Below, in pieces: positions 1-64,000 of a stretch of 64,000 bases of DNA; within the stretch, counting starts at the first letter, position 1, and each line of letters begins with the position of its first letter. The stretch is taken from positions 1 through 64,000 of the forward strand of contig JACZKQ010000108.1 in the NCBI GenBank assembly GCA_014859965.1. The letters are read 5' to 3'. The stretch is from Phycisphaerae bacterium (lineage in GTDB: Bacteria; Planctomycetota; Phycisphaerae; Sedimentisphaerales; Anaerohalosphaeraceae). The notes beneath the pieces are model-generated. The model was given only the letters and a program-made list of their open reading frames with translations. It ran no database searches and had not been told where the DNA came from. The position numbers and the translations under genes were made by a program.

Positions 1-1
1 G

Positions 2-265
2 GTTGCCGGCGCAATGATCAGCTTCATAGTAATCAGGGTGGCGGTGATGCTGTTTACAAGCGTCGGCGGCAGCATCATCGCAGTCGCAGGTGGGCTGCGA
101 TTGCTGGACCTTTATGAGGCCACTCAGTCGCCGGCGACCCAAAATATCAAAACGTGGACATATGACTACGCCTGGTTCTTACCGCTGGTGCTGATTGTTC
201 CCGCAGCCGTAGGAATATATACCCAGAACCGCCTGATCAACAGCTCGGCCAAATGGAAATTCTGA
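2..265 (+). CDS. C-terminal end of an integral membrane protein (partial)
   Basis: The reading frame is open to the left edge of the window, so only the last 88 or so residues of a longer protein are visible. Two hydrophobic stretches, about 25 and 20 residues long, look like transmembrane helices separated by a short polar loop, and the chain ends in a basic tail. An internal ATG at 14 exists but has no clear ribosome site, so this is more likely the tail of a gene that starts upstream. The family cannot be recognised from this fragment. The gene converges on the next one with only a few bases between the stops. Confidence 0.6.
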   Translation, partial: VAGAMISFIVIRVAVMLFTSVGGSIIAVAGGLRLLDLYEATQSPATQNIKTWTYDYAWFLPLVLIVPAAVGIYTQNRLINSSAKWKF

Positions 266-269
266 TTGC

Positions 270-1250
270 CTATGGATTGCAGGTTTGGCAGGGGCGCCGT
301 CCGGCGGCGGCCTGCTCGCGGGCGGCGAACGTTTGCCTGTTCTTCTCTGTTATAGTTGCCGCAAATCGGCACGTTGACTTGTGAAATATTTTGCTTGTCT
401 TAGACGCGACGAAAGACGTCTCCTTATTGCTCTGGTTTGCGGGCGGCGAATTTGTTTTGGCTGAGAGGGGTTCGAGACCGACTTCCGCAAGGCGCTCGTC
501 GGAGACCTTGTGCGGCCCCATACCTGCTTTAATAAGCCTTAGCGCCAAGCTTTGTGTCTGCGGATCGACCTCTTTAATCAGTTGAATGGGTTCAAGCAAT
601 TTGGTCCACACCTTGTAGCCTTCATCGCTGAGGTGCAGTTTGTCCGCAATGTAAAACCTGTCGTCGGGTGTTCCGGCGGCGCCGAGCAAAGGCGTGACGC
701 CGTCAACAAAAAACAGACGGGTATCGTCGACGGAATACTCCTTAACGAGGCGGTTGGCCTCGGCCGCCTTCTCCCACAACGTCCAGCGGCTGCCGCTGGG
801 CTTGATGGGCATATAGATGATGCAGGTCCGCGGCAGGACCTCCTGCACCCTTATGACAAAGGCCTTGTAGTCGTCGAGCACCTCCTGGGGACTTTTGCCC
901 GCCGCAATGTCGTTGTCGCCGGCATAGAAGACGATAAGCCGCGGGGCGTACTTAATAACGATGCGGTCCGTGAATTCAACGACATCGGCGGTCTGCGAGC
1001 CGCCGAATCCGCGGTTAATCACGGGCAGATCGGGGAAACTCTCGGCCGTTCGCCACATGCGAATACTGGAACTTCCCACGAAAAGCACTGCCTCGCGGGG
1101 CCATGCGTTCTTGGAATCCCACGCTTCGAAAGTCGCGATGTCCTTCTCCCATCGCGACGGTTGCGGTGTCTCGGTGCTCTGCGATCGGGCGGCGGAGACA
1201 CAGAGTACCAACGCCGCCATGCTCAGCCACACCCTTGTCTTGTCCATCAC
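270..1250 (-). CDS. Exported SGNH/GDSL-family esterase with a Cys-rich C-terminal module
   Basis: The protein has 326 residues with an N-terminal signal peptide (about residues 1-23). SGNH hydrolase blocks are visible: the nucleophile block VGSSS (Ser about 61), FYAGDNDI (block III) and DKLHLSDEGY (block V, Asp and His). The family removes acyl or acetyl groups from lipids and polysaccharides; in this neighbourhood carbohydrate de-acetylation is the likely job (inference). The last 45 residues form a separate module, with a His-Lys-Ser-Thr-Cys start and a final CQTCNP, resembling the Ada-type metal-binding domain found at the ends of some nucleases. The ATG start is preceded by GAAAGG. A promoter lies at 1287-1315. 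The gene is divergent from the glycoside hydrolase at 1393. Confidence 0.82.
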   Translation of the reverse strand: MMDKTRVWLSMAALVLCVSAARSQSTETPQPSRWEKDIATFEAWDSKNAWPREAVLFVGSSSIRMWRTAESFPDLPVINRGFGGSQTADVVEFTDRIVIKYAPRLIVFYAGDNDIAAGKSPQEVLDDYKAFVIRVQEVLPRTCIIYMPIKPSGSRWTLWEKAAEANRLVKEYSVDDTRLFFVDGVTPLLGAAGTPDDRFYIADKLHLSDEGYKVWTKLLEPIQLIKEVDPQTQSLALRLIKAGMGPHKVSDERLAEVGLEPLSAKTNSPPANQSNKETSFVASKTSKIFHKSTCRFAATITEKNRQTFAAREQAAAGRRPCQTCNP

Positions 1251-1286
1251 ACGCCCTTTCTATCCGACAGTGCCCCCGGTACGGAC

Positions 1287-1315
1287 AGTTTATCAGAAAG
1301 CCTTTATTTCAGCAA
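1287..1315 (-). promoter_or_regulatory. Predicted sigma-70 promoter of the SGNH hydrolase
   Basis: Read on the minus strand, TTGCTG and TAAACT are separated by 17 bases, about 40 bases upstream of the ATG at 1250. The prediction rests on sequence only. Confidence 0.45.
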
Positions 1316-1331
1316 GGTCTGGATGGTTTAC

Positions 1332-1360
1332 TTGCCGCCGGGCCGCAAAAAGGGTAGTAT
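1332..1360 (+). promoter_or_regulatory. Predicted sigma-70 promoter of the GHL10 gene
   Basis: TTGCCG and TAGTAT are separated by 17 bases, ending 32 bases before the GTG start at 1393. Confidence 0.45.
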
Positions 1361-1392
1361 GTAGGGAAATAACCCGCTGAAGGAGGCGAAGA

Positions 1393-3789
1393 GTGGCACA
1401 AAGAATTCTGTTGCTGTTATTGCTTGCGATCATACCGGCGGCGTCAGCGTCCGGGCCGTATGCCGTCGACTTCACCAAAGTGGCTTTTGAGCCCATGGGC
1501 GGCAGCCGCGATGCGCAATCGGCTGAAATTGCGGGCAGGCCGGCCGTTCGCTTGCCGTGCAATTTCAGCGGGACAAGAATCGATCGTGCCTCCTGGGACG
1601 TCAAGGTCAACCTGGACCTGACGATGAGCCGGGGTGTGATGTTTGATTTCTATTGCGCCGACCCGGGCCCTGTGGCCTATTTCATGATATATTTTCGCAG
1701 CGGCGGCGGCTGGTACGGGGTAAGCTTCGATGCACCCGCTTCGGAACAGTGGAGTACGGTGACTGTGGAGAAGTCCGCAGCCCGCGTCGAGGGCAAACCG
1801 GCCGGATGGGGGCGGATCGATACGATTCGCATTTCGGCGTGGCGCGGTCAAGACAGCGACACCGCATTTTACGTCGAAGGTCTTTCACGGGTTGGGGACG
1901 ATTCAAAAATCGGGGTCATTCGCGCGGATGCAGGTCTCGCCGGCAAGACCTCCGAGATGCGCATTGTCGACACCTACGCCGCGACCGTCGGGCGATTCCT
2001 CGATCGGGCCGGGCTGGAGCATCTGGTGATCGACGACGGAGATGTCACCCCCGAGCGTCTCAGACATCTGAGTTTGATCATCCTGCCGTATAACCCTTCC
2101 ATAAGCGACGGGGTTGTGGATGCCATCGACGGCTTCCTGCGGACGGGCGGAAGGATGATGAGCTTCTATGTTCTGCCGGAAGGCCTGGAGGGCGCGGCGG
2201 GCATGAAGAACGAGGCTTATATCAGGCAGGCTTACGACGGGGCGTTTGCCGCCATGGGCGCTTCGGATGGGCCGCTCACAGGTGCGCCGAGGATGACGAA
2301 ACAGGCATCCTGGAACATTCGCAACGTGCTGCCGGTCGAAGGCAGGAGCCGGGTTGCCGCCTGGTGGTACGACGACAAGGGCGACTCGACGGGCAAGGCG
2401 GCTATCGTCGTCAGCGGCACGGCCGTCCATATGACGCATGTGCTGCTGGCTGACGACAACGAGAACAAGTTCCAGCTCTTTCTGGCGATGTTGGGCAACA
2501 TGTGTCCCGACCTCTGGCGGGACGCCGCCCGCGGGTGCATCGACGCTATCGGGGTGATCGGCGATCACAAGGCGTTCGCCGCTGCGCGAAATCACATTGA
2601 CCAACTGGCTGCGGGCAACGCCGGAGCGGTCAGGGCGATGAAGCGCGCTGTGACGATGCGGGACGAGGCTGTGGCAAGACTTGAAGCCGGGGAGTACTCG
2701 GACGCCATCCTTGTCGCCGGCGATGCCCGCGAGGCTTTGGTCGAGGCGTATTGCTTCGCCCACAAACCGCAGGCGGCCGAGCATCGGGCGTTTTGGTGTC
2801 ACAGCGCGTTTGGCCTCGACGGCCGGACCTGGGACGAGGCAATAAAGATCCTTGCCGATAACGGTTTCACGGCGATTCTGCCCAACATGTTATGGGCAGG
2901 TGTGGCGTTTTATCCCAGCGAAACCCTGCCTGTCTCCGAACGCATCAAGGAGCGAGGTGACCAGGTCGCCCAGTGTCTGGCGGCCTGCAGAAAATATGGT
3001 GTCGAATGTCACGTGTGGAAGGTCAATTACAACATGGGTTGGGCGTCCCCAAAGGAATTCATTGCCGAGATGAAAAAGCAGGGGCGAACGCAGCGATCTT
3101 TCGACGGCACGGAAAACGACGAGTGGCTTTGTCCGTCACATCCGGACAATGGGCAACTGGAAATCGATTCGATGGTCGAGATCGCTCGCAAGTACGCCGT
3201 GGACGGCATTCATTTTGACTATATCCGTTATCCCGGCCGGGAGGGCTGTTTCTGTGACGGCTGTCGCCAGCGGTTTGAAAAGGCGACCGGCCGAACCATT
3301 GAGAACTGGCCCGCCGAGGTGCGGCGGGACGACGTGCTGCAAGAGCAGTGGCTTGCGTTTCGCCGCGAGCAGATCGACGCGGTGGTATCCGCGGTCGCCG
3401 AGCAGGCGAGAAATGTCAGGCCGGGCGTGAAAATTTCGGCGGCTGTTTTTCGCAACTGGCCCACGGACCGCGACGGTATGGGGCAGGACTGGAAGCTCTG
3501 GTGCGACAAGAAATGGCTGGATTTCGTATGCCCGATGGATTACACAGCGTCGAATTCCCAGTTCGAACGCATGGTTGTTAACCAGCAGGAGTGGTCGGGC
3601 GATGTGCCTTGTTATCCGGGCATCGGCCTGAGCGTCTGGCCGGACCGTACCGACGTAGTCAAGCTCATCGAGCAGATCAGCATTACGAGAAAACACAAGA
3701 CAGGCGGGTTTACCGTCTTCAACTACGGCAATCTCGAAGCAGGCAAGGTGTTGCCGCAACTCGGCAAAGGCATAACCAGAAAACCATAA
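1393..3789 (+). CDS. Secreted family-10-like (GHL10) glycoside hydrolase, 798 aa
   Basis: The GTG start is chosen because AGGAGG lies at 1381-1386 and a signal peptide follows at once. Three parts can be seen. Residues about 20-155 form a beta-rich, carbohydrate-binding-like region. Residues about 165-370 resemble a class I glutamine-amidotransferase-like fold (LIILPYNPSISDGVVDAI followed by FLRTGGR). Residues about 465-790 form a TIM-barrel of the GHL10 type, with FWCHSAFG, GIHFDYIRYPG, CDGC and FVCPMDY. GHL10 proteins are putative glycosidases of unknown substrate. The gene is followed 11 bases later by a Tat-exported Gfo/Idh/MocA protein and probably shares its transcript. The fold assignment is firm; the substrate is unknown. 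Confidence 0.82.
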   Translation: MAQRILLLLLLAIIPAASASGPYAVDFTKVAFEPMGGSRDAQSAEIAGRPAVRLPCNFSGTRIDRASWDVKVNLDLTMSRGVMFDFYCADPGPVAYFMIYFRSGGGWYGVSFDAPASEQWSTVTVEKSAARVEGKPAGWGRIDTIRISAWRGQDSDTAFYVEGLSRVGDDSKIGVIRADAGLAGKTSEMRIVDTYAATVGRFLDRAGLEHLVIDDGDVTPERLRHLSLIILPYNPSISDGVVDAIDGFLRTGGRMMSFYVLPEGLEGAAGMKNEAYIRQAYDGAFAAMGASDGPLTGAPRMTKQASWNIRNVLPVEGRSRVAAWWYDDKGDSTGKAAIVVSGTAVHMTHVLLADDNENKFQLFLAMLGNMCPDLWRDAARGCIDAIGVIGDHKAFAAARNHIDQLAAGNAGAVRAMKRAVTMRDEAVARLEAGEYSDAILVAGDAREALVEAYCFAHKPQAAEHRAFWCHSAFGLDGRTWDEAIKILADNGFTAILPNMLWAGVAFYPSETLPVSERIKERGDQVAQCLAACRKYGVECHVWKVNYNMGWASPKEFIAEMKKQGRTQRSFDGTENDEWLCPSHPDNGQLEIDSMVEIARKYAVDGIHFDYIRYPGREGCFCDGCRQRFEKATGRTIENWPAEVRRDDVLQEQWLAFRREQIDAVVSAVAEQARNVRPGVKISAAVFRNWPTDRDGMGQDWKLWCDKKWLDFVCPMDYTASNSQFERMVVNQQEWSGDVPCYPGIGLSVWPDRTDVVKLIEQISITRKHKTGGFTVFNYGNLEAGKVLPQLGKGITRKP

Positions 3790-3800
3790 GGAGCGTTCCC

Positions 3801-5126
3801 ATGCACAGAAGAAGCACTCGACGTCAATTCATGAAGACGACCGCCGCGGCGTTTGCGGCGCCGTTGATCCTTCCGGGGCTGAACTTTGCGCAATCGGCCA
3901 ACGGCAAGCTCAACCATGCCGCCATCGGCGTCGGCGGCATGGGATGGTCGGACATCAATTCCATCGCCAGCCATCCCGGTGTCCGGATCGCCGCGATTTG
4001 CGACGTGGATGAAAACAATCTCAATCGCGCCGCGGAGAAATGGCCGCAGGCCCGTGCGTATCGCGACTGGCGGGAACTGCTGGCGAAAGAGGGCGGCGCT
4101 ATCGACAGCGTCAACGTGACGACGCCCGACCACATGCACGCACCCATCGCCATGACGGCGATCGCGGCCGGCAAGCACGTCTATTGCCAAAAGCCGCTGA
4201 CGCACGAGGTTCACGAGGTCCGGCAACTGACGTTGGCCGCGCGGCACAAGAAAGTGGTGACGCAAATGGGCATCCAGATTCATGCGGACGTAACCTACCG
4301 CATGGCGGTGATTCTGATTCAGCAGGGGGCCATCGGCAAGGTGAAGGAATGGCACTCGTGGCAGGGGGGTACTCCGTGGCCGGCCGGCGGGCGGCCGGAA
4401 GGCGCCGATCCCGTGCCCGCCACGCTGCTTTGGAATGAATGGCTGGGCGTTGCACCCGAGCGGCCTTTCAAGGCGGACGTCTATCATCCGGCGAAGTGGC
4501 GCGGCTGGCAGGATTTCGGCACGGGCGTTCTGGGCGATTTTGCCTGCCATATCTTCGATCCGGTGTTCACGGCGATTACGCCGGGCGCGGTTTTGAAGGT
4601 GAGCGCCGAGACGGCCGAACTCAACGCCGAGACATGGCCGGCGTGGAATGTCGTGCATTTCGTGATGAAGGGTTCGCGGTATACCCAGGGCGCAACCATC
4701 GACGCCACGTGGTACGACGGCAAACAGCCCCCGGCCGAGCTTGCGCAGATGCCGGAAGGGTACAACCTGCCGCGTTCGGGCTCGCTGATCATCGGCACCG
4801 AGGGTGTCATGGTGCTTCCGCACTGGGCGGGGCCCCAACTGTACCCGCTGGAAAAATTCAAGGGCTATCCACGGCCGAAGGATCTCGGTCATGTCGACCA
4901 CTATCATCAATGGGTCGATGCGTGCATGGGCAAGGGCCAGACCGGCGCGGGGTTCGATTATGCGGGGCCGCTTACCGAAGCCGTGCTGCTGGCCACCATC
5001 GCGGTCAGAACACAAGGGGCTAAACTTGACTGGGACACAAACGCTCTGAGGTTCACCAACAACCCGGGCGCCAATCGCCTCATCAGCCGCAAGTACCGCA
5101 ACGGCTGGCAGGTCGCCGGACTGTAA
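3801..5126 (+). CDS. Tat-exported Gfo/Idh/MocA-family oxidoreductase
   Basis: The 441-residue protein starts at the ATG at 3801, which has AAGGAG 7 bases upstream; a longer open frame to the left overlaps the previous gene and is a shadow. The N-terminus carries a twin-arginine signal (RRSTRRQFMK then an Ala-rich core). A Rossmann NAD(P)-binding domain follows (IGVGGMGWSD), with a QKPLTHE motif in place of the usual EKP, then the C-terminal alpha/beta domain with WRGWQDFGTG and DFACHIFD. Secreted members of this family are abundant in Planctomycetota and are thought to oxidise or deglycosylate sugars outside the cytoplasm with a tightly bound cofactor. The pairing with the GHL10 gene suggests action on its products (inference). 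Confidence 0.85.
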   Translation: MHRRSTRRQFMKTTAAAFAAPLILPGLNFAQSANGKLNHAAIGVGGMGWSDINSIASHPGVRIAAICDVDENNLNRAAEKWPQARAYRDWRELLAKEGGAIDSVNVTTPDHMHAPIAMTAIAAGKHVYCQKPLTHEVHEVRQLTLAARHKKVVTQMGIQIHADVTYRMAVILIQQGAIGKVKEWHSWQGGTPWPAGGRPEGADPVPATLLWNEWLGVAPERPFKADVYHPAKWRGWQDFGTGVLGDFACHIFDPVFTAITPGAVLKVSAETAELNAETWPAWNVVHFVMKGSRYTQGATIDATWYDGKQPPAELAQMPEGYNLPRSGSLIIGTEGVMVLPHWAGPQLYPLEKFKGYPRPKDLGHVDHYHQWVDACMGKGQTGAGFDYAGPLTEAVLLATIAVRTQGAKLDWDTNALRFTNNPGANRLISRKYRNGWQVAGL

Positions 5127-5147
5127 GACCTCGGCGATAGGTGAGGT

Positions 5148-5185
5148 AAACAAAACGGGCCGCCGGAGTATCGTTCCGGCGGCCC
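5148..5185 (-). terminator. Rho-independent terminator of the acyltransferase gene
   Basis: A perfect 11-bp stem (GGGCCGCCGGA / TCCGGCGGCCC, 5157-5167 with 5175-5185) has a 7-base loop. On the minus strand it is followed by GTTTTGTTT, which points to the minus-strand gene ending at 5225. It may also stop the plus-strand gene ending at 5126. Confidence 0.8.
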
Positions 5186-5200
5186 GATCATTGTTCACTG

Positions 5201-5220
5201 ACCTGACCTGACCTGACCTG
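5201..5220. repeat. Four tandem ACCTG units
   Basis: ACCTG is repeated four times without change, with imperfect units on both sides. It lies between the terminator and the stop codon of the acyltransferase gene. No function is evident. Confidence 0.7.
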
Positions 5221-5224
5221 TACC

Positions 5225-6625
5225 TCACCTGACCGGTTTGTATTTCTCCCAGTAGTCCGGGAGGAGTTCCTTTGTTTTTGCTTCGAGTTCCTCGTCGCTG
5301 ATTGTGGTGAGTCGGCCGTGCTCTTCGTACTGGTCGATGACCCAGCGGGCGAGTTTGTGCAGGCGGATCTTGTTGATGCGGTCGTCGCCTTTGAGGCCGA
5401 AGAACTCGTTGACCCAGTGTACGACGCCGTCGGTGCCGCTCTTGTCGGTGATGGCGACGCGCGGCGGCCGGCCGAGGAGCAGGGCGGTGTCGAAGATGTT
5501 GTAGATCTGCTCGTCGCGTCGGAGGCCGTCGGCATGGATGCCGGCGCGGGTGGTGTTGAACGCGCGGCCGGCGAACGGGTAATTGTCAGGAATCGGCAAG
5601 CCGATGGACCGCATGTAGTCGGCGAGCTCGCTGATCACAAGGGTGTCGATGCCGCACGGGCCGCCCTTGAGCGAGATGTATTCGATAATCGCGCTTTCAA
5701 GCGGCGGGTTGCCTGTCCGCTCGCCGAAGCCAAAGAGCGTCGTATTAACCGCGCCGCACCCGTACAGCCACGCCGTGGCGGCGTTGGCATGCACGCGGTG
5801 GAAGTCGTTGTGGCCGTGCCATTCGATGCGTTCGGAGGGTACGCCGCATTCGCGATTGATCTTATAGATCAGTTTCGGTACGCTTCGCGGCAGCTCGGCG
5901 CCGGGGTAGCAGACGCCGAAGCCGAGGGTGTCGCACAGGCGAATCTTTACGGATTGCTCGTCGGGCACTTGGCTGCTCATTTCCATCAGGCGGTCGACAA
6001 ACGGCAGCACAAAGCCGTCGATGTCGGCGCGGGTGACATCTTCAAGATGGCAGCGGGGCCGCACGCCTGCCTCAAGTGCTGCGGCGACGACCTCGCAATA
6101 ACTGTCGATGCACTCGGCACGGCTGCGGAACCGCAGCTTCTGAAAGATATGGTAATCCGAGCAACTGGTCAGCATGCCGGTTTCTTTCAGGCCGGCTTCT
6201 TTGACGAGACGAAAGTCGCCTTTGACGGCCCGGATCCAGCCGGTGCATTCCGGATACGTGTGTCCAAGCGCCCGGCAACGGTCGAGGGTCTCGCGGTCGT
6301 TTTTGGTATACAGGAAAAACTCCGTCTGGCGGATGACCCCGTTGGGCCCTCCAAGACGGGCCAGCCGATCATAAATATGCACCATCTGGTCGATGGTGTA
6401 GGGCGGGCGGGCCTGCTGACCGTCGCGGAATGTCGTGTCGGTTATCACGATGTCCCTGTCCTTGATGCCTGCGAAATCAAACTCGACCGGTTTGCCGTCG
6501 ATCTGCTCGATGACCGGCTGCTGCGAAAAATGAATCAGCGGCGGCAGATTATACGGAAATGTATCTTCCAGCAGATTGGGTCTTTGTGCATCAACGAGAG
6601 AATGCTGCTTGCGAGCCTTGTCCAT
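5225..6625 (-). CDS. HMGL/isopropylmalate-synthase-like acyltransferase, probable Re-citrate synthase
   Basis: The 466-residue protein starts at the ATG at 6625, which has AAAGGA just upstream; an earlier in-frame ATG at 6640 lacks a site. It belongs to the DRE-TIM metallolyase superfamily: DTTFRDGQQ carries the Arg-Asp pair, EWHGHNDFH the metal-binding HxH, and GFGERTGN the signature near the end of the barrel. The run GGPNGVIRQTEFFLY and the whole length, without a LeuA-type C-terminal regulatory domain, match my recollection of Re-face citrate synthases of Clostridium kluyveri type, which condense acetyl-CoA and oxaloacetate in anaerobes. 2-Isopropylmalate, homocitrate or citramalate synthase are alternatives. 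It follows an acyl carrier protein by 29 bases in the same unit. Confidence 0.75.
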   Translation of the reverse strand: MDKARKQHSLVDAQRPNLLEDTFPYNLPPLIHFSQQPVIEQIDGKPVEFDFAGIKDRDIVITDTTFRDGQQARPPYTIDQMVHIYDRLARLGGPNGVIRQTEFFLYTKNDRETLDRCRALGHTYPECTGWIRAVKGDFRLVKEAGLKETGMLTSCSDYHIFQKLRFRSRAECIDSYCEVVAAALEAGVRPRCHLEDVTRADIDGFVLPFVDRLMEMSSQVPDEQSVKIRLCDTLGFGVCYPGAELPRSVPKLIYKINRECGVPSERIEWHGHNDFHRVHANAATAWLYGCGAVNTTLFGFGERTGNPPLESAIIEYISLKGGPCGIDTLVISELADYMRSIGLPIPDNYPFAGRAFNTTRAGIHADGLRRDEQIYNIFDTALLLGRPPRVAITDKSGTDGVVHWVNEFFGLKGDDRINKIRLHKLARWVIDQYEEHGRLTTISDEELEAKTKELLPDYWEKYKPVR

Positions 6626-6654
6626 CGCACGTCCTTTCATATTCTGTTACAGCG

Positions 6655-6915
6655 TTATTCTTCGATGTCTACGCCCTGTTCTTTACAGACGCCGGTGATG
6701 AACTCCACCGCCCCGCCTATGCTCTGCACCGACAGGGCCGCGTCTTCTTCCATCTCGATGCCGAACTCCTCTTCGAACGAGGCGACAAGTTCGACGGACT
6801 GGACGCTGGAGGCGCCGAGGTCGACCGTGAAATTGTGCTCGGGTTTGATCTGCTTGGGGTCAACCTTCAAGATCCGGGCGGTTACTGCTTTGACACGTTC
6901 TTCGACTGTGGCCAT
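6655..6915 (-). CDS. Acyl carrier protein with an unusual attachment motif
   Basis: The 86-residue protein starts at the ATG at 6915 (AGAGGAA 7 bases upstream; the 20-residue extension of the open frame is dropped). It has the four-helix acyl-carrier pattern: a VEERVKAVTARIL helix, DLGASSVQSVELV around the phosphopantetheine serine, and FEEEFGIEMEED after it. The usual DSL is replaced by SSV, so the Asp before the serine is missing, which may change recognition by the phosphopantetheinyl transferase. It shares a transcript with the Re-citrate-synthase-like gene and no fatty-acid synthase gene lies nearby, so a specialised role is possible (inference). Confidence 0.85.
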   Translation of the reverse strand: MATVEERVKAVTARILKVDPKQIKPEHNFTVDLGASSVQSVELVASFEEEFGIEMEEDAALSVQSIGGAVEFITGVCKEQGVDIEE

Positions 6916-7009
6916 GGAAGTTCCTCTCGAATTTCTCTTATCCTCTGTAACTGTGCCGCTCCGACCGGTGGACATTCACGGACGACCCTCCCGTGCTGTG
7001 CGACGGCGC

Positions 7010-7037
7010 ATTATAGCGGACTTAGCGCGAAAAGCAA
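7010..7037 (-). promoter_or_regulatory. Predicted promoter of the ACP-acyltransferase unit
   Basis: On the minus strand, TTGCTT and a perfect TATAAT are separated by 16 bases, about 95 bases upstream of the ACP start. Confidence 0.65.
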
Positions 7038-7109
7038 AACGGTTTTTTTGGCGAAACTCTGTGCAAAGAGGGTCCGGCGGTTTGCCATTGTGTCTATCTG
7101 GGTGACAGT

Positions 7110-7469
7110 TCACTTCTCAGCGCGGCCGCTGCAGTCGATGTAGTCCTTCAGTGCGATGGCATTGTTGTGCTCAGCATCTTTGGCCCCGTAGAGCAGCGTG
7201 ACAGGCCGTTTTCGGGCGATACTTTGCAGCTTATCGATCTCGCTTTCCTTACCTGCGAGCTCTTTATAATAGCGGCTGCGAAACTCCTGCCATTTGTCGG
7301 GATCATGTCCGAACCACTTGCGAAGGCCGCCGCTGGGGGCGAGGTCCTTCAGCCACTCGTCAAGTTTGGCCTCCTCTCTGCGGACGCCGCGCGGCCAGAT
7401 GCGGTCCACAAGCACCCTGTAGCCATCGCTTCGCGAGGCTTCGTCATACACACGTTTCACGCGAACCAT
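7110..7469 (-). CDS. DUF488 family protein (YeaO-like)
   Basis: The 119-residue protein starts at the ATG at 7469, so that it begins MVRVKRVYDEAS, which matches the usual beginning of the family; the open frame could start five codons earlier at a GTG. Family hallmarks are YRVLVDRIWPRGV, LKDLAPS, WFGHDP, and VTLLYGAKDAEHNNA near the end. DUF488 proteins are small cytoplasmic proteins of uncertain biochemical function. The gene is separate from the ACP unit and no partner is obvious. Confidence 0.85.
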   Translation of the reverse strand: MVRVKRVYDEASRSDGYRVLVDRIWPRGVRREEAKLDEWLKDLAPSGGLRKWFGHDPDKWQEFRSRYYKELAGKESEIDKLQSIARKRPVTLLYGAKDAEHNNAIALKDYIDCSGRAEK

Positions 7470-7619
7470 TGCCTTATCCCCCACAGACCGTGCGATTCAG
7501 TGCCCTCCGGATTAGCTATCGGGTCGCACTTTCTCGTGCTTGAGGTACGGGCCTGTTTTCGGTGCGTGGCAGGTGCACAATGAACCTGCTCGCCCGATAG
7601 AGTTTTCGGCCGGATTCCT

Positions 7620-10307
7620 CTATTGTGCGTTGGTGATCTTCAAGTTATCAAGATAAAAGACGGTTTTCTTCTGTGCATTGCTTGTGAAGCCGATCCAAGT
7701 CACCTTGTTGAAATTGCCTGCGGCGCTATTAAACTCGAACACCTTCGGCGCCTCCGACGCCGGCGTGACGGCAAGGCGCCACTTGCCCGTGCTTTTTGCG
7801 CCGATGGGGGCGCTGATGTCGACGTGAATCCACGTGTCGACGGGCACATCCATGATTGCGGCGCCGCGGACCTTGAACTTGCCGTCCTGAACGGCAAAAC
7901 TCGGGCCCGTGCGGTACGGATTGGTGCTCCAGTCACGCCACTCAAAGCCCAGATTGACATCCGGCCCGACGCGCAGATCGAATTCAGAACGGATGACGCC
8001 TTCCTTGTAATTGACCGGATACACGCAATGCGGGTTAAACACCTGCTGGAGCCCTTCGACATCGGCGATCTTGAGGCTGCGCTTCCCGGCGGCGGCCGTT
8101 TCGTCGGTGACGGCGACCACGTCGCCCTTGCCTTCGATATGGACCTCGGCCTCGTTGGGCCGCTGGCCGACGGCTGTATCTTCGAAATCGTCAATGATGT
8201 CGACCGCCGGCGGCTCGGGAGCGATCTTCAGGTCGGGATACACATAATCGGTCGCCTTACGTTTCCATTCGGCCGAGCCGTAAACGCCCGCCTTGCTGAA
8301 ATCAAACGGTTTAAACCCCACCTTCAGGGCGGGCGAGCCGGGCTTCAGGCGAAAGTCCAGATTGGCGGCATCCTCGAAGCCCGGATCGGCAATGATCGCG
8401 TGTGCATCGCGGCCGGCCTTTTGCCAGTCTTCCAGCGACAGCCCGACGAAGTCCACCGCTCCCGAAGTGCTCCAGTAGCAGTTGTTGTCCATGTCAACCT
8501 TGATCTTTGTCCACGGGCCGCTCAGGCACACGCCGGTGTCATAGTACACGATGTTGTTCTTGAAGCTGAACGACAGGTGCTCCTCGACCCGGGTTGCCTG
8601 GACCTGGTAGAGATTGCTGAACGCCATGATGTTGTTGCGGATGACGTTTTCCTTGCCGTAGTGCTGGTGGAAGCAGCCGGTCTTGACGCGGTACACGAGA
8701 TTGTTTGCCATCTCGATCGCGGTGCTGCCCTCGTCCGTGTAGAGGCCCCAGCCCCCGTATGTATAGGAGTAGACGTCGTGAATGACATTGTTGTTTACCG
8801 TCGTGCCCTCCGATGGGCCGAGAGTATAGACGCCGCCCATGTCGCAGAGCACGCCGTAACCGAGATGATGGATGTGATTGAAATCGATCTTATTGCGCTT
8901 GGCCAATGAATTCGTATAGCCCCATCGCCAACCGGCGGATATACCGGTGTAATACATGTCACTGATGTCGTTATGCGTCACAACGTTGTCGCCGCTGTGA
9001 CCTATCCAGACGCCGACCGCACAGGGAAAGATGTGGCCGCCAGAGCGGATGATGTTGTTGTCGACCGTGATGCGTCCGGTTCGCTCGGCTTCATTGGAGG
9101 CGATGTTGGTCTCGCCGATCCGCACGCCGCCTGCGCCGAAGTCGTGGATGTATGACCGCACGAGCCGGCAATCGGTGCAGCCCCTGCGGAACCACACAGC
9201 GTAGCGCCCGAAGTGACCGATCTCGCAATTGTTGATTTCGATGTTCCGTGCACTGTCGGCCATCACCACGGCATCGATGGGACTGGCGGCCTGCGAGGCC
9301 TCGAATCCTCCCGGCGGCATGGCCCATTCGGCATGGCGAAACGTCAATCCCTGCAAGACAATGTTCTCCACGAATTGGCCTGCGGCGGCATTGCCCTCGA
9401 ATACGACAAACTTCTCGACCACCGGAGCAATCACCTCGGCCCGGCGCATGTTCTCGCCCGGCAGCGGCTTGTAATACAAGACGCCGTCGCGGCTCAGGAA
9501 CCATTCGCCGGGGGCGTCCAGCGCGGCCTTGAAATTCTCCAGATGAAAGCGGATGCCCTTGTGCCAGTTATTCCAGGGCTTCATTCGGTCGCCGAAGAGG
9601 ATGATGTCGTTGCGGGCGGTATCGATCGCGCGGACGAATCGCCGTGTGTTGTCCCATTTGTGATAAATCTGCATATTGACGTCGGCCCGCTCGCCGTCGG
9701 TCAGTTTGCTGATGACCGCCAGATCCTGCGGTCGGACCTTCACTGTCTGTTTGTGCGTTGCGCCGTGGGGCCCTGGCGCGTCGAGTTTCTCCTCCTTCAC
9801 GCCCAACATGTGGAGGTAGAATTCGTTGGGCGTGCGGGCCCGCGCTGCACGGCGGCCGTTTACGAAGAGCTGCTCGAAATACCATTTGCCCTCGGCTGAT
9901 TCGGGAATCTTCACCTGCCAGACGCCGTCCGGTCCCTGGCGAAAGCCGCCGATGCGGCGGCCGCCGCTGAATACAGGATTTGCGCCCCGTTCGGCCTCGT
10001 AGATGATCGGGTGCTGGTCCGTTCCGCCGTCTTCCGGCCTGAAAACGAGCGGTTCTGTCAATGCGTACTTGCCGTCGGCAATCCTCACTCGCACAGGCTC
10101 GCCAATTACAGCCTGCCCCTTCAGCTTTCGAACCGCATCGCGGGCGCCGGCAAGTGATGCGAGGGGCCCGTCCGTTTTGCCGGGATTGGGCCGGGCGATC
10201 TGCCCCGACCAGTGATCATTGCCGTCCGGGGCGACATAGAGCGTGACCGCGACACTCGCCTGAACCCAGATACAGACGACCAGCAGAACCCAAATAATCC
10301 GCGCCAT
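7620..10307 (-). CDS. Secreted right-handed parallel beta-helix protein
   Basis: The 895-residue protein starts at the ATG at 10307, with GGAGG 8 bases upstream; the 25-residue extension lies over the promoter. A signal peptide (1-21) is followed by [14 protein letters not shown], the usual opening of exported parallel beta-helix proteins. Residues about 330-640 contain many short beta turns typical of the helix ([31 protein letters not shown]). The last 200 residues, from DIIDDFED onward, look like a concanavalin-like lectin domain. Such proteins are usually polysaccharide lyases or glycosidases of pectate-lyase fold; the substrate cannot be read from the sequence. The gene appears to be transcribed alone. 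Confidence 0.8.
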
Positions 10308-10353
10308 GACCCGAACCTCCAAAAAACGCTCAATGTTTTCTATAACACGGGTG

Positions 10354-10382
10354 ATCATATCGCCGAACCGCAAATTTGTCAA
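10354..10382 (-). promoter_or_regulatory. Predicted promoter of the beta-helix gene
   Basis: On the minus strand, a perfect TTGACA and TATGAT are separated by 17 bases, about 47 bases upstream of the ATG at 10307. Confidence 0.7.
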
Positions 10383-10614
10383 ACCCGCGGGAGCGCTGCC
10401 TTGGGGGCACTTTATTGGACGTCAGGGCGCCGCAAAAGCTCGCGAAAACGGAATGGGCGTTGGGACGCATTGGAAATAGCAGCGCGAATGAAAAACGGAC
10501 CTCCACGAATCAGACGCAGCAGCCGTCGTGTCAAAAAATATGAAAAAACGGCGTTTGACTCCTCTGACATTATATTATATGGGGCGCGTGGGAGCCGGAT
10601 CGGGCCGTATTTCC

Positions 10615-10643
10615 TTGACACGCCTGCCCATACTTCCTACCAT
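10615..10643 (+). promoter_or_regulatory. Predicted promoter of the 3D-domain gene
   Basis: A perfect TTGACA is followed after 17 bases by TACCAT. The start codon is 150 bases downstream, so the leader would be long. Confidence 0.45.
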
Positions 10644-10795
10644 AAGATACTTGAGGAGAGGGCCTGGGAGGGCTTTATGGTTTTTGCACGGACGCCTGAT
10701 TGACTTACGTTGTACTGTGGACGATGGGTGTGTCGGTTGTGGTTTGGCTGACACAGGCAACATGCAAAAGTTAACAGCCGTTTCCGGGGGGATCA

Positions 10796-11284
10796 ATGAG
10801 TGATTTGGGTTACGCAGACCATAGCATAGGGGCTTTACGCAGAAGGCTTGATTTTCCGGGTATTCGCCGGGTTACCTTTCTTTCACTGGGTGTTCTGGTC
10901 TGGCTCGCCGGCGTGTCGCTCTTTGCCGAAACCGGCGGAGCGGCCGCACGCGACGAGTTGGCGGAGGTTGGCGAATGGCGGACGGTGCGTATGCGGGTCA
11001 CTGCGTATTGCCCCTGTGCCAAATGCTGCGGGCAATGGGCGGACGGCATCACCGCCAACGGCCATCGGATCGTGAATGGAGATCGATTCGTTGCAGCCGA
11101 CCGGCGGTATGTTTTCGGCACAGAACTGATCATCCCCGGATACGATAACGACCGTCCCGTTAAGGTGCTTGACCGCGGCGGGGCGATCAAAGGCGACAAG
11201 CTCGACGTCTTCTTCAACACACATCAAGAAGCTTTGGAATGGGGCGTGCGATACCTCGACGTCAAAGTCAGATCTCATAACTAA
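10796..11284 (+). CDS. 3D-domain protein (cell-wall active, MltA/RpfB-like core)
   Basis: The 162-residue protein starts at an ATG preceded by GGGGGG. A hydrophobic segment at about residues 27-44 should act as a signal peptide or membrane anchor. The C-terminal 100 residues form a 3D domain, named for three conserved aspartates: VTAYCPCAKCCG, then YVFGTELIIPGY, then VLDRGGAIKGDKLDVFF. This double-psi barrel is shared with lytic transglycosylase MltA and resuscitation-promoting factors, so a role in peptidoglycan or another wall glycan is likely. The Cys pairs of the CPCAKCC segment are typical of small stand-alone members. Confidence 0.85.
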   Translation: MSDLGYADHSIGALRRRLDFPGIRRVTFLSLGVLVWLAGVSLFAETGGAAARDELAEVGEWRTVRMRVTAYCPCAKCCGQWADGITANGHRIVNGDRFVAADRRYVFGTELIIPGYDNDRPVKVLDRGGAIKGDKLDVFFNTHQEALEWGVRYLDVKVRSHN

Positions 11285-11306
11285 TTTGGGCCGCACTTGC
11301 CGGTGA

Positions 11307-11331
11307 GAAGTGCCGCAGCAATCGGCACTTC
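11307..11331. terminator. Hairpin between convergent genes
   Basis: GAAGTGCCG and CGGCACTTC form a perfect 9-bp stem with a 7-base loop, between the 3D gene and the DAHP synthase gene. No U-run follows on either strand, so it may only be a weak or Rho-aided terminator. Confidence 0.4.
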
Positions 11332-11383
11332 GCGTCACGACATGCAAAGCGGCATGGGTTCACCTGCCGGAAACCTCTGCATC

Positions 11384-12403
11384 TCAGAGGTCTCGGTCGA
11401 TCGCCTGGGCGATGCGCTGCAATCTCTTCACCAGCGCAGCCAGGACGTCCGGCGTGATGGATTGCGCCCCGTCGGACGCAGCGTGCTCCGGGTCGAGGTG
11501 ACATTCGATCAGCAGTGCGTCGGCGCCTGCGGCGACAGCGGCCTGGCTCATGGCGGGCACCAAGTGGGCGTGGCCCGTGCCGTGCGACGGATCGATGACC
11601 ACAGGCAGGTGCGTCTTGTCGTTCAATTCCGCGACAGCACTCAAGCACAAAGTATTCCGTACGTATTCCTCAAACGTCCTTATGCCGCGTTCGCATAGGA
11701 TGACCTGGCTGTTGCCGCCGTTGATGATGTATTCGGCGGCTAACAAAAACTCATCCAGGCGGGCGCTGAGGCCGCGTTTCAGCATCACAGGCTTGCGGGT
11801 TCTTCCGAGGGCTTCCAGCAGCGGATAATGCTGCATATTGCGGGCGCCGATCTGCAGGACGTCCGCATACTCCTCAACGGCGTCAATCTGCTCGACGCCG
11901 ATCACCTCGGTGACCACCGCCAGGCCGGTGGCGTCCCGGGCCTCTGCAAGGATCTTAAGACCTTCTTCACCCATACCCTGAAAACTGTACGGGCTGGTTC
12001 TAGGCTTGTATGCGCCGCCGCGAATACCAACACAACCGGCTTTCTTAACCGCTTCGGCGGTTTTCAGCAGGCTGTCGCGGTTTTCTACTGAACATGGACC
12101 AGCGATCACGCCTATCTTTTTGCCTCCAATGCAAAAACCATCGGGACCGATGGCAATCTCTGTCTTGTCCTTCTTAACCTCCAACGAGGCCATTTTGTAA
12201 GGGGCAAGGATCGGCACCACCTTTTCCACCATGGGAGCGTTCTCAATCGCGCCCTTGTCGACGCCGCGTTTGTCGCCGATGCAGGCGACTACCGTGCGGT
12301 CGGTGCCATGTATGAGGTGCTCCTTAAGCCCATATTCCCGCACCAGTTCCACGACATGCTGGACCTGTTCCTTCGTGGCGCCGGCCTTCATTACTACGAT
12401 CAT
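11384..12403 (-). CDS. aroF: 3-deoxy-7-phosphoheptulonate (DAHP) synthase, type I-beta
   Basis: The enzyme joins phosphoenolpyruvate and erythrose 4-phosphate, the first step of the shikimate pathway. The 339-residue protein starts at the ATG at 12403 (TAGGA 8 bases upstream); the longer frame begins with a TTG. The first 90 residues are a ferredoxin-like regulatory domain ([13 protein letters not shown]), as in the Thermotoga-type enzyme that responds to aromatic amino acids. The barrel has IAGPCSVEN (metal Cys), [15 protein letters not shown] (substrate binding), DPSHGTGH (metal His) and [16 protein letters not shown] (metal Glu and Asp). The gene has its own promoter and is divergent from a phosphoesterase gene. 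Confidence 0.95.
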
Positions 12404-12453
12404 TTTAGCTGTCCTACTCAAAAGACCAAAAATATGGTAATACGCACTCGCAT

Positions 12454-12482
12454 TATATACCAGAAAACACCGAGCGGTTCAA
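12454..12482 (-). promoter_or_regulatory. Predicted promoter of aroF
   Basis: On the minus strand, TTGAAC is followed after 17 bases by TATATA, which overlaps a perfect TATAAT two bases further on. Confidence 0.55.
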
Positions 12483-12493
12483 GCAAATCCGGT

Positions 12494-12522
12494 TTGACCA
12501 TTCGACGGAGTCCTTTTATAAT
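12494..12522 (+). promoter_or_regulatory. Predicted promoter of the phosphoesterase gene
   Basis: TTGACC and a perfect TATAAT are separated by 17 bases. The start codon is 68 bases downstream. It lies back to back with the aroF promoter. Confidence 0.7.
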
Positions 12523-12590
12523 GCCCCGTTTAAGTGACCAGTATCTTGGCGCGGCGGGGGCACGGCCCTGCTGAGTAAAACGGAGAACGA

Positions 12591-13241
12591 ATGAATATAA
12601 TTGCACTGGCCGACATTCACGGCTGCCTGGACTATATTGGCGCGATCGCCAGGCGACTATCTGAAGCGGATATCGTGCTTGTTGCCGGCGATATCACCAA
12701 TTTTGGCGGCGAAACTCAGGCCCGTCAGGTGATCGGCGCGCTGGAAGAACACAATCCGAACATCTTGGCCGTTCATGGCAATTGTGACCTGCCGACGGTC
12801 GAGGAGTACCTTTGCACGTGCGAAATCGCTCTGGACCGTCGTTGTGTGACCCTTAACGGACTGGCCTTTGCGGGTATCGGAGGGTCTTTGCCGTGTCCCG
12901 GACACACACCCAACGAATCGGGCGAAGAGATTCTCGCGGAAAGGCTCGCCCGGCTCAAGGAGATGATTGGTGCGGCCTTTGTATTCGTCAGTCATCAGCC
13001 AGCGTGGGGTACGACCGTCGATGCCGCCGCAGCCAGGCATACGGGCAGCAGGGCGATTCGCCAGTTCATCCTTGAGACGCAGCCGATCCTCGCCGTCAGC
13101 GGGCACATTCATGAGGCCGTGGGCACGGACAAACTCGCCAACACTGTCCTGATTAATCCGGGGCCTTTTCGCTACGGCCATTACGGCGTAATTGAGGTCG
13201 AGGGGGGGGAGGTCCGAAATGCACAGGTTTGCGAAATCTGA
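12591..13241 (+). CDS. Metallophosphoesterase (calcineurin-like)
   Basis: The 216-residue cytoplasmic protein starts at an ATG with GGAGAACG upstream. All metal-binding blocks of the calcineurin-like family are present: LADIHG (instead of DxHG with Asp-Ile-His), VAGDITN, HGNCD, SHQPAWG and SGHIHE. This matches small YfcE/MJ0936-type phosphodiesterases that cleave cyclic nucleotides or related diesters; the true substrate is unknown. It is a single-gene unit with a strong promoter. Confidence 0.9.
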   Translation: MNIIALADIHGCLDYIGAIARRLSEADIVLVAGDITNFGGETQARQVIGALEEHNPNILAVHGNCDLPTVEEYLCTCEIALDRRCVTLNGLAFAGIGGSLPCPGHTPNESGEEILAERLARLKEMIGAAFVFVSHQPAWGTTVDAAAARHTGSRAIRQFILETQPILAVSGHIHEAVGTDKLANTVLINPGPFRYGHYGVIEVEGGEVRNAQVCEI

Positions 13242-13281
13242 CGCATGTCGGGCTGTCATTCGTTTCAGCACAGCAGACCCC

Positions 13282-13311
13282 TTGCACAATCCCTGCGGCC
13301 GCTTGTATAAT
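13282..13311 (+). promoter_or_regulatory. Predicted promoter of the radical SAM gene
   Basis: TTGCAC and a perfect TATAAT are separated by 18 bases. The likely start codon is 62 bases downstream. Confidence 0.7.
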
Positions 13312-13373
13312 AGTCGTCTGGGCATCCATCGTCGGATCCGCATCGCTTAGTATAGTGTGTGCATGAGACTTCT

Positions 13374-14993
13374 ATGAAAGCATCGCTTGTTTTTGCCCCC
13401 CCGGCAAATCCCACGTATACGCCTCTCGGAATCGCCACTCTGGCCGAGTATATCCGGCACAAGGAACCTCAAGTGCAAATCGAGACACTTGATCTCAACA
13501 TTTCGACTTGGCACCTGCTTGCCGATCGCTCGGAGTGGGGACGGGCCTGCCGGCATTTCATGCAGGGCAAGACGGGTGATTTCTTTGACCGGCCGCAGTA
13601 TGCGGCACATCAGCAGGCGGTGATGGAGATCGGCCACGGTTTGGAAAAATGCCTTTCTTCAACCCGGCAGTACCTGGAGGGAGGTGACTTGACCGGGGAC
13701 CTGAAGGAGATGCTCGATTACTGGGCAACCCTGGTCCTGCAACAGGATCCGGAACTGATCGGCTTGTCGATTATGTATCCGCGGCAGGTGCTTACCTCCC
13801 TGGCGCTGGCCAAATACCTTAAAAGTATTCTTCACGAGTCCGGCAGGGCAGAGCGGCGGATTGTGCTTGGCGGGGCCACGATCTCGGCCCTGAACCCACA
13901 GGAAATTCTGCAAGCCTGCTCGTTCGTTGATGCGGTCGTCGGCGGCGAGGGAGAACGTGCGCTGCAGATGCTTTGCCGCGGTGAGGCCTTCGAGAAGATT
14001 GGAGGTCTTTCATTTCGCCGCCCGGGACGCATTGTGACCAATCGCAAACAAGAGACGTTAAGTCTTATGGATATACCGTTGCCCTCATTCGACGGTGTCG
14101 ACCTGGCGGCCTATTTGAATCCGGAACCCGTGGCGTCGGTGATTTTTTCTCGTGGGTGCATGTGGCGGCAATGTCGCTTCTGTGCACACAACTTTTCATA
14201 TAGTGGTTACCGCAGAAGAGCAATAGTGCCATTTGTGGATCATCTGGCGAAGGTTAACGCCTCTAAGGGCGTTCGGCACTTCTATTTTGCGGATCAGTAT
14301 GTGGATGCAGACGACATGAAATGCCTTGCCGACGAGATCATCCGGAAGGGGCTTGATATTGCCTTTCATCTCATGGGCAGGCCGACAGCGTCCTACACGG
14401 CGGAAGTGTGTCGGCGCCTGTACGAGGCGGGGTGTCGATGGATCAGTTGGGGCGTTGAGAGCGGCTCACAGCGGCTGCTCGACGTCTGCTCCAAAGGAAC
14501 GCGCGTTGAGACGATTGAACGCGTTGTTCGCAATGCCCATGAGGCCGGCATAGCCAATCTGGTGATGATGATTTTTGGATTGCCCACCTCGTGCGACAGC
14601 GATCTTGACGCCACATTCGATCTGCTCGACGCCCTTGCCGATGTCACCGATGATATCACCTCCAGCAGCTTTCAACTTTGGGGAAAAACAGCCTTTGCCG
14701 CCAATCCCGCCGCATTTGGTCTCAAGATCACCGGCAGAGAACATTTTTTCGACTCGCCATCCGGTCCCGTGCATTCGCTTCGGCTGTTCTACCGCGAAAC
14801 AGTGGGCGACGGGACGTTGCGGCTGCCGTCGGGACCCTTGGAAATCGCGCGATGGCAGCGGCGACAGCGACTCGTGGGCCGGCGCCAGGAACTGGAGGGG
14901 CTTTCGTGCGAGCACACTCTTTTGTATACAGCCCGGCGAAGCGCCAAACGGTCGCCTGCGGGACCGGTGCCGCTGTGCGATGCGAGTATGTGA
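13374..14993 (+). CDS. B12-binding-domain radical SAM protein
   Basis: The start is placed at the ATG at 13374 (539 residues); an in-frame GTG five codons earlier is possible, and neither has a strong ribosome site. The N-terminal half is a cobalamin-binding-like Rossmann region: VFAPPANPTYTPLGIATLAEYIR at the start, then LIGLSIMYPRQ, IVLGGATIS and VVGGEGE. The radical SAM core begins at residue about 256 with SRGCMWRQCRFC, a Cys-x4-Cys-x2-Cys arrangement rather than the common x3-x2, and continues with HFYFADQYV and WGVESGSQRLLD. Related proteins carry out methylations and ring or carbon-skeleton changes. It has no visible operon partner, so the substrate is unknown. Confidence 0.85.
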   Translation: MKASLVFAPPANPTYTPLGIATLAEYIRHKEPQVQIETLDLNISTWHLLADRSEWGRACRHFMQGKTGDFFDRPQYAAHQQAVMEIGHGLEKCLSSTRQYLEGGDLTGDLKEMLDYWATLVLQQDPELIGLSIMYPRQVLTSLALAKYLKSILHESGRAERRIVLGGATISALNPQEILQACSFVDAVVGGEGERALQMLCRGEAFEKIGGLSFRRPGRIVTNRKQETLSLMDIPLPSFDGVDLAAYLNPEPVASVIFSRGCMWRQCRFCAHNFSYSGYRRRAIVPFVDHLAKVNASKGVRHFYFADQYVDADDMKCLADEIIRKGLDIAFHLMGRPTASYTAEVCRRLYEAGCRWISWGVESGSQRLLDVCSKGTRVETIERVVRNAHEAGIANLVMMIFGLPTSCDSDLDATFDLLDALADVTDDITSSSFQLWGKTAFAANPAAFGLKITGREHFFDSPSGPVHSLRLFYRETVGDGTLRLPSGPLEIARWQRRQRLVGRRQELEGLSCEHTLLYTARRSAKRSPAGPVPLCDASM

Positions 14994-15012
14994 ATTGTGA
15001 ATAAAGAACCGA

Positions 15013-15037
15013 CACATCCTTGGTGAATCAAGGTGTG
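15013..15037 (+). terminator. Weak hairpin after the radical SAM gene
   Basis: CACATCCTTG and CAAGGTGTG can pair with one bulged base around a 6-base loop, 20 bases after the stop. No proper U-run follows. Confidence 0.3.
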
Positions 15038-15113
15038 GACTTAGAAGGTCTTATTGTGTGCCGCGGCTGGAGTGGCGGGCTGCTGATTCCAGAATTTTAT
15101 TGCGGCAAAAGGT

Positions 15114-15141
15114 TTGCTTCCGTCGCCTTGTGTGTTATAAT
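15114..15141 (+). promoter_or_regulatory. Predicted promoter of the acidic coiled-coil protein
   Basis: TTGCTT and a perfect TATAAT are separated by 16 bases, 45 bases before the start codon at 15186. Confidence 0.55.
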
Positions 15142-15185
15142 TCACTACGTTCTTTTCACACATGGAATGGTCAGGAGGTAAGACG

Positions 15186-16403
15186 ATGGGTTATGTACTG
15201 TACGTACTGATCGGGGCGGTTGTTGGGGGCGGATGCGTTTGGCTGATTTATGACGTCAAGGCAAAGAAGATCATTGACGATCTGCAGAAACGTCTCGGCA
15301 TTGCAGAGGCGGAAAACCTGCGAATAGGGCCGCTGGAGCAGCAACTGGCCGAAAGCAGGGCGCACATTTCCGAACTTCAGGAGCGAACGGCGGAGTTGAA
15401 GGACGATATTGTGCGCAAGACGGACACGATCGCGCAGTTGAACGTGCAATTAGTCGAGCAGGCGAAGGCGGCCCGAAGCAAGCTGTCGATGCTGAACGAT
15501 GTGCAGGGGCGTTTCTGCCAGGCGCTGGCGACCTTGTCGGAGACGGCGCTGAACTGCGACAATGAGGAGTTCGTCCGCGTGATGGAGATGAACGTAACGG
15601 CCTTCGAGGAGACGCTTCTTCGTGATATCGAGACCTGGCAGGCGCGCGATCAGGCGGCTGCGGAGGAAGTCTGCGATGTGGCTGACAGCGAACAGGTCGA
15701 ACCGCTTTTTGCACAGGATCTGACGATTGAGGGGCTGGTTGCCTTGGACGGGCAAACGGGTAAGGAGCCGGAAGATATCATCACAGATGAAGGGATCACG
15801 CATGTTGCTGGTGAGGTCATGTTGTCTGCTGAGGCGGCAGACCTGACACAAGAGGCGACTGCCGATGCGGGGTCGGCGGCCGGCGGGGCGGACGATTGCG
15901 CGGTCGTAGAAGAGTTGCGGGTGTTGCTGGATTCGGAGGATGAAGACGTTCGGGGGCCGGCAGGAGATGAGGATACGGCAGTGGTGTCGGTGGATGAAAC
16001 GGACAAGAAAGAAGAAGATGATGAAGAAAACATGGATGCAGCAATAAACGACCAGACGGCGGATGCGGTAGCTGATTTGGAGCGGGAACTGGACGAAGAA
16101 TTAGCCCTGGAGTTCGAGGACTCCCCAGATGATGACGACCTGAAACTGGACATTGATGAAGAGGAGCGTGCCGCCGCCGCGACGGATGAGCGATTGCCGG
16201 AGGAACTTGCGGAAGACATGGACGAGATTCGCTTGCTGGACGAGGACGATAGCGAGGCAGCGCCTTCACTGAAGTTCCCGATTTGCGAATTACCCGCCAA
16301 CGACGCTGAAGCAACCCTGGCCAACGGGGCGCAGGCCGAGGCATGTAAAAAAAAACTGAATTCCGAATCGGGGCCGTCGGAGGAAAGAAAAGAGGCGGTC
16401 TGA
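15186..16403 (+). CDS. Membrane-anchored coiled-coil protein with a long acidic tail
   Basis: The 405-residue protein starts at the ATG at 15186, which has AGGAGG 9 bases upstream, not at the in-frame ATG at 15162. Residues 1-22 form one transmembrane helix. Residues about 25-95 are a heptad-like coiled coil rich in Leu, Glu and Ala (LQKRLGIAEAENL, ELQERTAELKDD). A short globular-looking piece follows, and from residue about 150 to the end the chain is extremely rich in Asp and Glu, with few positive charges. I do not recognise the family. The layout resembles membrane-tethered scaffolds; a divisome or envelope role is only a guess. It is a single gene, convergent with the sensor kinase. Confidence 0.7.
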   Translation: MGYVLYVLIGAVVGGGCVWLIYDVKAKKIIDDLQKRLGIAEAENLRIGPLEQQLAESRAHISELQERTAELKDDIVRKTDTIAQLNVQLVEQAKAARSKLSMLNDVQGRFCQALATLSETALNCDNEEFVRVMEMNVTAFEETLLRDIETWQARDQAAAEEVCDVADSEQVEPLFAQDLTIEGLVALDGQTGKEPEDIITDEGITHVAGEVMLSAEAADLTQEATADAGSAAGGADDCAVVEELRVLLDSEDEDVRGPAGDEDTAVVSVDETDKKEEDDEENMDAAINDQTADAVADLERELDEELALEFEDSPDDDDLKLDIDEEERAAAATDERLPEELAEDMDEIRLLDEDDSEAAPSLKFPICELPANDAEATLANGAQAEACKKKLNSESGPSEERKEAV

Positions 16404-16545
16404 CGAAAGTGGTGTACTCTCCGCGGCAGGGGTTTACCGCCAGGCAACATCCCGTTCGCGGCCGGATGAAATAAGGGGGACGCCGGCGTTGCTGCCGGGC
16501 ATCTGACCAGGTTTTGCTATTGCACTTGCTTATACCGGCAGGGCG

Positions 16546-18660
16546 TCAATCAGGCGACGTATGTGCAATGAGGGCGACGCGGAAAATGGCGCCCGTGGGG
16601 CGGGCGGTGAGGACTTCGACAAAGCCGTCGTGGGCCTGGGCGAACCGTTTTACCAGCGCCAGGCCGAGTCCGGTTCCCGTAGTCTCACGTTTTGATTCGT
16701 CCCCGCAGCGGTAAAATTCGTCAAAGATTTTCTTGCGCTGGAGGCGTGGAATGCCCGGCCCGTGGTCTTCGACTTCGATGATGGCGTAGCCGTTTTCGCA
16801 GCGGGTTCTGATGCGGATGATTTTTTCATCGGCCTGGCGGGCGTACTTAATGGCGTTATCGAGCAGGTTGATGACGATCTGCATGACGGCGTCGGCGTCG
16901 AAGGCGAGGGGGGGCATATCACCGAAGTCGCGTTCGAGGGTGAAGCCCGCCTGGACGCCGCAGGGGGTCATCATTTCGACAACTTCGCCGATGCAGGCGT
17001 TGACGTCGCCGAGTGTGAAGTGGTATTTCTTGCGACCGCGCTGGATGCGGGAGAAGTCTAAAACGTTTTCGATGAGCCGGGTCAGGCGTTCGGTTTCCTG
17101 GCGCATGGCGGTATAGTATTCGCCGCGTTTGGCTTCGTTCTTAATCCAGCCTTTTTCGAGCATTTCGGTATGCATCCGCAGCGTGGTCAGCGGCGTGCGG
17201 AGTTCGTGGCTGACGGCGGAGATAAAATCGTCCTTCTTTTTGGCCAGGCGAATCTGACTGCTCGCGGTCCGCCAGAGGCTCACCTGGGCAAGCGTAACGG
17301 CGACGAAGACGACGCCGACAACCGCAAAGAAACCCCTTTGCAGATTACCGATCTGATTTCCGACGAGCTGGGTATTCAGGTCGAAGAGATTCAGCACGAG
17401 GTCACCGAAGCCGAAGTCGAGGATTGCGGTGTGGACCGCACTTGATGATTCGGTGCGGCCGATGTCAAAATGCATGTCGCGCCGGACGACGTGACGGCCG
17501 GCGGATTCAGCGACCTGACGCACGAGTTCGTCCTCATTGAGCCTGAAGCCCTGAATGAAGTGGCTCTGTTCGATTTGCACGTGACGGAGTAGGAAAACCT
17601 GACCGCCGAGGATGCCGTCTGGATTGCCGCCCGCGACCATGATCGGCCGGAACGGTTCGATTCGAATTTGGATCGTCGGCTGAGACTGCGCTTTGCCGGC
17701 AGGGGGCAGGTCGGCGCGGGCCTCGGCCTGCTTGTGACGCTGGACAGCGCCAGCGCTGTCGCCGCCGGCATTTTGGTCATCGCGCGTGCTCGGCGCTGCC
17801 TGCTGCGGCGATGACTGTACCTGAGGCACGCGCGACGCCGCCGACTCTGCGGAACGTGGGGGGTAACGTGTTGCGGACCGAGTTGTTTGCTCGGCAGATG
17901 AATCATATGACAGGCGACTTTGCTGCGCGCTCTCCTCGATATTCTGGAACACGTTGGCGCGACTCTGGGTAATAATCTGGGGCGCCTGCTGCTGGTCTTC
18001 CAGGCTGGGGATACGGTATTCGCCGCGCCGCAACCCGGCAGAGGAGGCCTTGGTCTGAGCGGCGGAGGCCTTCGCGAGCGATTCGTCTTCGGCGGCCGTG
18101 TTGTTTTTTGCGATGCTGTGAAGCGCAGCCGATTCGCGGTATTCGTACGTGTTCCGGGCCCGCGAGGTCTGCTGGTTAAACGCGATTTCTTCGACGTTCT
18201 CCGGCCGAATCGCAGAGCCGCTGCCGGATAAGGCGGTGAGTACGTTCTCATTGAGGTTCGTCAAATAGCCGACCATTTCAGGGCTTTGAGGCATCTCGTG
18301 GGCCCGGTTATAGGGGGACAGGATGGTGCCGTCGGCGTCGATCTGGAAGTAGCCGTAGGCGAGGCCGTTTGCGAAGGTCTCGGCCAGCGGCGAGCGCACT
18401 AATGCGGAGGCGTCATTGGCGGCGAATGGCACATAAAAGTACTGGTAATCGGTGTAGGGCCGGTTCTGCTCGGCGGCGATGAATTGGTCAAGTTTGCGTT
18501 TGATGTCGAGGCGGATTTGTTCGGCGACGGCGATAAATTCGCTTGCGCGGCGTGCGGCAAGGCCCTCAGCGTGCAGGCCGAGAGCATAATAGCCTAACGC
18601 ACACAACCCGCAGAGGCTTGTGAAGATGATGATCGAGACGATGATCAGACGCTTATACAC
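16546..18660 (-). CDS. Membrane sensor histidine kinase
   Basis: The 704-residue protein starts at a GTG with AAGGA upstream, 20 bases after the response regulator gene, so both form one unit. A transmembrane helix (residues 5-28) and a second (about 443-463) enclose a large extracytoplasmic region. Residues about 165-325 of that region are low-complexity, rich in Ser, Ala, Gln and Arg. The kinase core follows directly: SHELRTP with phospho-acceptor His 485, NLLDNAIKYA (N box), DHGPGIP (G1) and GTGLGLALVK (G2). No HAMP domain separates the second helix from the phospho-acceptor domain. The signal is unknown. It should phosphorylate the adjacent regulator. Confidence 0.92.
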   Translation of the reverse strand: MYKRLIIVSIIIFTSLCGLCALGYYALGLHAEGLAARRASEFIAVAEQIRLDIKRKLDQFIAAEQNRPYTDYQYFYVPFAANDASALVRSPLAETFANGLAYGYFQIDADGTILSPYNRAHEMPQSPEMVGYLTNLNENVLTALSGSGSAIRPENVEEIAFNQQTSRARNTYEYRESAALHSIAKNNTAAEDESLAKASAAQTKASSAGLRRGEYRIPSLEDQQQAPQIITQSRANVFQNIEESAQQSRLSYDSSAEQTTRSATRYPPRSAESAASRVPQVQSSPQQAAPSTRDDQNAGGDSAGAVQRHKQAEARADLPPAGKAQSQPTIQIRIEPFRPIMVAGGNPDGILGGQVFLLRHVQIEQSHFIQGFRLNEDELVRQVAESAGRHVVRRDMHFDIGRTESSSAVHTAILDFGFGDLVLNLFDLNTQLVGNQIGNLQRGFFAVVGVVFVAVTLAQVSLWRTASSQIRLAKKKDDFISAVSHELRTPLTTLRMHTEMLEKGWIKNEAKRGEYYTAMRQETERLTRLIENVLDFSRIQRGRKKYHFTLGDVNACIGEVVEMMTPCGVQAGFTLERDFGDMPPLAFDADAVMQIVINLLDNAIKYARQADEKIIRIRTRCENGYAIIEVEDHGPGIPRLQRKKIFDEFYRCGDESKRETTGTGLGLALVKRFAQAHDGFVEVLTARPTGAIFRVALIAHTSPD

Positions 18661-18680
18661 GGCATGTTTTCCTTGCGAAG

Positions 18681-19397
18681 CTACTCCGGGCCCGCGAGTT
18701 CATGATCCGCCTCGTAAACGTAGCCGGCGCCTCGCACGGTCTTGATGAGGGCGGGTTCGGCGGGGTCGACTTCGATAAGGCCGCGGAGTTTAGCGATGTG
18801 CATGTCGACGGTGCGGGTTTCGATCTCCTCCATAGACTCGCCCCAGGCATTCCGGTAGAGTTCTTCGCGGCTGATGATGCGGCCGGGATTGGCCGCGAAT
18901 AACTGGAGGATTTTGCCCTGCCGCGGGCTGATGGTTTTTTGGCGGCCGGCGGCGGCGATCTTGAGCGCGGACAGATCGACGGCGAGCGGCCCAAGGTGGA
19001 ACCGGCGGCCGACCGACTTGGCTGGATCGGTTCGCCGCATCACGGCGTGTATCCGGGCCAGCAGCTCCTCCAGCGAAAACGGTTTGGTGATGTAGTCGTC
19101 GGCGCCGAGATCGAGGCCGGTGACTTTTTCCTTTTCCTGCCCTTTGGCGGTGAGCATGATAATGGGGGTGGTCAGGCCTTCCTGACGCCACTTGCGGCAG
19201 AGTTCTTCGCCGCTGATCTTCGGCAGCATGAGATCGAGCAGGATCAGGTCGAAACGGTGCTTCGAGACGATCTGCTCGGCCTGGAGGCCGTCTTCGGCCG
19301 CGGTGGGCCGGAAGTGGTGAAACTCCAGGAAGTCCACGAGGCCGCTACGGATCCTTGGCTCGTCTTCAACTATCAAGATCGATTTTACATCATCCAA
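18681..19397 (-). CDS. OmpR/PhoB-family response regulator
   Basis: The 238-residue protein has a receiver domain (residues about 5-120) with the acidic pair Glu11-Asp12, phospho-acceptor Asp55 in LLDLMLP, Thr in IMLTAKG and Lys in ITKPFS. The C-terminal winged helix-turn-helix (about 140-230) shows SREELYRNAW, VDMHIAKLRGLIE and IKTVRGAGYVYE. The gene lies just upstream of the sensor kinase on the same transcript. Targets are not visible from the window; no direct-repeat operator of the Pho-box kind was recognised nearby. Confidence 0.95.
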   Translation of the reverse strand: MDDVKSILIVEDEPRIRSGLVDFLEFHHFRPTAAEDGLQAEQIVSKHRFDLILLDLMLPKISGEELCRKWRQEGLTTPIIMLTAKGQEKEKVTGLDLGADDYITKPFSLEELLARIHAVMRRTDPAKSVGRRFHLGPLAVDLSALKIAAAGRQKTISPRQGKILQLFAANPGRIISREELYRNAWGESMEEIETRTVDMHIAKLRGLIEVDPAEPALIKTVRGAGYVYEADHELAGPE

Positions 19398-19435
19398 GCA
19401 TAAACCCTTATCGAAACACTTACTTTATCATTAGA

Positions 19436-19462
19436 ATTATAGTCTATCGTGGGCATGAACAA
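19436..19462 (-). promoter_or_regulatory. Possible promoter of the two-component unit
   Basis: On the minus strand there is a perfect TATAAT about 40 bases before the start codon, with TTGTTC 15 bases upstream of it. The -35 spacing is short. Confidence 0.4.
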
Positions 19463-19529
19463 TTGTAAATTCGGCGTAAAATGCGATCAGCGATGCCGCC
19501 GCAAGTCAAAGAAGGCCAGGGTCTGATAA

Positions 19530-19796
19530 TCAGCGGGGATTGTAAACAAGAGGATACTTTTGCGGGTCCTTAAGCGAATTGATCTCGAGGTCAACATCGA
19601 GTGCGGGCCAGTGAAGATGGCGATCGTGAAGCAGGCGAACGTCTAAAACATCTCTGATGCGGGCATCCTTAAACCACGGATAACTTTCGTATGGCAGGAA
19701 GTATTCTGTGTCGGCGACGCACAGCCACAAGCCGTGGGCGTTGATGTGCGTGACTTCAACTGCGGAAGTGTCGGGCCCATGCGTTTTCGATTTCAT
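19530..19796 (-). CDS. DUF2442 domain protein
   Basis: The 88-residue protein has the DUF2442 pattern: VEVTHINAHGLWLCV, YFLPYESYPWFKDARI, and HWPALDVDLEINSL near the end. The family is small, cytoplasmic and of unknown function. It is very often encoded right after a DUF4160 protein, as here, where the two frames overlap by 41 bases. The start ATG at 19796 lies inside the upstream gene, so translation is probably coupled. The pair is sometimes discussed as a toxin-antitoxin-like or host-accessory module; nothing in this sequence proves it. Confidence 0.85.
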   Translation of the reverse strand: MKSKTHGPDTSAVEVTHINAHGLWLCVADTEYFLPYESYPWFKDARIRDVLDVRLLHDRHLHWPALDVDLEINSLKDPQKYPLVYNPR

Positions 19797-19995
19797 CTTT
19801 GCGTTCCTCTATGACCTGCTGTAAATCGTTAATTTGACTTTGGGATAGTCCCCAGTTGGCGGCGAGTGCGACTTCGGGGTCAACCCAAAACTTCGCTTCG
19901 CCATCCGGACACGTTACGTGTATATGAACCCGCGGCTCCTCCCGCGAGAAGAAAAGAAACCGATACTGGTTGTAACGGAAAACCGTAGGGCTCAT
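19756..19995 (-). CDS. DUF4160 domain protein
   Basis: The 79-residue protein shows the DUF4160 signature: MSPTVFRYNQYRFLFFSREEPRVHIHV, CPDGEAKFWVDPEVALAANWGLS, and a C-terminal helix rich in Glu and Arg. The function of the family is unknown. It is the first gene of a two-gene unit with DUF2442, with a 41-base overlap. The ATG at 19995 gives the standard family length. Confidence 0.85.
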   Translation of the reverse strand: MSPTVFRYNQYRFLFFSREEPRVHIHVTCPDGEAKFWVDPEVALAANWGLSQSQINDLQQVIEERKDEIENAWARHFRS

Positions 19996-20369
19996 ACCGT
20001 GATTGTATCACTTCCGTCTCGCATATGCAAGTGTCGATTAGTCAAGGCGCCACCATGTAAGAAGGCTCGCCAGCATTTTACATCTATTTTACTTCGGTCC
20101 GGCCTTGCTGTTCCGTACAACTTACACATGCTGCGTGGAGTGGCGGCAGACGCTGCAGCCGAATATGGCGGTTGATCTGGAATTCACGTGGCATTACTTC
20201 TGGAGATATTGACCGCGGTTGCAGGCCGCGACGGTACACGGGACAGATGCAGGGGTCGTCCGATTGGGCGGTCCCTGTCTTTACGCGGCGTTAACTGCTT
20301 GCCAATGTCTCCTTATTCGGGTATAAGGCGATGGAAGACTTACTAAAGCATTTGGCGAGAGGAAAGGCT
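19996..20369. other. Intergenic region upstream of the creatininase homologue
   Basis: This 374-bp stretch holds the creatininase promoter near its right end. An imperfect inverted repeat around 20243-20280 (GACAG...CCCTGTC) was seen but has no clear terminator tail. Nothing else was recognised. Confidence 0.5.
20299..20327 (+). promoter_or_regulatory. Predicted promoter of the creatininase homologue
   Basis: TTGCCA and TATAAG are separated by 17 bases. The expected transcript start falls at about 20334, which rules out the in-frame ATG at 20331 and supports the start at 20370. Confidence 0.6.
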
Positions 20370-21161
20370 ATGGCCGAGGACGCGTACCGTATTAACGAGT
20401 GGGAACTGGCGACGACGAATCTGCATCGGATCGGCAAGCGGCGGTATGAGGTGGCCGTGCTGCCTGTCGGGGCGGTGGAGGCGCACAACCGGCATTTGCC
20501 GGAGGGGCAGGACTACCTGCATACGACGTATGTGGCGCGATCGTGCTGCGAGCGGGCGTGGGGGGCGTGCGAATCGGTGATTTGTCTGCCGATCCTGCCC
20601 TACGGGGTGGATTGCAATCAGATGAGCTTTCCTTTGGCAATTCACGTTTCACAGGCGACGTTAGATGCGATGGTGCGCGAGATCATCGTGTCGCTGCGGC
20701 ATCACGGGATTAGGAAAATACTTATACTCAACGGCCACGGCGGCAACGAATTCAAGCCGTTGATCCGGCAAATCCAGTGCGATATGGACGTGCACGTTTT
20801 CCTGTGCAACTGGTGGCTGGCGGGGCGGGACAAATATGCTGAAATTTTCACGAAGCCGGACGACCATGCGGGGCAGTTCGAAACGTCGGTGGCGATGGCG
20901 CTGTATCCGGATCTGATCGAGCCGGGGGTGGCGGGCGATGGGGCGGCGCGTGCGTACCGGTTCGAAGCGCTGCGGAAGGGGTACGTGTCCACGAGTCGGG
21001 ACTTTGCGAAATTGAACGATCATGCTGCGTGCGGGGACCCGGCGGAATCGACGCCGGAAAGAGGGCGAAAATATCTGGAACTTGTCATTGAGCGGATCAG
21101 CGGGTTTCTGGTTGAGTTGGCACAACAGCCCATAGACGACCATTTCCCTCTTGTGCCTTAG
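20370..21161 (+). CDS. Creatininase-family amidohydrolase
   Basis: The 263-residue protein starts at the ATG at 20370 (GAGAGGAAAGG just upstream). The family hydrolyses small cyclic or linear amides and binds two metal ions. The expected ligands can be seen: VEAHNRHLPEGQDY (Glu, His, Asp), NGHGGNE, and DDHAGQFETS (His and Glu). True creatininases, mycofactocin MftE and FAPy deformylases all share this fold, and genome neighbours give no hint which applies here. It is followed by a divergently unrelated regulator with its own promoter. Confidence 0.88.
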   Translation: MAEDAYRINEWELATTNLHRIGKRRYEVAVLPVGAVEAHNRHLPEGQDYLHTTYVARSCCERAWGACESVICLPILPYGVDCNQMSFPLAIHVSQATLDAMVREIIVSLRHHGIRKILILNGHGGNEFKPLIRQIQCDMDVHVFLCNWWLAGRDKYAEIFTKPDDHAGQFETSVAMALYPDLIEPGVAGDGAARAYRFEALRKGYVSTSRDFAKLNDHAACGDPAESTPERGRKYLELVIERISGFLVELAQQPIDDHFPLVP

Positions 21162-21233
21162 CGGCTGTCGAACCCGGGTTTTTTCATGTTTGTATTGTCG
21201 CGCGAATGCTCGGCTTCCAGCAGGATACGGCAC

Positions 21234-21262
21234 TTGCACAGGGCGGGCGCCGGCGATATAAT
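21234..21262 (+). promoter_or_regulatory. Predicted promoter of the PocR-AraC regulator
   Basis: TTGCAC and a perfect TATAAT are separated by 17 bases, about 66 bases before the start codon. Confidence 0.7.
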
Positions 21263-21328
21263 GGGTCCGTACGCTGACGAATGGCCCTGGCGAGCACGGG
21301 GCCGGCTTAAGTGTAATTGGGCGTGAAA

Positions 21329-22642
21329 ATGGCACCGACTCCTGAACTGACGGATATCGTCACGAGCGAACACTTCGGGCGAGTCGAGCGGAGTTTTCGA
21401 CGGCATTTCGGCCTCGGCCTGGAGATGATGCATCTGGACGGCGGCGACGTGCAGCGCATGTGTTCGGCCGACTGCAACCCGCGGTTCTGCAAACTGATCC
21501 GGCGTACGGCCGACGGCGGCGAGCGGTGTCGGCAGGATCGCATTGCGGCCCTGGGTATCAGCATACAGACGGGTCAGCCGCATATCACGTTGTGCCATGC
21601 CGGAATTGTCTACTGCTGCGTGCCCGTAATGGACGGCGACGTGCCTTTGGGAGGTGTTTTTTTCGGCAAGTGTCTTTGGCAGGAACCCGCCGAGGAGCTC
21701 GGCGAGGATATCTGCACACGGCTGGAGAATCTGGGGATCGGCCGACAGGCGATTATCGAGGCGGCGCAGGCACTCACCGTTATTTCAGGGCGGACGATTC
21801 ACCGAGCGGCCGAGTTTCTGTTCAATCTGCTGTACGAGGTGACAGAACTGGAGCCTGACGCCATTACGCGGCGGCGTGCGCGCAGCCAGCAGCAGGCGGC
21901 AATCAGTGAGTGTATCCAGCTCAACAAATACAATCCCGCCATGCCGGGGCACTATCCTTACGAGACCGAATGCGAACTGGTCAGCAAGGTGAGGATTGGC
22001 GATGGGATCGGGGCTGCGAAAATCCTTAGCGCACTCGTGGGTGCAATCATGGTGCAGAACCCGGGGGATATTCATGTCCTGAAGGCGCGGCTGGTGGAGC
22101 TGCTGAGCCTCTTGAGCCGGGCCGCGGTGGAAGGGGGGGTAGATCTTCGTTTGGTGTTGGAGAAGAACGTCGAGTCCATCAACCGGGTGCTGGGTATTGA
22201 TCGTCAGGAGGACCTCTGCGTCTGGATCGGCCGTGCGGTGAATGATTTTATCGAAAGCGTGTACATGTCACAGGACGCAGCCAAGGTTACCCAGATCAGG
22301 CCGGCGATCGATTTTATCGAGATGCATTACGCGGAGCCGCTGACGCTTACCAGGATAGCCAGGGCGGCATACCTGAGTGTGTCGCGGCTGGCGCACCTTT
22401 TCAAGGAGCAAATGGGTATTACAGTTATCGATTACCTGACGCACGTCAGGATTGGGCACGCGCGCCGACTGCTGCTGACGACGGAGAAAAGCTGCTCAAA
22501 GATAAGCTTTGAGGTGGGTTATAACAACCAGAGCTATTTCACACGGACGTTTAAAGAGACCGTGGGAATGACGCCTCGGCAATTCCGCGAAAAAAATCGG
22601 CGGCAGGAGGGCAGAGACTTGAAAGAACTGGCGACGGCGTGA
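21329..22642 (+). CDS. PocR-domain AraC-family transcription regulator
   Basis: The start is placed at the ATG at 21329 (437 residues); the frame could begin four codons earlier at a TTG, and no strong ribosome site decides. Residues about 10-175 form a PocR-type sensory domain, with a cysteine-rich core (MCSADCNPRFCKLI, ERCRQDR, LCHAGIVYCCVPV, GGVFFGKCLW) that may bind a ligand or metal, as in the propanediol regulator PocR. A helical linker follows. The last 105 residues contain two helix-turn-helix motifs of the AraC family (LTRIARAAYLSVSRLAHLFKE, then ISFEVGYNNQSYFTRTFKETVGMTPRQFR). It may control the ThuA-like and lamin-tail genes downstream (inference). Confidence 0.92.
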   Translation: MAPTPELTDIVTSEHFGRVERSFRRHFGLGLEMMHLDGGDVQRMCSADCNPRFCKLIRRTADGGERCRQDRIAALGISIQTGQPHITLCHAGIVYCCVPVMDGDVPLGGVFFGKCLWQEPAEELGEDICTRLENLGIGRQAIIEAAQALTVISGRTIHRAAEFLFNLLYEVTELEPDAITRRRARSQQQAAISECIQLNKYNPAMPGHYPYETECELVSKVRIGDGIGAAKILSALVGAIMVQNPGDIHVLKARLVELLSLLSRAAVEGGVDLRLVLEKNVESINRVLGIDRQEDLCVWIGRAVNDFIESVYMSQDAAKVTQIRPAIDFIEMHYAEPLTLTRIARAAYLSVSRLAHLFKEQMGITVIDYLTHVRIGHARRLLLTTEKSCSKISFEVGYNNQSYFTRTFKETVGMTPRQFREKNRRQEGRDLKELATA

Positions 22643-22710
22643 GACTCGCAGCGCACCATAAGCGAGACGAAACTGCGTTTTACAGCGGGGCAGGGTTTTG
22701 GAGGCATAGG

Positions 22711-23517
22711 ATGAAGCACACATGGGTTTTCTTTGTGGTCGCGGCGGTTGTGCTGACGGCCCTGGGGGCGGGTTCGCTGAATGCCGCGGGTGGAAAAGAG
22801 GCCGGGCAAATTCTGATCGTTGCCGACGAACGGCCGCCGATGGATACACTGGCGGATTTCCTGCGGATGGAGGGGGGCTTCGGAATGCAGTATGTCGAGC
22901 AGGATGCCGTGGCGGAGGACCTGGGGATGTACCGCGCGGTGTTCATGTATATCCACGGGGCGATGAAGCCGCGGACAGAGCGGGTTCTGATCGATTACGC
23001 CCTTGGGGGCGGGCGACTCATCGTGCTGCACCATGGGATAGCTTCGGCGCGGGTGAACAATCCGGAGTGGCTGAAGATGGCGGGCATTTGGCTGAATCCC
23101 CGCAATCATCCCACCTCGCCGTGGAGGGTGATCGGCAACACCACGCATACGATCGTCAACTTGCAGCCGGACCATTACATCACTTCTCATCGGGTCCAAT
23201 GGCCGCAGACGATTGAGTACACCCCGTCGGATGCGCCGAGTGCCGCTCAAAAAGTGCCTGCCATTGTTCTTGAAGACACGGAGGTCTTTCTCAATCAGCA
23301 CTTCACCGACGGGCGTGCCAAGACCGTGCTGCTGGGGTTCCATTGTGTCGATCCGGCGACGGGCGAGGTGTTCATGCAGGACCGCGGCGGGTGGTACAAG
23401 CCGGCGGGCAAAGGATGGCTGTTTTATTTCCAGGCCGGGCACAAGGCGGCGGATTTCGCGAACCGAAACTACGCGCAGATTCTAATGAATGCCGTTCAAT
23501 ATAAACCTCTGCAGTGA
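22711..23517 (+). CDS. Exported ThuA-like protein
   Basis: The 268-residue protein starts at the ATG at 22711, with GGAGG 8 bases upstream; a frame extension overlaps the regulator gene. A signal peptide (1-28) is followed by a ThuA-like fold of the glutamine-amidotransferase superfamily: ILIVADERPP, AVFMYIHGAM, GGGRLIVLHHGIASARVNN, and a C-terminal WLFYFQAGHKAADF. ThuA-like proteins are common in Planctomycetota next to sugar oxidoreductases; a role in carbohydrate processing is assumed but not proven. The gene lies 68 bases after the AraC-type regulator, which fits co-regulation. Confidence 0.82.
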   Translation: MKHTWVFFVVAAVVLTALGAGSLNAAGGKEAGQILIVADERPPMDTLADFLRMEGGFGMQYVEQDAVAEDLGMYRAVFMYIHGAMKPRTERVLIDYALGGGRLIVLHHGIASARVNNPEWLKMAGIWLNPRNHPTSPWRVIGNTTHTIVNLQPDHYITSHRVQWPQTIEYTPSDAPSAAQKVPAIVLEDTEVFLNQHFTDGRAKTVLLGFHCVDPATGEVFMQDRGGWYKPAGKGWLFYFQAGHKAADFANRNYAQILMNAVQYKPLQ

Positions 23518-23619
23518 CTCAATCGTTTTGGAACTTGCTCATGCGGCGACAGCACAGCAGACGGCATTTCACTAAGCGGTTGGAGGCGACCTGAAATAGT
23601 CGCAAAGGAGACTGGAAAA

Positions 23620-25200
23620 TTGAGTACGAAGGATCGGGTGGGCATTCTGGTGATTGTTGCAGGTCTTTGCCATGCCGCAAAAGTGAATGCAGAACTGGTG
23701 ATCACCGAGATCATGAGCCAAAGTGCTCACAACTGGCCGACGGACTGTGACTGGTGGGAATTGACCAATACCGGCCCTTCGCCGATTCACCTGATGGGCT
23801 ATTCGTGGGATGACGACCACCAACGGCCCGGGCGCAATGTATTCGGGGACATCACCATTGGCGGCGGGCAGTCCATCATTATTAGAGACGCCGTCGCCGC
23901 AGGCGGCGACCCATGGAAGGATGATTGGGGTCTCAGTGCGGAGATGGGCGTCTATGACCCCGGTCGTTTCGGCGGCGGTTTCTCGGGTCTTGGCGGTTCC
24001 GATGGAGTCTTCCTGTACGATGCGTACAACGTACTCGTCACCTCAGCGACGTATCCGAGCAGCAGAGTCGGTGTCTCACACGCCTGGGCGACCGACGGAA
24101 GGTATCTGGGTCTCAGCGCCGCCGGCGAAAACGGCGCCTATCTGTCCGCCAACGGGAATCCCGACGGGGCTTCTCCGGGTTACGCCGTAAGCGGCAAGCC
24201 CTGCGACCGTTTCGGCAGGATGCTGTACTGGACCGACAAGGACACGGCCAAGATTCAGCGGCTGAATCTCGATGCGGGGTGTGTCGAAGACATACTCACT
24301 TCGTCGGACGGTCTGGTCAATCCGCGAGGATTCGCGATCGATACAGTCGCCAGGAAGATGTACTGGGCCGACACCGCTACCGGCGCGATTCATCAGTCAG
24401 ACCTTGACGGCTCCGACGATGTCCAGATTGTGACGGGATTATCAGCCCCCGCCGACATTGCAATCGACACCGAGGCCGGCAAGATATACTTTTCGGAGAC
24501 CGGCGCAGACAGAATCAGACGTGCCAACATGGATGGAACAGGGCCCATTGAAGACGTTGTCACCGGTGTAGCACTGCCTTATTACATAGAGCTTGATTCG
24601 ACCAACGGCAGGGTCTACTGGACTGACGTTGATAATTCAGTCATTCATCGGGCCAATCTCGATGGAACCGGCGTGGAGGTTTTCATTACCGGCCTGGGCC
24701 AGGTGCGCGACATTGTACTGGACTTGCCTGCGGGCAAGATATACTGGGGTGATCGCCAGGCATCAAAGATTCAGCGCGCCAATCTCGACGGCACGGGCGG
24801 AATCGAGGACCTCTTCGAGCGGACGGACGGCCTGGATAGGCCTCACGGCCTGCTCCTGGAGCCCACTGAGGGCAAGATATACTGGACCGATACGATAACC
24901 AGCACCGTTCATCGGGGGAATACGGACGGCAGCGGCACTGTCGAGGACCTCGCCACGGGGTTGAACGGCCCTTGGGCGCTGGCCGTCGTTACGTTGAAGA
25001 AAAACATTGCCGACTTCAATTTAGATTACAAAGTGGATTTCGAAGACTGGGCTGTTCTCGGGTCGGCCTGGTCGACAAGGCCGTCGGACACCCAATGGAA
25101 TCCTGCTTGCGATATCAGCATTCCTTCCGATTACAGGATTGACATGCTCGATCTTCGGGTATTTGCCGAAAACTGGCTCTTGCAAGGCTGTCAAGAGTGA
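23620..25200 (+). CDS. Exported lamin-tail / YWTD propeller / dockerin-like protein
   Basis: A TTG start at 23620 is the best choice: AAAGGAG lies 10 bases upstream and a signal peptide (1-24) follows. Residues about 26-195 form a lamin-tail domain (LVITEIMSQS, WWELTNTG, SDGVFLYDA). Residues about 205-465 hold six LDL-receptor class B repeats (MLYWTDKDTAKIQRLNLD, then KMYWADT, KIYFSET, RVYWTDV, KIYWGDR, KIYWTDT), enough for one six-bladed beta-propeller. The last 60 residues form a dockerin-like pair of calcium-type loops (ADFNLDYKVDFEDW and DYRIDMLDLRVFAENWL). An extracellular binding or scaffolding role is likely (inference). Confidence 0.82.
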   Translation: MSTKDRVGILVIVAGLCHAAKVNAELVITEIMSQSAHNWPTDCDWWELTNTGPSPIHLMGYSWDDDHQRPGRNVFGDITIGGGQSIIIRDAVAAGGDPWKDDWGLSAEMGVYDPGRFGGGFSGLGGSDGVFLYDAYNVLVTSATYPSSRVGVSHAWATDGRYLGLSAAGENGAYLSANGNPDGASPGYAVSGKPCDRFGRMLYWTDKDTAKIQRLNLDAGCVEDILTSSDGLVNPRGFAIDTVARKMYWADTATGAIHQSDLDGSDDVQIVTGLSAPADIAIDTEAGKIYFSETGADRIRRANMDGTGPIEDVVTGVALPYYIELDSTNGRVYWTDVDNSVIHRANLDGTGVEVFITGLGQVRDIVLDLPAGKIYWGDRQASKIQRANLDGTGGIEDLFERTDGLDRPHGLLLEPTEGKIYWTDTITSTVHRGNTDGSGTVEDLATGLNGPWALAVVTLKKNIADFNLDYKVDFEDWAVLGSAWSTRPSDTQWNPACDISIPSDYRIDMLDLRVFAENWLLQGCQE

Positions 25201-25277
25201 TCGCCGCACGTGGAGGTGTGTCGACAAAGATTTCTATTCTCCGTCTTAACCGTAGGCGGTCATCCATTCAAGCCACG

Positions 25278-27605
25278 TCACTGGCCGGCGTAGAGGTCGG
25301 ACATTATCCAGAGCCAGCGGCTTGAGGGGTGCACCCAGATTTCCTTCCAATTGTAGCAGTTTTCGGTGGGCCAGTAGGGCTCGTCGCGGTCGAAGTGGGT
25401 CTGGACGCCGACGGGCAGGCCGCCGACGAGGTCGCCGCTCATGGCGGTATACTGCGGGGCGAAGTCGTACCCTTCGCCGTACATGAGACTCTGGCAGAAG
25501 GGATTAAAGCCCAGGACCCACTGTATTTGTAACTGGCAGAGTTGCAGCAGTTCTGGGTCGTTCAGGTATCGCGCGGCGGCAGCAAGGCCCTTGGTCTGCG
25601 AGAGAACGGTGCCGCAGTTGCCTCGGAAATCACGCCAGGTGGGGAAGCGGCGGAGATAGTAGCGGTCGGTGAGGCGTGTGCCGTTTTTGATCTGGGTGCG
25701 GGTGGTGTCGTCGCGGGCTTCCTGGAGGTCGTAGATGCCCGCCGGGAGCATCGCCCAGGGCTGGGTGTATTCGCAGACAGCCTTGTAATACTCCGCGTAT
25801 AACGCAATTGCGGCGTGCCATTTGGGAAAGTCGGCGTGGCTGTCGAATTGACGGCACAGGCGGATGAGTCCGGTTATGGGGGCCTGCTCGTGGCCGCGAT
25901 GGGAATAGTGGAGGATCTGCCGCTTGTCTGGGGCAGTGTAAAAAAAGCCTTTGAACGGCATGTCGGTCTCGGCTTGTTGCTGGCAGTCCACGACGCTTCG
26001 AGCCATTTCGATGGCCGCTTCCTTGTATCGCTGGGCGGCCGTTGCGTCGCCGGTCGCGACCAGCGTATCGTACAGGTCCAGCGAGGCATTGAGCGCCGCG
26101 GCGACCGTGTCGAGGCGGTCTCTGCGGCCGGCGTTCATGGCGAATTGCCAGTCTTCTCTTGCCGCAGCGAGGGAGGCCTCTGCTTTTTCCCTGTCGATAT
26201 CGCGCAGCATTCGGGCGGCAAGCGCCTCGGCGGAGGCGGCCATGAAGTTTTCAAAGGGTGAATTGCCGGCTCTGGCGGTGACGTCATCTACCGTGCCGGG
26301 TATGCCGTCTGTCCAGAAATCCATCGTTGCCCAGTTGCAGCGGAATCCATCCCCGAACCGGGTCTTGAGGACCCAGTCGAGACCCCATTGCGATTCTTCG
26401 ATGAGACGCTTGGATACAAGGGGGTCGCGGGTTTGGAGTGCGTCGGCGAGGGCCAGCATGGCGTAGACGCCTTCGGAGGTGTTGACCAGGCCTTGCGAGA
26501 GGTCGCCGGCATCATGCCAGCCGCCGTTGATGTGGATATTTCGGTCGCCGTGCGCGCACATCCAGTCCTTGTGGCATACGTCGTGAATGCCCTCGATGGC
26601 CTGCCCGCAGCGCTGGCAATAGAAGTGGTTTATGGTTTTGACGATGCTGTCGCGCCATGCGTCATTGCTGATGGCGAAGGGTCTGGTGCTGCGGTCGCCT
26701 GCGCGGAGGATGTATTCACCGGGGAGGTCGAACGTGGTGAAGTCCATGATCTGAAAGCGGCCAAGGGGGGTTGTCCTGGCGACGACTTTGCCGCGAAAGG
26801 TCTCGCATCCGCTCTTTGCGTCTACCAGCGAGAATTCGCCTGCCGTCAGATCGCTTGCCAGTGCGATTTTGGCTGATGCGGGCGGATAACCGGAGTGGCA
26901 ATATGCGATTTGCCCTGGCGCGACATTCCAGCCTTCGTAGTGATCGGGCGCGACCTTCTGCAGTTCGAGCTGGTCGATGTAAAATGTCACTGTTTCGGCA
27001 GCGCCGGGTTCATTTCCCTGAAGCCTGTAGGAGAACTCAACACCGGTGACTTTGTCGCGGCCCAGGTGGGCGATCTCCCAGACGATGTGGTTCCATTGTT
27101 GATTTTCGAGGATGACAAAATTGAGGCCGTTTCGACCGTAAGGGCCTGGGACTTTTTCGGCGCCGCCGTTGTGGAAGGTGAGGTTGAGGGATACGACCTT
27201 AAAGCCGGGCAGATCCGGATAGACGCGGAAGGACAGGCGATTCCAGTCCGTCCAGTCCTCGCCCGCAACGGTGCGGATGGCGGTGGCGGCGCCCCAGGGG
27301 CGGGCGTCATTGCCGCCGAGCTTGTCGCCTTTTGTGGGCGAGGTCAGTTTGAGGGATTTTTTGCCTTCGACGACGGGTGTGTCGACAAAGGTCATTTTGC
27401 CGAAGCCGCGGTGCTGCCAGGTGGCGGGGTCTTCCATGTCGTCCAGCATTCTGCATTCGAGGATGGGTTTATTGAGCCAGCGGTGGCGGATGCTGTGTTC
27501 ATATTGCTCAGGGATGGGCATTTTGGGCAGCGACTTACCTTCCTGTGCCGCAACAAGATTGGCCGCGATGACTGCAATTAGCGAAATTGCTAAAACTCGT
27601 TTCAT
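25278..27605 (-). CDS. Secreted glycoside hydrolase family 9 enzyme
   Basis: The 775-residue protein has a signal peptide (1-20) and GAGGAGA before its ATG. Residues about 45-215 form a carbohydrate-binding-like beta domain. Residues about 220-310 are the Ig-like N-terminal cellulase domain (IAYCHSGYPPASAKIAL). The alpha/alpha-barrel catalytic domain follows, with catalytic aspartates in GGWHDAGD (about residue 362), WVLGFNPFCQS and the catalytic Glu region ENCYNWKEIWVHP (about 752). An HFYCQRCGQAIEG segment carries paired Cys residues. GH9 members are endoglucanases or exo-glucosaminidases; the Ig-barrel layout does not decide between them. It is a single gene, divergent from the Bat operon. 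Confidence 0.92.
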   Translation of the reverse strand: MKRVLAISLIAVIAANLVAAQEGKSLPKMPIPEQYEHSIRHRWLNKPILECRMLDDMEDPATWQHRGFGKMTFVDTPVVEGKKSLKLTSPTKGDKLGGNDARPWGAATAIRTVAGEDWTDWNRLSFRVYPDLPGFKVVSLNLTFHNGGAEKVPGPYGRNGLNFVILENQQWNHIVWEIAHLGRDKVTGVEFSYRLQGNEPGAAETVTFYIDQLELQKVAPDHYEGWNVAPGQIAYCHSGYPPASAKIALASDLTAGEFSLVDAKSGCETFRGKVVARTTPLGRFQIMDFTTFDLPGEYILRAGDRSTRPFAISNDAWRDSIVKTINHFYCQRCGQAIEGIHDVCHKDWMCAHGDRNIHINGGWHDAGDLSQGLVNTSEGVYAMLALADALQTRDPLVSKRLIEESQWGLDWVLKTRFGDGFRCNWATMDFWTDGIPGTVDDVTARAGNSPFENFMAASAEALAARMLRDIDREKAEASLAAAREDWQFAMNAGRRDRLDTVAAALNASLDLYDTLVATGDATAAQRYKEAAIEMARSVVDCQQQAETDMPFKGFFYTAPDKRQILHYSHRGHEQAPITGLIRLCRQFDSHADFPKWHAAIALYAEYYKAVCEYTQPWAMLPAGIYDLQEARDDTTRTQIKNGTRLTDRYYLRRFPTWRDFRGNCGTVLSQTKGLAAAARYLNDPELLQLCQLQIQWVLGFNPFCQSLMYGEGYDFAPQYTAMSGDLVGGLPVGVQTHFDRDEPYWPTENCYNWKEIWVHPSSRWLWIMSDLYAGQ

Positions 27606-27864
27606 AATATTCTCCTCAGATAACAGAATGCTGCAAGTTTAACATACTCCGGGCTAAAAAGCGATTCCCGGTCTATGGAAAGTGGCGAACAGGTGCGAAT
27701 GGACACATAAGGGGCTTGAAATCTCGTCGGAATTGGCCATAATCGAACTTTTTGCGTGAATCCGCGTATATTTTTTTCCACAGCTTTGGCTGTTCTGTCC
27801 GCCATTGATCTGGCCCAGGACCAAAGAAAACCATGATTTAACCGGAATCTGGAGGCTTTACGAG

Positions 27865-28854
27865 ATGAGCAGCGATGTAAGGGAGATTGGCAAGCTGGTG
27901 GAGGAGCACAGCGGATTTGTCCGAGCCATTCTCAGTGAATTCGACAAGGTGATCGTGGGGCAGCGGTACATGGTCGAGCGGATGCTCGTGGCCCTGTTGA
28001 GTAATGGCCATATTTTGCTGGAAGGGGTGCCGGGATTGGCCAAAACCACGGCTGTGAGCGTTCTGGCCAAGGCGATCCGGGCCGATTTTAACCGCATTCA
28101 GTTCACGCCGGACCTTTTGCCTGCCGATTTGACGGGCACGCAGATTTACCGGCAGTCGGACGGCGAGTTTTACACGCGCAAAGGGCCGATTTTCGCCAAT
28201 TTCATACTTGCCGACGAGATTAACCGGGCGCCGGCGAAGGTGCAGAGCGCCTTGCTGGAGGCGATGCAGGAGCGGCAGGTAACCATCGGCGACCAGACCC
28301 ATCCGATACCGTCGCCTTTTCTGGTATTGGCGACACAGAACCCCATCGAACAGGAGGGGACGTATCCGTTGCCGGAGGCGCAGCTCGACCGATTCATGCT
28401 CAAAATCAAGGTGGGGTATCCGGGCCGAGACGAGGAGCGGCGCATCCTTGACCGGATGGCGGGTACGAACGTGAAGCTGGACGTGACGCCGGTTGTCAGT
28501 CCAAAGGAGATCGCAGCGGCGCGGTCCGTGGTGGATGCTATTTACGTCGACGATAAAATCAAGGATTACATCGTCAGTCTTGTGTTTGCGACGCGCGAGC
28601 CGGAGGCCTGCGGGCTGAAGCTGTCCAATTATATCAATTACGGCGCCTCTCCGCGGGCGTCGATTTACCTTGCGGTTGCAGCCAAGGCGCTTGCGTTCAT
28701 TCAGGGGCGAGGGTATGTGACCCCGCAGGACGTCAAGACCATCGGCATGGACGTGCTGCGGCACCGGGTGATCATCAGCTACGAGGCCGAGGCGGAAGAG
28801 AAGACCAGCGAAGACATCATTCAGCAGATATTCGACAACATCGAAGTGCCGTAA
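27865..28854 (+). CDS. moxR: MoxR family AAA+ ATPase
   Basis: The 329-residue protein starts at the ATG at 27865, which has GGAGG 9 bases upstream; the 20-residue frame extension is dropped. Walker A is GVPGLAKTT (54-62), Walker B is ILADEINRAP, and LATQNPIEQEGTYPLPEAQLDRF is the MoxR hallmark. MoxR ATPases work as chaperones with von Willebrand factor A proteins. Here it opens an eight-gene operon with a DUF58 protein and the Bat set, the classic order of Bacteroides aerotolerance operons. Confidence 0.95.
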   Translation: MSSDVREIGKLVEEHSGFVRAILSEFDKVIVGQRYMVERMLVALLSNGHILLEGVPGLAKTTAVSVLAKAIRADFNRIQFTPDLLPADLTGTQIYRQSDGEFYTRKGPIFANFILADEINRAPAKVQSALLEAMQERQVTIGDQTHPIPSPFLVLATQNPIEQEGTYPLPEAQLDRFMLKIKVGYPGRDEERRILDRMAGTNVKLDVTPVVSPKEIAAARSVVDAIYVDDKIKDYIVSLVFATREPEACGLKLSNYINYGASPRASIYLAVAAKALAFIQGRGYVTPQDVKTIGMDVLRHRVIISYEAEAEEKTSEDIIQQIFDNIEVP

Positions 28855-28895
28855 TCTCGCCGCCGTTCACAGAGAAGAACCAGAGAAAGTCTTAA

Positions 28896-29771
28896 ATGAT
28901 CGATGCTGAGTTAATCAAGAAAATACGGCAGATTCAGATTCATGCCTCGCATATGGTGAATGCGGATTTCGCCGGGCAGTACGAGAGCGTGTTCAAGGGG
29001 CGGGGCATGCAGTTCGAAGAGGTGCGCGAGTACACGCCCGGCGACGACGTGCGGACGATCGACTGGAACGTGACGGCGCGGGCGGGCAAGCCGTACGTGA
29101 AGCGGTTTGTCGAAGAGCGGGAAATGACGGTGATTCTGGCGGTGGACATGAGCGCGTCGGGCGATTTCGGAACCGTGGGGCGGTTCAAGAACGAATTGGC
29201 GGCGGAGTTCTGTGCGGTGCTCGCGTTTGCGGCGGTCCGCAACAACGATAAGGTGGGGCTGATTATCTTCACCGACGAGATCGAGCTGTTTATTCCGCCC
29301 AAGAAGGGCAGCGGCCACGTGCTGCGGCTGATTCGCGAATTGCTTTATTTCAAGATGCCGCGTAAGAAGACGGACATCGCGCTGGCCTTGGACTATTTGG
29401 GACGGGTGACGCGGAAGAAGGCGACGGTGTTTCTGGTCTCGGATTTCATCGCGACGGATTTTTTGCGGCCGCTGTCGTTGGTGAATCGCAGGCATGACGT
29501 GATCGCGGTCGCGGTCGGCGACCCGGCGGAGGCGGCGCTGCCGTCCGTAGGATTGGTCGAGTTTACCGATGCCGAGACGGGAGAGGTGGTGGTGGTGGAT
29601 ACGTCGAGCGCAGCGTTTCGCAGGCGGTTCGCCGAGCAAAGTGCGCAGTACCTGGACCGGCTGGAGAGTCAATTCGGCTCAATCAACGTGGATTGTATCC
29701 GGGTCCGGACGGATGCACCTTATATTCACGATCTAATCCGATTCTTTCACAGACGGCATCGACGGAACTGA
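28896..29771 (+). CDS. DUF58 domain protein of the MoxR-Bat operon
   Basis: The 291-residue cytoplasmic protein carries the DUF58 signature FKGRGMQFEEVREYTPGDDVRTIDWN, followed by KPYVKRFVEEREMT and a von Willebrand A-like core (ILAVDMSASG, VFLVSDF). It nearly always follows moxR, as here with 41 bases between, and is thought to be a partner or client of the ATPase. Its stop lies two bases before the next start. Confidence 0.92.
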   Translation: MIDAELIKKIRQIQIHASHMVNADFAGQYESVFKGRGMQFEEVREYTPGDDVRTIDWNVTARAGKPYVKRFVEEREMTVILAVDMSASGDFGTVGRFKNELAAEFCAVLAFAAVRNNDKVGLIIFTDEIELFIPPKKGSGHVLRLIRELLYFKMPRKKTDIALALDYLGRVTRKKATVFLVSDFIATDFLRPLSLVNRRHDVIAVAVGDPAEAALPSVGLVEFTDAETGEVVVVDTSSAAFRRRFAEQSAQYLDRLESQFGSINVDCIRVRTDAPYIHDLIRFFHRRHRRN

Positions 29772-29773
29772 TA

Positions 29774-30817
29774 ATGCACGTACGCAGTGGACACAAGATG
29801 TTGGCGGTGTGCGGCGCAATAGGCGCCGTGCTGCTGCTGTGCGCTGGGTGCGACAGGCAGGAGGGCGCCAAGGAGCCTGCACCGGATTGGGCGATTGAGA
29901 AGCATTACACGGAGGAGCCGCTTTCGGTGACGGTGCGCTTGAGCGGGACCAGAGTGGCCATCGCCGATCTCGTGCGGATGGAGGTCGAGGCGGTGGCCGA
30001 GCCGGGATACATGGTCACGTTTCCAAACGTCGCGGAGGCATTGACCGGGCTGCAGGTGCGGGACGAGCGCAGCATCAATGAGCGGCTCGATGAAGCCAAT
30101 CGCATTGTGCGGACGCGTCGGTATCGCCTGGAACCGGTTGCACCGGGCAATGCGGCCATCGGCAAACTTAAGTTTCAGTTCGGCAGGCAATCCGGCGGGT
30201 CGGAGATGGAAGCCCTCGAAAGCGAGCCGATAGAGATCAAAGTGACTTCGCTGTTGGAGGAGTTGGGCACTCAACTCGTCATTGAGGACATCGAGGGCGT
30301 GGTGGAACTGCCGGCGGCGCGATGGCCGTGGTGGGCGAGCGGCGGCGCGGTGATTGCGGCGGCGGGCGCGATTGTGATGTGGCGGCGTCGGCGCGGCGAG
30401 GAATCTCGGCAGATTACCCGTATCTTCCGGGCGGCACATGAGATTGCCTATGAGATACTGCGCAAACTGGCCGAGGACAAGCTTGTCGAAAGCGGTCGAA
30501 TCAAGGAGTTTCACGAACGGCTGAGCAACTGTCTGCGGCATTACATCGAGTATCGTTTTGCCTTAAAGGCGCCGGAGCGGACTACGGAGGAATTTTTAGC
30601 CGAACTGGGGCGGGCCGAGACGCTTGCCGCCGAACACCGCGAGGACCTGCGGCAGTTTCTGGAACACTGTGATCTGGTGAAGTTTGCCAAATATGAACCG
30701 AGCGTCGAGCAGATTGAAGAAGCCCTCCGAATGGTGGAACGCTTTGTCGACAAGACGCGGTCGGATGAGTGCCGCGTGGAGGTCACCGAAGGCATTGCAT
30801 TGGAGGGCGGAAAGTAA
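29774..30817 (+). CDS. Lipoprotein of the Bat operon with one transmembrane helix
   Basis: The 347-residue protein starts at the ATG at 29774, so that an N-terminal lipobox (LLLCAGC, Cys about 21) follows a short basic start. Residues about 30-175 are a beta-rich extracytoplasmic region, a hydrophobic helix lies at about 178-198 followed by RRRR, and the remaining 140 residues are a cytoplasmic helical domain with LSNCLRHYIEYRFALKAPERTTEEFL. This layout matches the uncharacterised DUF4381-type or BatD-like subunits found between DUF58 and BatA in such operons. It partners the two VWA proteins that follow with no gap. Confidence 0.75.
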   Translation: MHVRSGHKMLAVCGAIGAVLLLCAGCDRQEGAKEPAPDWAIEKHYTEEPLSVTVRLSGTRVAIADLVRMEVEAVAEPGYMVTFPNVAEALTGLQVRDERSINERLDEANRIVRTRRYRLEPVAPGNAAIGKLKFQFGRQSGGSEMEALESEPIEIKVTSLLEELGTQLVIEDIEGVVELPAARWPWWASGGAVIAAAGAIVMWRRRRGEESRQITRIFRAAHEIAYEILRKLAEDKLVESGRIKEFHERLSNCLRHYIEYRFALKAPERTTEEFLAELGRAETLAAEHREDLRQFLEHCDLVKFAKYEPSVEQIEEALRMVERFVDKTRSDECRVEVTEGIALEGGK

Positions 30818-31891
30818 ATGCAGATGCTGCACTCGCCCTGGTGGCTGTTGCTGCTTGTTCTTGTGCCGGCGATGCCGCTATTAAAGCGGCTCAAGCGGCG
30901 AACCGCCGGTGTGCGCTACTCGCACGCAGGGACGCTGGCGGGATGCGGTACTTCGTTGCGACAGCGTTTGCGCGGCGTGCTGATTGCCGCGCGGCTGCTT
31001 TGTCTGCTGCTGCTGATCGTGGCGCTGGCCCGCCCGCGAAAGGGTACGAGCATTTCCCACGTTTCCCGGGAGGGTGTGGCGATGGAGATTGTCGTCGACC
31101 GCTCCGGGAGCATGGGTGAGGCGATGAGCTACCAAGGTCGCAACCAGAGCCGTTTGGACGTGGTCAAGCAGGTGGCGGCTGAGTTTGTGCGCGGCAACGG
31201 CGACGATCTGAAGGGCCGCACGGGCGACCTGTTAGGTATGGTCGTCTTTGCGCGTTATGCCGACACGCTGTGTCCGCTGGTTCACGGCCACGAGGTGTTG
31301 ATCGGATTCCTCGAAGAGACGCAATTGGCGGAGCGAAACGAGGACGGTACGGCGATTGGGGACGCCCTTGCCTTGGCGGCGGCACGGCTGCAAACAGCCG
31401 AAAAGCAGATTATGCAGAACAACGCACGCCTCAAAGGTGAGGACGCCGATGAGGAGCAGACGCCGGACTTTACGATCAAGAGCAAGGTCATTGTGCTGCT
31501 GACCGACGGCATCAACAACGCCGGGGAGCACTCACCCGTCGAGGCGGCGAAACTGGCAAAGGAGTGGGGAATAAAGATTTATACCATCGGAATTGGCGGC
31601 GAGCAGGCGTACGCGACCATGGGCGGTTTTCGTGTTCCGATGGGCCAGAGCCTGGACGAGCGTCTGCTCAAAGCCATCGCCGACGAGACGGGCGGATTAT
31701 ACGGCAAGGCAACGGACGGTGAAACGCTGCGCCAATTATACGAAAAGATCGACCGACTGGAAAAGACGGAGGTCAAGAGCGTGCAATACGTGGATTACGC
31801 CGAGCAATTCGGGCCATGGGCTATCGCTGCCCTTGCGGTCCTGGCGTTCGAGGTCGTTGCGGCGTGTACGGTGTTTCGAAAGATTCCCTGA
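30818..31891 (+). CDS. batA: BatA-like von Willebrand A membrane protein
   Basis: The 357-residue protein begins at the base after the previous stop. Two hydrophobic helices near the N-terminus (about 7-22 and 53-72) and one at the C-terminus (about 328-350) frame a von Willebrand A domain with a complete MIDAS: DRSGSMG, a Thr in DGTAIGDAL and TDGINNAG. VWA domains bind proteins through a divalent metal. In Bacteroides fragilis and Francisella the Bat proteins support oxygen and stress tolerance and envelope function. The gene is central in the operon, followed by a second VWA gene. Confidence 0.9.
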   Translation: MQMLHSPWWLLLLVLVPAMPLLKRLKRRTAGVRYSHAGTLAGCGTSLRQRLRGVLIAARLLCLLLLIVALARPRKGTSISHVSREGVAMEIVVDRSGSMGEAMSYQGRNQSRLDVVKQVAAEFVRGNGDDLKGRTGDLLGMVVFARYADTLCPLVHGHEVLIGFLEETQLAERNEDGTAIGDALALAAARLQTAEKQIMQNNARLKGEDADEEQTPDFTIKSKVIVLLTDGINNAGEHSPVEAAKLAKEWGIKIYTIGIGGEQAYATMGGFRVPMGQSLDERLLKAIADETGGLYGKATDGETLRQLYEKIDRLEKTEVKSVQYVDYAEQFGPWAIAALAVLAFEVVAACTVFRKIP

Positions 31892-31906
31892 TGAGGTATT
31901 GCGGAT

Positions 31907-32923
31907 ATGCCGCGGCTTGGTAATTATGATGCTTTATGGCTGCTGTTTGCGGTGGTGCTTGTTCTGGGGCCGGCCTACGCGTGGAACTTTTGGCGCAAGG
32001 CCAAAGCGCTCAGGGGTCTGGCGGCGGCGCATCTGCTGGCGCGGATCAATGTGTCGGTGAGTCGGCGGCGGCAGGCGGTCAAGGCGGCCATGCTTGTGAT
32101 CGCATTTGTCCTGACAGTGATCGCTTTGAGCCGGCCGATATCGAACCCCCGGCCGAAGGAGGTCCGCCGCAAGGGACGGGACGTGGCGATCCTTCTGGAT
32201 GTGTCGCGGTCTATGTTAGCCGAGGACATCCGGCCGAATCGCCTGGAGCGGGCAAAGATCGCCATTGGGGACATGATGACGCAACTGGCGGGCGACCGGA
32301 TTGCTATTGTGACGTTTGCAGGCGATTCGACCGTGCGGTGTCCGCTGACGACGGATTATGCGTTTGTGCGGATGGTGCTCGATTCCATAGGCACTGAGAG
32401 CACACCGTTAGGCGGCACCCGCATCGGCGATGCGATTCGCGATGCGACCAAAAAGGTGTTCGACGAGGAATCGCGAGACTTTCGCGATGTGATTTTAATT
32501 ACTGACGGCGAAGACCATGACAGCTTTCCCGTCGAGGCCGCGGAGGTCGCAGGCGGCGTGGGGATACGCATTATTGCGATCGGACTGGGCGACGATGGGA
32601 CGGGCGCCCCCATCCCGGTCGTCGGAACTGACGGCCGAAGGACGTACTTGGAGTACGACGGCGAGCAGGTGCGGTCGAGGCTCGATGCCGCCACCTTGCA
32701 CCGGGTCGCGCTGGCGACGCCGGGTGGGCGGTTCGTGCAGGTGACGCCGCAAACAACGTTCAATCTGGATGAGATCTATGATTGGCTGGTCGCCTCGGCG
32801 CAGAAACATGAGCTTGAATCGGGGACGGTGGTGCAATATGATGAGCATTTTCAGCTCTTTCTGGCGGCGGCGGTGGTTCTGATCTTCCTGGAGGCATTGG
32901 TCAGTGAACGTAAAAAAGTATAA
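31907..32923 (+). CDS. batB: BatB-like von Willebrand A membrane protein
   Basis: The 338-residue protein starts 15 bases after batA. Helices at about 7-24 and 57-75 and a C-terminal one at about 305-325 anchor it, and the von Willebrand A domain has LLDVSRSMLAEDI (DxSxS), GGTRIGDAI and LITDGEDHDSF, so the metal site is intact. It is likely to form a complex with BatA and the TPR protein. Its last 20 bases overlap the start of the next gene. Confidence 0.9.
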   Translation: MPRLGNYDALWLLFAVVLVLGPAYAWNFWRKAKALRGLAAAHLLARINVSVSRRRQAVKAAMLVIAFVLTVIALSRPISNPRPKEVRRKGRDVAILLDVSRSMLAEDIRPNRLERAKIAIGDMMTQLAGDRIAIVTFAGDSTVRCPLTTDYAFVRMVLDSIGTESTPLGGTRIGDAIRDATKKVFDEESRDFRDVILITDGEDHDSFPVEAAEVAGGVGIRIIAIGLGDDGTGAPIPVVGTDGRRTYLEYDGEQVRSRLDAATLHRVALATPGGRFVQVTPQTTFNLDEIYDWLVASAQKHELESGTVVQYDEHFQLFLAAAVVLIFLEALVSERKKV

Positions 32924-34061
32924 GGCATTGCTTACGACGAGCCTGGTTGTGCTTGCCTCATGCGGCGTGCGTGCGGAGTCGGTGCGAAAACTGGTGGGAC
33001 AGGGCAACACCCTTTACGCCCAACAGAGGTTTGATCAGGCGACGAGCAAGTACGACGCAGCACTGAAGGTGCAGCCGGAATCGCCTCAAGTCAAGTACAA
33101 TAAAGCCAATGCAGCATATCGACAGAGGGATTTTGATTCAGCGATCGCCTTGTATGCGGATACCGCGTCTCGAAGCGGCGACCCGGAACTGGCGGCGAAA
33201 GCCAAATACAATCTCGGCAACAGCTATTTCAATCGAGGCCTCGAACGGCAGAGTGAGAGCCCTGAGCAGGCTGTCGAGGCGATTCGCCGGGGCATCGAAC
33301 AATGGCGCGACGTGCGGGATATGCAACCGGGCAATGAAGCGGCGGCGAGGAATATCGAAGTGGGCCGGCTGCTGATTAAGAATCTGATGGAGCAAATCGA
33401 AAAGCAGAAGCAGCAGGCGCAGCAACAGCAGCAACAGCAGGAGCAGGCCAAAGAGCAGTTGGAGCAGCTCCTGCAGGACCAGCAGGACCTCGCCGGCGAG
33501 ACGGAGAAGAACCGGAAGGAGCAGCAGGAAGGTCGGCAGTCGCCCGAGCAGGCGGCGCAGAAGAATCAGGAACTCGCCGAGAAGCAATCTTCGCTGCAGG
33601 AGCAGACGCGGCAGGCGATGGAGCAGATGCAGCAACAGCAGGAAGATGGTAGTCCACCTTCGAGCCAGATGCAGGAGGCCGCCGAGGATCTTGCCAAGGC
33701 GCTTAAGCCCCAGCAGGAAGCGGCCGAGCAACTGAAAGAGTCGCAGTTGTCCCAAGCCAAAGAGTCGCAGGACAATGCCGCAGAGCAGATTCAGAAGGCG
33801 CTGGAGAAGATGTCTCAGAAGGAGAATGCTGCGGAGCAGGAGCCGTCGCAGGAGCAAGGGGACCCATCGCAGCAGCAGCAGGAATCCACGCAGCCCGCCG
33901 GAGAGCCAGAGCCTTCCGAGGGGGAAGATGGCGACCCGCAGGCCCAGAAAGCGGATGCCGCACAGGCGACCGTCGAGGATATTCTCAGTAAGGAAGAGAA
34001 GGACCGCATGAATCGGCGGGTGCTGATTCGGGGCCATCAAAAAGTGGAAAGGGACTGGTGA
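32904..34061 (+). CDS. batC: BatC-like TPR protein with a glutamine-rich coiled coil
   Basis: The 385-residue protein starts at a GTG at 32904, which has GGAGG 10 bases upstream and overlaps batB by 20 bases. A signal peptide (1-24) precedes about three tetratricopeptide repeats (residues 28-135: LVGQGNTLYAQQRFDQATSKYDAAL and following). Residues about 150-355 are strongly enriched in Gln and Glu and should form a long coiled coil; CAG-rich DNA encodes part of it (33405-33460). BatC-type proteins pair with BatB. The tail ends with a basic segment. Confidence 0.88.
   Translation: MNVKKYKALLTTSLVVLASCGVRAESVRKLVGQGNTLYAQQRFDQATSKYDAALKVQPESPQVKYNKANAAYRQRDFDSAIALYADTASRSGDPELAAKAKYNLGNSYFNRGLERQSESPEQAVEAIRRGIEQWRDVRDMQPGNEAAARNIEVGRLLIKNLMEQIEKQKQQAQQQQQQQEQAKEQLEQLLQDQQDLAGETEKNRKEQQEGRQSPEQAAQKNQELAEKQSSLQEQTRQAMEQMQQQQEDGSPPSSQMQEAAEDLAKALKPQQEAAEQLKESQLSQAKESQDNAAEQIQKALEKMSQKENAAEQEPSQEQGDPSQQQQESTQPAGEPEPSEGEDGDPQAQKADAAQATVEDILSKEEKDRMNRRVLIRGHQKVERDW
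33405..33460 (+). repeat. CAG/CAA-rich stretch coding poly-glutamine
   Basis: A run of mostly CAG and CAA codons inside batC encodes a Gln-rich piece of the coiled coil. Such repeats can change length between strains. Confidence 0.6.
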
Positions 34062-34062
34062 C

Positions 34063-35847
34063 GTGAGGGCGTGCTTCGCTGCAATCATGTTTTGTTTGAG
34101 TGTCGCTACACTGGCGCAAGTTGCGGCTGCGCAGGTGACCGTGGCCGCCCAGGTCGACACGTCCAAGCCCATCTATGAAGGTGAGCAATTCGCATACTAC
34201 GTGATCATCGAGGGCGACAACAAGCCGGGCACGGTCGATTTGGAGCCCTTGGCGGCGTACCGGCCGGCGGCCATGGACGGCCAAAGTTCGACGCTCAATT
34301 TCAACGGCCGCGTAACGCACCGGTATATTATGCAGTTCGCGTTGTCGGCCCCTGAGGCGGGGCTGTTGCGACTGCCGCCGCTGAAGGTGACGGTCAACGG
34401 CAAGGTCTACACAACCAACGGGGTCAACGTGAGCGTTACCAAGCCGGGTTCTACGGAGAAAATCGATGTCGAAGTCGAGCTGCCGGTGACGCAGTGCTAC
34501 CTGGGTGAGCCGGTGCCCGTGACTGTGCGGTGGTTCGTCTGGCTCAGCGAAGCAAGGGGCATGGGGCAGGTCGTGTTCAACGTGCCGTTTCTCAACAGCG
34601 ACCGGTTTCTGGTCGAGGACGCCGACGATACGGCGGTCGGGCAGGAGACCACGATGATTAACGGCCAGCCGGTGAGGCTGCATCAGAGGCAGGTGAAACA
34701 CAATGGCGTGGATTCATTGGAGGTGTCGTTTACGAAGATACTGATCCCGCGCAAAACCGGTGCCGTGCAGATCGAACCGGTAACTGTGTCGGCGAACCTG
34801 ACGGTGGGATATACGCGCGGAGTCTGGGGCTCGGAGCGCAAGTATGATCGTTTTGTTACGCGATCCGAGCCGCTGGCGCTCGGCGTGCTGCCGTTGCCGC
34901 AGGAAGGGCGCCCGGCGGATTTCTCCGGCCTGGTGGGAAGGTACACGATCGCCGCTTCAGCTTCGCCCACCTCGGTGAACGTGGGCGATCCGATCACGCT
35001 GACAGTCCGCGTCGGGGGCAGCAGGTTTCTCAAATCCGTGCAGCAGCCCGATCTGGCGTCGGTGGCGGGCTTTGCGGATGATTTCAAGATGTCGACGGAG
35101 CGCGATCGAGGCACAGTTGAAGGCGGGTTCAAGATATTCAGGCAGATGCTCCGGGCCAGGCACGACAAGGTCAGCGTGATTCCTCCGATTCCGTTGTGCT
35201 ACTTCGATGCCGAGAAGGGCAAGTATGTGACGATTCACAGCGAGGCGATCAAACTGGAGGTTGCGGCGACGCGCGTCGTGACGGAAGCCGATCTCGAGGG
35301 ATCTGATTTCATCCGGTTTGGCCGATCGGTCGAGGCGGCACAGACCGGCCTCAGCGCCCATTTCGAAGGGCTGGAGGCATTGAAGGACCAGAGTTTCTCG
35401 CCGCTGGCGGCCTTGATCGCTCCCGGCTATGTTCTGTTGTGGGGCGGTCCGCTGATGATGCTTGTTGTCAGCGGGATCGTCAAGGTCTCGACTCACAACA
35501 CGCCGGAAAAGATCGCCGCCGCACGCCGGCGAGCAGCATTGAAAAACGGCATACGGGCTGCAAAACGGGCAGGCCGGCGGAGCGGATCGGAGGCATGCCG
35601 GATGTTCGCCGCGGCAATGAAGCAGTACGCAGCCGACAAGTTCAACCGCTCCGCCAGGTCGCTTACGGCGCAGGACTGCTGCGAATTACTTGGCGAGGCG
35701 ACCGTCGATCCGGATGCGGCGGCCGCATTCGGCCATATGATCGAGCGGTGCGAGACGGCAACCTACAGTGGTGCGGAAATCCAGGAGGCCGTCGATGCAT
35801 GCAGCGTGATCGAGTTGATGCGGACGGTGGACAGGGGGCTCAGATGA
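34063..35847 (+). CDS. batD: BatD-like oxygen-tolerance protein
   Basis: The 594-residue protein starts at a GTG with GGGA upstream, two bases after batC. A signal peptide (1-23) is followed by repeated beta domains of the BatD family (ISKPIYEGEQFAYYV-like opening, SNVNVGDPITLTV-like motifs), a transmembrane helix at about residues 455-475, and a C-terminal cytoplasmic helical region of 110 residues. BatD proteins are large extracytoplasmic subunits of the Bat system. The stop overlaps the next start by four bases (ATGA), a sign of translational coupling. Confidence 0.9.
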   Translation: MRACFAAIMFCLSVATLAQVAAAQVTVAAQVDTSKPIYEGEQFAYYVIIEGDNKPGTVDLEPLAAYRPAAMDGQSSTLNFNGRVTHRYIMQFALSAPEAGLLRLPPLKVTVNGKVYTTNGVNVSVTKPGSTEKIDVEVELPVTQCYLGEPVPVTVRWFVWLSEARGMGQVVFNVPFLNSDRFLVEDADDTAVGQETTMINGQPVRLHQRQVKHNGVDSLEVSFTKILIPRKTGAVQIEPVTVSANLTVGYTRGVWGSERKYDRFVTRSEPLALGVLPLPQEGRPADFSGLVGRYTIAASASPTSVNVGDPITLTVRVGGSRFLKSVQQPDLASVAGFADDFKMSTERDRGTVEGGFKIFRQMLRARHDKVSVIPPIPLCYFDAEKGKYVTIHSEAIKLEVAATRVVTEADLEGSDFIRFGRSVEAAQTGLSAHFEGLEALKDQSFSPLAALIAPGYVLLWGGPLMMLVVSGIVKVSTHNTPEKIAAARRRAALKNGIRAAKRAGRRSGSEACRMFAAAMKQYAADKFNRSARSLTAQDCCELLGEATVDPDAAAAFGHMIERCETATYSGAEIQEAVDACSVIELMRTVDRGLR

Positions 35848-36662
35848 TGCGGGTCCGACTGTTGACGGCGGTGCTGGCGGTGATGGTGTGTGCTGTCAAT
35901 GTTCAGGCAGGCATGTCCGAACAGGACGCCTACTCGACTTTCATGCGTGCCAATGATGCATTCCGAAGGGCCAACGCGTGTACCGAGGACGCGGACGCCC
36001 GGCGGCGGCATTACGGCGAGGCTATCCTCTCTTACGAGAAACTGATCGAGCAGGGGGAAATCGCAAACGGCAAGCTTTTCTACAATCTCGCCAGTGCATA
36101 TCTCCTAAATGGCGACGTCGGGCGGGCCGTGCTGCATTTTCGCAATGCTGAAAAGCTTGATCCGTCAAACCCCGACATACAGAAGAATCTTGCCTACGCC
36201 CGCAGCCGGCGACTGGACAAGATCGAGACAGCGCCGCGACAAAAAGTGATGGAACGGCTTTTCTTCTGGCACTATGATTTTTCAATGCGGTGGAGATTTA
36301 CCGCCGCCTGCGTGGCGTTTGCAGTGATGTGCCTGGCCGCCACATTGAGAATATGCTTTTCCTCGTTGCGAAAGGCCTCGGCCGTAGGCATTGTGGCCGC
36401 TGTGGCGGCGCTGGGTCTGGGGCTCTCGGTTGGCATCCAGCGACACACGGATGTCAGCCGGCGGTTCGGCGTTATTCTGGCCGAAACGGTCGAGGCGCGG
36501 CAGGGTGACGGCCCGGGCTATCCGCTCAGCTTCAAAGAGCCGCTTCATGCGGGGACGGAGTTCGACCTGCTGGAGCAGCGGCCGGGCTGGTGGCACGTGC
36601 GCCTGATGGATGGCAAAAACACGTGGATACCCGACCATTCCGCGGACCTGGTTATTTTCTGA
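35844..36662 (+). CDS. batE: BatE-like TPR protein with an SH3-like tail
   Basis: The 272-residue protein starts at the ATG of an ATGA overlap with batD. A signal peptide (1-22) is followed by tetratricopeptide repeats (about 30-125: LFYNLASAYLLNGDVGRAVLHFRNAEKLDPSNPDIQKNLAYA). Two transmembrane helices lie at about 155-200. The C-terminal 65 residues form a bacterial SH3-like domain (VEARQGDGPGYPLSF, GWWHVRLMDGKNTWIP). This order is typical for BatE. It closes the eight-gene operon. Confidence 0.9.
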   Translation: MMRVRLLTAVLAVMVCAVNVQAGMSEQDAYSTFMRANDAFRRANACTEDADARRRHYGEAILSYEKLIEQGEIANGKLFYNLASAYLLNGDVGRAVLHFRNAEKLDPSNPDIQKNLAYARSRRLDKIETAPRQKVMERLFFWHYDFSMRWRFTAACVAFAVMCLAATLRICFSSLRKASAVGIVAAVAALGLGLSVGIQRHTDVSRRFGVILAETVEARQGDGPGYPLSFKEPLHAGTEFDLLEQRPGWWHVRLMDGKNTWIPDHSADLVIF

Positions 36663-36698
36663 TCACCTTCGCGGCTTGTTGAGGCGTCTTCTTTGTTG

Positions 36699-38096
36699 TC
36701 ACGGCTGCCGCAAAATCCGCAGAGCGATGTCGTCTGTGTATTCGGGCGATTGCAGGGTTGTCGTGCCGCCGGCGTGCTCGATCTGTTGGCGACCGTCGAG
36801 ATCGCCCGTTTTTGTGTTTAGCCATTCGGCGGCATAGCGGCCGGGCGGCAGGTCGACAGCCAGGGCGACTTTGGCGCCGCCGTTTATGTAGATCGCGTAC
36901 TGGCTGCCCTTACGGACGAGCGCACGGGCGGTCGCCTTCTCCGGGACGCCGCCTTTGATCACCGAGTCATCGGGGGTCATGCTTACGAAGTCGAAGCCTT
37001 CCAGAAACTCCTTCATTATCCGAATCTGCTTATGCATGGTCGGCCCGCCGCTGCCGGGGGCATTGACTTTGCCCGAGCCGTCCTCGTGGCCCACACTGAA
37101 GGAGTAGTCCAGGTTGCTGAAGATGCCGCCGCCGGCAATCATGAAGTCCCAAGCTTCCAGCCGATAGGGCTTCGGCTCGCTGCCGGAGAAGCCCGTTTCG
37201 TCATCGCCGATGACCTTGTTGAGGCCGTAGTTTTCAGTCACGGCGATTGGCGGCTTGGCATAATGAAAATTGAAGATCGATACGTTCGGATCGGGCTGCT
37301 CGATCTTCTGACTCTTGTTGGCGATGTTCTGGGCGATCAGGTGCTTGACGCCGAGGGCCGCCTCGGTCCGCACGATCGTTCGGGCGATGTGGGCCTGCCA
37401 GTCCAGCGTGACGCCGCCGAAGTAGGGTTCGTTGCAGATTTCGTAATACAGGTTGTCGAAATCCCTTAGCTCGGTAACGATTTTCTCGACCATCGCATCC
37501 TGCACGGCGAGCATCTCCGGGTGCTTCAGCGTGTACACGTCTGTGCGGACCATCTTGCCGATGCCGTTGATGTTGTTGATGGCGTTCATGGGCGACAGCA
37601 CCCACATATCGTCCTTGTAGAAGGGGCAGAAGAGCACCAACTCGACGACCACGCCGCGTTTCTGTGCCTGGGCGACAAAGTCACGCAGGCGGGCGAAGTA
37701 CGCATCATCCCATTTTGTCAGGTCGAATTTGTTGCCGCCGTTGCCGTACCCCGGCTCACAGGATCGCGCCCACGGGCAGATCAGGCTGTTCTTGAGCGGT
37801 GCAAGCGTGTTGTTTTCAATGTTGAACGCACCGACGGGTTCGCAGTAGGCGCCGGTAAACGTCCGCGTCAGGTTGAAGCCGTATTTGGCAAGCGTGTCGA
37901 AGTATTTGGCGTAGTCGAATTCGCGATTGAGCACGCCGCCATAATGTTCGCCGCTGGTGACGAGAATCGTTGGCTTTCCTCGCCAGAGCAGATAATGACC
38001 GTTGTCGGGGTGGAGCGAAATGGGTTTGTTCGGTGCGGCTATCGCGGCGACAGACGCTGTCATCAAAGCAGTCAGTACAAACACAGCGCTTCTCAT
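36699..38096 (-). CDS. Secreted clan-A glycoside hydrolase (GH5-like)
   Basis: The 465-residue protein starts at the ATG at 38096 with AAAGGAGG 6 bases upstream. A signal peptide (1-21) is followed by NGHYLLWRGKPTILVTSGEHYGGVLN, the usual opening of a TIM-barrel glycosidase of this group. The acid/base Glu is probably in YYEICNEPYFGG. The second catalytic acid is less clear; ETGFSG is a candidate. A C-terminal beta domain (about 395-465) ends the protein. The substrate is unknown. The gene follows a small lipoprotein gene on the same strand and may share its transcript. Confidence 0.8.
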   Translation of the reverse strand: MRSAVFVLTALMTASVAAIAAPNKPISLHPDNGHYLLWRGKPTILVTSGEHYGGVLNREFDYAKYFDTLAKYGFNLTRTFTGAYCEPVGAFNIENNTLAPLKNSLICPWARSCEPGYGNGGNKFDLTKWDDAYFARLRDFVAQAQKRGVVVELVLFCPFYKDDMWVLSPMNAINNINGIGKMVRTDVYTLKHPEMLAVQDAMVEKIVTELRDFDNLYYEICNEPYFGGVTLDWQAHIARTIVRTEAALGVKHLIAQNIANKSQKIEQPDPNVSIFNFHYAKPPIAVTENYGLNKVIGDDETGFSGSEPKPYRLEAWDFMIAGGGIFSNLDYSFSVGHEDGSGKVNAPGSGGPTMHKQIRIMKEFLEGFDFVSMTPDDSVIKGGVPEKATARALVRKGSQYAIYINGGAKVALAVDLPPGRYAAEWLNTKTGDLDGRQQIEHAGGTTTLQSPEYTDDIALRILRQP

Positions 38097-38154
38097 TGCA
38101 TCCTCCTTTAAAACGTTCATTGAACTTACCGCAAGGGGGCGTTCCGGGCCATCT

Positions 38155-38652
38155 CTACGGCGTCATTGCCGGGGCGCCGTCGGCGTCCCTTTCAAACCAG
38201 ATGCTTGCATCTAAAAACGGATCGTGAACAATAAGTTGTCCGTTGTCCAGCCGGAATTCGCAGTTGAGACGGGCGTCCTCGATAAACTGATACATCTGGT
38301 CGCCCTCGGTTCTGAATGTGCCCTGTTTTCGATCCGTACCGCCGTCAGTCATGGCGGCTTCGGCGACGAACCCCCCGTCCGGACTGAAAGTGTACCGGAT
38401 TTCCTTAATGAAATTCCCGATGTCTGCACCTTCTATTTTCACGCTGTGCCATCCGCCCACCAGCGGCGAAGCGGGCGGCGCCGGCGTGGCGGTTTCGGCG
38501 GCCTCCGCCGAGGTTCGGGACGCGACTGCCGCGGCCGTGCGGGCGGCGTGTTCCGCCCCGTCCGCGTCGGTGGGTTTTCGTTTGGAACAGGCCACCAGAA
38601 AAAGCGGTATTACGGCACAAAGGCAAACATACTGCCATCGAACGTTTATCAT
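38155..38652 (-). CDS. Small exported lipoprotein, function unknown
   Basis: The 165-residue protein starts at the ATG at 38652, which places a lipobox (LFLVAC) at about residue 21; the 71-residue frame extension has no signal. An Ala-rich linker follows, then a domain of about 100 residues beginning LVGGWHSVKIEGADIG and containing IRYTFSPDGGFVAEA, a lipocalin-like pattern seen in small proteins that check or bind ligands. I do not recognise a named family. It lies 58 bases before the clan-A glycosidase. Confidence 0.65.
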   Translation of the reverse strand: MINVRWQYVCLCAVIPLFLVACSKRKPTDADGAEHAARTAAAVASRTSAEAAETATPAPPASPLVGGWHSVKIEGADIGNFIKEIRYTFSPDGGFVAEAAMTDGGTDRKQGTFRTEGDQMYQFIEDARLNCEFRLDNGQLIVHDPFLDASIWFERDADGAPAMTP

Positions 38653-38886
38653 AATCGACTTAGTCCTGCTCACTTTTCCATCATCTGTGCCAACGCGGCA
38701 CCTTAAGCACGGAAACATGCCTTCTCGCCGGCTTCCCTGCACGCATTTACGCGTATTGTCGCATAATTCGCGCAGAATGCAAGTGAAGAATGCAGTAAGC
38801 GATTCTGAGGCAGGGGTCAAGGTACTGCCGTCCGGCGACGGCAAACGTGCCGCGACTGCCCTCAAAAGTGCGACGGGCCATTGGAC

Positions 38887-39714
38887 CTATTCGCGTACGG
38901 CCCATGTTTGGGGAGTGTGGCTGTCCGCATGCAGCCATTCTGAATGCCCGTCCATGAAGAGATTGTTGGCGCCGTTCTTTTTGTGGCGATTGTAGGCTAT
39001 TCGGCGGCCGTTGCCGGCGCCGCCCGAAGCGACATTCGGATTGCCTGTGCCGGGCAGATGCTCAGATCGGTAAACATCCATCCATCTCATAAGAAGGTAC
39101 AAATCATGCGGCGAATAGGTCCGGATTTTTTCCGCAGAAACGATCATGATGTAATTTTTATCTGTATCCCCGGTCGACTCGAGCTTGCCGCTGGCATTTA
39201 CACTGTACTGATAATAAGCATAGTCGGACAGGTAAACGACGGCCTGCCGATTTCGGATATTGGTTGTCTTTGTGAAGCCGTGGTGTTCTGTTGTTGCATC
39301 TCCAAGCGGCTTGGACGGGTTATGCTTCCACGCATTGACGATGTAATCCATGGTTTGTTCTCTGTCGGGATACGAGGGGCAATTGTATACGCCGACGTCC
39401 CAATAGCCCTGAAAGCCTTCGCCTCCGGATAGATAGGGACTGAGCAGGAGTTGCCAGTTTCCGGTATAGGGTTCGGGAACGCTCCAGTCAATTTGTGTTT
39501 CAGCAATTTCAGCACGCGGTATCCATTGGTCATTGGACTCTGCGTACGTGCTCACCGCAACGCCTATTTGTTTGAGATGGCTTGCACAGACTATCGCTTT
39601 GGCGGCGTCCTTCACCTTTTTCAGCGCCGGCAGCAGGACCGACAAGAGCAGGGCGATGATGGCGATGACTACGAGGAGTTCGATGAGCGTGAATGCCTTA
39701 TTGTTGGTCTTCAC
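38887..39714 (-). CDS. Prepilin-type exported protein (DUF1559-like, H-X9-DG)
   Basis: The 275-residue protein starts at a GTG with AAAGGA upstream. The N-terminus KAFTLIELLVVIAIIALLLSVL is a type IV prepilin cleavage and methylation site. The C-terminal part ends with NNLFMDGHSEWL, the H-X9-DG type motif of the very large DUF1559 group in Planctomycetota, which resemble type II secretion pseudopilins. Such genes often sit beside XylR regulators and glycosidases. It lies 41 bases after the giant CotH gene and probably shares its transcript. Confidence 0.88.
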   Translation of the reverse strand: MKTNNKAFTLIELLVVIAIIALLLSVLLPALKKVKDAAKAIVCASHLKQIGVAVSTYAESNDQWIPRAEIAETQIDWSVPEPYTGNWQLLLSPYLSGGEGFQGYWDVGVYNCPSYPDREQTMDYIVNAWKHNPSKPLGDATTEHHGFTKTTNIRNRQAVVYLSDYAYYQYSVNASGKLESTGDTDKNYIMIVSAEKIRTYSPHDLYLLMRWMDVYRSEHLPGTGNPNVASGGAGNGRRIAYNRHKKNGANNLFMDGHSEWLHADSHTPQTWAVRE

Positions 39715-39755
39715 TTGTGTATCCTTTCACTGTTCGCAGCTTCAGTCCGCGTCCA

Positions 39756-42700
39756 TCATTTTTCCTGATTGTTTGGCAGCCCGGGTGTGGGTTCACCTGC
39801 CTGCCAGTTAATGACATCGTTTCCGTATTCGGCGGCCGCCCTGCGGTGCAGGGCATGTCCCGAACCGTCGGCCGAGGCCGGCCAGGGGTCGTCGCCTTCA
39901 GGGTGCGAACCGTCGCTGTAGATGACCCGGTCCACGCGGATATACTGCCGCACCCCGCTTGCGTTGACGTCGCCGGGTTTCGAAAGCTCGATTCGCTCGC
40001 CGGCGTTGTTGAGAGAGCCGCTGGACCATTCGAACATCTGTATGCCGGCGGGGGCGGCAAACATGCCGTTGAACGCCGTTCGGTTCTTGACCAGCAGTAT
40101 CCGCTCGCCGGATGCCAGGGTCACCGGCTGGCCCTGCGAATCGAGGATGAAGAGTTCGAATCCCCCGTCGTCTTCTAATTTCCACGGCGCGCCGGTCGTG
40201 AAATCATACAAAACAACCGAATCGTCGCTGATGTTGAGCAGTTCGACATACTCGGCGTCTGCATTGGACCCCGGATTATACATAATCTCGCTGATAACCA
40301 CCGGGCCGACCTTAGGATAGGCGTTCGGCATGCCGGGCGTCTGGCTGCTCAGGGGCACAAAGTTAAACGTTCCGCCGCTCTTCTGATAGCGTCCCAGCGA
40401 CACATCCATCTCGGAAGCGCCGAAGCTTTCCTGGTCAGTGTACCCCGTCATGACGCCGTCACGGCCGCTGGTCAGATAGACGGTTTCTCCGTTTTCGCTC
40501 AGACCGAAGTCAAAGTCGACGCCTTGGCGGAAAACTGCGTAGCCGCCGGGAGAGAGGATTGTGCCAGGCGGAATTTCGCACTTCATGAGATCTTTGCCGC
40601 TGTCGGACAGGAACCAGCCGCCGATATGGATGGTCTGATCGGCTGTCGTGTTATGCAGTTCGATCCAGTCGTTTCCGGTGTCGCTGTGGGCCAGCAGTTC
40701 GTTGATGACGATTGAGCCCAGCAGAGGGATAATGCCTGAATCGTCATGGCCGGGTGAACCGCCGATTTCGGCGCTGGGCCGCCAGCCGGCCTTTTGCCCC
40801 CATACACTCATCTCGGCATTCATCTCATCCTTTATGGTCAGCGAGAATCCCCGGCCATCGGTGATATCGTACCAGGCGTCGGAATACTGGAAATTGTGAA
40901 TTACGTTGCCGACGGCGTCGCAAAGTTCGATACGCTCGCCGCTGTTGTCCAGCGCGCCATTGAATTCGCCTGCGATGTGTCCGTCAAATGCCGGATAGCG
41001 TATGGCGAACGCCGCCTGGTTGCGGACGACGACCACGTAGTCGCCCGAAGGAAGCACCATGTCGCCAAAAGTAAAATCGAGGCCCTGGCTGAAGTGCACC
41101 AGATTCAAATTCACAGGCGACGCACCGATGTTCTTTAATTCGATATATTCGAAGTCGCCTTCGTCATAGGCACTGCCGTCGGGCGCAGCGGCCGGGTGAT
41201 ACATGATTTCGGTGATCCGGAGAACGTCGGCGAGGCCGCCCACGTCGAAGATTGCCGTCTCCAGCGCCGACCACGTGCCGCCGCTGAGCACCCGCGCTTT
41301 GGCGACAACGCTCTTGGTCAAGGTCAGCGGGTCGCTGTAAACCATACCTGCCGCCTCACCCGTAACCGCCTCCCGCGGATCGGCGCCGTCCAGCGTGTAA
41401 TAGATGGTTCCGACGCCGCCGCGATTGGTGATTGCAAGTTGAAAGCCGACCGGCGCCGTGCCGCCGCGCCGGCTCAGCAGGGGTGGGTCAATGGTGGGGT
41501 AATAACCCTGTGCCCTGAGAGAGGCAATGAATTTCTCGCCGTTGCCGGTCATGAAGCCCGGCGAGAGTATTTCGTTTTCGGCAGAGACCCAATCGACGTC
41601 GCGCGTGCGGGTGGGATGGCCGACGGCCTTGCAGGCATCGCCCCAGCGTGCCGACTCGGCGACGACCGCATCGCGAATGTAATTGTTCAGTGACAGAAAT
41701 CGCTCCTTGCAGTTGTCGTCGGTGAGGGCGCCGCCGTTGAACAAGTGCCCATACGATCGATCCGCAAATCGCATCATGAAGTCACTGTTGCGCCGCAGAC
41801 TGTGCCACAAAGCGGGGAGCGTCGCGCCGCCGCTTTTATTGCTGCGGAAGTCGGGATGGACCCAGCCGTTATTATGGCCGTCGCGTGTTGTTTTCCACGC
41901 CCACTCGCCGTCCCACGCGAAGTACATGAACGGCCCGGACACATCATTTCGATTGCCGCCCCACCAGTTGTTGCCCGGCCAGTCGGTTAAGCCCATGTGC
42001 CAGCAAAGCAGCAGGTAATCAATAAAACTGTCGATATTCAGGTATTGCTGCATTTCGGCGTAGTTGGCGGGGTCGGACATATTTTTGTCCTTGAGTGTGC
42101 CTTTCAGATAGTTCCAGCGGGCCGGACTTCCGCCTTTGGCGCCATCGTGGCTGACAGCAAACCAGTCCTCCTTTTCACCGCCCATATACATCGACGTGAA
42201 CCACGCATCGGGCCGTTCGACAGGGTTGTAGAGCCCCCAGTAAAGGCCGTTGATGTACAGGTGGACAAACGTGCCGTGCGAGCCGATGCCCGACATGGCG
42301 ATCTGGCTGTCGCGATACCACTGGTCCTCCGTGTACGTCGTTCGCTCCGGATTCCAGATTCTCGCCCAGGAACGGTTATTGCCGCCGCGAAGCACGATCC
42401 GATCCGCCTCCTCCGCGGCCGAATCGCCGTTGACAGGGGCATCGCGAAACAGCGACGAACGCAGCTTTGCATTGCCGTATTCCGAGCGGAAGTTCAGGCG
42501 CAGCGACCGCTTCATACGGCTGTGGCTGTGCGGCTCAACCCCGCAGTCGGCCTGGACGTTCTTATCCGGATCGGCGGGGTAAATCAACTCCACCGAGGCC
42601 GGCGACTCGCCCGAACCCCAGTAAAACGTGTCCATCGCAGCGCGGCCGGTGACCAGCGAAAGCGTGGGGATATCCGTCAGCGCCTTGAGCATAACGCCGC

Positions 42701-44987
42701 TGTAGGCGCCGCTGTTGACGACCTGCGGGTCTATCTCATAATCGTGCGTTGCATAGGAACTGCCGCCCAGCCAGGTGTTGGGATTAGGATAGCCCGGTAT
42801 TGTGGCGGGCTGGCGAATAACGTCCGCCAGGAAGATGTACGTTTGCGTGTCGATGTGGGTCGGCAGCCAGCCGCTGAGGAATGCCGCCGCGCGAAGCACC
42901 GTAGTGGCTGCAACGGAGATCGGCTCCGTGTAAATCTGGCCGTTCGACTCCGTGGGCCGGGTCCCATCGAGCGTATAGCGGATCGCTGCGCCTGCGGTGG
43001 CGCATGTGATCTCGAGGTCGAAGGGCGCCTCATAGAAGCCGCGATCATGGCTGAACTCGGTATCGGCGACCATGCCCTTATAGGTGCTGCTGTTGGAGGC
43101 TTTGGGCGTGGGCACTGTGAAATACCTGACCTGGAGGTCGGCCGGAGACACTCTTCCTGCGGAAACGTCCGGCACCTGTCGGCCGTAACTGAGGCTGTCG
43201 ATGAGGGTGACAGCATCGGCGGCAAAGAGTGCGATATCGCCTTTGGCCGACGCCAGACTGAATGCTGCGTGTAGCGGCCCTTCGTCGCTCTCGCCGTCGG
43301 CCCAGACCAGCAGATATTCGCCTGGCCCCACGGTTGTTGCTGCCGGTGCGTCCGCCGGAAAGCGCCACTTCTCCGGCTTATCTGCATTGTCGGTCAGGCA
43401 TAAACCGGCCAGGTCTATGGCCGTCTCGCCGAAGTTATGGATCTCGATCCAGTCGTCAAACTCGCCTTTTTCATCGGCCTTAATGCCGATGTTTATCGCC
43501 ATGAACTCACTGATAATCAGGGTCAGCGGCGGCGGCTGTGCATACGCGCCTGTAATTATTATCGACTGGCCGCGGCCGATCTCGATCGGCTTGTCGACGG
43601 GCGCAAGCCAATCATCTATCGCCTTGAAACGGATCACGTGCGGCCCGGGCAGGAGGTCGCCATGCCGTGCGCCGCTGTCGCGCCACGCGCCGTCGATTCG
43701 CCACTGCGCCCCCTGCGCGACCGCCTCGGAAGGTGAGAGGGTGACGGTGATCGAGCCCGTCCAGTTATCCATCCACGCATTGGCCTGGAATGTGAAATCC
43801 GCCATATCGATAGTCGGGTCGCCGACGAGGTTCACGGCCGGCGACGCCGAGAGCCATTCGTCAGCGAGGACCATGAGATCGGCCATGTTCACCTTGCAGT
43901 CGGCAGTGAGGTCGCCCGGCGGGCAGTTCGGCTCGGCGACATTGATCACGACCGTGTCGGAGCCCGCCTGCACGAGTTCATCCCACGCCTCAAGCTTTAA
44001 CTCATAAACGCCGGGGGCCGAAAAGGTGCACCGCGTGGAAGCTAACGAGCTATCGTCGAACAGGACCTCGCCCGTCCCGGAGACCTTCGACCACAGCAAA
44101 GTCAGTTGGCCCAGGTCGTCGGGGTCATCGTCGCTTACCGTACCAGCCAGAATGACGGATTTGGCGAACGGCCAGACAATAGTCTGGTCTTCCCCGGCGT
44201 CGACGGCGGGGGGATTGTTCGGTATCGGCGGCCCGGCCACGGCACAGAAGCAGGAGGGGTCCAGTGTGCCGCTGGTCACATGGATACCTTCGATTATGCT
44301 TCTGTTGGTCAGCGGCGTGCCCGCATCGTCGAATAACTCGGTGACCGCAAATGCGACGGCTGCAACGGGCTGGCCGGCGTTCGGCTGGCCCGACCTGTAC
44401 AGGCCGGTGTTGGACCACTGCGACAGGGTGATGGTCATCGGTTCGCCGAGCACGCCGCCGGAGAGGATTGCGCGCACTTGAACAGCGTCGTTGCCGCCCA
44501 CTTCGAAGATGAAGAAATCGGCATTGTCGCCGTTGGAGTCTCTCCACTTCTCTCGGCCGGCAATCATGGCTATCTTCCATTCGGCATTAGCGCCCGTCAG
44601 ACTCGTGCGGGCGACAAAGTCGTTGAGGTCGAAATTGTCCGCCGCATCGGACCGCGTTCCCAGACTGCCCGTGGCGCTGCCTTCGACAATGTCCGACGTG
44701 CCCAAAGCCAAATCGTTGATCATTACCGTGTATCCGCCTGCGGTGATGCTCTGAAGCATGTAGGGTGGATTGCCGTTGACGCCGGCGTTAACGTAGGTGA
44801 TGGGCATGATGGCGGCATTGCCGGCTGCCTGGAAGAGGGCGGTTAGTTGTACTGCCTGCGTCCCGGCCGCTGACCGGGTCGACAACAGCACTGTGATTAC
44901 TAAAGCCGCGCAGGCACACACTCCCTGCCGGAGCGAGCCCCGTGCAACACCCCTTGTGTAACACGATTCCTGCTTTTTTTTTTTCAC
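39756..44987 (-). CDS. 1743-residue secreted CotH kinase-like / lamin-tail protein
   Basis: The GTG start at 44987 is chosen because GGAGGA lies just upstream and the promoter at 45038-45065 rules out the in-frame ATG at 45086. After a signal peptide, residues about 35-270 resemble the N-terminal domain of the PEP-CTERM protein at 45457 (FEVGGND, VRAILSGG). A PKD-like domain follows (about 275-350), a dockerin-like pair (354-400), a first lamin-tail domain (about 490), a chitobiase C-terminal-like domain (about 665), a CotH kinase-like domain (about 765-1130, FAWDGEWAWK), a second chitobiase-like domain (about 1197) and three more lamin-tail domains (about 1257, 1428, 1567). CotH-type domains in bacteria may phosphorylate proteins or act structurally. 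Confidence 0.88.
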   Translation of the reverse strand: MKKKKQESCYTRGVARGSLRQGVCACAALVITVLLSTRSAAGTQAVQLTALFQAAGNAAIMPITYVNAGVNGNPPYMLQSITAGGYTVMINDLALGTSDIVEGSATGSLGTRSDAADNFDLNDFVARTSLTGANAEWKIAMIAGREKWRDSNGDNADFFIFEVGGNDAVQVRAILSGGVLGEPMTITLSQWSNTGLYRSGQPNAGQPVAAVAFAVTELFDDAGTPLTNRSIIEGIHVTSGTLDPSCFCAVAGPPIPNNPPAVDAGEDQTIVWPFAKSVILAGTVSDDDPDDLGQLTLLWSKVSGTGEVLFDDSSLASTRCTFSAPGVYELKLEAWDELVQAGSDTVVINVAEPNCPPGDLTADCKVNMADLMVLADEWLSASPAVNLVGDPTIDMADFTFQANAWMDNWTGSITVTLSPSEAVAQGAQWRIDGAWRDSGARHGDLLPGPHVIRFKAIDDWLAPVDKPIEIGRGQSIIITGAYAQPPPLTLIISEFMAINIGIKADEKGEFDDWIEIHNFGETAIDLAGLCLTDNADKPEKWRFPADAPAATTVGPGEYLLVWADGESDEGPLHAAFSLASAKGDIALFAADAVTLIDSLSYGRQVPDVSAGRVSPADLQVRYFTVPTPKASNSSTYKGMVADTEFSHDRGFYEAPFDLEITCATAGAAIRYTLDGTRPTESNGQIYTEPISVAATTVLRAAAFLSGWLPTHIDTQTYIFLADVIRQPATIPGYPNPNTWLGGSSYATHDYEIDPQVVNSGAYSGVMLKALTDIPTLSLVTGRAAMDTFYWGSGESPASVELIYPADPDKNVQADCGVEPHSHSRMKRSLRLNFRSEYGNAKLRSSLFRDAPVNGDSAAEEADRIVLRGGNNRSWARIWNPERTTYTEDQWYRDSQIAMSGIGSHGTFVHLYINGLYWGLYNPVERPDAWFTSMYMGGEKEDWFAVSHDGAKGGSPARWNYLKGTLKDKNMSDPANYAEMQQYLNIDSFIDYLLLCWHMGLTDWPGNNWWGGNRNDVSGPFMYFAWDGEWAWKTTRDGHNNGWVHPDFRSNKSGGATLPALWHSLRRNSDFMMRFADRSYGHLFNGGALTDDNCKERFLSLNNYIRDAVVAESARWGDACKAVGHPTRTRDVDWVSAENEILSPGFMTGNGEKFIASLRAQGYYPTIDPPLLSRRGGTAPVGFQLAITNRGGVGTIYYTLDGADPREAVTGEAAGMVYSDPLTLTKSVVAKARVLSGGTWSALETAIFDVGGLADVLRITEIMYHPAAAPDGSAYDEGDFEYIELKNIGASPVNLNLVHFSQGLDFTFGDMVLPSGDYVVVVRNQAAFAIRYPAFDGHIAGEFNGALDNSGERIELCDAVGNVIHNFQYSDAWYDITDGRGFSLTIKDEMNAEMSVWGQKAGWRPSAEIGGSPGHDDSGIIPLLGSIVINELLAHSDTGNDWIELHNTTADQTIHIGGWFLSDSGKDLMKCEIPPGTILSPGGYAVFRQGVDFDFGLSENGETVYLTSGRDGVMTGYTDQESFGASEMDVSLGRYQKSGGTFNFVPLSSQTPGMPNAYPKVGPVVISEIMYNPGSNADAEYVELLNISDDSVVLYDFTTGAPWKLEDDGGFELFILDSQGQPVTLASGERILLVKNRTAFNGMFAAPAGIQMFEWSSGSLNNAGERIELSKPGDVNASGVRQYIRVDRVIYSDGSHPEGDDPWPASADGSGHALHRRAAAEYGNDVINWQAGEPTPGLPNNQEK

Positions 44988-45037
44988 GGCTCCTCCAGCG
45001 GTCCGGTCAGTCTGTCCGCCATCACGCCTGCAACTGA

Positions 45038-45065
45038 AGTATACATCAAACCGATAGACAAACAA
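45038..45065 (-). promoter_or_regulatory. Predicted promoter of the giant CotH gene
   Basis: On the minus strand, TTGTTT and TATACT are separated by 16 bases. The -35 box begins one base after a TGCGCAAAATGGG repeat. The transcript would start about 45 bases before the GTG at 44987. Confidence 0.6.
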
Positions 45066-45066
45066 T

Positions 45067-45101
45067 CCCATTTTGCGCACGTGCAATGCCCATTTTGCGC
45101 A
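45067..45101 (-). promoter_or_regulatory. Paired direct-repeat operator, probably XylR/AraC type
   Basis: On the minus strand, TGCGCAAAATGGG occurs twice (45101-45089 and 45079-45067), without a mismatch, 22 bp from start to start. The copy nearer the promoter abuts the -35 box. The same layout is found before the gene at 53149. Two direct repeats two helical turns apart beside -35 are the usual binding pattern of AraC-family activators. Confidence 0.7.
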
Positions 45102-45320
45102 TGCAGGATATGCATGGTTGACTCCATGTCACTCTGCCCTGCGTAGAGAGAGAACGCCAATACCTGAATGTAAAATAACTTAAACTCTTTAGCCTATAGG
45201 TTTTAGGGGCACACATTTCAGTTCTCGGCCCTGGGGCGAGCTTTTATGAGCGTACGCCGCCGCCCGCGAGGCAGGTGGCTAACCCAGTTGACGGTAAAAA
45301 GGCACATTTAGCGCGGGAGG

Positions 45321-45349
45321 TTGACACTGTTTAAGCCGCCATGTACAAT
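45321..45349 (+). promoter_or_regulatory. Near-consensus promoter of the PEP-CTERM gene
   Basis: A perfect TTGACA and TACAAT are separated by 17 bases, 107 bases before the start codon. This is the strongest promoter match in the window. Confidence 0.8.
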
Positions 45350-45456
45350 TCTAATAGTTTTGAACGGCCGCGAAGGCAGATCGGTTGAACGATTCGCTGT
45401 CGGGCGACGGCGGCCGACAGCTCGCTTTGTGTGGTGTTTATATTGGAGGATCGGGT

Positions 45457-46146
45457 ATGAAGAGATTCAAAGAAACGGCAGTTGTGGTACTTGCTGCGCT
45501 GGCGTGTGTCGGCGCTGTTCGGGCGGACATGCTTACAGGATTGCCGGGTGTGGTTGTCAGTAATGGTGAGATCGTGAGCATTGAGTACGCCGGGACCACG
45601 TATGGTGTGGCCGATTTGGGTCTGGGGGTCACGACGCGGTGGTATATCGTGGATGGGGTCGACACGCTTTGGGTCGATGGTGATCCTGCCCCGGCGGCGA
45701 CGATAACCACGACGTCAAACCCCAAGGTGGGCGATATTGGCGCCAAGGCGGACAATTTTATTTTCAATGTAGGCGCCGCCAATGACATATCGTCTATAGA
45801 CGGCATCAACTTCCAGCAGACGATCTTTCCTTTTCTGACGAATACCATCTTCGTTTTCGAGCGGGGCGGAAATGACGCCGGGACGGTCCAGGCCATTCTG
45901 CCTGGTGGTCAACTGGGAGAGGTGCTGACACTCACGGCAAACGGGGCGCCCTATGCCAACACGGGAGTCGGGGTGAACGGTGCAAATGCCTTTGGCTACG
46001 TTTTGGAAACGAGCGTTCCTGTCATGGGACTCAGGATTACGGCGTCAGGCCATGATGCGCTGAGCATTTCTGCGGTTCCCGAGCCGGCCTCGATGACGCT
46101 GCTGGCGCTGGGCGGCCTGGCTTTGCTGAGGCGCAGAGGCTGTTAA
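45457..46146 (+). CDS. PEP-CTERM sorted exported protein
   Basis: The 229-residue protein starts at the ATG at 45457 with GGAGG 9 bases upstream. A signal peptide (1-23) is followed by one domain of about 180 residues. The C-terminus carries a PEP-CTERM signal (VPEPASMTLLALGGLALLRRRG), which is cut by an exosortase for surface attachment; no exosortase gene lies in the window. The domain is about two-thirds identical by eye to the first domain of the protein at 56483 (AGTTY, GVDTLWVDGDPAPAAT, FVFERGGND, AILPGGQLG) and is more distantly related to the giant CotH protein. I do not recognise it as a named family. A terminator follows at 46169. Confidence 0.85.
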   Translation: MKRFKETAVVVLAALACVGAVRADMLTGLPGVVVSNGEIVSIEYAGTTYGVADLGLGVTTRWYIVDGVDTLWVDGDPAPAATITTTSNPKVGDIGAKADNFIFNVGAANDISSIDGINFQQTIFPFLTNTIFVFERGGNDAGTVQAILPGGQLGEVLTLTANGAPYANTGVGVNGANAFGYVLETSVPVMGLRITASGHDALSISAVPEPASMTLLALGGLALLRRRGC

Positions 46147-46168
46147 CGCGGAGATAGTAGATGATGGT

Positions 46169-46202
46169 GGGGGCGCTTAGAGAAACTATGCGCCCCCGTT
46201 TT
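46169..46202 (+). terminator. Rho-independent terminator after the PEP-CTERM gene
   Basis: GGGGGCGC (46169-46176) pairs perfectly with GCGCCCCC (46190-46197), with a 13-base loop, and GTTTTA follows. It separates this gene from the catabolic cluster. Confidence 0.75.
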
Positions 46203-46252
46203 ACAAGCAGGTGTGGGCGGGCGGCGCGTGTGTGGGCGCCGGCAGATAGTTA

Positions 46253-46281
46253 TTGTGATGCTCTTTGAACAAGGGTAATAT
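46253..46281 (+). promoter_or_regulatory. Predicted promoter of the catabolic cluster
   Basis: TTGTGA and TAATAT are separated by 17 bases. The transcript start expected 6-7 bases after the -10 box falls on the start codon at 46288, so the message may be leaderless. Confidence 0.5.
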
Positions 46282-46287
46282 TGACGC

Positions 46288-47343
46288 ATGGAAGAATACA
46301 ATATTGCAGTTGTGCCGGGTGACGGGATTGGCTGGGAGATCGTTCCGGCCGGGGTCGAGGTGATCAAGGCGGCGGCGAACGGTGACTTCGCCGTCCGTAC
46401 CGAGGTGTTCCCCTTCGGCGCCGGCTACTTTAAGGAGCACGGCGACTTTCTGCCGCCCGACGGCATGGATGTCCTGAGGCGGTTCGACGCGATCTATTTC
46501 GGCGCCGTGGGACTGCCGGATGTTGACGATACACTGCCCGCCCGCCTGTTCACATTCAAGGTTCGCAAGGCTTTCGACCAGTACGTCAATTATCGTCCCA
46601 CACGGCTGCTGCCGGGTGTGACGTCGCCGCTGGCCGGCAAGACGCAGGAGCATATCGACTTCATTGTCATCCGCGAGAACACGGAAGGGGAGTTCGTGCA
46701 GTGCGGCGGGTTTTTCAGCCCCGACAGCCCCGAAGGTATGGCGATGGACACCAGCATCTTCACGCGCAAGGGCATTGAGCGGGTGGCGCACTATAGCTTC
46801 CGGCTTGCCCGCAGGCGACGCAGGAAGGTGACCAGTATCACGAAATCCAACACGCTCATCCATTCGCTGGCTTACTGGGATCGCGTTGTCGGCGAGGTGA
46901 GCGGCGCCTATCCCGACGTCGCCTTCGACAAAATGTATGTGGACAATGCCTCGGCGAATTTCGTGCTGCGGCCGGAGCGGTTCGACGTGATCCTGACGAC
47001 GAATTTTATCGGTGATATACTTAGCGACCTCGGCGGGGCAATTATGGGAAGCCTTGGCCTGGGGCCCAGCGGCAACATCAACCCCGAGAAGACGTATCCT
47101 TCGATGTTCGAGCCGATCCATGGTTCGGCGCCGGATATTGCCGGCAAGGGCATCGCCAATCCCATCGGGGCGATCTGGTCGGGCGCGCTGATGCTCGAAC
47201 ACCTTGGGCAGCCGCAGGCCGCCGGGCGAATCGTCGCCGCAATTGAGCAAACGCTTCAGCAGGGCGTGCTGCCCGTCGATCTGGGCGGCCGGGCCCAGAC
47301 GCGGCAGATCACCGATGCCATATTAAAGAACCTCAAAGCCTGA
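46288..47343 (+). CDS. Tartrate/isopropylmalate-type beta-decarboxylating dehydrogenase
   Basis: The 351-residue protein is a member of the isocitrate and isopropylmalate dehydrogenase family: VVPGDGIGWEIVPA at the start, FGAVGLPDVDDTLPARL, QYVNYRPTRLLPGV (substrate arginines), RENTEGEF, and FEPIHGSAPDIAGKGIANPIGAI (NAD-binding). The wording around FGAVGLPDV matches tartrate dehydrogenases rather than LeuB, so an NAD-dependent oxidation of a 2-hydroxy acid, tartrate or a sugar-acid-derived malate, is most likely. It opens the catabolic cluster and ends six bases before the cyclase-family gene. No ribosome site is near, in line with a leaderless start. Confidence 0.85.
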   Translation: MEEYNIAVVPGDGIGWEIVPAGVEVIKAAANGDFAVRTEVFPFGAGYFKEHGDFLPPDGMDVLRRFDAIYFGAVGLPDVDDTLPARLFTFKVRKAFDQYVNYRPTRLLPGVTSPLAGKTQEHIDFIVIRENTEGEFVQCGGFFSPDSPEGMAMDTSIFTRKGIERVAHYSFRLARRRRRKVTSITKSNTLIHSLAYWDRVVGEVSGAYPDVAFDKMYVDNASANFVLRPERFDVILTTNFIGDILSDLGGAIMGSLGLGPSGNINPEKTYPSMFEPIHGSAPDIAGKGIANPIGAIWSGALMLEHLGQPQAAGRIVAAIEQTLQQGVLPVDLGGRAQTRQITDAILKNLKA

Positions 47344-47348
47344 GTGAG

Positions 47349-47984
47349 ATGTCACGAATCATCGATCTAACGCTGACGCTTGAATCTGGAATGCGCGGGG
47401 TGGAGATCACGCCCGCCCGGACGCTTAGCGAAGATGGATGGAATGCCGCGACCCTTCACCTGTACTCGCACTGCGGCACGCACATGGATGCGCCCATACA
47501 TTTTGGAGCCGGCAAACAAACCATTGATCAACTGGATGTCAGCCGCCTTATAGGCCCGGCCTGGGTGGTCGATGTCCGGCCGATAGGGCCCAAAGCCCTG
47601 ATTGGCGTCGAGCACATGAATGCTATTGCAGACAGAATAGAGCCGGGTGACGGTCTTCTGATCTGTACCGGTTGGAGCGCATACTGCGGCCGGCAGCGAT
47701 ACCGTGACGAACTGCCGCGAATCAGTGCTGATCTTGCTCGATGGTGCGTGCAGAAGAAGGTGCGCATGCTCGGTGTGGAGCCGCCTTCAGTTGCAGACGT
47801 TAACAACATACAGGAGTTGACGGCGATTCATCTGACGCTTTTTGAGGGCGGCGTTATTGTTGTAGAGGGCCTGGCGAATCTCGACGCGATTTCCAATGAG
47901 AAGGTAACATTCATCGCCTTGCCGCTCAAGATAGGTGGCGGTGACGGCGCGCCGGTGCGAGCGCTGGCCATCGAAGAGGACTGA
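47349..47984 (+). CDS. Cyclase-family (kynurenine formamidase-like) hydrolase
   Basis: The 211-residue protein has the metal-binding motif HCGTHMDAPIHF (HxGTHxDxPxHF) near residue 41 and GVEPPSVAD further on. The family contains kynurenine formamidases, isatin hydrolases and several poorly known hydrolases of lactones or amides. In this cluster a lactone or carbamoyl-type intermediate of sugar-acid breakdown is a plausible substrate (inference). It starts six bases after the dehydrogenase and is followed by the aldolase. Confidence 0.85.
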   Translation: MSRIIDLTLTLESGMRGVEITPARTLSEDGWNAATLHLYSHCGTHMDAPIHFGAGKQTIDQLDVSRLIGPAWVVDVRPIGPKALIGVEHMNAIADRIEPGDGLLICTGWSAYCGRQRYRDELPRISADLARWCVQKKVRMLGVEPPSVADVNNIQELTAIHLTLFEGGVIVVEGLANLDAISNEKVTFIALPLKIGGGDGAPVRALAIEED

Positions 47985-48054
47985 GATAACAGAGCGAAAA
48001 GTTGGAACACCATGCCGAAGTGCGAGCAGGCATGATCTGAAAGGAGCCGAGTTA

Positions 48055-49110
48055 ATGAAGAATGACTACTTTCATCGCGTTGCCGCCCTGACGCCCACGA
48101 AGCTGTGGATTAACAATGTCACACCCGATGAAGCCGAGTGGGCCATTGCCGCCGGGGCCCTGGGCTGCACGCAGAATCCTTCCTACACATGGAAAATGCT
48201 CACGCACGAAGACGGCAAGGAACACGCGCTGTCGCTGCTGGACGAAACCCTCAAAGAAAGCGACGACGATAATGAGGTCGAGTGCATCCTGCAGCGCAAG
48301 CTGGTAAAGAGAATCGCCGACAAATTCATGACGGTCTACAACAGGACCAACGGCGCACACGGTTACGTCAGCATCCAGGGCGATCCGATCCATGAGGAAG
48401 ACCCCCAGGTGATTATTGACGAGGCGCGCAAGAACCGGCAAATGAGTCCGAACATCATGGTCAAAATACCCGCCACGGAGGCGGGTCTCGCGGCGATGGG
48501 CGTTCTGATCGAAGAAGACACGCCCCTTAACGCGACGGAAGTGATGGGCCTCAGTCAGGTGATCGACGTGTGCGAGATGTACCACAAGATTACAGCCCGC
48601 ACCAAAAAAAAACCGATCATGTACTTCTCCCTGATTACGGGCATTTATGATGAATGGTTCGGCAAAGAGGTGAAGAAGTTGGGCATTGAGATATCCCCGG
48701 ACGTCGTCTATCAGGCCGGCATGATCGTCGCAAAAAAGGTTTACAAGTTTGTGCATGACCGCGGCTACCAGCTCGGCTTCATAGGCGGGGGCGTGCGAGG
48801 CTTGCAGCATTTCACCGAGATGGTCGGCGGCGACGTGTGCATCACCATGAACTGGATGGGACAGGTCGACAGACTGCTGGAACTGAATCAGCCCGTTGTT
48901 TCCCGCCTTTTCAACCCGGTTCAGGAACACGTGCTGGATGAATTGCTGTCCAAGGCGCCGCCGTTCAGGCAGGCGTATATGGAAACCGGACTGGACGTCA
49001 AGGACTATGAGACCTACGGTCCGGTCGAGTATTTTCGAGATATGTTCATAACCTCCTGGGAGAACGCGCTGAAGCTCATCAAAGAGCGACGCGCGGCCCT
49101 GGTCTCATGA
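48055..49110 (+). CDS. Transaldolase-family protein
   Basis: The 351-residue protein starts at the ATG at 48055, with AAAGGAG 9 bases upstream; the open frame extends 40 codons upstream without a site. It follows the transaldolase pattern: LWINNVTPDEAEWAIAAGALGCTQNPSY at the start, then the Schiff-base lysine in NIMVKIPAT (Lys 137), and GFIGGGVRGLQHF. It is larger than small fructose-6-phosphate aldolases and keeps an unusual C-terminus. It may split a phosphorylated sugar or sugar acid in the pathway of this cluster. The exact substrate cannot be read. Confidence 0.85.
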   Translation: MKNDYFHRVAALTPTKLWINNVTPDEAEWAIAAGALGCTQNPSYTWKMLTHEDGKEHALSLLDETLKESDDDNEVECILQRKLVKRIADKFMTVYNRTNGAHGYVSIQGDPIHEEDPQVIIDEARKNRQMSPNIMVKIPATEAGLAAMGVLIEEDTPLNATEVMGLSQVIDVCEMYHKITARTKKKPIMYFSLITGIYDEWFGKEVKKLGIEISPDVVYQAGMIVAKKVYKFVHDRGYQLGFIGGGVRGLQHFTEMVGGDVCITMNWMGQVDRLLELNQPVVSRLFNPVQEHVLDELLSKAPPFRQAYMETGLDVKDYETYGPVEYFRDMFITSWENALKLIKERRAALVS

Positions 49111-49203
49111 GGCGAATTGGAACCGTGGACACGTCGGCCCAATGCGCTGGCACGGACAAGGAACAGTCAGCGGCGTGAGTCGACCTGAGCATAGGATGGC
49201 ATT

Positions 49204-50682
49204 ATGGAACAGTCTCCCGGTCGCATGAGTCGCCAGCGTTTCGTCCTCATCGGCATTCTCTTTTTCCACAGCGTCAACACATATATGGACCGTGCGTGCA
49301 TCGCGTCTGCCATCGACGAGATCACGCAGGACCTGTCGATCACGGGGCAGATGATGGGACTGGTGCTGGGCATTTTCGCCGTGGGTTATGCGCTGTTCCA
49401 GATTCCTTCGGGCTGGATCGCCGACCGCTTCGGGGCCCGCAGGGCCCTGGCAATCGTTGTCTCGGTTTGGAGCCTGTTTACCGCACTGACCGGCGCGGCG
49501 CGCACGGCCCTTCAGATGCTGGTGCTGCGGTTCCTGTTCGGCATGGGAGAGGCGGGCGCCTTTCCCGGCGCGACCCAGGCGTTCTTCCGATGGCTGCCGG
49601 TTCGGGAGCGAGGTATTGCGCACGGCATCAATTTCTCCGGCAGCCGTCTGGGCGCGGCCCTGTCGCTGTTCCTGATGCCGTGGCTGATCGTGCAGATCGG
49701 CTGGCGTTGGACGTTCGTGGTTAACGGTGTCATCGGTCTTGTTTGGGCAACGGTCTGGCTGCTCTGGTTCCGTGACAATCCAAAAGACAATCCTAAGGTC
49801 AACAAGGCCGAACTGGACTACATCCAAGAAGGGCAAACCAGCGACTTCACCGCTGCGATCAAGGCTTCCTTTGCCCAGGTGTTCACATCGCTCAACATGT
49901 CCCTGGCAATGGCGCAGTATTTTGCCAGCAATGTGACGTTTTTCATCAGCCTGAGCTGGCTGCCCAATTACATTAAGAACCAGTGGCCGGACGATCCCAA
50001 CGCGATCTATTATTCGGCGGTGCCGCTTATCTTCGCCGCCTTCGCCAACTGGATTGCCGGATCCATGGTGACCGGATTATACAAACGGGGCTATCACGTG
50101 GGATCCCGGCGTCTGACCGCGATCACGGGGTTTGCCTTGGGCGTGATCGGGCTGCTGCTGGCCACTCAGACGAAAAATCTCGTTTTCTTAGCGACCGACA
50201 GGGCCCAGATCCACTGGTTTGTGTTCTGCTTCGGCCTGGCGACGTTCGGGGTCGACATGACACTGAGCCCGAGTTGGGCCTTCTGCAACGACATCGGCGG
50301 CAAGAATTCCGGGGCCGTCTCGGGCGCAATGAACATGGTGGGCAACATCGGGGCGGCCTTGAGTGCGATTATGTTTCCATTTTTCAAAGACGCCAACGTA
50401 TTCTTTCTTCTGGCTGCGGGGCTCAACCTGGCGGCGATTGCGGTGTGGTGCTTTATGAATCCCAACCGTGCATCGGACGCGAGGTTGTCGCCGGCGGCGG
50501 TACGCCGGCGGTTTGTCGCCATGCTGAGCACCCTGGTGGTCGCCACGGGCGCTGCGATTGGCACGCATATCTACTTGTCGGTGCAGAAGAAGGCCGACCC
50601 GCCCGCCGAGGCGGTCGAGACGACGGATCCCCTGCAGCAGGGCGACAATCCGGGCGAGCCGGACGCCCAAAATCCGAAGTAA
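49204..50682 (+). CDS. MFS transporter of the sugar-acid (ACS/ExuT-GudP) group
   Basis: The 492-residue protein has about 12 hydrophobic helices and the major facilitator motifs: YALFQIPSGWIADRFGARRAL after helix 2, FGMGEAGAFPGATQAFFRWLP in helix 4, and NPKDNPKV in the central loop. These runs are typical of the anion:cation symporters that take up galactonate, glucarate and hexuronates. The C-terminal 65 residues add an extra helix (ALSTLVVATGAAIGTHIYL-like) and a charged tail not found in common members. Within the cluster it is the likely importer of the substrate. Confidence 0.88.
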   Translation: MEQSPGRMSRQRFVLIGILFFHSVNTYMDRACIASAIDEITQDLSITGQMMGLVLGIFAVGYALFQIPSGWIADRFGARRALAIVVSVWSLFTALTGAARTALQMLVLRFLFGMGEAGAFPGATQAFFRWLPVRERGIAHGINFSGSRLGAALSLFLMPWLIVQIGWRWTFVVNGVIGLVWATVWLLWFRDNPKDNPKVNKAELDYIQEGQTSDFTAAIKASFAQVFTSLNMSLAMAQYFASNVTFFISLSWLPNYIKNQWPDDPNAIYYSAVPLIFAAFANWIAGSMVTGLYKRGYHVGSRRLTAITGFALGVIGLLLATQTKNLVFLATDRAQIHWFVFCFGLATFGVDMTLSPSWAFCNDIGGKNSGAVSGAMNMVGNIGAALSAIMFPFFKDANVFFLLAAGLNLAAIAVWCFMNPNRASDARLSPAAVRRRFVAMLSTLVVATGAAIGTHIYLSVQKKADPPAEAVETTDPLQQGDNPGEPDAQNPK

Positions 50683-50707
50683 TTTGCAGAGAGTGAAAGG
50701 TACAGCG

Positions 50708-51745
50708 GTGAAGAAGCTCAAGGGTGTTTGCGTCGGGGCGGGATACTTCAGCCATTTTCAATATGAAGCATGGCAGCGCATCCCGGAAGTGACGATTACC
50801 GCCCTGTGTAACCGCAATCCTTTGCGTGCCAAACCCCTCCTGGAGCAGTATGGGGTGCCCGGCCATTATACTGATTACCGCGAGATGCTCGAAAAGGAGC
50901 GGCCTGACTTTGTCGACATCATCACGCCTCCGCCCACCCATCTGGAGATGTGCGCCGTCGCAGCCGACATGGGCATTCACGTGATATGCCAGAAGCCGCT
51001 GGCCCCGACATTCGACGAGGGGTGGCGCATCGTCGAGCATGCCGAGCGGGCGGGTGTGCGCTTCATGGTGCACGAGAACTGGCGGTTCCAGCCCTGGTAT
51101 CGCGAGATGAAGTGGCTGCTGGAAGCCGGCGTCATCGGCCGCCGCATCCACACGCTGTGTTTTCGCTCGCGCATGGGGGATGGCTGGGGTGAGGACGCAT
51201 ACCTGGCCCGCCAGCCTTACTTCCGCGAGTACCCGCGTCTGCTGGTGTACGAAAACGGCGTACACTTCATCGATACGTATCGATATCTGGCCGGCGAAAT
51301 CCAACGGGCGTATGCCGTGCTGAAGAAGCTCAATCCGGTCATCGCCGGTGAAGACTGCGCAATCGTTCTGTTTGATTTCGAGTCCGGCGCCACGGGCCTG
51401 TGGGATGCCAACCGCTACAACGAAGTCAATTATCCCAGTCCGCGGTACACCTTCGGAGAATGTCTCATTGACGCCGACGGCGGCTCGATACGTCTGTATG
51501 CCGACGGCCGACTGACCGTTCAGCAATTGGGCAAGGCCGAAACCGTTCACAACTATCCGCACGAGGACAGAAACTTCTGCGGCGACTGTGTTTACACAAC
51601 TCAGCGTCACTTCATCGACCGCCTGCTGGACGGTGCACCTTTCGAGACCAACGGGCAGGATTATCTGAAAACATTAGCTGTTCAGGAGGCCGTCTATGCG
51701 TCGGCGGCCGCCGGTATGCCCATGGCGGTTCAGTACGCCAGGTGA
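50708..51745 (+). CDS. Cytoplasmic Gfo/Idh/MocA-family oxidoreductase
   Basis: The 345-residue protein starts at the GTG at 50708 (AAAGG upstream); a longer frame overlaps the transporter gene and is a shadow. There is no signal peptide. VCVGAGYFSHFQYEAW is the Rossmann start, with ALCNRNP after it; QKPLAPTFDEGW carries the catalytic Lys of the EKP-type motif (here QKP), and MVHENWRFQPWYREMKWLL and ENGVHFIDTYRYL follow. It probably oxidises or reduces a sugar or polyol with NAD(P). It lies 25 bases after the transporter and just before the regulator. Confidence 0.88.
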   Translation: MKKLKGVCVGAGYFSHFQYEAWQRIPEVTITALCNRNPLRAKPLLEQYGVPGHYTDYREMLEKERPDFVDIITPPPTHLEMCAVAADMGIHVICQKPLAPTFDEGWRIVEHAERAGVRFMVHENWRFQPWYREMKWLLEAGVIGRRIHTLCFRSRMGDGWGEDAYLARQPYFREYPRLLVYENGVHFIDTYRYLAGEIQRAYAVLKKLNPVIAGEDCAIVLFDFESGATGLWDANRYNEVNYPSPRYTFGECLIDADGGSIRLYADGRLTVQQLGKAETVHNYPHEDRNFCGDCVYTTQRHFIDRLLDGAPFETNGQDYLKTLAVQEAVYASAAAGMPMAVQYAR

Positions 51746-51754
51746 ACAGGAGAT

Positions 51755-52924
51755 ATGGCCAAAGAACCGAGAGTCATTCTGTTGATCGTGCCCGCCCGGG
51801 CGTTTGACCGAGCGCTGCTGCGCGGCATTGCGCGGTATGCAAACGAGCACGGGCCGTGGACCTTCCTGCGCGAGCCGGCGCATTACAGGCCGATCGGCTG
51901 GAAGAAAAAGGTTTTGGACCGACTGCACAGCGGCCAGGTCGACGGGCTCATCATGCGAGAACCCGAGCGCATCGAGGATATCCTCAAAATGCATATCCCG
52001 GGCATCTGTGCGCCCGTCACGCAGCGCACGGTGGACGGCATGATCAACGTGGTTATCGATAACGAGGCTGTCGGACGAATGGGCGCCGAGCATCTGTTGG
52101 AGCGGGGCTTTCGTCATTTCGCCTATTGCGGATTCGAAGGCATCTACTGGTCTGAAAAGCGGTGCCAGGGATTTGCCTCGCGGATTCGGCAGGCCGGGTT
52201 CAAAGTAGACGTCTACGCGCAGCCCAGATCGCGCGATATTCAAGGTCTCTGGGAAATGGAACAACCCGTTCTTGCCGACTGGCTGCAGGGACTGCCCAAA
52301 CCCGTCGGCCTGATGACCTGCAACGACGACCGCAGTCAGCATGTCAGTGAAACCTGCCATGCCGCGCGATTGCACGTGCCGAACGACATTGCGATCATCG
52401 GCGTGGATAACGACGAATTTGTCTGCGAAATGGCCAATCCGCCGCTTTCCAGTGTTTGCTTAAATGCGGAGGCGATCGGCTATCGTGCGGCGGCGACCCT
52501 CCACGAGGTCATAGCCGGCCGTGCCGTTGAAGACACCACCATTATTGGCGGGCCCACGTACATCGTCGCCCGAAAGTCTACCGATATTATGCTCATTGAC
52601 GACGCCGTGATCGCAAGGGCCCTGCGACACATTCGCCAGAGTACCCATGAGCCGATTCAGGTCATTGATGTTGCCGAGGTGCTGGCCATTTCGCGGCGAA
52701 GTCTCGAACAGCGTTTCCGCAGGGTCGTCGGCAGGTCCGTCCATGAGCAGATCCTGTACGAACGGGTCGACCGTATCATGCGTCTGCTGCTGGAGACGCG
52801 GATATCCATTTCACAAATTGCCCATATTCTTAATTTCTCCAGCACCAAGCAGTTAGACCGCGTCTTCAGCCGCTATACCGGGATGAACCCCTCGGAATAC
52901 CGGAAGCAGTACTGTATTAAGTGA
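51755..52924 (+). CDS. XylR-type AraC-family regulator
   Basis: The 389-residue protein starts at an ATG with AGGAG upstream. It has the XylR layout: an N-terminal LacI-like sugar-binding domain (residues about 5-275, VILLIVPARAFDRALLRGIARYA, and IAIIGVDNDEFVCEMANPPLSSV) and a C-terminal AraC domain with two helix-turn-helix motifs (VAEVLAISRRSLEQRFRRVVG and ISQIAHILNFSSTKQLDRVFSRYTGMNPSEYRK). It likely senses a sugar released from the target glycan. Matching paired operators lie at 53023 and 45067. Confidence 0.93.
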   Translation: MAKEPRVILLIVPARAFDRALLRGIARYANEHGPWTFLREPAHYRPIGWKKKVLDRLHSGQVDGLIMREPERIEDILKMHIPGICAPVTQRTVDGMINVVIDNEAVGRMGAEHLLERGFRHFAYCGFEGIYWSEKRCQGFASRIRQAGFKVDVYAQPRSRDIQGLWEMEQPVLADWLQGLPKPVGLMTCNDDRSQHVSETCHAARLHVPNDIAIIGVDNDEFVCEMANPPLSSVCLNAEAIGYRAAATLHEVIAGRAVEDTTIIGGPTYIVARKSTDIMLIDDAVIARALRHIRQSTHEPIQVIDVAEVLAISRRSLEQRFRRVVGRSVHEQILYERVDRIMRLLLETRISISQIAHILNFSSTKQLDRVFSRYTGMNPSEYRKQYCIK

Positions 52925-53022
52925 CTGTCAAAAAAGAAGTTGTGCTCAGTGTGGAGCTTGCCGTGCCCGGTGCGTTCTTTCGGGAACGTCACTTCCTGCG
53001 GCAGACAGTGTGTAAAGTGAAG

Positions 53023-53057
53023 TGCGCAAATTGGGTATGTACTTTGCGCAAAATGGC
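53023..53057 (+). promoter_or_regulatory. Paired direct-repeat operator, probably the XylR site
   Basis: TGCGCAAATTGGG (53023-53035) and TGCGCAAAATGGC (53045-53057) are 22 bp apart start to start; they differ at two bases from each other. The second copy ends one base before the -35 box. The geometry is the same as at 45067-45101, and the XylR/AraC gene ends 98 bases upstream. Confidence 0.75.
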
Positions 53058-53058
53058 A

Positions 53059-53087
53059 TTGTATCCCTTGCATTGATCAGCGATAAT
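53059..53087 (+). promoter_or_regulatory. Predicted promoter of the DUF5060 glycosidase
   Basis: TTGTAT and GATAAT are separated by 17 bases. The start codon is about 62 bases downstream of the -10 box. The -35 box lies one base after the second operator copy. Confidence 0.6.
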
Positions 53088-53148
53088 GGCACCGTAGGAA
53101 ATTCCGCGGACGAGGGAATTACCCTGGAGAAAGAGTAAAGGAGAGTGT

Positions 53149-56100
53149 ATGAGGAGTCTCGCAGCAGCCGCCATCGCAATTATCATCCTTGTTTCCACAG
53201 CCTGTGTCACCGCGACGGAGATTTCCGGCGAACTGAAGATGTGGCACAAGGTCACCCTGACCTTTGACGGGCCGGCCACAAGTGAAAAGGCAACGCCCAA
53301 TCCCTTCATGGATTATCGCCTTGATGTCACCTTTGCCCAGGGCCAGAAGAAATACGTCGTGCCCGGGTATTATGCCGCTGACGGTAATGCCTCAAGCACC
53401 TCTGCCGAGTCGGGTAACAAGTGGCGCGTCCATTTTGCCCCCGACAGCCCCGGGGCGTGGACGTATGCCGTGTCTTTCAGGAAGGGCGTTCACGTCGCCG
53501 TTGCCGACGAGCGCGACGCGGGTGCGTCCGCCGGTTACATGGACGGCGAAACCGGAACGCTTACCATTGCACCGACCGACAAAACGGGCAGGGACTTTCG
53601 CGGCAAGGGAAGGCTTCAGTACGTGGGCAAACATCACCTGCGGTTTGCCGGCACGGGCGAGTATTTCCTCAAGGCCGGCGCCGATGCCCCGGAGAATTTT
53701 CTCGCCTATGCCGAGTTCGATGGTGACTTCAAGACCGACGGCATCAAAGATGACCTCATCAAGACGTGGGAGCCGCACGTCAGGGACTGGAAGCCCGGCG
53801 ACCCCACGTGGCAGGACGGCAAGGGCAAAGGCATTATCGGCGCGATCAACTATCTCGTATCCAAGGGGATGAACGTCTTTTCTTTTCTTCCGATGAATAT
53901 CGAGGGCGACGACCGCAACGTCTTCCCCTATCTCAATTACAAAGAGCGTTACCGCATGGACGTCTCGCGCCTGGACCAGTGGGAGATCGTCTTCGAGCAC
54001 GGCACACGCAACGGCATGTACCTGCACTTCAAGACGCTCGAAAATGAAAATCAGCTTTTGCTCGACAAGGGCGACCTTGGTCCGCAAAGAAAACTTTATT
54101 ACCGGGAGTTGATCGCCCGCTTCAGCCATCACCTGGCGCTAAACTGGAATCTGGGCGAAGAGATCGACAAGGCAACGACGGAACAGAAGGCGGCCTGGGC
54201 CAGCTATTTCGCCACGCACGATCCCTACAAGCATCACATTGTCATCCACAACATGGGTCATCCGCACTACGATCTTCTGGGCGACGCATCCGCGCTGACC
54301 GGTTTTTCTCTTCAGACGAGCAGGCCGGATTTCAGTGAGGTACACGCCCGCACAAGAGACTACATCGACCGGTCTGTGGCCGCGGGCAAGCCCTGGGTCG
54401 TCGCCTGCGACGAGCCGGGCGATGCCAGCTACGCACTGGTGCCCGACGACGTAGACCCTACCCGGGACAACGCACGCAAAAACGCGCTCTGGGGCAATAT
54501 CATGGCCGGCGGTGCGGGCGTGGAATGGTATTTCGGATATAAGCACCCTCACTGCGACCTGCGGTGCCAGGACTGGCGCACGCGCGACAAGATGTGGGAT
54601 CAGAGCCGCTATGCCCTCCAGTTCTTCGACCGCCACAAAATACCTTTCTGGGACATGAAGTGCGAAGATGAGATGACCGCAAATACCGACGATTACGTCC
54701 TTTGCAAGCCCGGCGAGGTCTATCTGGTGTATCTCAAGCACGGCGGCAAAGTAACCGCCGATGTCGAAGAAGGCTCGTTCGCGTGCGGCTGGTACAATCC
54801 CCGCACGAGTGACGGACTCGAAGAACTGCTGCATCAAAGTACTGTAGCCGCGAAGAACAAGGCCGAACTGACGGCGCCCGACGGCAACGACTGGCTGCTC
54901 GTCATACGAGGCCGCGGCAAGCTGAATCTGATCTCGCCTCAAACGCCTCGGCCCCTTGCGCCCGGCGCGGTGCCCACGGCAAAAGGGGCCATCGTGCTCC
55001 AGGCGATCCAGCATTTTGAGATCGTGCAGGGCGGCGGTTTTGTACCTGCGTACAAGGACCAGGCCCATCAGGCCCTGGCCATCAACCCTGATCAACACAA
55101 AGATAAATTTGGCGCCGCCGAAGCCGTTTTCGCAGGCCAGGCCGGCACTTACGATATCACCCTGACCACCATGGCGGAGACCGACGGCGAATCCACCTAT
55201 AAGGTTCTGGTCGACGGCAAGCTCATCGGCGAATTCACCAATCCGCAGACAACGGTCGACTACAAGCCCACCAACAAGACATGGGAGAAAGTCGCCGTCA
55301 ACAAGGATGCGAAGATCCGGATCGAATTCAACAGCGCTACCAACAGCAAAGCCGCACAAGGCGATCGCAAAGCGTACGCCCGCGGCCGCTGGCTTGCTTT
55401 GACGCTGACGCCCGAGGGCGCCGACCCGGCCGCCAAAGCCGCGGAGCCTGCGACGAAACCCGCCAAGCCTGCGGCAAAGCAGCCAGCGCCGTCGTTGAAA
55501 GCCCCCAAAGCTCCCGAAGTGGGCCTTGCCGGCGCCAATGTCGCCTTCGAGGAAAAGGACGGTATCGTGGCCGTCGAAGCCGAAAACTTTATTGAGCAGG
55601 AGGCCACGGGCAAACGCGCCTGGTACATCCACACCACACAGAATACAACGGAGGTCTCCCCCGACGGTGACGGGAATCATTCTGAGACCGCCAGCGGCGG
55701 GGCGTACATCGAAGTCCTGCCCGATACGCGGCGAACCCACGCCGACAAGCTCATCAGCGGCGAGAATTTCTCGAACGAACCCGGCAAAATGGCCGTTCTA
55801 TCATACCCGGTGCGTTTCAATACCCCCGGCCGCTACTACGTGTGGGTCCGCGCGTTTTCGACGGGTCCCGAAGACAACGGCCTCCACGTCGGCATCGACG
55901 GGACCTGGCCCGCATCCGGGCAGCGCCTGCAGTGGTGCGAAGGCAAGCAGTCGTGGTGGTGGGAGAGCAAGCAGCGGACCGAAGCGGAGCATTGCGGCGA
56001 GCCGCATAAGATATTTCTTGACGTCAACGAACCGGGCATGCACCTGATTACCTTCTCGATGCGAGAAGACGGGTTCGAATTCGACAAATGGCTGATGACG

Positions 56101-56163
56101 AAGGACCGCGACTTCAAGCGTCCTTCCGATGCCGGCCCGGCTTCGAGGCTGCTGCCAAATTAG
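53149..56163 (+). CDS. Secreted DUF5060/clan-A glycosidase with C-terminal binding modules
   Basis: The 1004-residue protein starts at an ATG with AAAGGAG upstream. A signal peptide (1-23) is followed by a DUF5060-type beta domain (about 24-145). A TIM-barrel glycosidase region (about 150-500) follows, with acid/base candidates Glu337 and Glu338 in NWNLGEEID and Glu422 in ACDEPGD. A linker rich in Pro and Ala (about 755-785) leads to a last domain (about 800-1000) with a CBM6-like VAVEAENFIEQ start and PGRYYVWVRAFS. The gene is the first after the XylR regulator and carries the paired operator, so it is probably induced by the regulator's ligand. The substrate is unknown. Confidence 0.85.
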   Translation: MRSLAAAAIAIIILVSTACVTATEISGELKMWHKVTLTFDGPATSEKATPNPFMDYRLDVTFAQGQKKYVVPGYYAADGNASSTSAESGNKWRVHFAPDSPGAWTYAVSFRKGVHVAVADERDAGASAGYMDGETGTLTIAPTDKTGRDFRGKGRLQYVGKHHLRFAGTGEYFLKAGADAPENFLAYAEFDGDFKTDGIKDDLIKTWEPHVRDWKPGDPTWQDGKGKGIIGAINYLVSKGMNVFSFLPMNIEGDDRNVFPYLNYKERYRMDVSRLDQWEIVFEHGTRNGMYLHFKTLENENQLLLDKGDLGPQRKLYYRELIARFSHHLALNWNLGEEIDKATTEQKAAWASYFATHDPYKHHIVIHNMGHPHYDLLGDASALTGFSLQTSRPDFSEVHARTRDYIDRSVAAGKPWVVACDEPGDASYALVPDDVDPTRDNARKNALWGNIMAGGAGVEWYFGYKHPHCDLRCQDWRTRDKMWDQSRYALQFFDRHKIPFWDMKCEDEMTANTDDYVLCKPGEVYLVYLKHGGKVTADVEEGSFACGWYNPRTSDGLEELLHQSTVAAKNKAELTAPDGNDWLLVIRGRGKLNLISPQTPRPLAPGAVPTAKGAIVLQAIQHFEIVQGGGFVPAYKDQAHQALAINPDQHKDKFGAAEAVFAGQAGTYDITLTTMAETDGESTYKVLVDGKLIGEFTNPQTTVDYKPTNKTWEKVAVNKDAKIRIEFNSATNSKAAQGDRKAYARGRWLALTLTPEGADPAAKAAEPATKPAKPAAKQPAPSLKAPKAPEVGLAGANVAFEEKDGIVAVEAENFIEQEATGKRAWYIHTTQNTTEVSPDGDGNHSETASGGAYIEVLPDTRRTHADKLISGENFSNEPGKMAVLSYPVRFNTPGRYYVWVRAFSTGPEDNGLHVGIDGTWPASGQRLQWCEGKQSWWWESKQRTEAEHCGEPHKIFLDVNEPGMHLITFSMREDGFEFDKWLMTKDRDFKRPSDAGPASRLLPN

Positions 56164-56482
56164 GATATGTGGCTGCTGCGGAACCAGGAAGCAAACGGCT
56201 GAGCAGCGTTCGTTGGCCAACTGTGGACGCGACACGCGTGCCGACGGTATGATGTCTAATTGTGGAGGAAGATTCATCATGTGCCGAAAGTGGACGGGTG
56301 TGGAGGATCTTGCGGGGAGAAATTACGCAGGTCTCATGGCAGGACCCCCTGTATGAGACTGGAACATGTCCCAATCCCTGCTTCTCTCCGTCCTGTGATC
56401 TGTTAAGGTCGTCAATGGAGAAAATAGCATGAAAACTCAAGTCATTCAATGTGTCCTGCGCTTGTTGGAAAGGAGAGGCCCT
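56164..56482. other. Intergenic region before the LamG/dockerin genes
   Basis: This 319-bp stretch has no recognised promoter or terminator. It contains a tiny open frame with a GGAGG-like site (56279-56356) that is not supported as a gene. Confidence 0.4.
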
Positions 56483-58687
56483 ATGGAAAAGTTATTCAGA
56501 AGAAAGAATGGGATCCTTTTGTGTCTGGTATTGATCTGTTCGCTTGCCTGTGCGGTCCAGGGGGACAACCTTTCGCCGTTGTCGACCATAACGGCCAGCG
56601 GCGGCCAACTTACCAGCCTGACCTACGCCGGAACCACCTATGTCGTCGCCGACGGCGATCTGACTACCGGCACGACGACGCGATGGTATCTTGCCGGAGG
56701 AGTTGAGACGCTCTGGGTGGATGGGGCCCCCGCGCCGGCCGCAACCGTGACCGGGACCTCCGACCCCAAGATCGGCGATACCGGTGTAAAGGCGGATGAC
56801 TTCATATTCAACATAGGAACCGCAAACCACATCTCATCCCTGGATGGGATTGATTTCCAGGAGACGATTTTTCCCTATCGCAGCAAGATGTTCTTTGTCT
56901 TCGAGCGGGGCGGCAACGACAATGGTAGCGTTCAGGCCATTCTGCCGGGCGGTCAACTCGGACCGGCCCTGACGCTGACAGCAAATGGCGCACCCTACGG
57001 CAACACGGGTGTCGCCGTCAACGGCAGTAATGCCTTCGGGTATGTCCTGCAAACCGATGTTCCCGTCGTTGGACTCCGGATCACCGCGTCGGGACACGAT
57101 GCCCTGAGCATTTCGATCCCTACGCGCAATGTGTGGCCCGTGGCGATCAATCCGCTGCCCGACCAGAAGAATGTACCGGCGACCTTGCTCTTCGAGTGGA
57201 CACTGGAGGGGGAAGTGATGCTGGACAGGTACTTCCTCTATCTTGACGAAGACCCGGCCCTTATAGCCGAACCGAATGCCCTCAATGCCGGCGCGTATGC
57301 GATTTTCGGCATGGAGGTCGTCCCCGCGGCGGCAGCCGACCCATATGCGTCCACCCTTATCAGCAACATTGCCGAAGAGACCGTCTACTACTGGAGGATC
57401 GATACGCAAATTCTCGAGCCGAACGAGACCGATCCCAATAGCGGCTCATTTGAAACATCCATTATCGAAGGCCCCGTGTGGCGATTCGAGGGTGTCTCAA
57501 ATACGCCCGAGATTACGACCCAACCCCAGGACCAGTACGTCCTGCCCGACCCGGATACGCATGAGTGGCCGCTGGACGCCCAAGCCGTATTTACAGTGGG
57601 CTTCAGCGCGGGTAAGCCGGTGAAGAGCTATGAATGGATGAAAAACGGGATGCCTCTGATCGTTGACGGCGCCAAGTACGTGGCGACCAGCGATGTGACG
57701 AATCCCGCGGCCTCTTTGACAATGCTGATTATCAACAATGTCGTCGACGCCGACAAAGGGTCCTATTCGGTGAAGATCACGCTCGAAACCGCCACCCAGG
57801 GCTCGGTCATGAGCGACGCCGCCGCCCTGTACGTGGTTTCTGACATTCTCGTACACCGCTGGAGCTTCAACGGCGACTTGTCCGACGCGATCAGAGGCGC
57901 CGATGCGGTCATTGTCGATCCGGATGACGAGAACATCAGCCTCGTGGCGGGTGAGCTGGTCTTTGGCGGTCGCATGGCGGCCGGCGACAACATGAGTTCG
58001 GGTGACCCGAACCTGCATTATGTCGACCTGCCCAACGGCATCATCTCGGCACTGGGCAACCACGCCACCTTTGCGGTGTGGTTCACGCGGGATGCAGCAC
58101 TGGGCCAGGATACTTGGGCCCGGCTGCTGGATTTCGGTCTGCCCACGCCCGATGCCGCACATCCGACGCCGGAAAGCCTCGAAGGGGTTTCCAAGGCCGG
58201 TAACGCAGAGGCGACCTACATCATCATGACGCCGAGCCCGGCCCGCTTCCAGGGTCACGGCCCCGGCGAAACCGTTTTTATCAACGGCGGAACCCAGCCC
58301 GCGGGCGAGGAAATCTGCATGATTGGTTCATGGGATAACGGCAGTTATGATCTGTATATTAACGGCGTCAAGGTCAACAGCACGCCGCAGGTGGCCAATA
58401 TGAAGCTGTCGGACATCAACGATCTGAACAACTGGATTGGCCGTTCGCAGTGGATCGACCCCCTGTTCCGCGGTTCCGTCAACGAACTCCGGATATACGG
58501 AATTCCGATGACTGCCGAGTGGGCCAAAGCCATTTACGAGGCCGGCCCCGACGGTGAAGCGGTCAACCTTAATCCCTGCATGACGCCGAAGGCTTTTGAT
58601 TACAACAACGACTGCGTCGTGGACATGGCGGACTTCGCCATTTTCGCCGCCAGATGGCTCGACTGCGGGCTGCTGATCTGCAATTAA
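56483..58687 (+). CDS. Exported protein with GGND domain, Ig, LamG and dockerin-like modules
   Basis: The 734-residue protein starts at the ATG at 56483 with AAAGGAGAGG upstream, not at the ATG at 56429. A signal peptide (1-27) is followed by the domain shared with the PEP-CTERM protein (about 29-215), a fibronectin-like stretch (about 225-350), an Ig-like domain (about 355-455: TTQPQDQYVLPDPDTHEW), a LamG-like concanavalin domain (about 460-690: VHRWSFNGDLSDAI) and a dockerin-like ending (FDYNNDCVVDMADFAIFAARWLD). The Ig-LamG-dockerin half is closely related to the next gene. Likely a surface carbohydrate-binding protein (inference). Confidence 0.82.
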   Translation: MEKLFRRKNGILLCLVLICSLACAVQGDNLSPLSTITASGGQLTSLTYAGTTYVVADGDLTTGTTTRWYLAGGVETLWVDGAPAPAATVTGTSDPKIGDTGVKADDFIFNIGTANHISSLDGIDFQETIFPYRSKMFFVFERGGNDNGSVQAILPGGQLGPALTLTANGAPYGNTGVAVNGSNAFGYVLQTDVPVVGLRITASGHDALSISIPTRNVWPVAINPLPDQKNVPATLLFEWTLEGEVMLDRYFLYLDEDPALIAEPNALNAGAYAIFGMEVVPAAAADPYASTLISNIAEETVYYWRIDTQILEPNETDPNSGSFETSIIEGPVWRFEGVSNTPEITTQPQDQYVLPDPDTHEWPLDAQAVFTVGFSAGKPVKSYEWMKNGMPLIVDGAKYVATSDVTNPAASLTMLIINNVVDADKGSYSVKITLETATQGSVMSDAAALYVVSDILVHRWSFNGDLSDAIRGADAVIVDPDDENISLVAGELVFGGRMAAGDNMSSGDPNLHYVDLPNGIISALGNHATFAVWFTRDAALGQDTWARLLDFGLPTPDAAHPTPESLEGVSKAGNAEATYIIMTPSPARFQGHGPGETVFINGGTQPAGEEICMIGSWDNGSYDLYINGVKVNSTPQVANMKLSDINDLNNWIGRSQWIDPLFRGSVNELRIYGIPMTAEWAKAIYEAGPDGEAVNLNPCMTPKAFDYNNDCVVDMADFAIFAARWLDCGLLICN

Positions 58688-58730
58688 AGATAAAAAGCAT
58701 ATATCGCGAACGGTTGAAAGGAGAGGTCCT

Positions 58731-61091
58731 ATGAAATCGCTGTTGAATAGAAGAAGAATCTGGGCGGTGGTCATGTGTATGCTCTTTGTGACGATGGTGA
58801 GTCCGCACATTCGAGCGGATCTGGTGCATCACTGGACGCTTGATGAGAACGTTGGAGGCACTGCGGTCGATGCGGTTGCCGGCGGGCATAACGGGACGAT
58901 CGGCGCCGGTATCACGGTGGCGCCGGGCGTCGTCGGCAACGCCTTTCATTTCGACGGAACGACCAACGCGCACATCACCCTCGCCAACTTCTCGACCGCC
59001 AACATCAAAAGCATGACCATTGCCTTCTGGATGAACCCCGAAACTGGAAGCGTATCGGCGCCCAACGGCCAGTACCCTCGGGTCATTTCCGGCCACGATG
59101 GGTGGGAGGCCATGATGCAGGCCGACGGCAGTTCCGACTCAGGCAAGTTGGGCAATAACTTCTACAGGACCGGCGGCAAAGAGGGATATCCACTGACGAC
59201 TTCACCCCTTGTCGCAGACGAATGGGTCCACGTGGTCATGACCTCGGCGCTTGGCACCGCAGCCGCTCCCGGCCTGATGGAAATTTACATCAACGGCGAA
59301 TTGGACAAATCTCTCGCTGCGGCCCAGAATGACTGGGCGGGCGGCGAACTCCGTATTGGCCACCGTCCCGGCATGGCGGCCAACCAGCATTTCAAGGGTC
59401 TCCTTGACGACATCCGTATTTACAGTACAGTCCTCTCGGCCTCGGAAATCCGATCGCTGTACAGCAGCGCATTCGCGGCATCCGTGCCGATCTACCCCAT
59501 GCCGCTGCCGGATCCTCTGGGCAAAAACGTGCCGGCCGACATGACGTTCGAATGGACCTTCGAGTCCGGCAGCGATGTGCAGCTTCGTGACTACATCCTC
59601 TACATGGGTACCAGTGAAGCCGACGTGCGGAATGGTTCAGGCGGCGGCCTGCTTATTAATGGGGTCACAGTTCTGCCGACCGCATTGCCCGATCCCGCGG
59701 CGCAGAAGGCGTACAACGGAATCGCCCAGGATACGACGTACTACTGGCGTGTGGATACACGGATATACGAACCCAACGGCGTGGTGCCGGACCTGTACGA
59801 CATTCCTAAGACGATTTCCGGCGCTGTCTGGAGTTTCATGGGTGTCCTGCCTGTGCCGGTGATCCAGCAGCACCCTGTCACGGTTTATCTGCTGCCTGAT
59901 CCGGACACCCATGCCTTCATGCCGATTGAAAGCCCCTCGTTCAGCATGGCATTCGAGGCAGGCAAGCCGGTCGTCAGCGTCAAATGGTTCAGAAACGGCT
60001 TTGAGTGCATCGGTTCGGCATTCCAGATTGACAACAGCCTGGACGGTGTGGCGAAGACCTCCACGCTGACGATCAATATCGACACGGCGGCTCCGGGTTT
60101 TGGCGCCATCTATGCGGGCGATTACCATTGTGAAATCGTTCTGGATAACACCGAGTCGGCTGCCACTGCCGCCGCGCACCTTTACATTTCCGATGCGATT
60201 CTCGCTCACCGCTGGAGCTTCAACGGCGAGCTGTCTGATTCCATAGCGGGCGCCGATGCCGTGATCGTGGATCCGGACGACCAGAACATCGTCCTCACCG
60301 ACCAGGAAGTGATTTTCGGCGGCACAATCGCTCTCGGCGACAACCAGACCTCTGACGATCCTAATCTGCATTTTCTCGACCTGCCCAATGGCATTGTCTC
60401 GGCCCTCGGCGACCACGCGACGTTTATGATGTGGTACACCATCACGGATCCCGCGGTCCCGAACAACGTCCGCGTCTTCACCGCCGGCGATGCCGACGGC
60501 AGCGGAACCGAGGCGGCATGGGTTTACGATGAGACCACCAGCCAGTGGGGTTGGAGCGGTATGACGGGCGACGGACCGTGGGTTGAGATCATGACGCGAG
60601 ACGGCAACATCTCTTACGGCAGTCGCGGAGCGGGCGGCGTCGCAATCAACGATGGACCGGCGGCAGGCTATCTCAACCAGGAAATCTGTGTTGCGGGCGT
60701 ATGGGACGGCTCCGCCGGGCAGATTAGGCTTTATATCAACGGTCAGCTTCGCGGCACAGCAGCGCCCAATCGCAAACTGTCGGACCTTGTCGATGTCAAT
60801 AACTGGCTCGGCCGTTCCAATTCGACTGCCGATAAGACCTTCGTAGGCCGGATCAACGAGGTGCGGATTTACGATGTGCCCCTGAGTACCGCCTGGGTGG
60901 AAGCACTGTGCGGCCTCGGCCCGGATGGCGAGCCGAAGGATCCCGCCGTGGTGAATCCCTGCGTCAATCCGCTGGACCCGGCCTTCGATCTCGACGGCAA
61001 CTGCCGCGTGGACCTTGGCGACCTGGTTCAGTTCATTTTGCAGGCCGATGACGGATGGCTGTCCTGCGGCCGTCTCCACGGCTGCTTCTAA
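58731..61091 (+). CDS. Exported protein with LamG, Ig, LamG and dockerin-like modules
   Basis: The 786-residue protein starts at an ATG with AAAGGAGAGG upstream, 43 bases after its relative. A signal peptide (1-29) is followed by a first LamG domain (about 30-240: VHHWTLDENVGG), a fibronectin-like stretch (about 245-380), an Ig-like domain (about 380-490), a second LamG domain (about 490-735: AHRWSFNGELSDSI) and a dockerin-like end (FDLDGNCRVDLGDL). From the middle onward it matches the previous gene module for module; the N-terminal domain differs. The terminator at 61144 ends the pair. Confidence 0.85.
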   Translation: MKSLLNRRRIWAVVMCMLFVTMVSPHIRADLVHHWTLDENVGGTAVDAVAGGHNGTIGAGITVAPGVVGNAFHFDGTTNAHITLANFSTANIKSMTIAFWMNPETGSVSAPNGQYPRVISGHDGWEAMMQADGSSDSGKLGNNFYRTGGKEGYPLTTSPLVADEWVHVVMTSALGTAAAPGLMEIYINGELDKSLAAAQNDWAGGELRIGHRPGMAANQHFKGLLDDIRIYSTVLSASEIRSLYSSAFAASVPIYPMPLPDPLGKNVPADMTFEWTFESGSDVQLRDYILYMGTSEADVRNGSGGGLLINGVTVLPTALPDPAAQKAYNGIAQDTTYYWRVDTRIYEPNGVVPDLYDIPKTISGAVWSFMGVLPVPVIQQHPVTVYLLPDPDTHAFMPIESPSFSMAFEAGKPVVSVKWFRNGFECIGSAFQIDNSLDGVAKTSTLTINIDTAAPGFGAIYAGDYHCEIVLDNTESAATAAAHLYISDAILAHRWSFNGELSDSIAGADAVIVDPDDQNIVLTDQEVIFGGTIALGDNQTSDDPNLHFLDLPNGIVSALGDHATFMMWYTITDPAVPNNVRVFTAGDADGSGTEAAWVYDETTSQWGWSGMTGDGPWVEIMTRDGNISYGSRGAGGVAINDGPAAGYLNQEICVAGVWDGSAGQIRLYINGQLRGTAAPNRKLSDLVDVNNWLGRSNSTADKTFVGRINEVRIYDVPLSTAWVEALCGLGPDGEPKDPAVVNPCVNPLDPAFDLDGNCRVDLGDLVQFILQADDGWLSCGRLHGCF

Positions 61092-61143
61092 GGCACAATC
61101 AGTTCCGGCCGCAGCGCGAAGGCGGCCCTGAGTCGTCAGCACA

Positions 61144-61187
61144 GACGATCCTTTCCGGTAAAGCCCGGAAGGGATCGTCCCTTTTTA
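61144..61187 (+). terminator. Strong Rho-independent terminator
   Basis: A 15-bp stem with one G-U pair (61144-61158 with 61165-61179) has a 6-base loop and is followed by CCTTTTT. It closes the LamG/dockerin gene pair. Confidence 0.9.
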
Positions 61188-61209
61188 TACCTCCCCTTGG
61201 TGTCGGCGC

Positions 61210-61239
61210 TTGCGGTCCATCTGCACCTTGCGTTACAAT
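61210..61239 (+). promoter_or_regulatory. Possible promoter of the sulfatase remnant
   Basis: TTGCGG and TACAAT are separated by 18 bases, 39 bases before the GTG at 61279. Confidence 0.5.
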
Positions 61240-61278
61240 ACTTCGGAAGAACACAAGACATTGAAAAGGAGAGCAGGG

Positions 61279-61539
61279 GTGAACCGACGTCAATTCTTGA
61301 AAGCCGCCGGCGCGACGGTCTTGGCCGCATCGCCTCTCGCGGCGGCAGCCGGTCCCAATGACAATCGCCCCAACATCGTGATTGTCATGACCGATGACAT
61401 GGGCTTTTCGGACGCCGGCTGCAATCTCGCCGAAGATGCGACCGAAACGAGGGATTTGTCCGCGAAATACCCCGAAAGAGTCGCAAACATGGCCGAACAA
61501 TGGAATTCCTGGGCCAAAAAGGTCGGCCTGAGCCGTTAA
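61279..61539 (+). pseudogene. Internally deleted Tat-exported sulfatase
   Basis: The 86-residue frame starts at a GTG with AAAGGAG upstream. It begins with a twin-arginine signal (VNRRQFLKAAGATVLAAS) and the first sulfatase motif (PNIVIVMTDDMGFSDAGC), with the metal-binding Asp pair. Right after that, the sequence NLAEDATETRDLSAKYPERVANM matches the usual last 30 residues of arylsulfatases (LYNLAED...). The whole centre of the enzyme, including the C/S-x-P-S-R formylglycine site, is missing, so about 350-450 codons were lost in frame. It cannot be an active sulfatase. The original end is kept. Confidence 0.8.
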
Positions 61540-61575
61540 GCACCGCGGCGGCAACGGTGCGTTGGAGAAACTGCA

Positions 61576-62799
61576 ATGAAGCAACAAATTTTCACCGTTG
61601 TAGTGACGGGCGCGTGTTTATGCGGCAGGGCGTGGGCGGTTGCGCCGGACGCCGCGTCGGCGATGATGTATATCGACACCTGCTTCGAAAATGCCTCGCC
61701 CCTCTGGTGGGACGTGGCTGAAGACGGGTCGATCCATCTGAACCTCGTCTATGACCACGAACGAGGCACGACCAACCGTGCCAATGGCCACTGGTATTTC
61801 CGTGTTGAGGCACAGGAGGGTTCGGAACTGACGCTCTTCCTGCGAAACTTCGAGAATGTCTGGAACGGCCGAAAAGGCTCGCCGATCTCCGCCCGGACCA
61901 ACTGCTATGTCTCCACCGACGGCCGCCAATGGTCGATCGTCCCCGCCGAAAAGACCGACGACAACTGCGTCAAAGTCCGCATCGCCATGAAGAGCGATTC
62001 GGTGTTTGTGGCCCGCATGGAGCCTTACACGGCGGGGGACCTGGAGCGGTTTCTGGCGGAGGTAAAGGACCATCCGCTTGTGGAGATCACGCAGATCGGT
62101 AAAACGGTCGAAGGGCGTCCGCTGGAGATCATCCGGGTCGGCCGTCCGGATGCACGGTTTCGCGTATTGATCCGTGCCCGCGCACACCCCTGGGAGGCGG
62201 GCGGCAACTGGGTGGTCGACGGGCTCATCAAGAGCCTGCTGAAGGATGATGAGGACAGCAGACGTTTCCTTGAGTGCTGCTGTCTCTACGTGATGCCGAT
62301 GGCGAATAAAGATGGCGTTGTTCGCGGCCGGACACGGTTCAACCTCATGGGCATGGACCTCAACCGCAACTGGGGCCAGTCCGCCGACGTGCGGCTGGCG
62401 CCGGAAAACCATGCACTGGAATCATGGCTGGAAAAAATGATCGCCGCAGGCAGGAAACCCGATCTGGCGTTCGACCTGCACAACGACAACAACGGCCGGA
62501 TTCATATCAGCCGGCCGGAACCGGAAATTCCCGGCCATTTGGCCCGCATGGAGCGCGTCGAACAACTGTTGCGCAAGCACACGTGGTTTACCGAAGGCGC
62601 CACCGGCGCGACCTTCCGCAACCCGGGCACATTCGGTGAAGGCCTGCTCATGCGCTACGGCATCTGTGCATTTGTTTATGAGCTCAACTGCGACTGGATC
62701 GCGGGCCTCAACAAAGCCCCCACGGCGGCCGATTGGCAGTTGCTGGGGCGTCAACTGCGCAAGGTCTTCTCCGACTACTTTGCCGCAAGCGGCGAATAG
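61576..62799 (+). CDS. Exported M14-family metallocarboxypeptidase
   Basis: The 407-residue protein has a signal peptide (1-21), then a beta-rich N-terminal domain (about 25-145), then the M14 peptidase domain. Zinc ligands are visible: RAHPWEAGGNW (His and Glu) and FDLHNDNNG (His). DLNRNWG holds the substrate-binding Asn-Arg, and FVYELNCDW carries the probable catalytic Glu. The N-terminal domain in front of the peptidase resembles the cytosolic-carboxypeptidase (M14D) layout. The protein would act outside the cytoplasm. It has no obvious link to the sulfatase remnant upstream. Confidence 0.85.
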   Translation: MKQQIFTVVVTGACLCGRAWAVAPDAASAMMYIDTCFENASPLWWDVAEDGSIHLNLVYDHERGTTNRANGHWYFRVEAQEGSELTLFLRNFENVWNGRKGSPISARTNCYVSTDGRQWSIVPAEKTDDNCVKVRIAMKSDSVFVARMEPYTAGDLERFLAEVKDHPLVEITQIGKTVEGRPLEIIRVGRPDARFRVLIRARAHPWEAGGNWVVDGLIKSLLKDDEDSRRFLECCCLYVMPMANKDGVVRGRTRFNLMGMDLNRNWGQSADVRLAPENHALESWLEKMIAAGRKPDLAFDLHNDNNGRIHISRPEPEIPGHLARMERVEQLLRKHTWFTEGATGATFRNPGTFGEGLLMRYGICAFVYELNCDWIAGLNKAPTAADWQLLGRQLRKVFSDYFAASGE

Positions 62800-62813
62800 A
62801 CGCCGCGGGCGGC

Positions 62814-62999
62814 TTACAGGGCAATCGGATCGCAGAGATTCTCCGCCCTGGCCGCCACCCGCCCGCAGCCTTTGCACATGAATTTGCCGTCCTTGACCAG
62901 CTTCTTGTACTGGTCCTGCTTGTCCACATGGAAGCCCTGGCCTGTCAGCCAGCACAGGTGCTTGTCGTGTCCGGGATGCGGCATCTGCTCTTCAGCCAT
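62814..62999 (-). CDS. Small Cys-rich protein
   Basis: The 61-residue protein starts at the ATG at 62999 with AAAGGAA upstream. It ends with FMCKGCGRVAARAENLCDPIAL, with the C-x2-C and a third Cys expected for a small zinc site; it also has HDKHLCWL near the N-terminus. Similar short proteins are widespread and uncharacterised. It is convergent with the M14 gene, 14 bases away. Confidence 0.75.
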   Translation of the reverse strand: MAEEQMPHPGHDKHLCWLTGQGFHVDKQDQYKKLVKDGKFMCKGCGRVAARAENLCDPIAL

Positions 63000-63401
63000 T
63001 GCGGATTCCTTTCAAAGAGACGTCCTGCGTACGGTTTTTGCTGCCTCATTGTAACGAGCCGTCTCCAATCCACAAGGAGCAAATCGGCGGCAGCGTCTGC
63101 GCGTGTGCGAGTTTTTTTCCTGGGCATTAGGCTGAAGGGGCATACCGGTACCGATGCGCGTCGCCCGTCGCGTGCGCAGGTGGGCGCATGTCATGACCCG
63201 TCGGCAAACCCGGGCGGGGGTGAACCCCGCCCCTGCACCACGAGCAGGATGCCCGTGCCACGATGTCGCCAGGATTTGTCTCGCACACGTCTGCGCGAAG
63301 TCGGAAGACAGCCGATCAAATTGCCGTCGAGGAGTTGGAGGCGACTTAAGGAATGGGATTTCCGCCGTGTGCCCTTGCCTCAGGCGCGGCGGATCGCTGA
63401 T
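63000..63401. other. Intergenic region with a GC-rich hairpin
   Basis: This 402-bp stretch has no supported gene. It contains the GC hairpin at 63212-63232. Frames crossing it have no domain features. Confidence 0.5.
63212..63232. repeat. GC-rich palindromic hairpin
   Basis: GGGCGGGG and CCCCGCCC form a perfect 8-bp stem with a 5-base loop. The context GTGCAGGGGCGGGG on the minus strand looks like a dispersed palindromic element, though only one copy lies in this window. Confidence 0.45.
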
Positions 63402-63764
63402 TCAAAGCCCCAGGGTCCCGATCTGCTTGAGCAGCAGGGCGTACGCCGCGGCCATCGCCCAGGACAGCGCGACTGTTAAGGCGACGATGCCGATTGTGAT
63501 GCCGAATTTGACGGCCTTGCTGTAGCGCGGGTGAAACCAGACCAAAGGCAGCCCTAAAGGCCCCACCGACAGCATGGCCAGCACGATGATGCCGTTGGAG
63601 TGGTACCACTTCGTGTTTGGCCGGGCCGGCTTGTCCAGGAATTCTCCGCAATAGCGGCATTTGACGGCTTCCATCTCGATAAGTTCGGCGCACCAGGGGC
63701 ACTTCCTGGTAGGTTTAACCTGTGGCTTACTCTGTTCCAAAACGGCTTCCATCGGGTCTTCCAT
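63402..63764 (-). CDS. Zinc-ribbon membrane protein
   Basis: The start is put at the ATG at 63764 (120 residues), with AAGGAG 10 bases upstream; a GTG one codon earlier and another twelve codons earlier are possible. CPWCAELIEMEAVKCRYCGEFL is a short zinc ribbon with two C-x2-C pairs. Two hydrophobic helices follow at about residues 57-78 and 86-110. The family is small, membrane-anchored and of unknown function. Confidence 0.7.
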   Translation of the reverse strand: MEDPMEAVLEQSKPQVKPTRKCPWCAELIEMEAVKCRYCGEFLDKPARPNTKWYHSNGIIVLAMLSVGPLGLPLVWFHPRYSKAVKFGITIGIVALTVALSWAMAAAYALLLKQIGTLGL

Positions 63765-63863
63765 CACATTAAGGCTCCTTCCTTCATCGTCGCGATTCAC
63801 CCGCGGCTTGAGTCATTCCGGACACGGCGCGGGGGCGATAAAAAGCCTTTGCGGGGCGGCCCA

Positions 63864-64000
63864 TCAGACGATTTTTTGTGCGTCCTTAAGATAGCCGCTG
63901 TCGAGGGTCATGCCCAGGCCCGGCCGATCCGGTACGTTGATTTTGCCGTCCGTGAGCCGCAGCGGCGGGTCGTACCATGTCCCCGACTTTTCGACGCTGC
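63864..64000 (-). CDS. C-terminal end of an enolase-superfamily enzyme (partial)
   Basis: The minus-strand frame from the right edge to the TGA at 63864 encodes 45 residues. It contains PLRLTDGKINVPDRPGLGMTLD, the usual end of mandelate racemase/muconate lactonizing-type sugar-acid dehydratases. The rest of the gene lies outside the window. Sugar-acid dehydration would match the sugar-acid theme of the 46-52 kb cluster, but it is about 11 kb away. Confidence 0.8.
   Translation of the reverse strand, partial: SVEKSGTWYDPPLRLTDGKINVPDRPGLGMTLDSGYLKDAQKIV

Follow-up and report, generated by a model that had tools for sequence, protein, structure and literature searches.

Pairs of 13-bp direct repeats precede two promoters that face in opposite directions in the window, the stretch of 64,000 nucleotides from a Phycisphaerae bacterium that was analysed here. 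In all likelihood (a probability of about 0.85), these repeats serve as operators for an XylR-type regulator, the product of the gene at 51755-52924, and define a sugar-responsive activator regulon which joins a giant CotH-prepilin unit to a secreted glycosidase-like gene (Table 1). The CotH surface protein and enzymes that digest polysaccharides are probably turned on jointly. XylR-type control is itself already known, and this regulon is an added member.

Table 1. Positions of the operators, promoters and genes of the proposed regulon in the window
Feature	Position	Strand	Description
Glycosidase-like gene	36699..38120	minus	Weak GH5, apiosidase-like and Collagen_bind_2 matches
Small lipoprotein-like gene	38155..38652	minus	Likely ATG at 38652; very weak lipocalin-like match
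Prepilin-like gene	38887..39714	minus	N_methyl plus DUF1559 match
Giant CotH gene, 1743 aa	39756..44987	minus	GTG start after GGAGG
Promoter 1	45038..45065	minus	TTGTTT-N16-TATACT; read from sequence
Operator 1	45067..45101	minus	Two TGCGCAAAATGGG half-sites, 22 bp period
Catabolic cluster ahead of regulator	46288..51745	plus	Domain and homology matches
XylR-type regulator, 389 aa	51755..52924	plus	Peripla_BP_3 sensor and AraC-type HTH_18
Operator 2	53023..53057	plus	TGCGCAAATTGGG and TGCGCAAAATGGC, 22 bp period
Promoter 2	53059..53087	plus	TTGTAT-N17-GATAAT; read from sequence
Secreted glycosidase-like gene, 1004 aa	53149..56163	plus	DUF5060, Collagen_bind_2, GH115_C

Operator 1 consists of two exact TGCGCAAAATGGG copies on the minus strand (45067-45079 and 45089-45101), repeated with a period of 22 bp as the original prediction described. 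Its promoter-side copy is followed by a single A and, again as predicted, by TTGTTT (45065-45060), 16 nt and TATACT (45043-45038); 80 bp separate the end of the operator from the GTG start (44987) of the CotH gene. Operator 2, on the plus strand, comprises TGCGCAAATTGGG (53023-53035) and TGCGCAAAATGGC (53045-53057), followed by A, TTGTAT (53059-53064), 17 nt and GATAAT (53082-53087), and ends 92 bp before the ATG (53149) of the glycosidase-like gene. The two promoters lie about 8 kb apart. The two pairs were earlier said to match in copies, spacing and -35 contact: spacing and distance to the -35 do agree, whereas each copy of operator 2 carries one mismatch to TGCGCAAAATGGG, and TGCGCAAATTGGG and TGCGCAAAATGGC are not identical. 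In both operators, same-direction half-sites stand about two helical turns apart (period 22), and the proximal half-site abuts the -35 box with one base between them. Operators 1 and 2 share 31 of the 41 bases that run from the first copy to within the -35 region, but agree at just 3/10 positions in the 10-bp inter-copy spacers. This difference between the spacers indicates that the sites do not stem from recent duplication, and a duplication origin is rejected. Near-identical half-sites with divergent spacers are as would be expected for selected contacts, not for a copied fragment.

The giant CotH protein has an N-terminal signal-like segment, PKD, CHB_HEX_C and CotH kinase domains, and four LTD domains; the prepilin-like gene begins 41 bp past its gene. 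The earlier labels of a surface protein and its prepilin partner are putative, drawn from domain matches and this gene order. Membership of the lipoprotein-like gene and of the glycosidase-like gene at 36699-38120 in the CotH operon is uncertain. The predicted structure of the 36699-38120 protein (pLDDT 33) is too poor for use, and solved-structure searches with the two window glycosidases gave no match. CotH domains are matched 26 times in the 5.28 Mb genome, several of them in open frames 1700 to 2800 residues long; in the pair scan, the CotH gene at 39756 is the only one of these genes preceded by the operator pair.

The regulator gene stops 98 bp ahead of operator 2. It is the last gene of the plus-strand catabolic cluster that sits between the two promoters and which encodes a tartrate-dehydrogenase-like Iso_dh protein, a cyclase/arylformamidase-like protein, a transaldolase-like protein, an MFS transporter and a Gfo/Idh/MocA oxidoreductase; no operator pair was found before this cluster. 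The protein combines an N-terminal LacI-type, periplasmic-binding-protein-like sensor (PF13377, E 7.6e-34, residues 111-276) with a C-terminal AraC-type double helix-turn-helix (PF12833, E 7e-19, residues 307-385), and resembles E. coli XylR along its full length (4fe4, E 5e-46, residues 3-384). Its closest homologues are only 48% identical, and a scan of genome contigs detected distant relatives only, the closest being in Phycisphaeraceae MAGs (35% and 33%). Its helix 2, SSTKQLDRVF, departs from the family pattern EHIARYF. This protein is very probably the regulator of operators 1 and 2.

We infer binding, activation rather than repression, an inducer and co-induction in the following terms. 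Each 13-bp copy would constitute one half-site, read by both helix-turn-helices of one AraC-type domain, and a dimer tied via the LacI-type sugar-binding domains would hold the two same-orientation half-sites, two helical turns apart. Since the promoter-side half-site abuts the -35, it is proposed that the bound protein contacts RNA polymerase and activates transcription. Binding of a sugar freed from a polysaccharide to the sensor would then turn on the CotH-prepilin unit and the DUF5060 glycosidase in opposite directions. By analogy, both window promoters would be activated by a sugar that these enzymes produce; the weak apiosidase-like and Collagen_bind_2 matches may hint at the inducer, as a lead only.

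The 51755 protein might instead bind both sites as a repressor, or the promoters might answer different signals via extra factors, so that there would be no co-induction; the -10 and -35 of promoter 1 (45065-45038) are fair matches, in a system known here from sequence alone. Such behaviour is unlikely, since the sites lie just upstream of the -35 and not over the -10 or the start, which is the usual AraC-type activator geometry (PMC4514859, PMC12125979), since the window -35 boxes are weak, and since E. coli XylR, like Vibrio XylRA, works as an activator (PMC4514859, PMC12125979).

The genome yielded four HTH_18 genes, two of them of XylR type. The second XylR-type gene (C115:29329-30459), whose product is 41% identical to 51755-52924, has a different pair of its own behind it, TTCGCGATATGG-N9-AACGCGATTTGG (CGCGATnTGG, period 21), beyond which lie prepilin and LamG genes. 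The third HTH_18 gene, at 21317-22642 on the plus strand of the window, carries a PocR sensory domain and stands between creatininase-like and ThuA-like genes. The fourth, on contig C155 (locus L181), encodes a 325-aa AraC-type protein without an XylR-type sensor and also adjoins a prepilin-like gene. No motif pair was found near either of these last two genes, and the PocR-type gene, being of that type and without such a pair nearby, was rejected as the regulator. The identity between the two XylR-type proteins and the likeness of half-sites across the family would allow the C115 regulator, or a remaining AraC-type gene, to own operators 1 and 2 in trans; this is quite improbable given that the C115 regulator adjoins a different site, that the remaining proteins are of other kinds, and that the 51755 gene adjoins operator 2.

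Single 13-mers with up to 2 mismatches occur in the window about as often as chance predicts (5 found against 3.3 expected). The spaced pair TGCGCAAANTGG-N10-TGCGCAAANTGG, which has 22 specified bases and was searched with up to 3 mismatches allowed, has exactly two matches in the 5.28 Mb genome; these are operators 1 and 2, neither with any mismatch in the specified bases. The reversed control has 0 matches in the same 5.28 Mb. By our own arithmetic, chance would supply about 0.03 matches with as many as 3 mismatches and fewer than 1e-6 exact ones, figures which are approximate because the N positions were picked after the sites had been seen. The genome-wide search finds the pair confined to two promoters and not frequent at random. 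This privacy, together with the adjacent regulator gene, supports the earlier proposal that one regulator serves both promoters. That the repeats are chance occurrences or a duplication leftover without regulatory meaning, as the single-copy count taken by itself would permit, is very improbable in view of the unique spaced pair, the differing spacers and the recurrence of the same architecture beside XylR-type genes across the order.

Across the order, 41 of 59 genomes hold XylR-type homologues, and 91 XylR-type loci, including that of the window, were examined. A motif-free test (350 bp upstream, at least 10/13 identical, periods 15 to 44 compared) detects a direct repeat of period 21 upstream of 28 of 87 XylR-type genes, with other periods at 9 or fewer. 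CGCAAAnTGG pairs with a period of 21 or 22 and a score of at least 14/18 adjoin 41 of 84 XylR-type genes, against 0 for the reversed motif, 2 in simulated sequence, 1/81 farther away and 26 for twelve other periods together. At a score of at least 15/18, 25 of the genes have such a pair, compared with 0 reversed, 0 simulated, 0 farther away and 5 for the twelve other periods. About half of the XylR-type loci are without a clear pair nearby. The form of the site in relatives is a direct repeat, CGCAAAnTGG-N11-CGCAAAnTGG, abutting a -35: T occupies positions 3 and 4 past TGG, the start of the -35, in 26/31 and 24/31 good sites, and the offset is the same as in the window. Most of these sites are upstream of the regulator gene and point away from it; fewer are downstream and point along the gene, as in the window. 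The single-regulator reading draws further support from these XylR-type genes, which adjoin like sites, some with several nearby.

The period is 21 bp in most relatives and 22 bp at the window sites. When the generic pair is searched in the 59 genomes with up to 2 mismatches, period 21 is found in 78 places versus 17 for the reversed pair, and period 22 in 24 versus 9 (own sums). The 22-bp period and the unusual predicted second recognition helix set 51755-52924 apart from most relatives and, like the XylR-type loci that lack a clear pair, count against its assignment to operators 1 and 2.

Several sites per regulator are also found in other loci, so that the window arrangement fits a recurring plan. 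In locus L171, for example, an XylR gene has five sites no more than about 10 kb away, all of a private variant, CGCAAAATGA. Three of them face into the genes of a PEP-CTERM protein and two large proteins, and the remaining two are upstream of a prepilin gene and that of another secreted protein, yet are oriented the other way. Regulators of relatives adjoin other sugar genes: in L173, two sites beside the XylR gene precede FGGY carbohydrate kinase and L-arabinose isomerase genes. In L172, the genes behind three sites encode an oxidoreductase, a PEP-CTERM protein, and a prepilin with a LamG protein next in line; in L177, a unit made up of PEP-CTERM, LamG and prepilin genes has two period-22 sites. 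The examined stretches of these two loci contain no XylR-type gene. In the 1.4 kb downstream of each of 36 sites, prepilin genes number 3 in sense and 0 in antisense orientation, too few for statistics. The reversed pairs of L171 (L171:4775 and L171:10877, plus strand) are perhaps distal or looping sites.

The sensor domain of Pseudomonas MtlR is not known to be of the LacI type, and its half-site differs from that of the window. This AraC/XylS-type protein shares with the window system a pair of similar blocks, here 15 bp each, which have a 22-bp offset and end next to the -35; they occupy -72 to -58 and -50 to -36 (PMC4514859). E. coli XylR (PDB 4fe4, 4fe7) has the same two-domain build over its whole length and likewise has direct-repeat operators for a sugar-responsive activator. 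However, the half-site in the window is CGCAAAnTGG and not one of the AT-rich repeats described for XylR-type sites, and a giant CotH protein and a prepilin are among the proposed targets. In Vibrio, the activator XylRA responds to xylose and has its direct-repeat motifs at five promoters of a single locus. It likewise represents an XylR-type activator serving several promoters inside one polysaccharide-utilisation locus (xul), but phylum, motif and gene content are different (PMC12125979).

Literature searches found no paper on XylR-type operators in planctomycetes, and a clade-wide CGCAAAnTGG operator was not found in the papers searched. Tentatively, and with a little less than even confidence, we propose that XylR-type sensors of the order share an apparently undescribed code of CGCAAAnTGG pairs with small regulator-specific variants, switching on giant CotH/LTD proteins, LamG proteins and prepilins with glycosidases. 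If so, CotH/LTD, LamG and prepilin surface proteins would be parts of a sugar-induced apparatus for polysaccharide capture. Such genomes encode many giant CotH, LamG and prepilin proteins, mostly without a known role; an operator shared with a sugar sensor would tie one CotH protein to polysaccharide use in a testable manner. The operator could moreover be used to predict local regulons of XylR-type regulators across the order.

A third pair of the family type, TTCGCAAAATGG-N9-AACGCAAAATAG (period 21), occurs elsewhere in the genome (locus L169, C101:3059-3089, minus strand), before an Iso_dh gene whose product is 39% identical to that of the gene at 46288 in the window; the gene after this Iso_dh gene is arabinofuranosidase-like. 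Contig C101 yielded no AraC-type gene, so this pair may be a remote target of one of the two XylR-type regulators of the genome. In the window, a near-consensus promoter, TTGACA-N17-TACAAT (11/12; 45321-45349, plus strand), precedes a PEP-CTERM gene divergently from the CotH promoter, and the PEP-CTERM protein has a short similar stretch in common with the N-terminal part of the CotH protein.

Follow-up and report, generated by a model that had tools for sequence, protein, structure and literature searches.

Introduction

PEP-CTERM proteins are numerous, and a function is mostly lacking for them. One NCBIfam family, XDP2 (NF041929), is named exosortase-dependent surface protein. Carbohydrate-binding modules (CBM32/F5-8C, CBM_4_9, and HpiC1-like) are exported, shuffled among multi-domain proteins, and appended to hydrolases. 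DUF5060 proteins (PF16586 with PF12904) are a further family, of putative glycoside hydrolases.

Here, a domain shared by three proteins in a 64,000-nucleotide stretch of DNA from a Phycisphaerae bacterium (the window) is compared with these systems. Like the carbohydrate-binding modules, the domain occurs on putatively exported proteins, is probably mostly β, is shuffled among multi-domain proteins, and is appended to a hydrolase, in this case at either end. Unlike them, it has no match to any Pfam carbohydrate-binding module over its own sequence. DUF5060 hydrolases are its partner enzymes, fused or nearby, and the domain lies outside their DUF5060 and Collagen_bind_2 matches. By sequence comparison, the domain is a real, uncatalogued family of about 165-210 residues, apparently exported and remotely related to XDP2. 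Literature searches returned no paper on exosortase with XDP2 or on PEP-CTERM with dockerin in planctomycetes, and the entries listed by other searches do not describe it.

Results

Three window proteins share one domain

The first carrier, P0001 (229 residues; 45457..46146, + strand), has a signal-peptide-like start, assigned by eye, and a PEP-CTERM match over the Pfam cut-off (23.7 versus 20.7 bits). Its domain copy, placed in subtype A by genome search and subtype sorting, spans 45529..46071 (+) and is followed immediately 3' by the PEP-CTERM sorting motif at 46072..46137 (+; 27.8 bits). The genome contains two exosortase genes and 22 PEP-CTERM motif matches over their cut-offs, so P0001 shows the combination by which exosortase substrates were assessed, a motif over cut-off with an exosortase in the same genome. 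The domain and the PEP-CTERM/exosortase system thus meet in P0001; they differ in that the motif is an anchor rather than a domain and in that other carriers do without it. A stretch of DNA 76% identical to the P0001 PEP-CTERM tail lies at the end of another protein (G000:C114:18988-19052), which shares the tail of P0001 and not its domain.

The second carrier, P0002 (752 residues; 56429..58687, +, with 56483 fitting as an alternative start), has a subtype A copy at 56570..57121 (+), located by profile search, followed by weak Ig-like matches, LamG, and a dockerin-like tail. The third, P0003 (1776 residues; 39756..45086, - strand), has an N-terminal subtype B copy at 44232..44819 (-) and continues with PKD, a dockerin-like stretch, LTD, CHB_HEX_C_1, and CotH. 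The P0003 copy has a profile E of 4.0e-91, a value to which P0003 contributes as a row of that profile; a relative outside the profile, L112, is 44% identical to P0003 over 200 residues. The PKD and dockerin-like stretch lies at 43851..44198 (-), the PKD identified by Pfam and the dockerin-like part by eye. An earlier note on this DNA had joined the domain to PEP-CTERM, Ig-LamG-dockerin, and CotH/lamin-tail architectures. Pfam bears out PEP-CTERM, LamG in P0002, and CotH with four lamin-tail (LTD) stretches in P0003. The Ig-like matches in P0002 fall below the Pfam cut-offs, and the dockerins, which have no Pfam match in the window proteins, are read by eye.

The similarity among the three copies was measured in both directions. 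P0001 and P0002 share 136 of 200 residues (68%, E 3e-88), in agreement with the two-thirds identity estimated by eye in the note, and P0001 and P0003 share 23 of 45 (E 3e-8). Searching the 5.28-Mb genome with the 181-residue P0001 domain gave exactly three places at E <= 1, with P0003 at 3.0e-6. In the reverse direction, a profile built from P0003 and relatives found P0002 at 3.8e-9 and P0001 at 2.0e-8. These pairwise identities and genome-wide E-values establish the three-way similarity as real, and the likeness to the N-terminal part of the CotH protein, which had been called weak, remains significant in the pair, across the genome, and between profiles. The three copies, the only ones that the genome yielded, are no more than about 13 kb apart. 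The GC content of the window ranges from 0.564 to 0.607 in 4-kb steps, with no composition break, which neither supports nor excludes transfer of the locus.

The domain forms a family with four subtypes

Relatives were sorted into subtypes A (with P0001 and P0002), B (with P0003), C (in many cases an additional copy at the C terminus), and D. The 46 distinct copies compared, after removal of identical duplicates and of the copies shorter than 150 residues in L046 and L068, comprise 22 A, 16 B, 6 C, and 2 D. Profile-profile comparison connects A with B (E 4.9e-12), C (3.1e-21), and D (7.9e-19), B with C (1.7e-10), and C with D (2e-34); the weakest pair, B-D, has an E of 2.2e-5 and a probability of just 52%. 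The four subtype profiles gave no match at E <= 10 against 1778 reversed ORFs. Four residues do not vary across the 46 copies (G33, E111, G167, and D176); D75, F108, N115, D116, G130, and G174 are almost as constant (> 90%, subtypes weighted equally).

Two profiles were used to follow the spread of the family, A4 (built from A, C, and D) and A5 (P0003 and three relatives). The order is represented by 161 genomes, of which the P0001 domain and A5 each matched 20; the union of the two lists, compiled by hand, is 24 genomes, all from one other family apart from the genome of the window. Across 392 genomes sampled from the phylum, A4 found the window's own genome and G312, and A5 found the own genome and four genomes of a distant family, in another class (G298, G312, G339, and G475), each with a subtype B match. 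The G312 match was borderline with A4 (5e-4) and became a clear subtype B domain at 8e-25 on a later search. A contig search that reaches close relatives only returned two loci. Viral contigs searched with the 181-residue domain, A5, or A4 yielded no relative, and plasmids searched with L112 yielded no match.

Comparison with XDP2 and known folds

The note had not recognized the domain as a described family. This holds for Pfam-A, which has no match at E <= 1 over the domain region of the three window proteins. It is qualified by NCBIfam, where NF041929 matches the same part of all three, always below its cut-off (E 0.00086, 0.019, and 0.076). Searched against the whole genome at E <= 10, NF041929 finds these three places only. 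Its matches in relatives are stronger (L050, 4.7e-8; L112, 7.1e-7; G032 hydrolase, 1.4e-6; L117, 1.6e-5), and it reaches the core region of at least 7 of 10 carriers in one set (L045 gave no such match among its best 25 listed) and of 4 of 9 in another. It matches none of L066, L067, L110, or L145-L148.

These matches would be expected if the domain were simply XDP2. Several observations speak against that identity, which we regard as very improbable: scores reach at most 33.3 bits, far from the curated cut-off of 75; the best stretches are largely limited to model positions about 73-186 of 198; none of the 392 phylum genomes has a match over the cut-off; and the majority of copies occur on proteins other than PEP-CTERM ones. 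What the two have in common is the matched region with its F..E..GND motif and a PEP-CTERM tail in P0001, in its G032 counterpart, and in L112-L115; what separates them is that scores here are far under the cut-off and that the domain is modular and mostly found in other architectures. Since the matches are weak, we read the relationship as probable remote homology, not membership. A further NF041929 match, in G196 (L071), was dropped as chance because the protein resembles a radical SAM enzyme by eye and was missed by the subtype profiles.

PDB searches by sequence with the domain returned chance-level rows or none. Two AlphaFold2 models, built from five sequences, had poor pLDDT values (49.5 and 48.9); the C-terminal half was better and nearly all β, and the domain is predicted to be mostly β-strand. 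Comparison of the first model with solved structures (VIA-align) gave Z up to 7.3, with GH29 fucosidases first and then CBM32/discoidin domains. The second model gave Z up to 8.1, led by fungal galectin-type lectins, and had no Foldseek match at E <= 0.001. Both Z values are usual background. Because the models are poor and their best folds disagree, none of these folds was adopted.

Domain partners and anchors

The domain is joined to PEP-CTERM in P0001, its G032 counterpart, and the subtype B proteins L112-L115, and not in P0002 or P0003. The CotH-type protein L117 has domain B, PKD, LTD, and CHB_HEX_C_1, its contig stopping short of the CotH part, and it is 42% identical to P0003 over 361 residues beyond the domain. 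Other partners are F5/8 type C, PA14, LamG, CBM_4_9, and HpiC1-like domains. Judged by Pfam, the majority of subtype A carriers are not enzymes. L050, L053, and L063 have two copies each, A at the N terminus and C at the C terminus. In L045 (351-2840), domain B, F5/8C, and an ABC transporter ATPase occupy one open frame, possibly a chimeric assembly; that genome is listed with 7% contamination.

Association with a DUF5060 hydrolase

The window genes run from the left as P0003 (-), P0001 (+), an Iso_dh family dehydrogenase (46288..47343, +), a putative cyclase (PF04199; 47349..47984, +), TAL_FSA, an MFS transporter, a GFO_IDH_MocA protein, a regulator (Peripla_BP_3 and HTH_18; 51755..52924, +), a DUF5060 hydrolase (53149..56163, +), P0002, and a LamG protein. 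The hydrolase has DUF5060, Collagen_bind_2, and GH115_C by Pfam and is probably exported. Neither it nor the distant-class protein L146 has a PDB relative by sequence.

A related locus is present in G032, a genome of another family, with counterparts of the cyclase (63%), Iso_dh (73%), the hydrolase (68%), the domain-bearing PEP-CTERM protein (56%), CotH (60% over 710 residues), and P0002 (41% over 354 residues). A second DUF5060 protein of G032 is 66% identical to the window hydrolase over 556 residues, and its C-terminal part aligns with P0003 residues 74-412 (45% over 359 residues, E 1e-68). The segment common to the two consists of domain B, PKD, and the dockerin-like stretch. The domain was not found in the CotH protein of G032, which has a signal-like start and a dockerin-like stretch by eye. 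One block is therefore carried by the CotH protein in the window and by the hydrolase in G032.

The link recurs in the distant class, where all four genomes carry domain B at the N terminus of a protein with DUF5060 and Collagen_bind_2 that is 35-38% identical to the window hydrolase over about 590 residues; these genomes have 1-2 DUF5060 genes apiece. Together with G032, this makes five genomes in which the domain is attached to a DUF5060 protein. The same fusions bear on whether the domain is an assembly unit, binding a protein partner (its own copy or a scaffold) and so uniting PEP-CTERM, dockerin-type, and enzyme proteins in a surface complex. Copies on differently anchored proteins of a single locus are consistent with such a role, as are the paired copies in L050, L053, and L063. 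In the distant class, however, profile A5 found one copy per genome, fused to the hydrolase. Self-association is disfavored because it needs a partner copy and none was seen there, and an assembly role as a whole appears unlikely.

Adjacency was evaluated in 22 carrier genomes in which the link had not been seen before. The window, G032, and all four genomes of the distant class were left out because their link was already known, and the 40 carrier loci were counted by hand. Five of the 40 loci have a DUF5060 gene within 6 kb, where 0.77 would be expected (Poisson P about 0.001); at 10 kb the count is again 5, versus 1.29 expected (P about 0.01). The expected numbers ignore contig ends. Orthologues of the window hydrolase (64-72%) lie near a carrier on the same strand in G002, G005, G039, and G085, and G002 and G005 also retain Iso_dh (76%) and the regulator (62%). 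The DUF5060 gene of G079, 5.6 kb from its carrier, has no match to the window hydrolase at 1e-8. G002 and G005 are one genus, as are G298, G339, and G475; independent events are therefore fewer than the counts, and the true weight of the adjacency is lower. The DUF5060 gene near the carrier in G002 has one in-frame TGA (G002:C148:59921-60175).

The other 35 loci have no DUF5060 gene within 6 kb, although contig ends may conceal some. This majority, and the great variety of partner domains, would suit a structural spacer or surface-layer filler that has no specific ligand and was spread by free recombination of exported multi-domain proteins. Set against this are the recurrent coupling with one type of hydrolase and the conservation of E111, D176, N115, and D116 in the 46 copies, which exceeds what a spacer needs. 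A passive spacer is less likely because these polar residues are invariant or nearly so, and we consider it quite improbable.

A candidate glycan-binding module

The note had proposed a common ligand or an assembly role. The DUF5060 context narrows this proposal in favor of a glycan ligand. In the reading to which we give about an even chance, a single polysaccharide locus uses the domain as a mobile, glycan-binding-like module on its enzyme, on its dockerin-type proteins, and on those anchored by exosortase. A glycan is favored over a pure assembly role because fusions and gene neighborhoods both lead to a single family of DUF5060 hydrolases, which is not proof. Counting against this reading are the poor models with their background-level fold matches, the 35 loci with no DUF5060 gene within 6 kb, the unrelated DUF5060 gene of G079, and the mostly non-enzymatic subtype A carriers. 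Targeting to a substrate is suggested by the module at either end of the hydrolase, by the same block on a neighboring gene, and by the link to this enzyme across classes.

As a glycan-binding module, the domain would bind the polysaccharide, or fragments of it, that its locus attacks with the DUF5060-type hydrolase. Where the hydrolase itself carries the domain, the enzyme would be kept on its substrate. Secreted multi-domain proteins with LamG, F5/8C, PA14, or CotH, of which some have dockerin-like tails, would gain an extra binding unit. In front of a PEP-CTERM motif, the domain would be subject to sorting by exosortase, and the glycan or the complex may then be held at the cell surface. 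More tentatively, and at somewhat less than even probability, the domain may represent a novel family of glycan-binding modules, present in several formats in one polysaccharide-degrading locus and moving between its genes, with the PEP-CTERM/XDP2-type protein acting as a surface glycan receptor. If so, part of the unexplained PEP-CTERM proteins would gain a function. A domain common to a PEP-CTERM protein and a type of enzyme gives a testable idea of what such a protein holds, and many exported planctomycete proteins for which this region has so far had no match could be named in annotation through the family.

Neighboring genes in the window

A gene for a pseudopilin-like protein adjoins P0003 (38887..39714, -) and is 36-39% identical to genes located by carriers in G002, G005, G039, and G085. 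Pseudopilin-like proteins are a common type, and the presence of this gene beside carriers may be incidental. Farther to the left, by eye, the genes at 27805-35847 resemble a MoxR/DUF58/Bat operon, and 23620-25200 encodes an apparently exported protein with a lamin-tail-like start and a dockerin-like tail.
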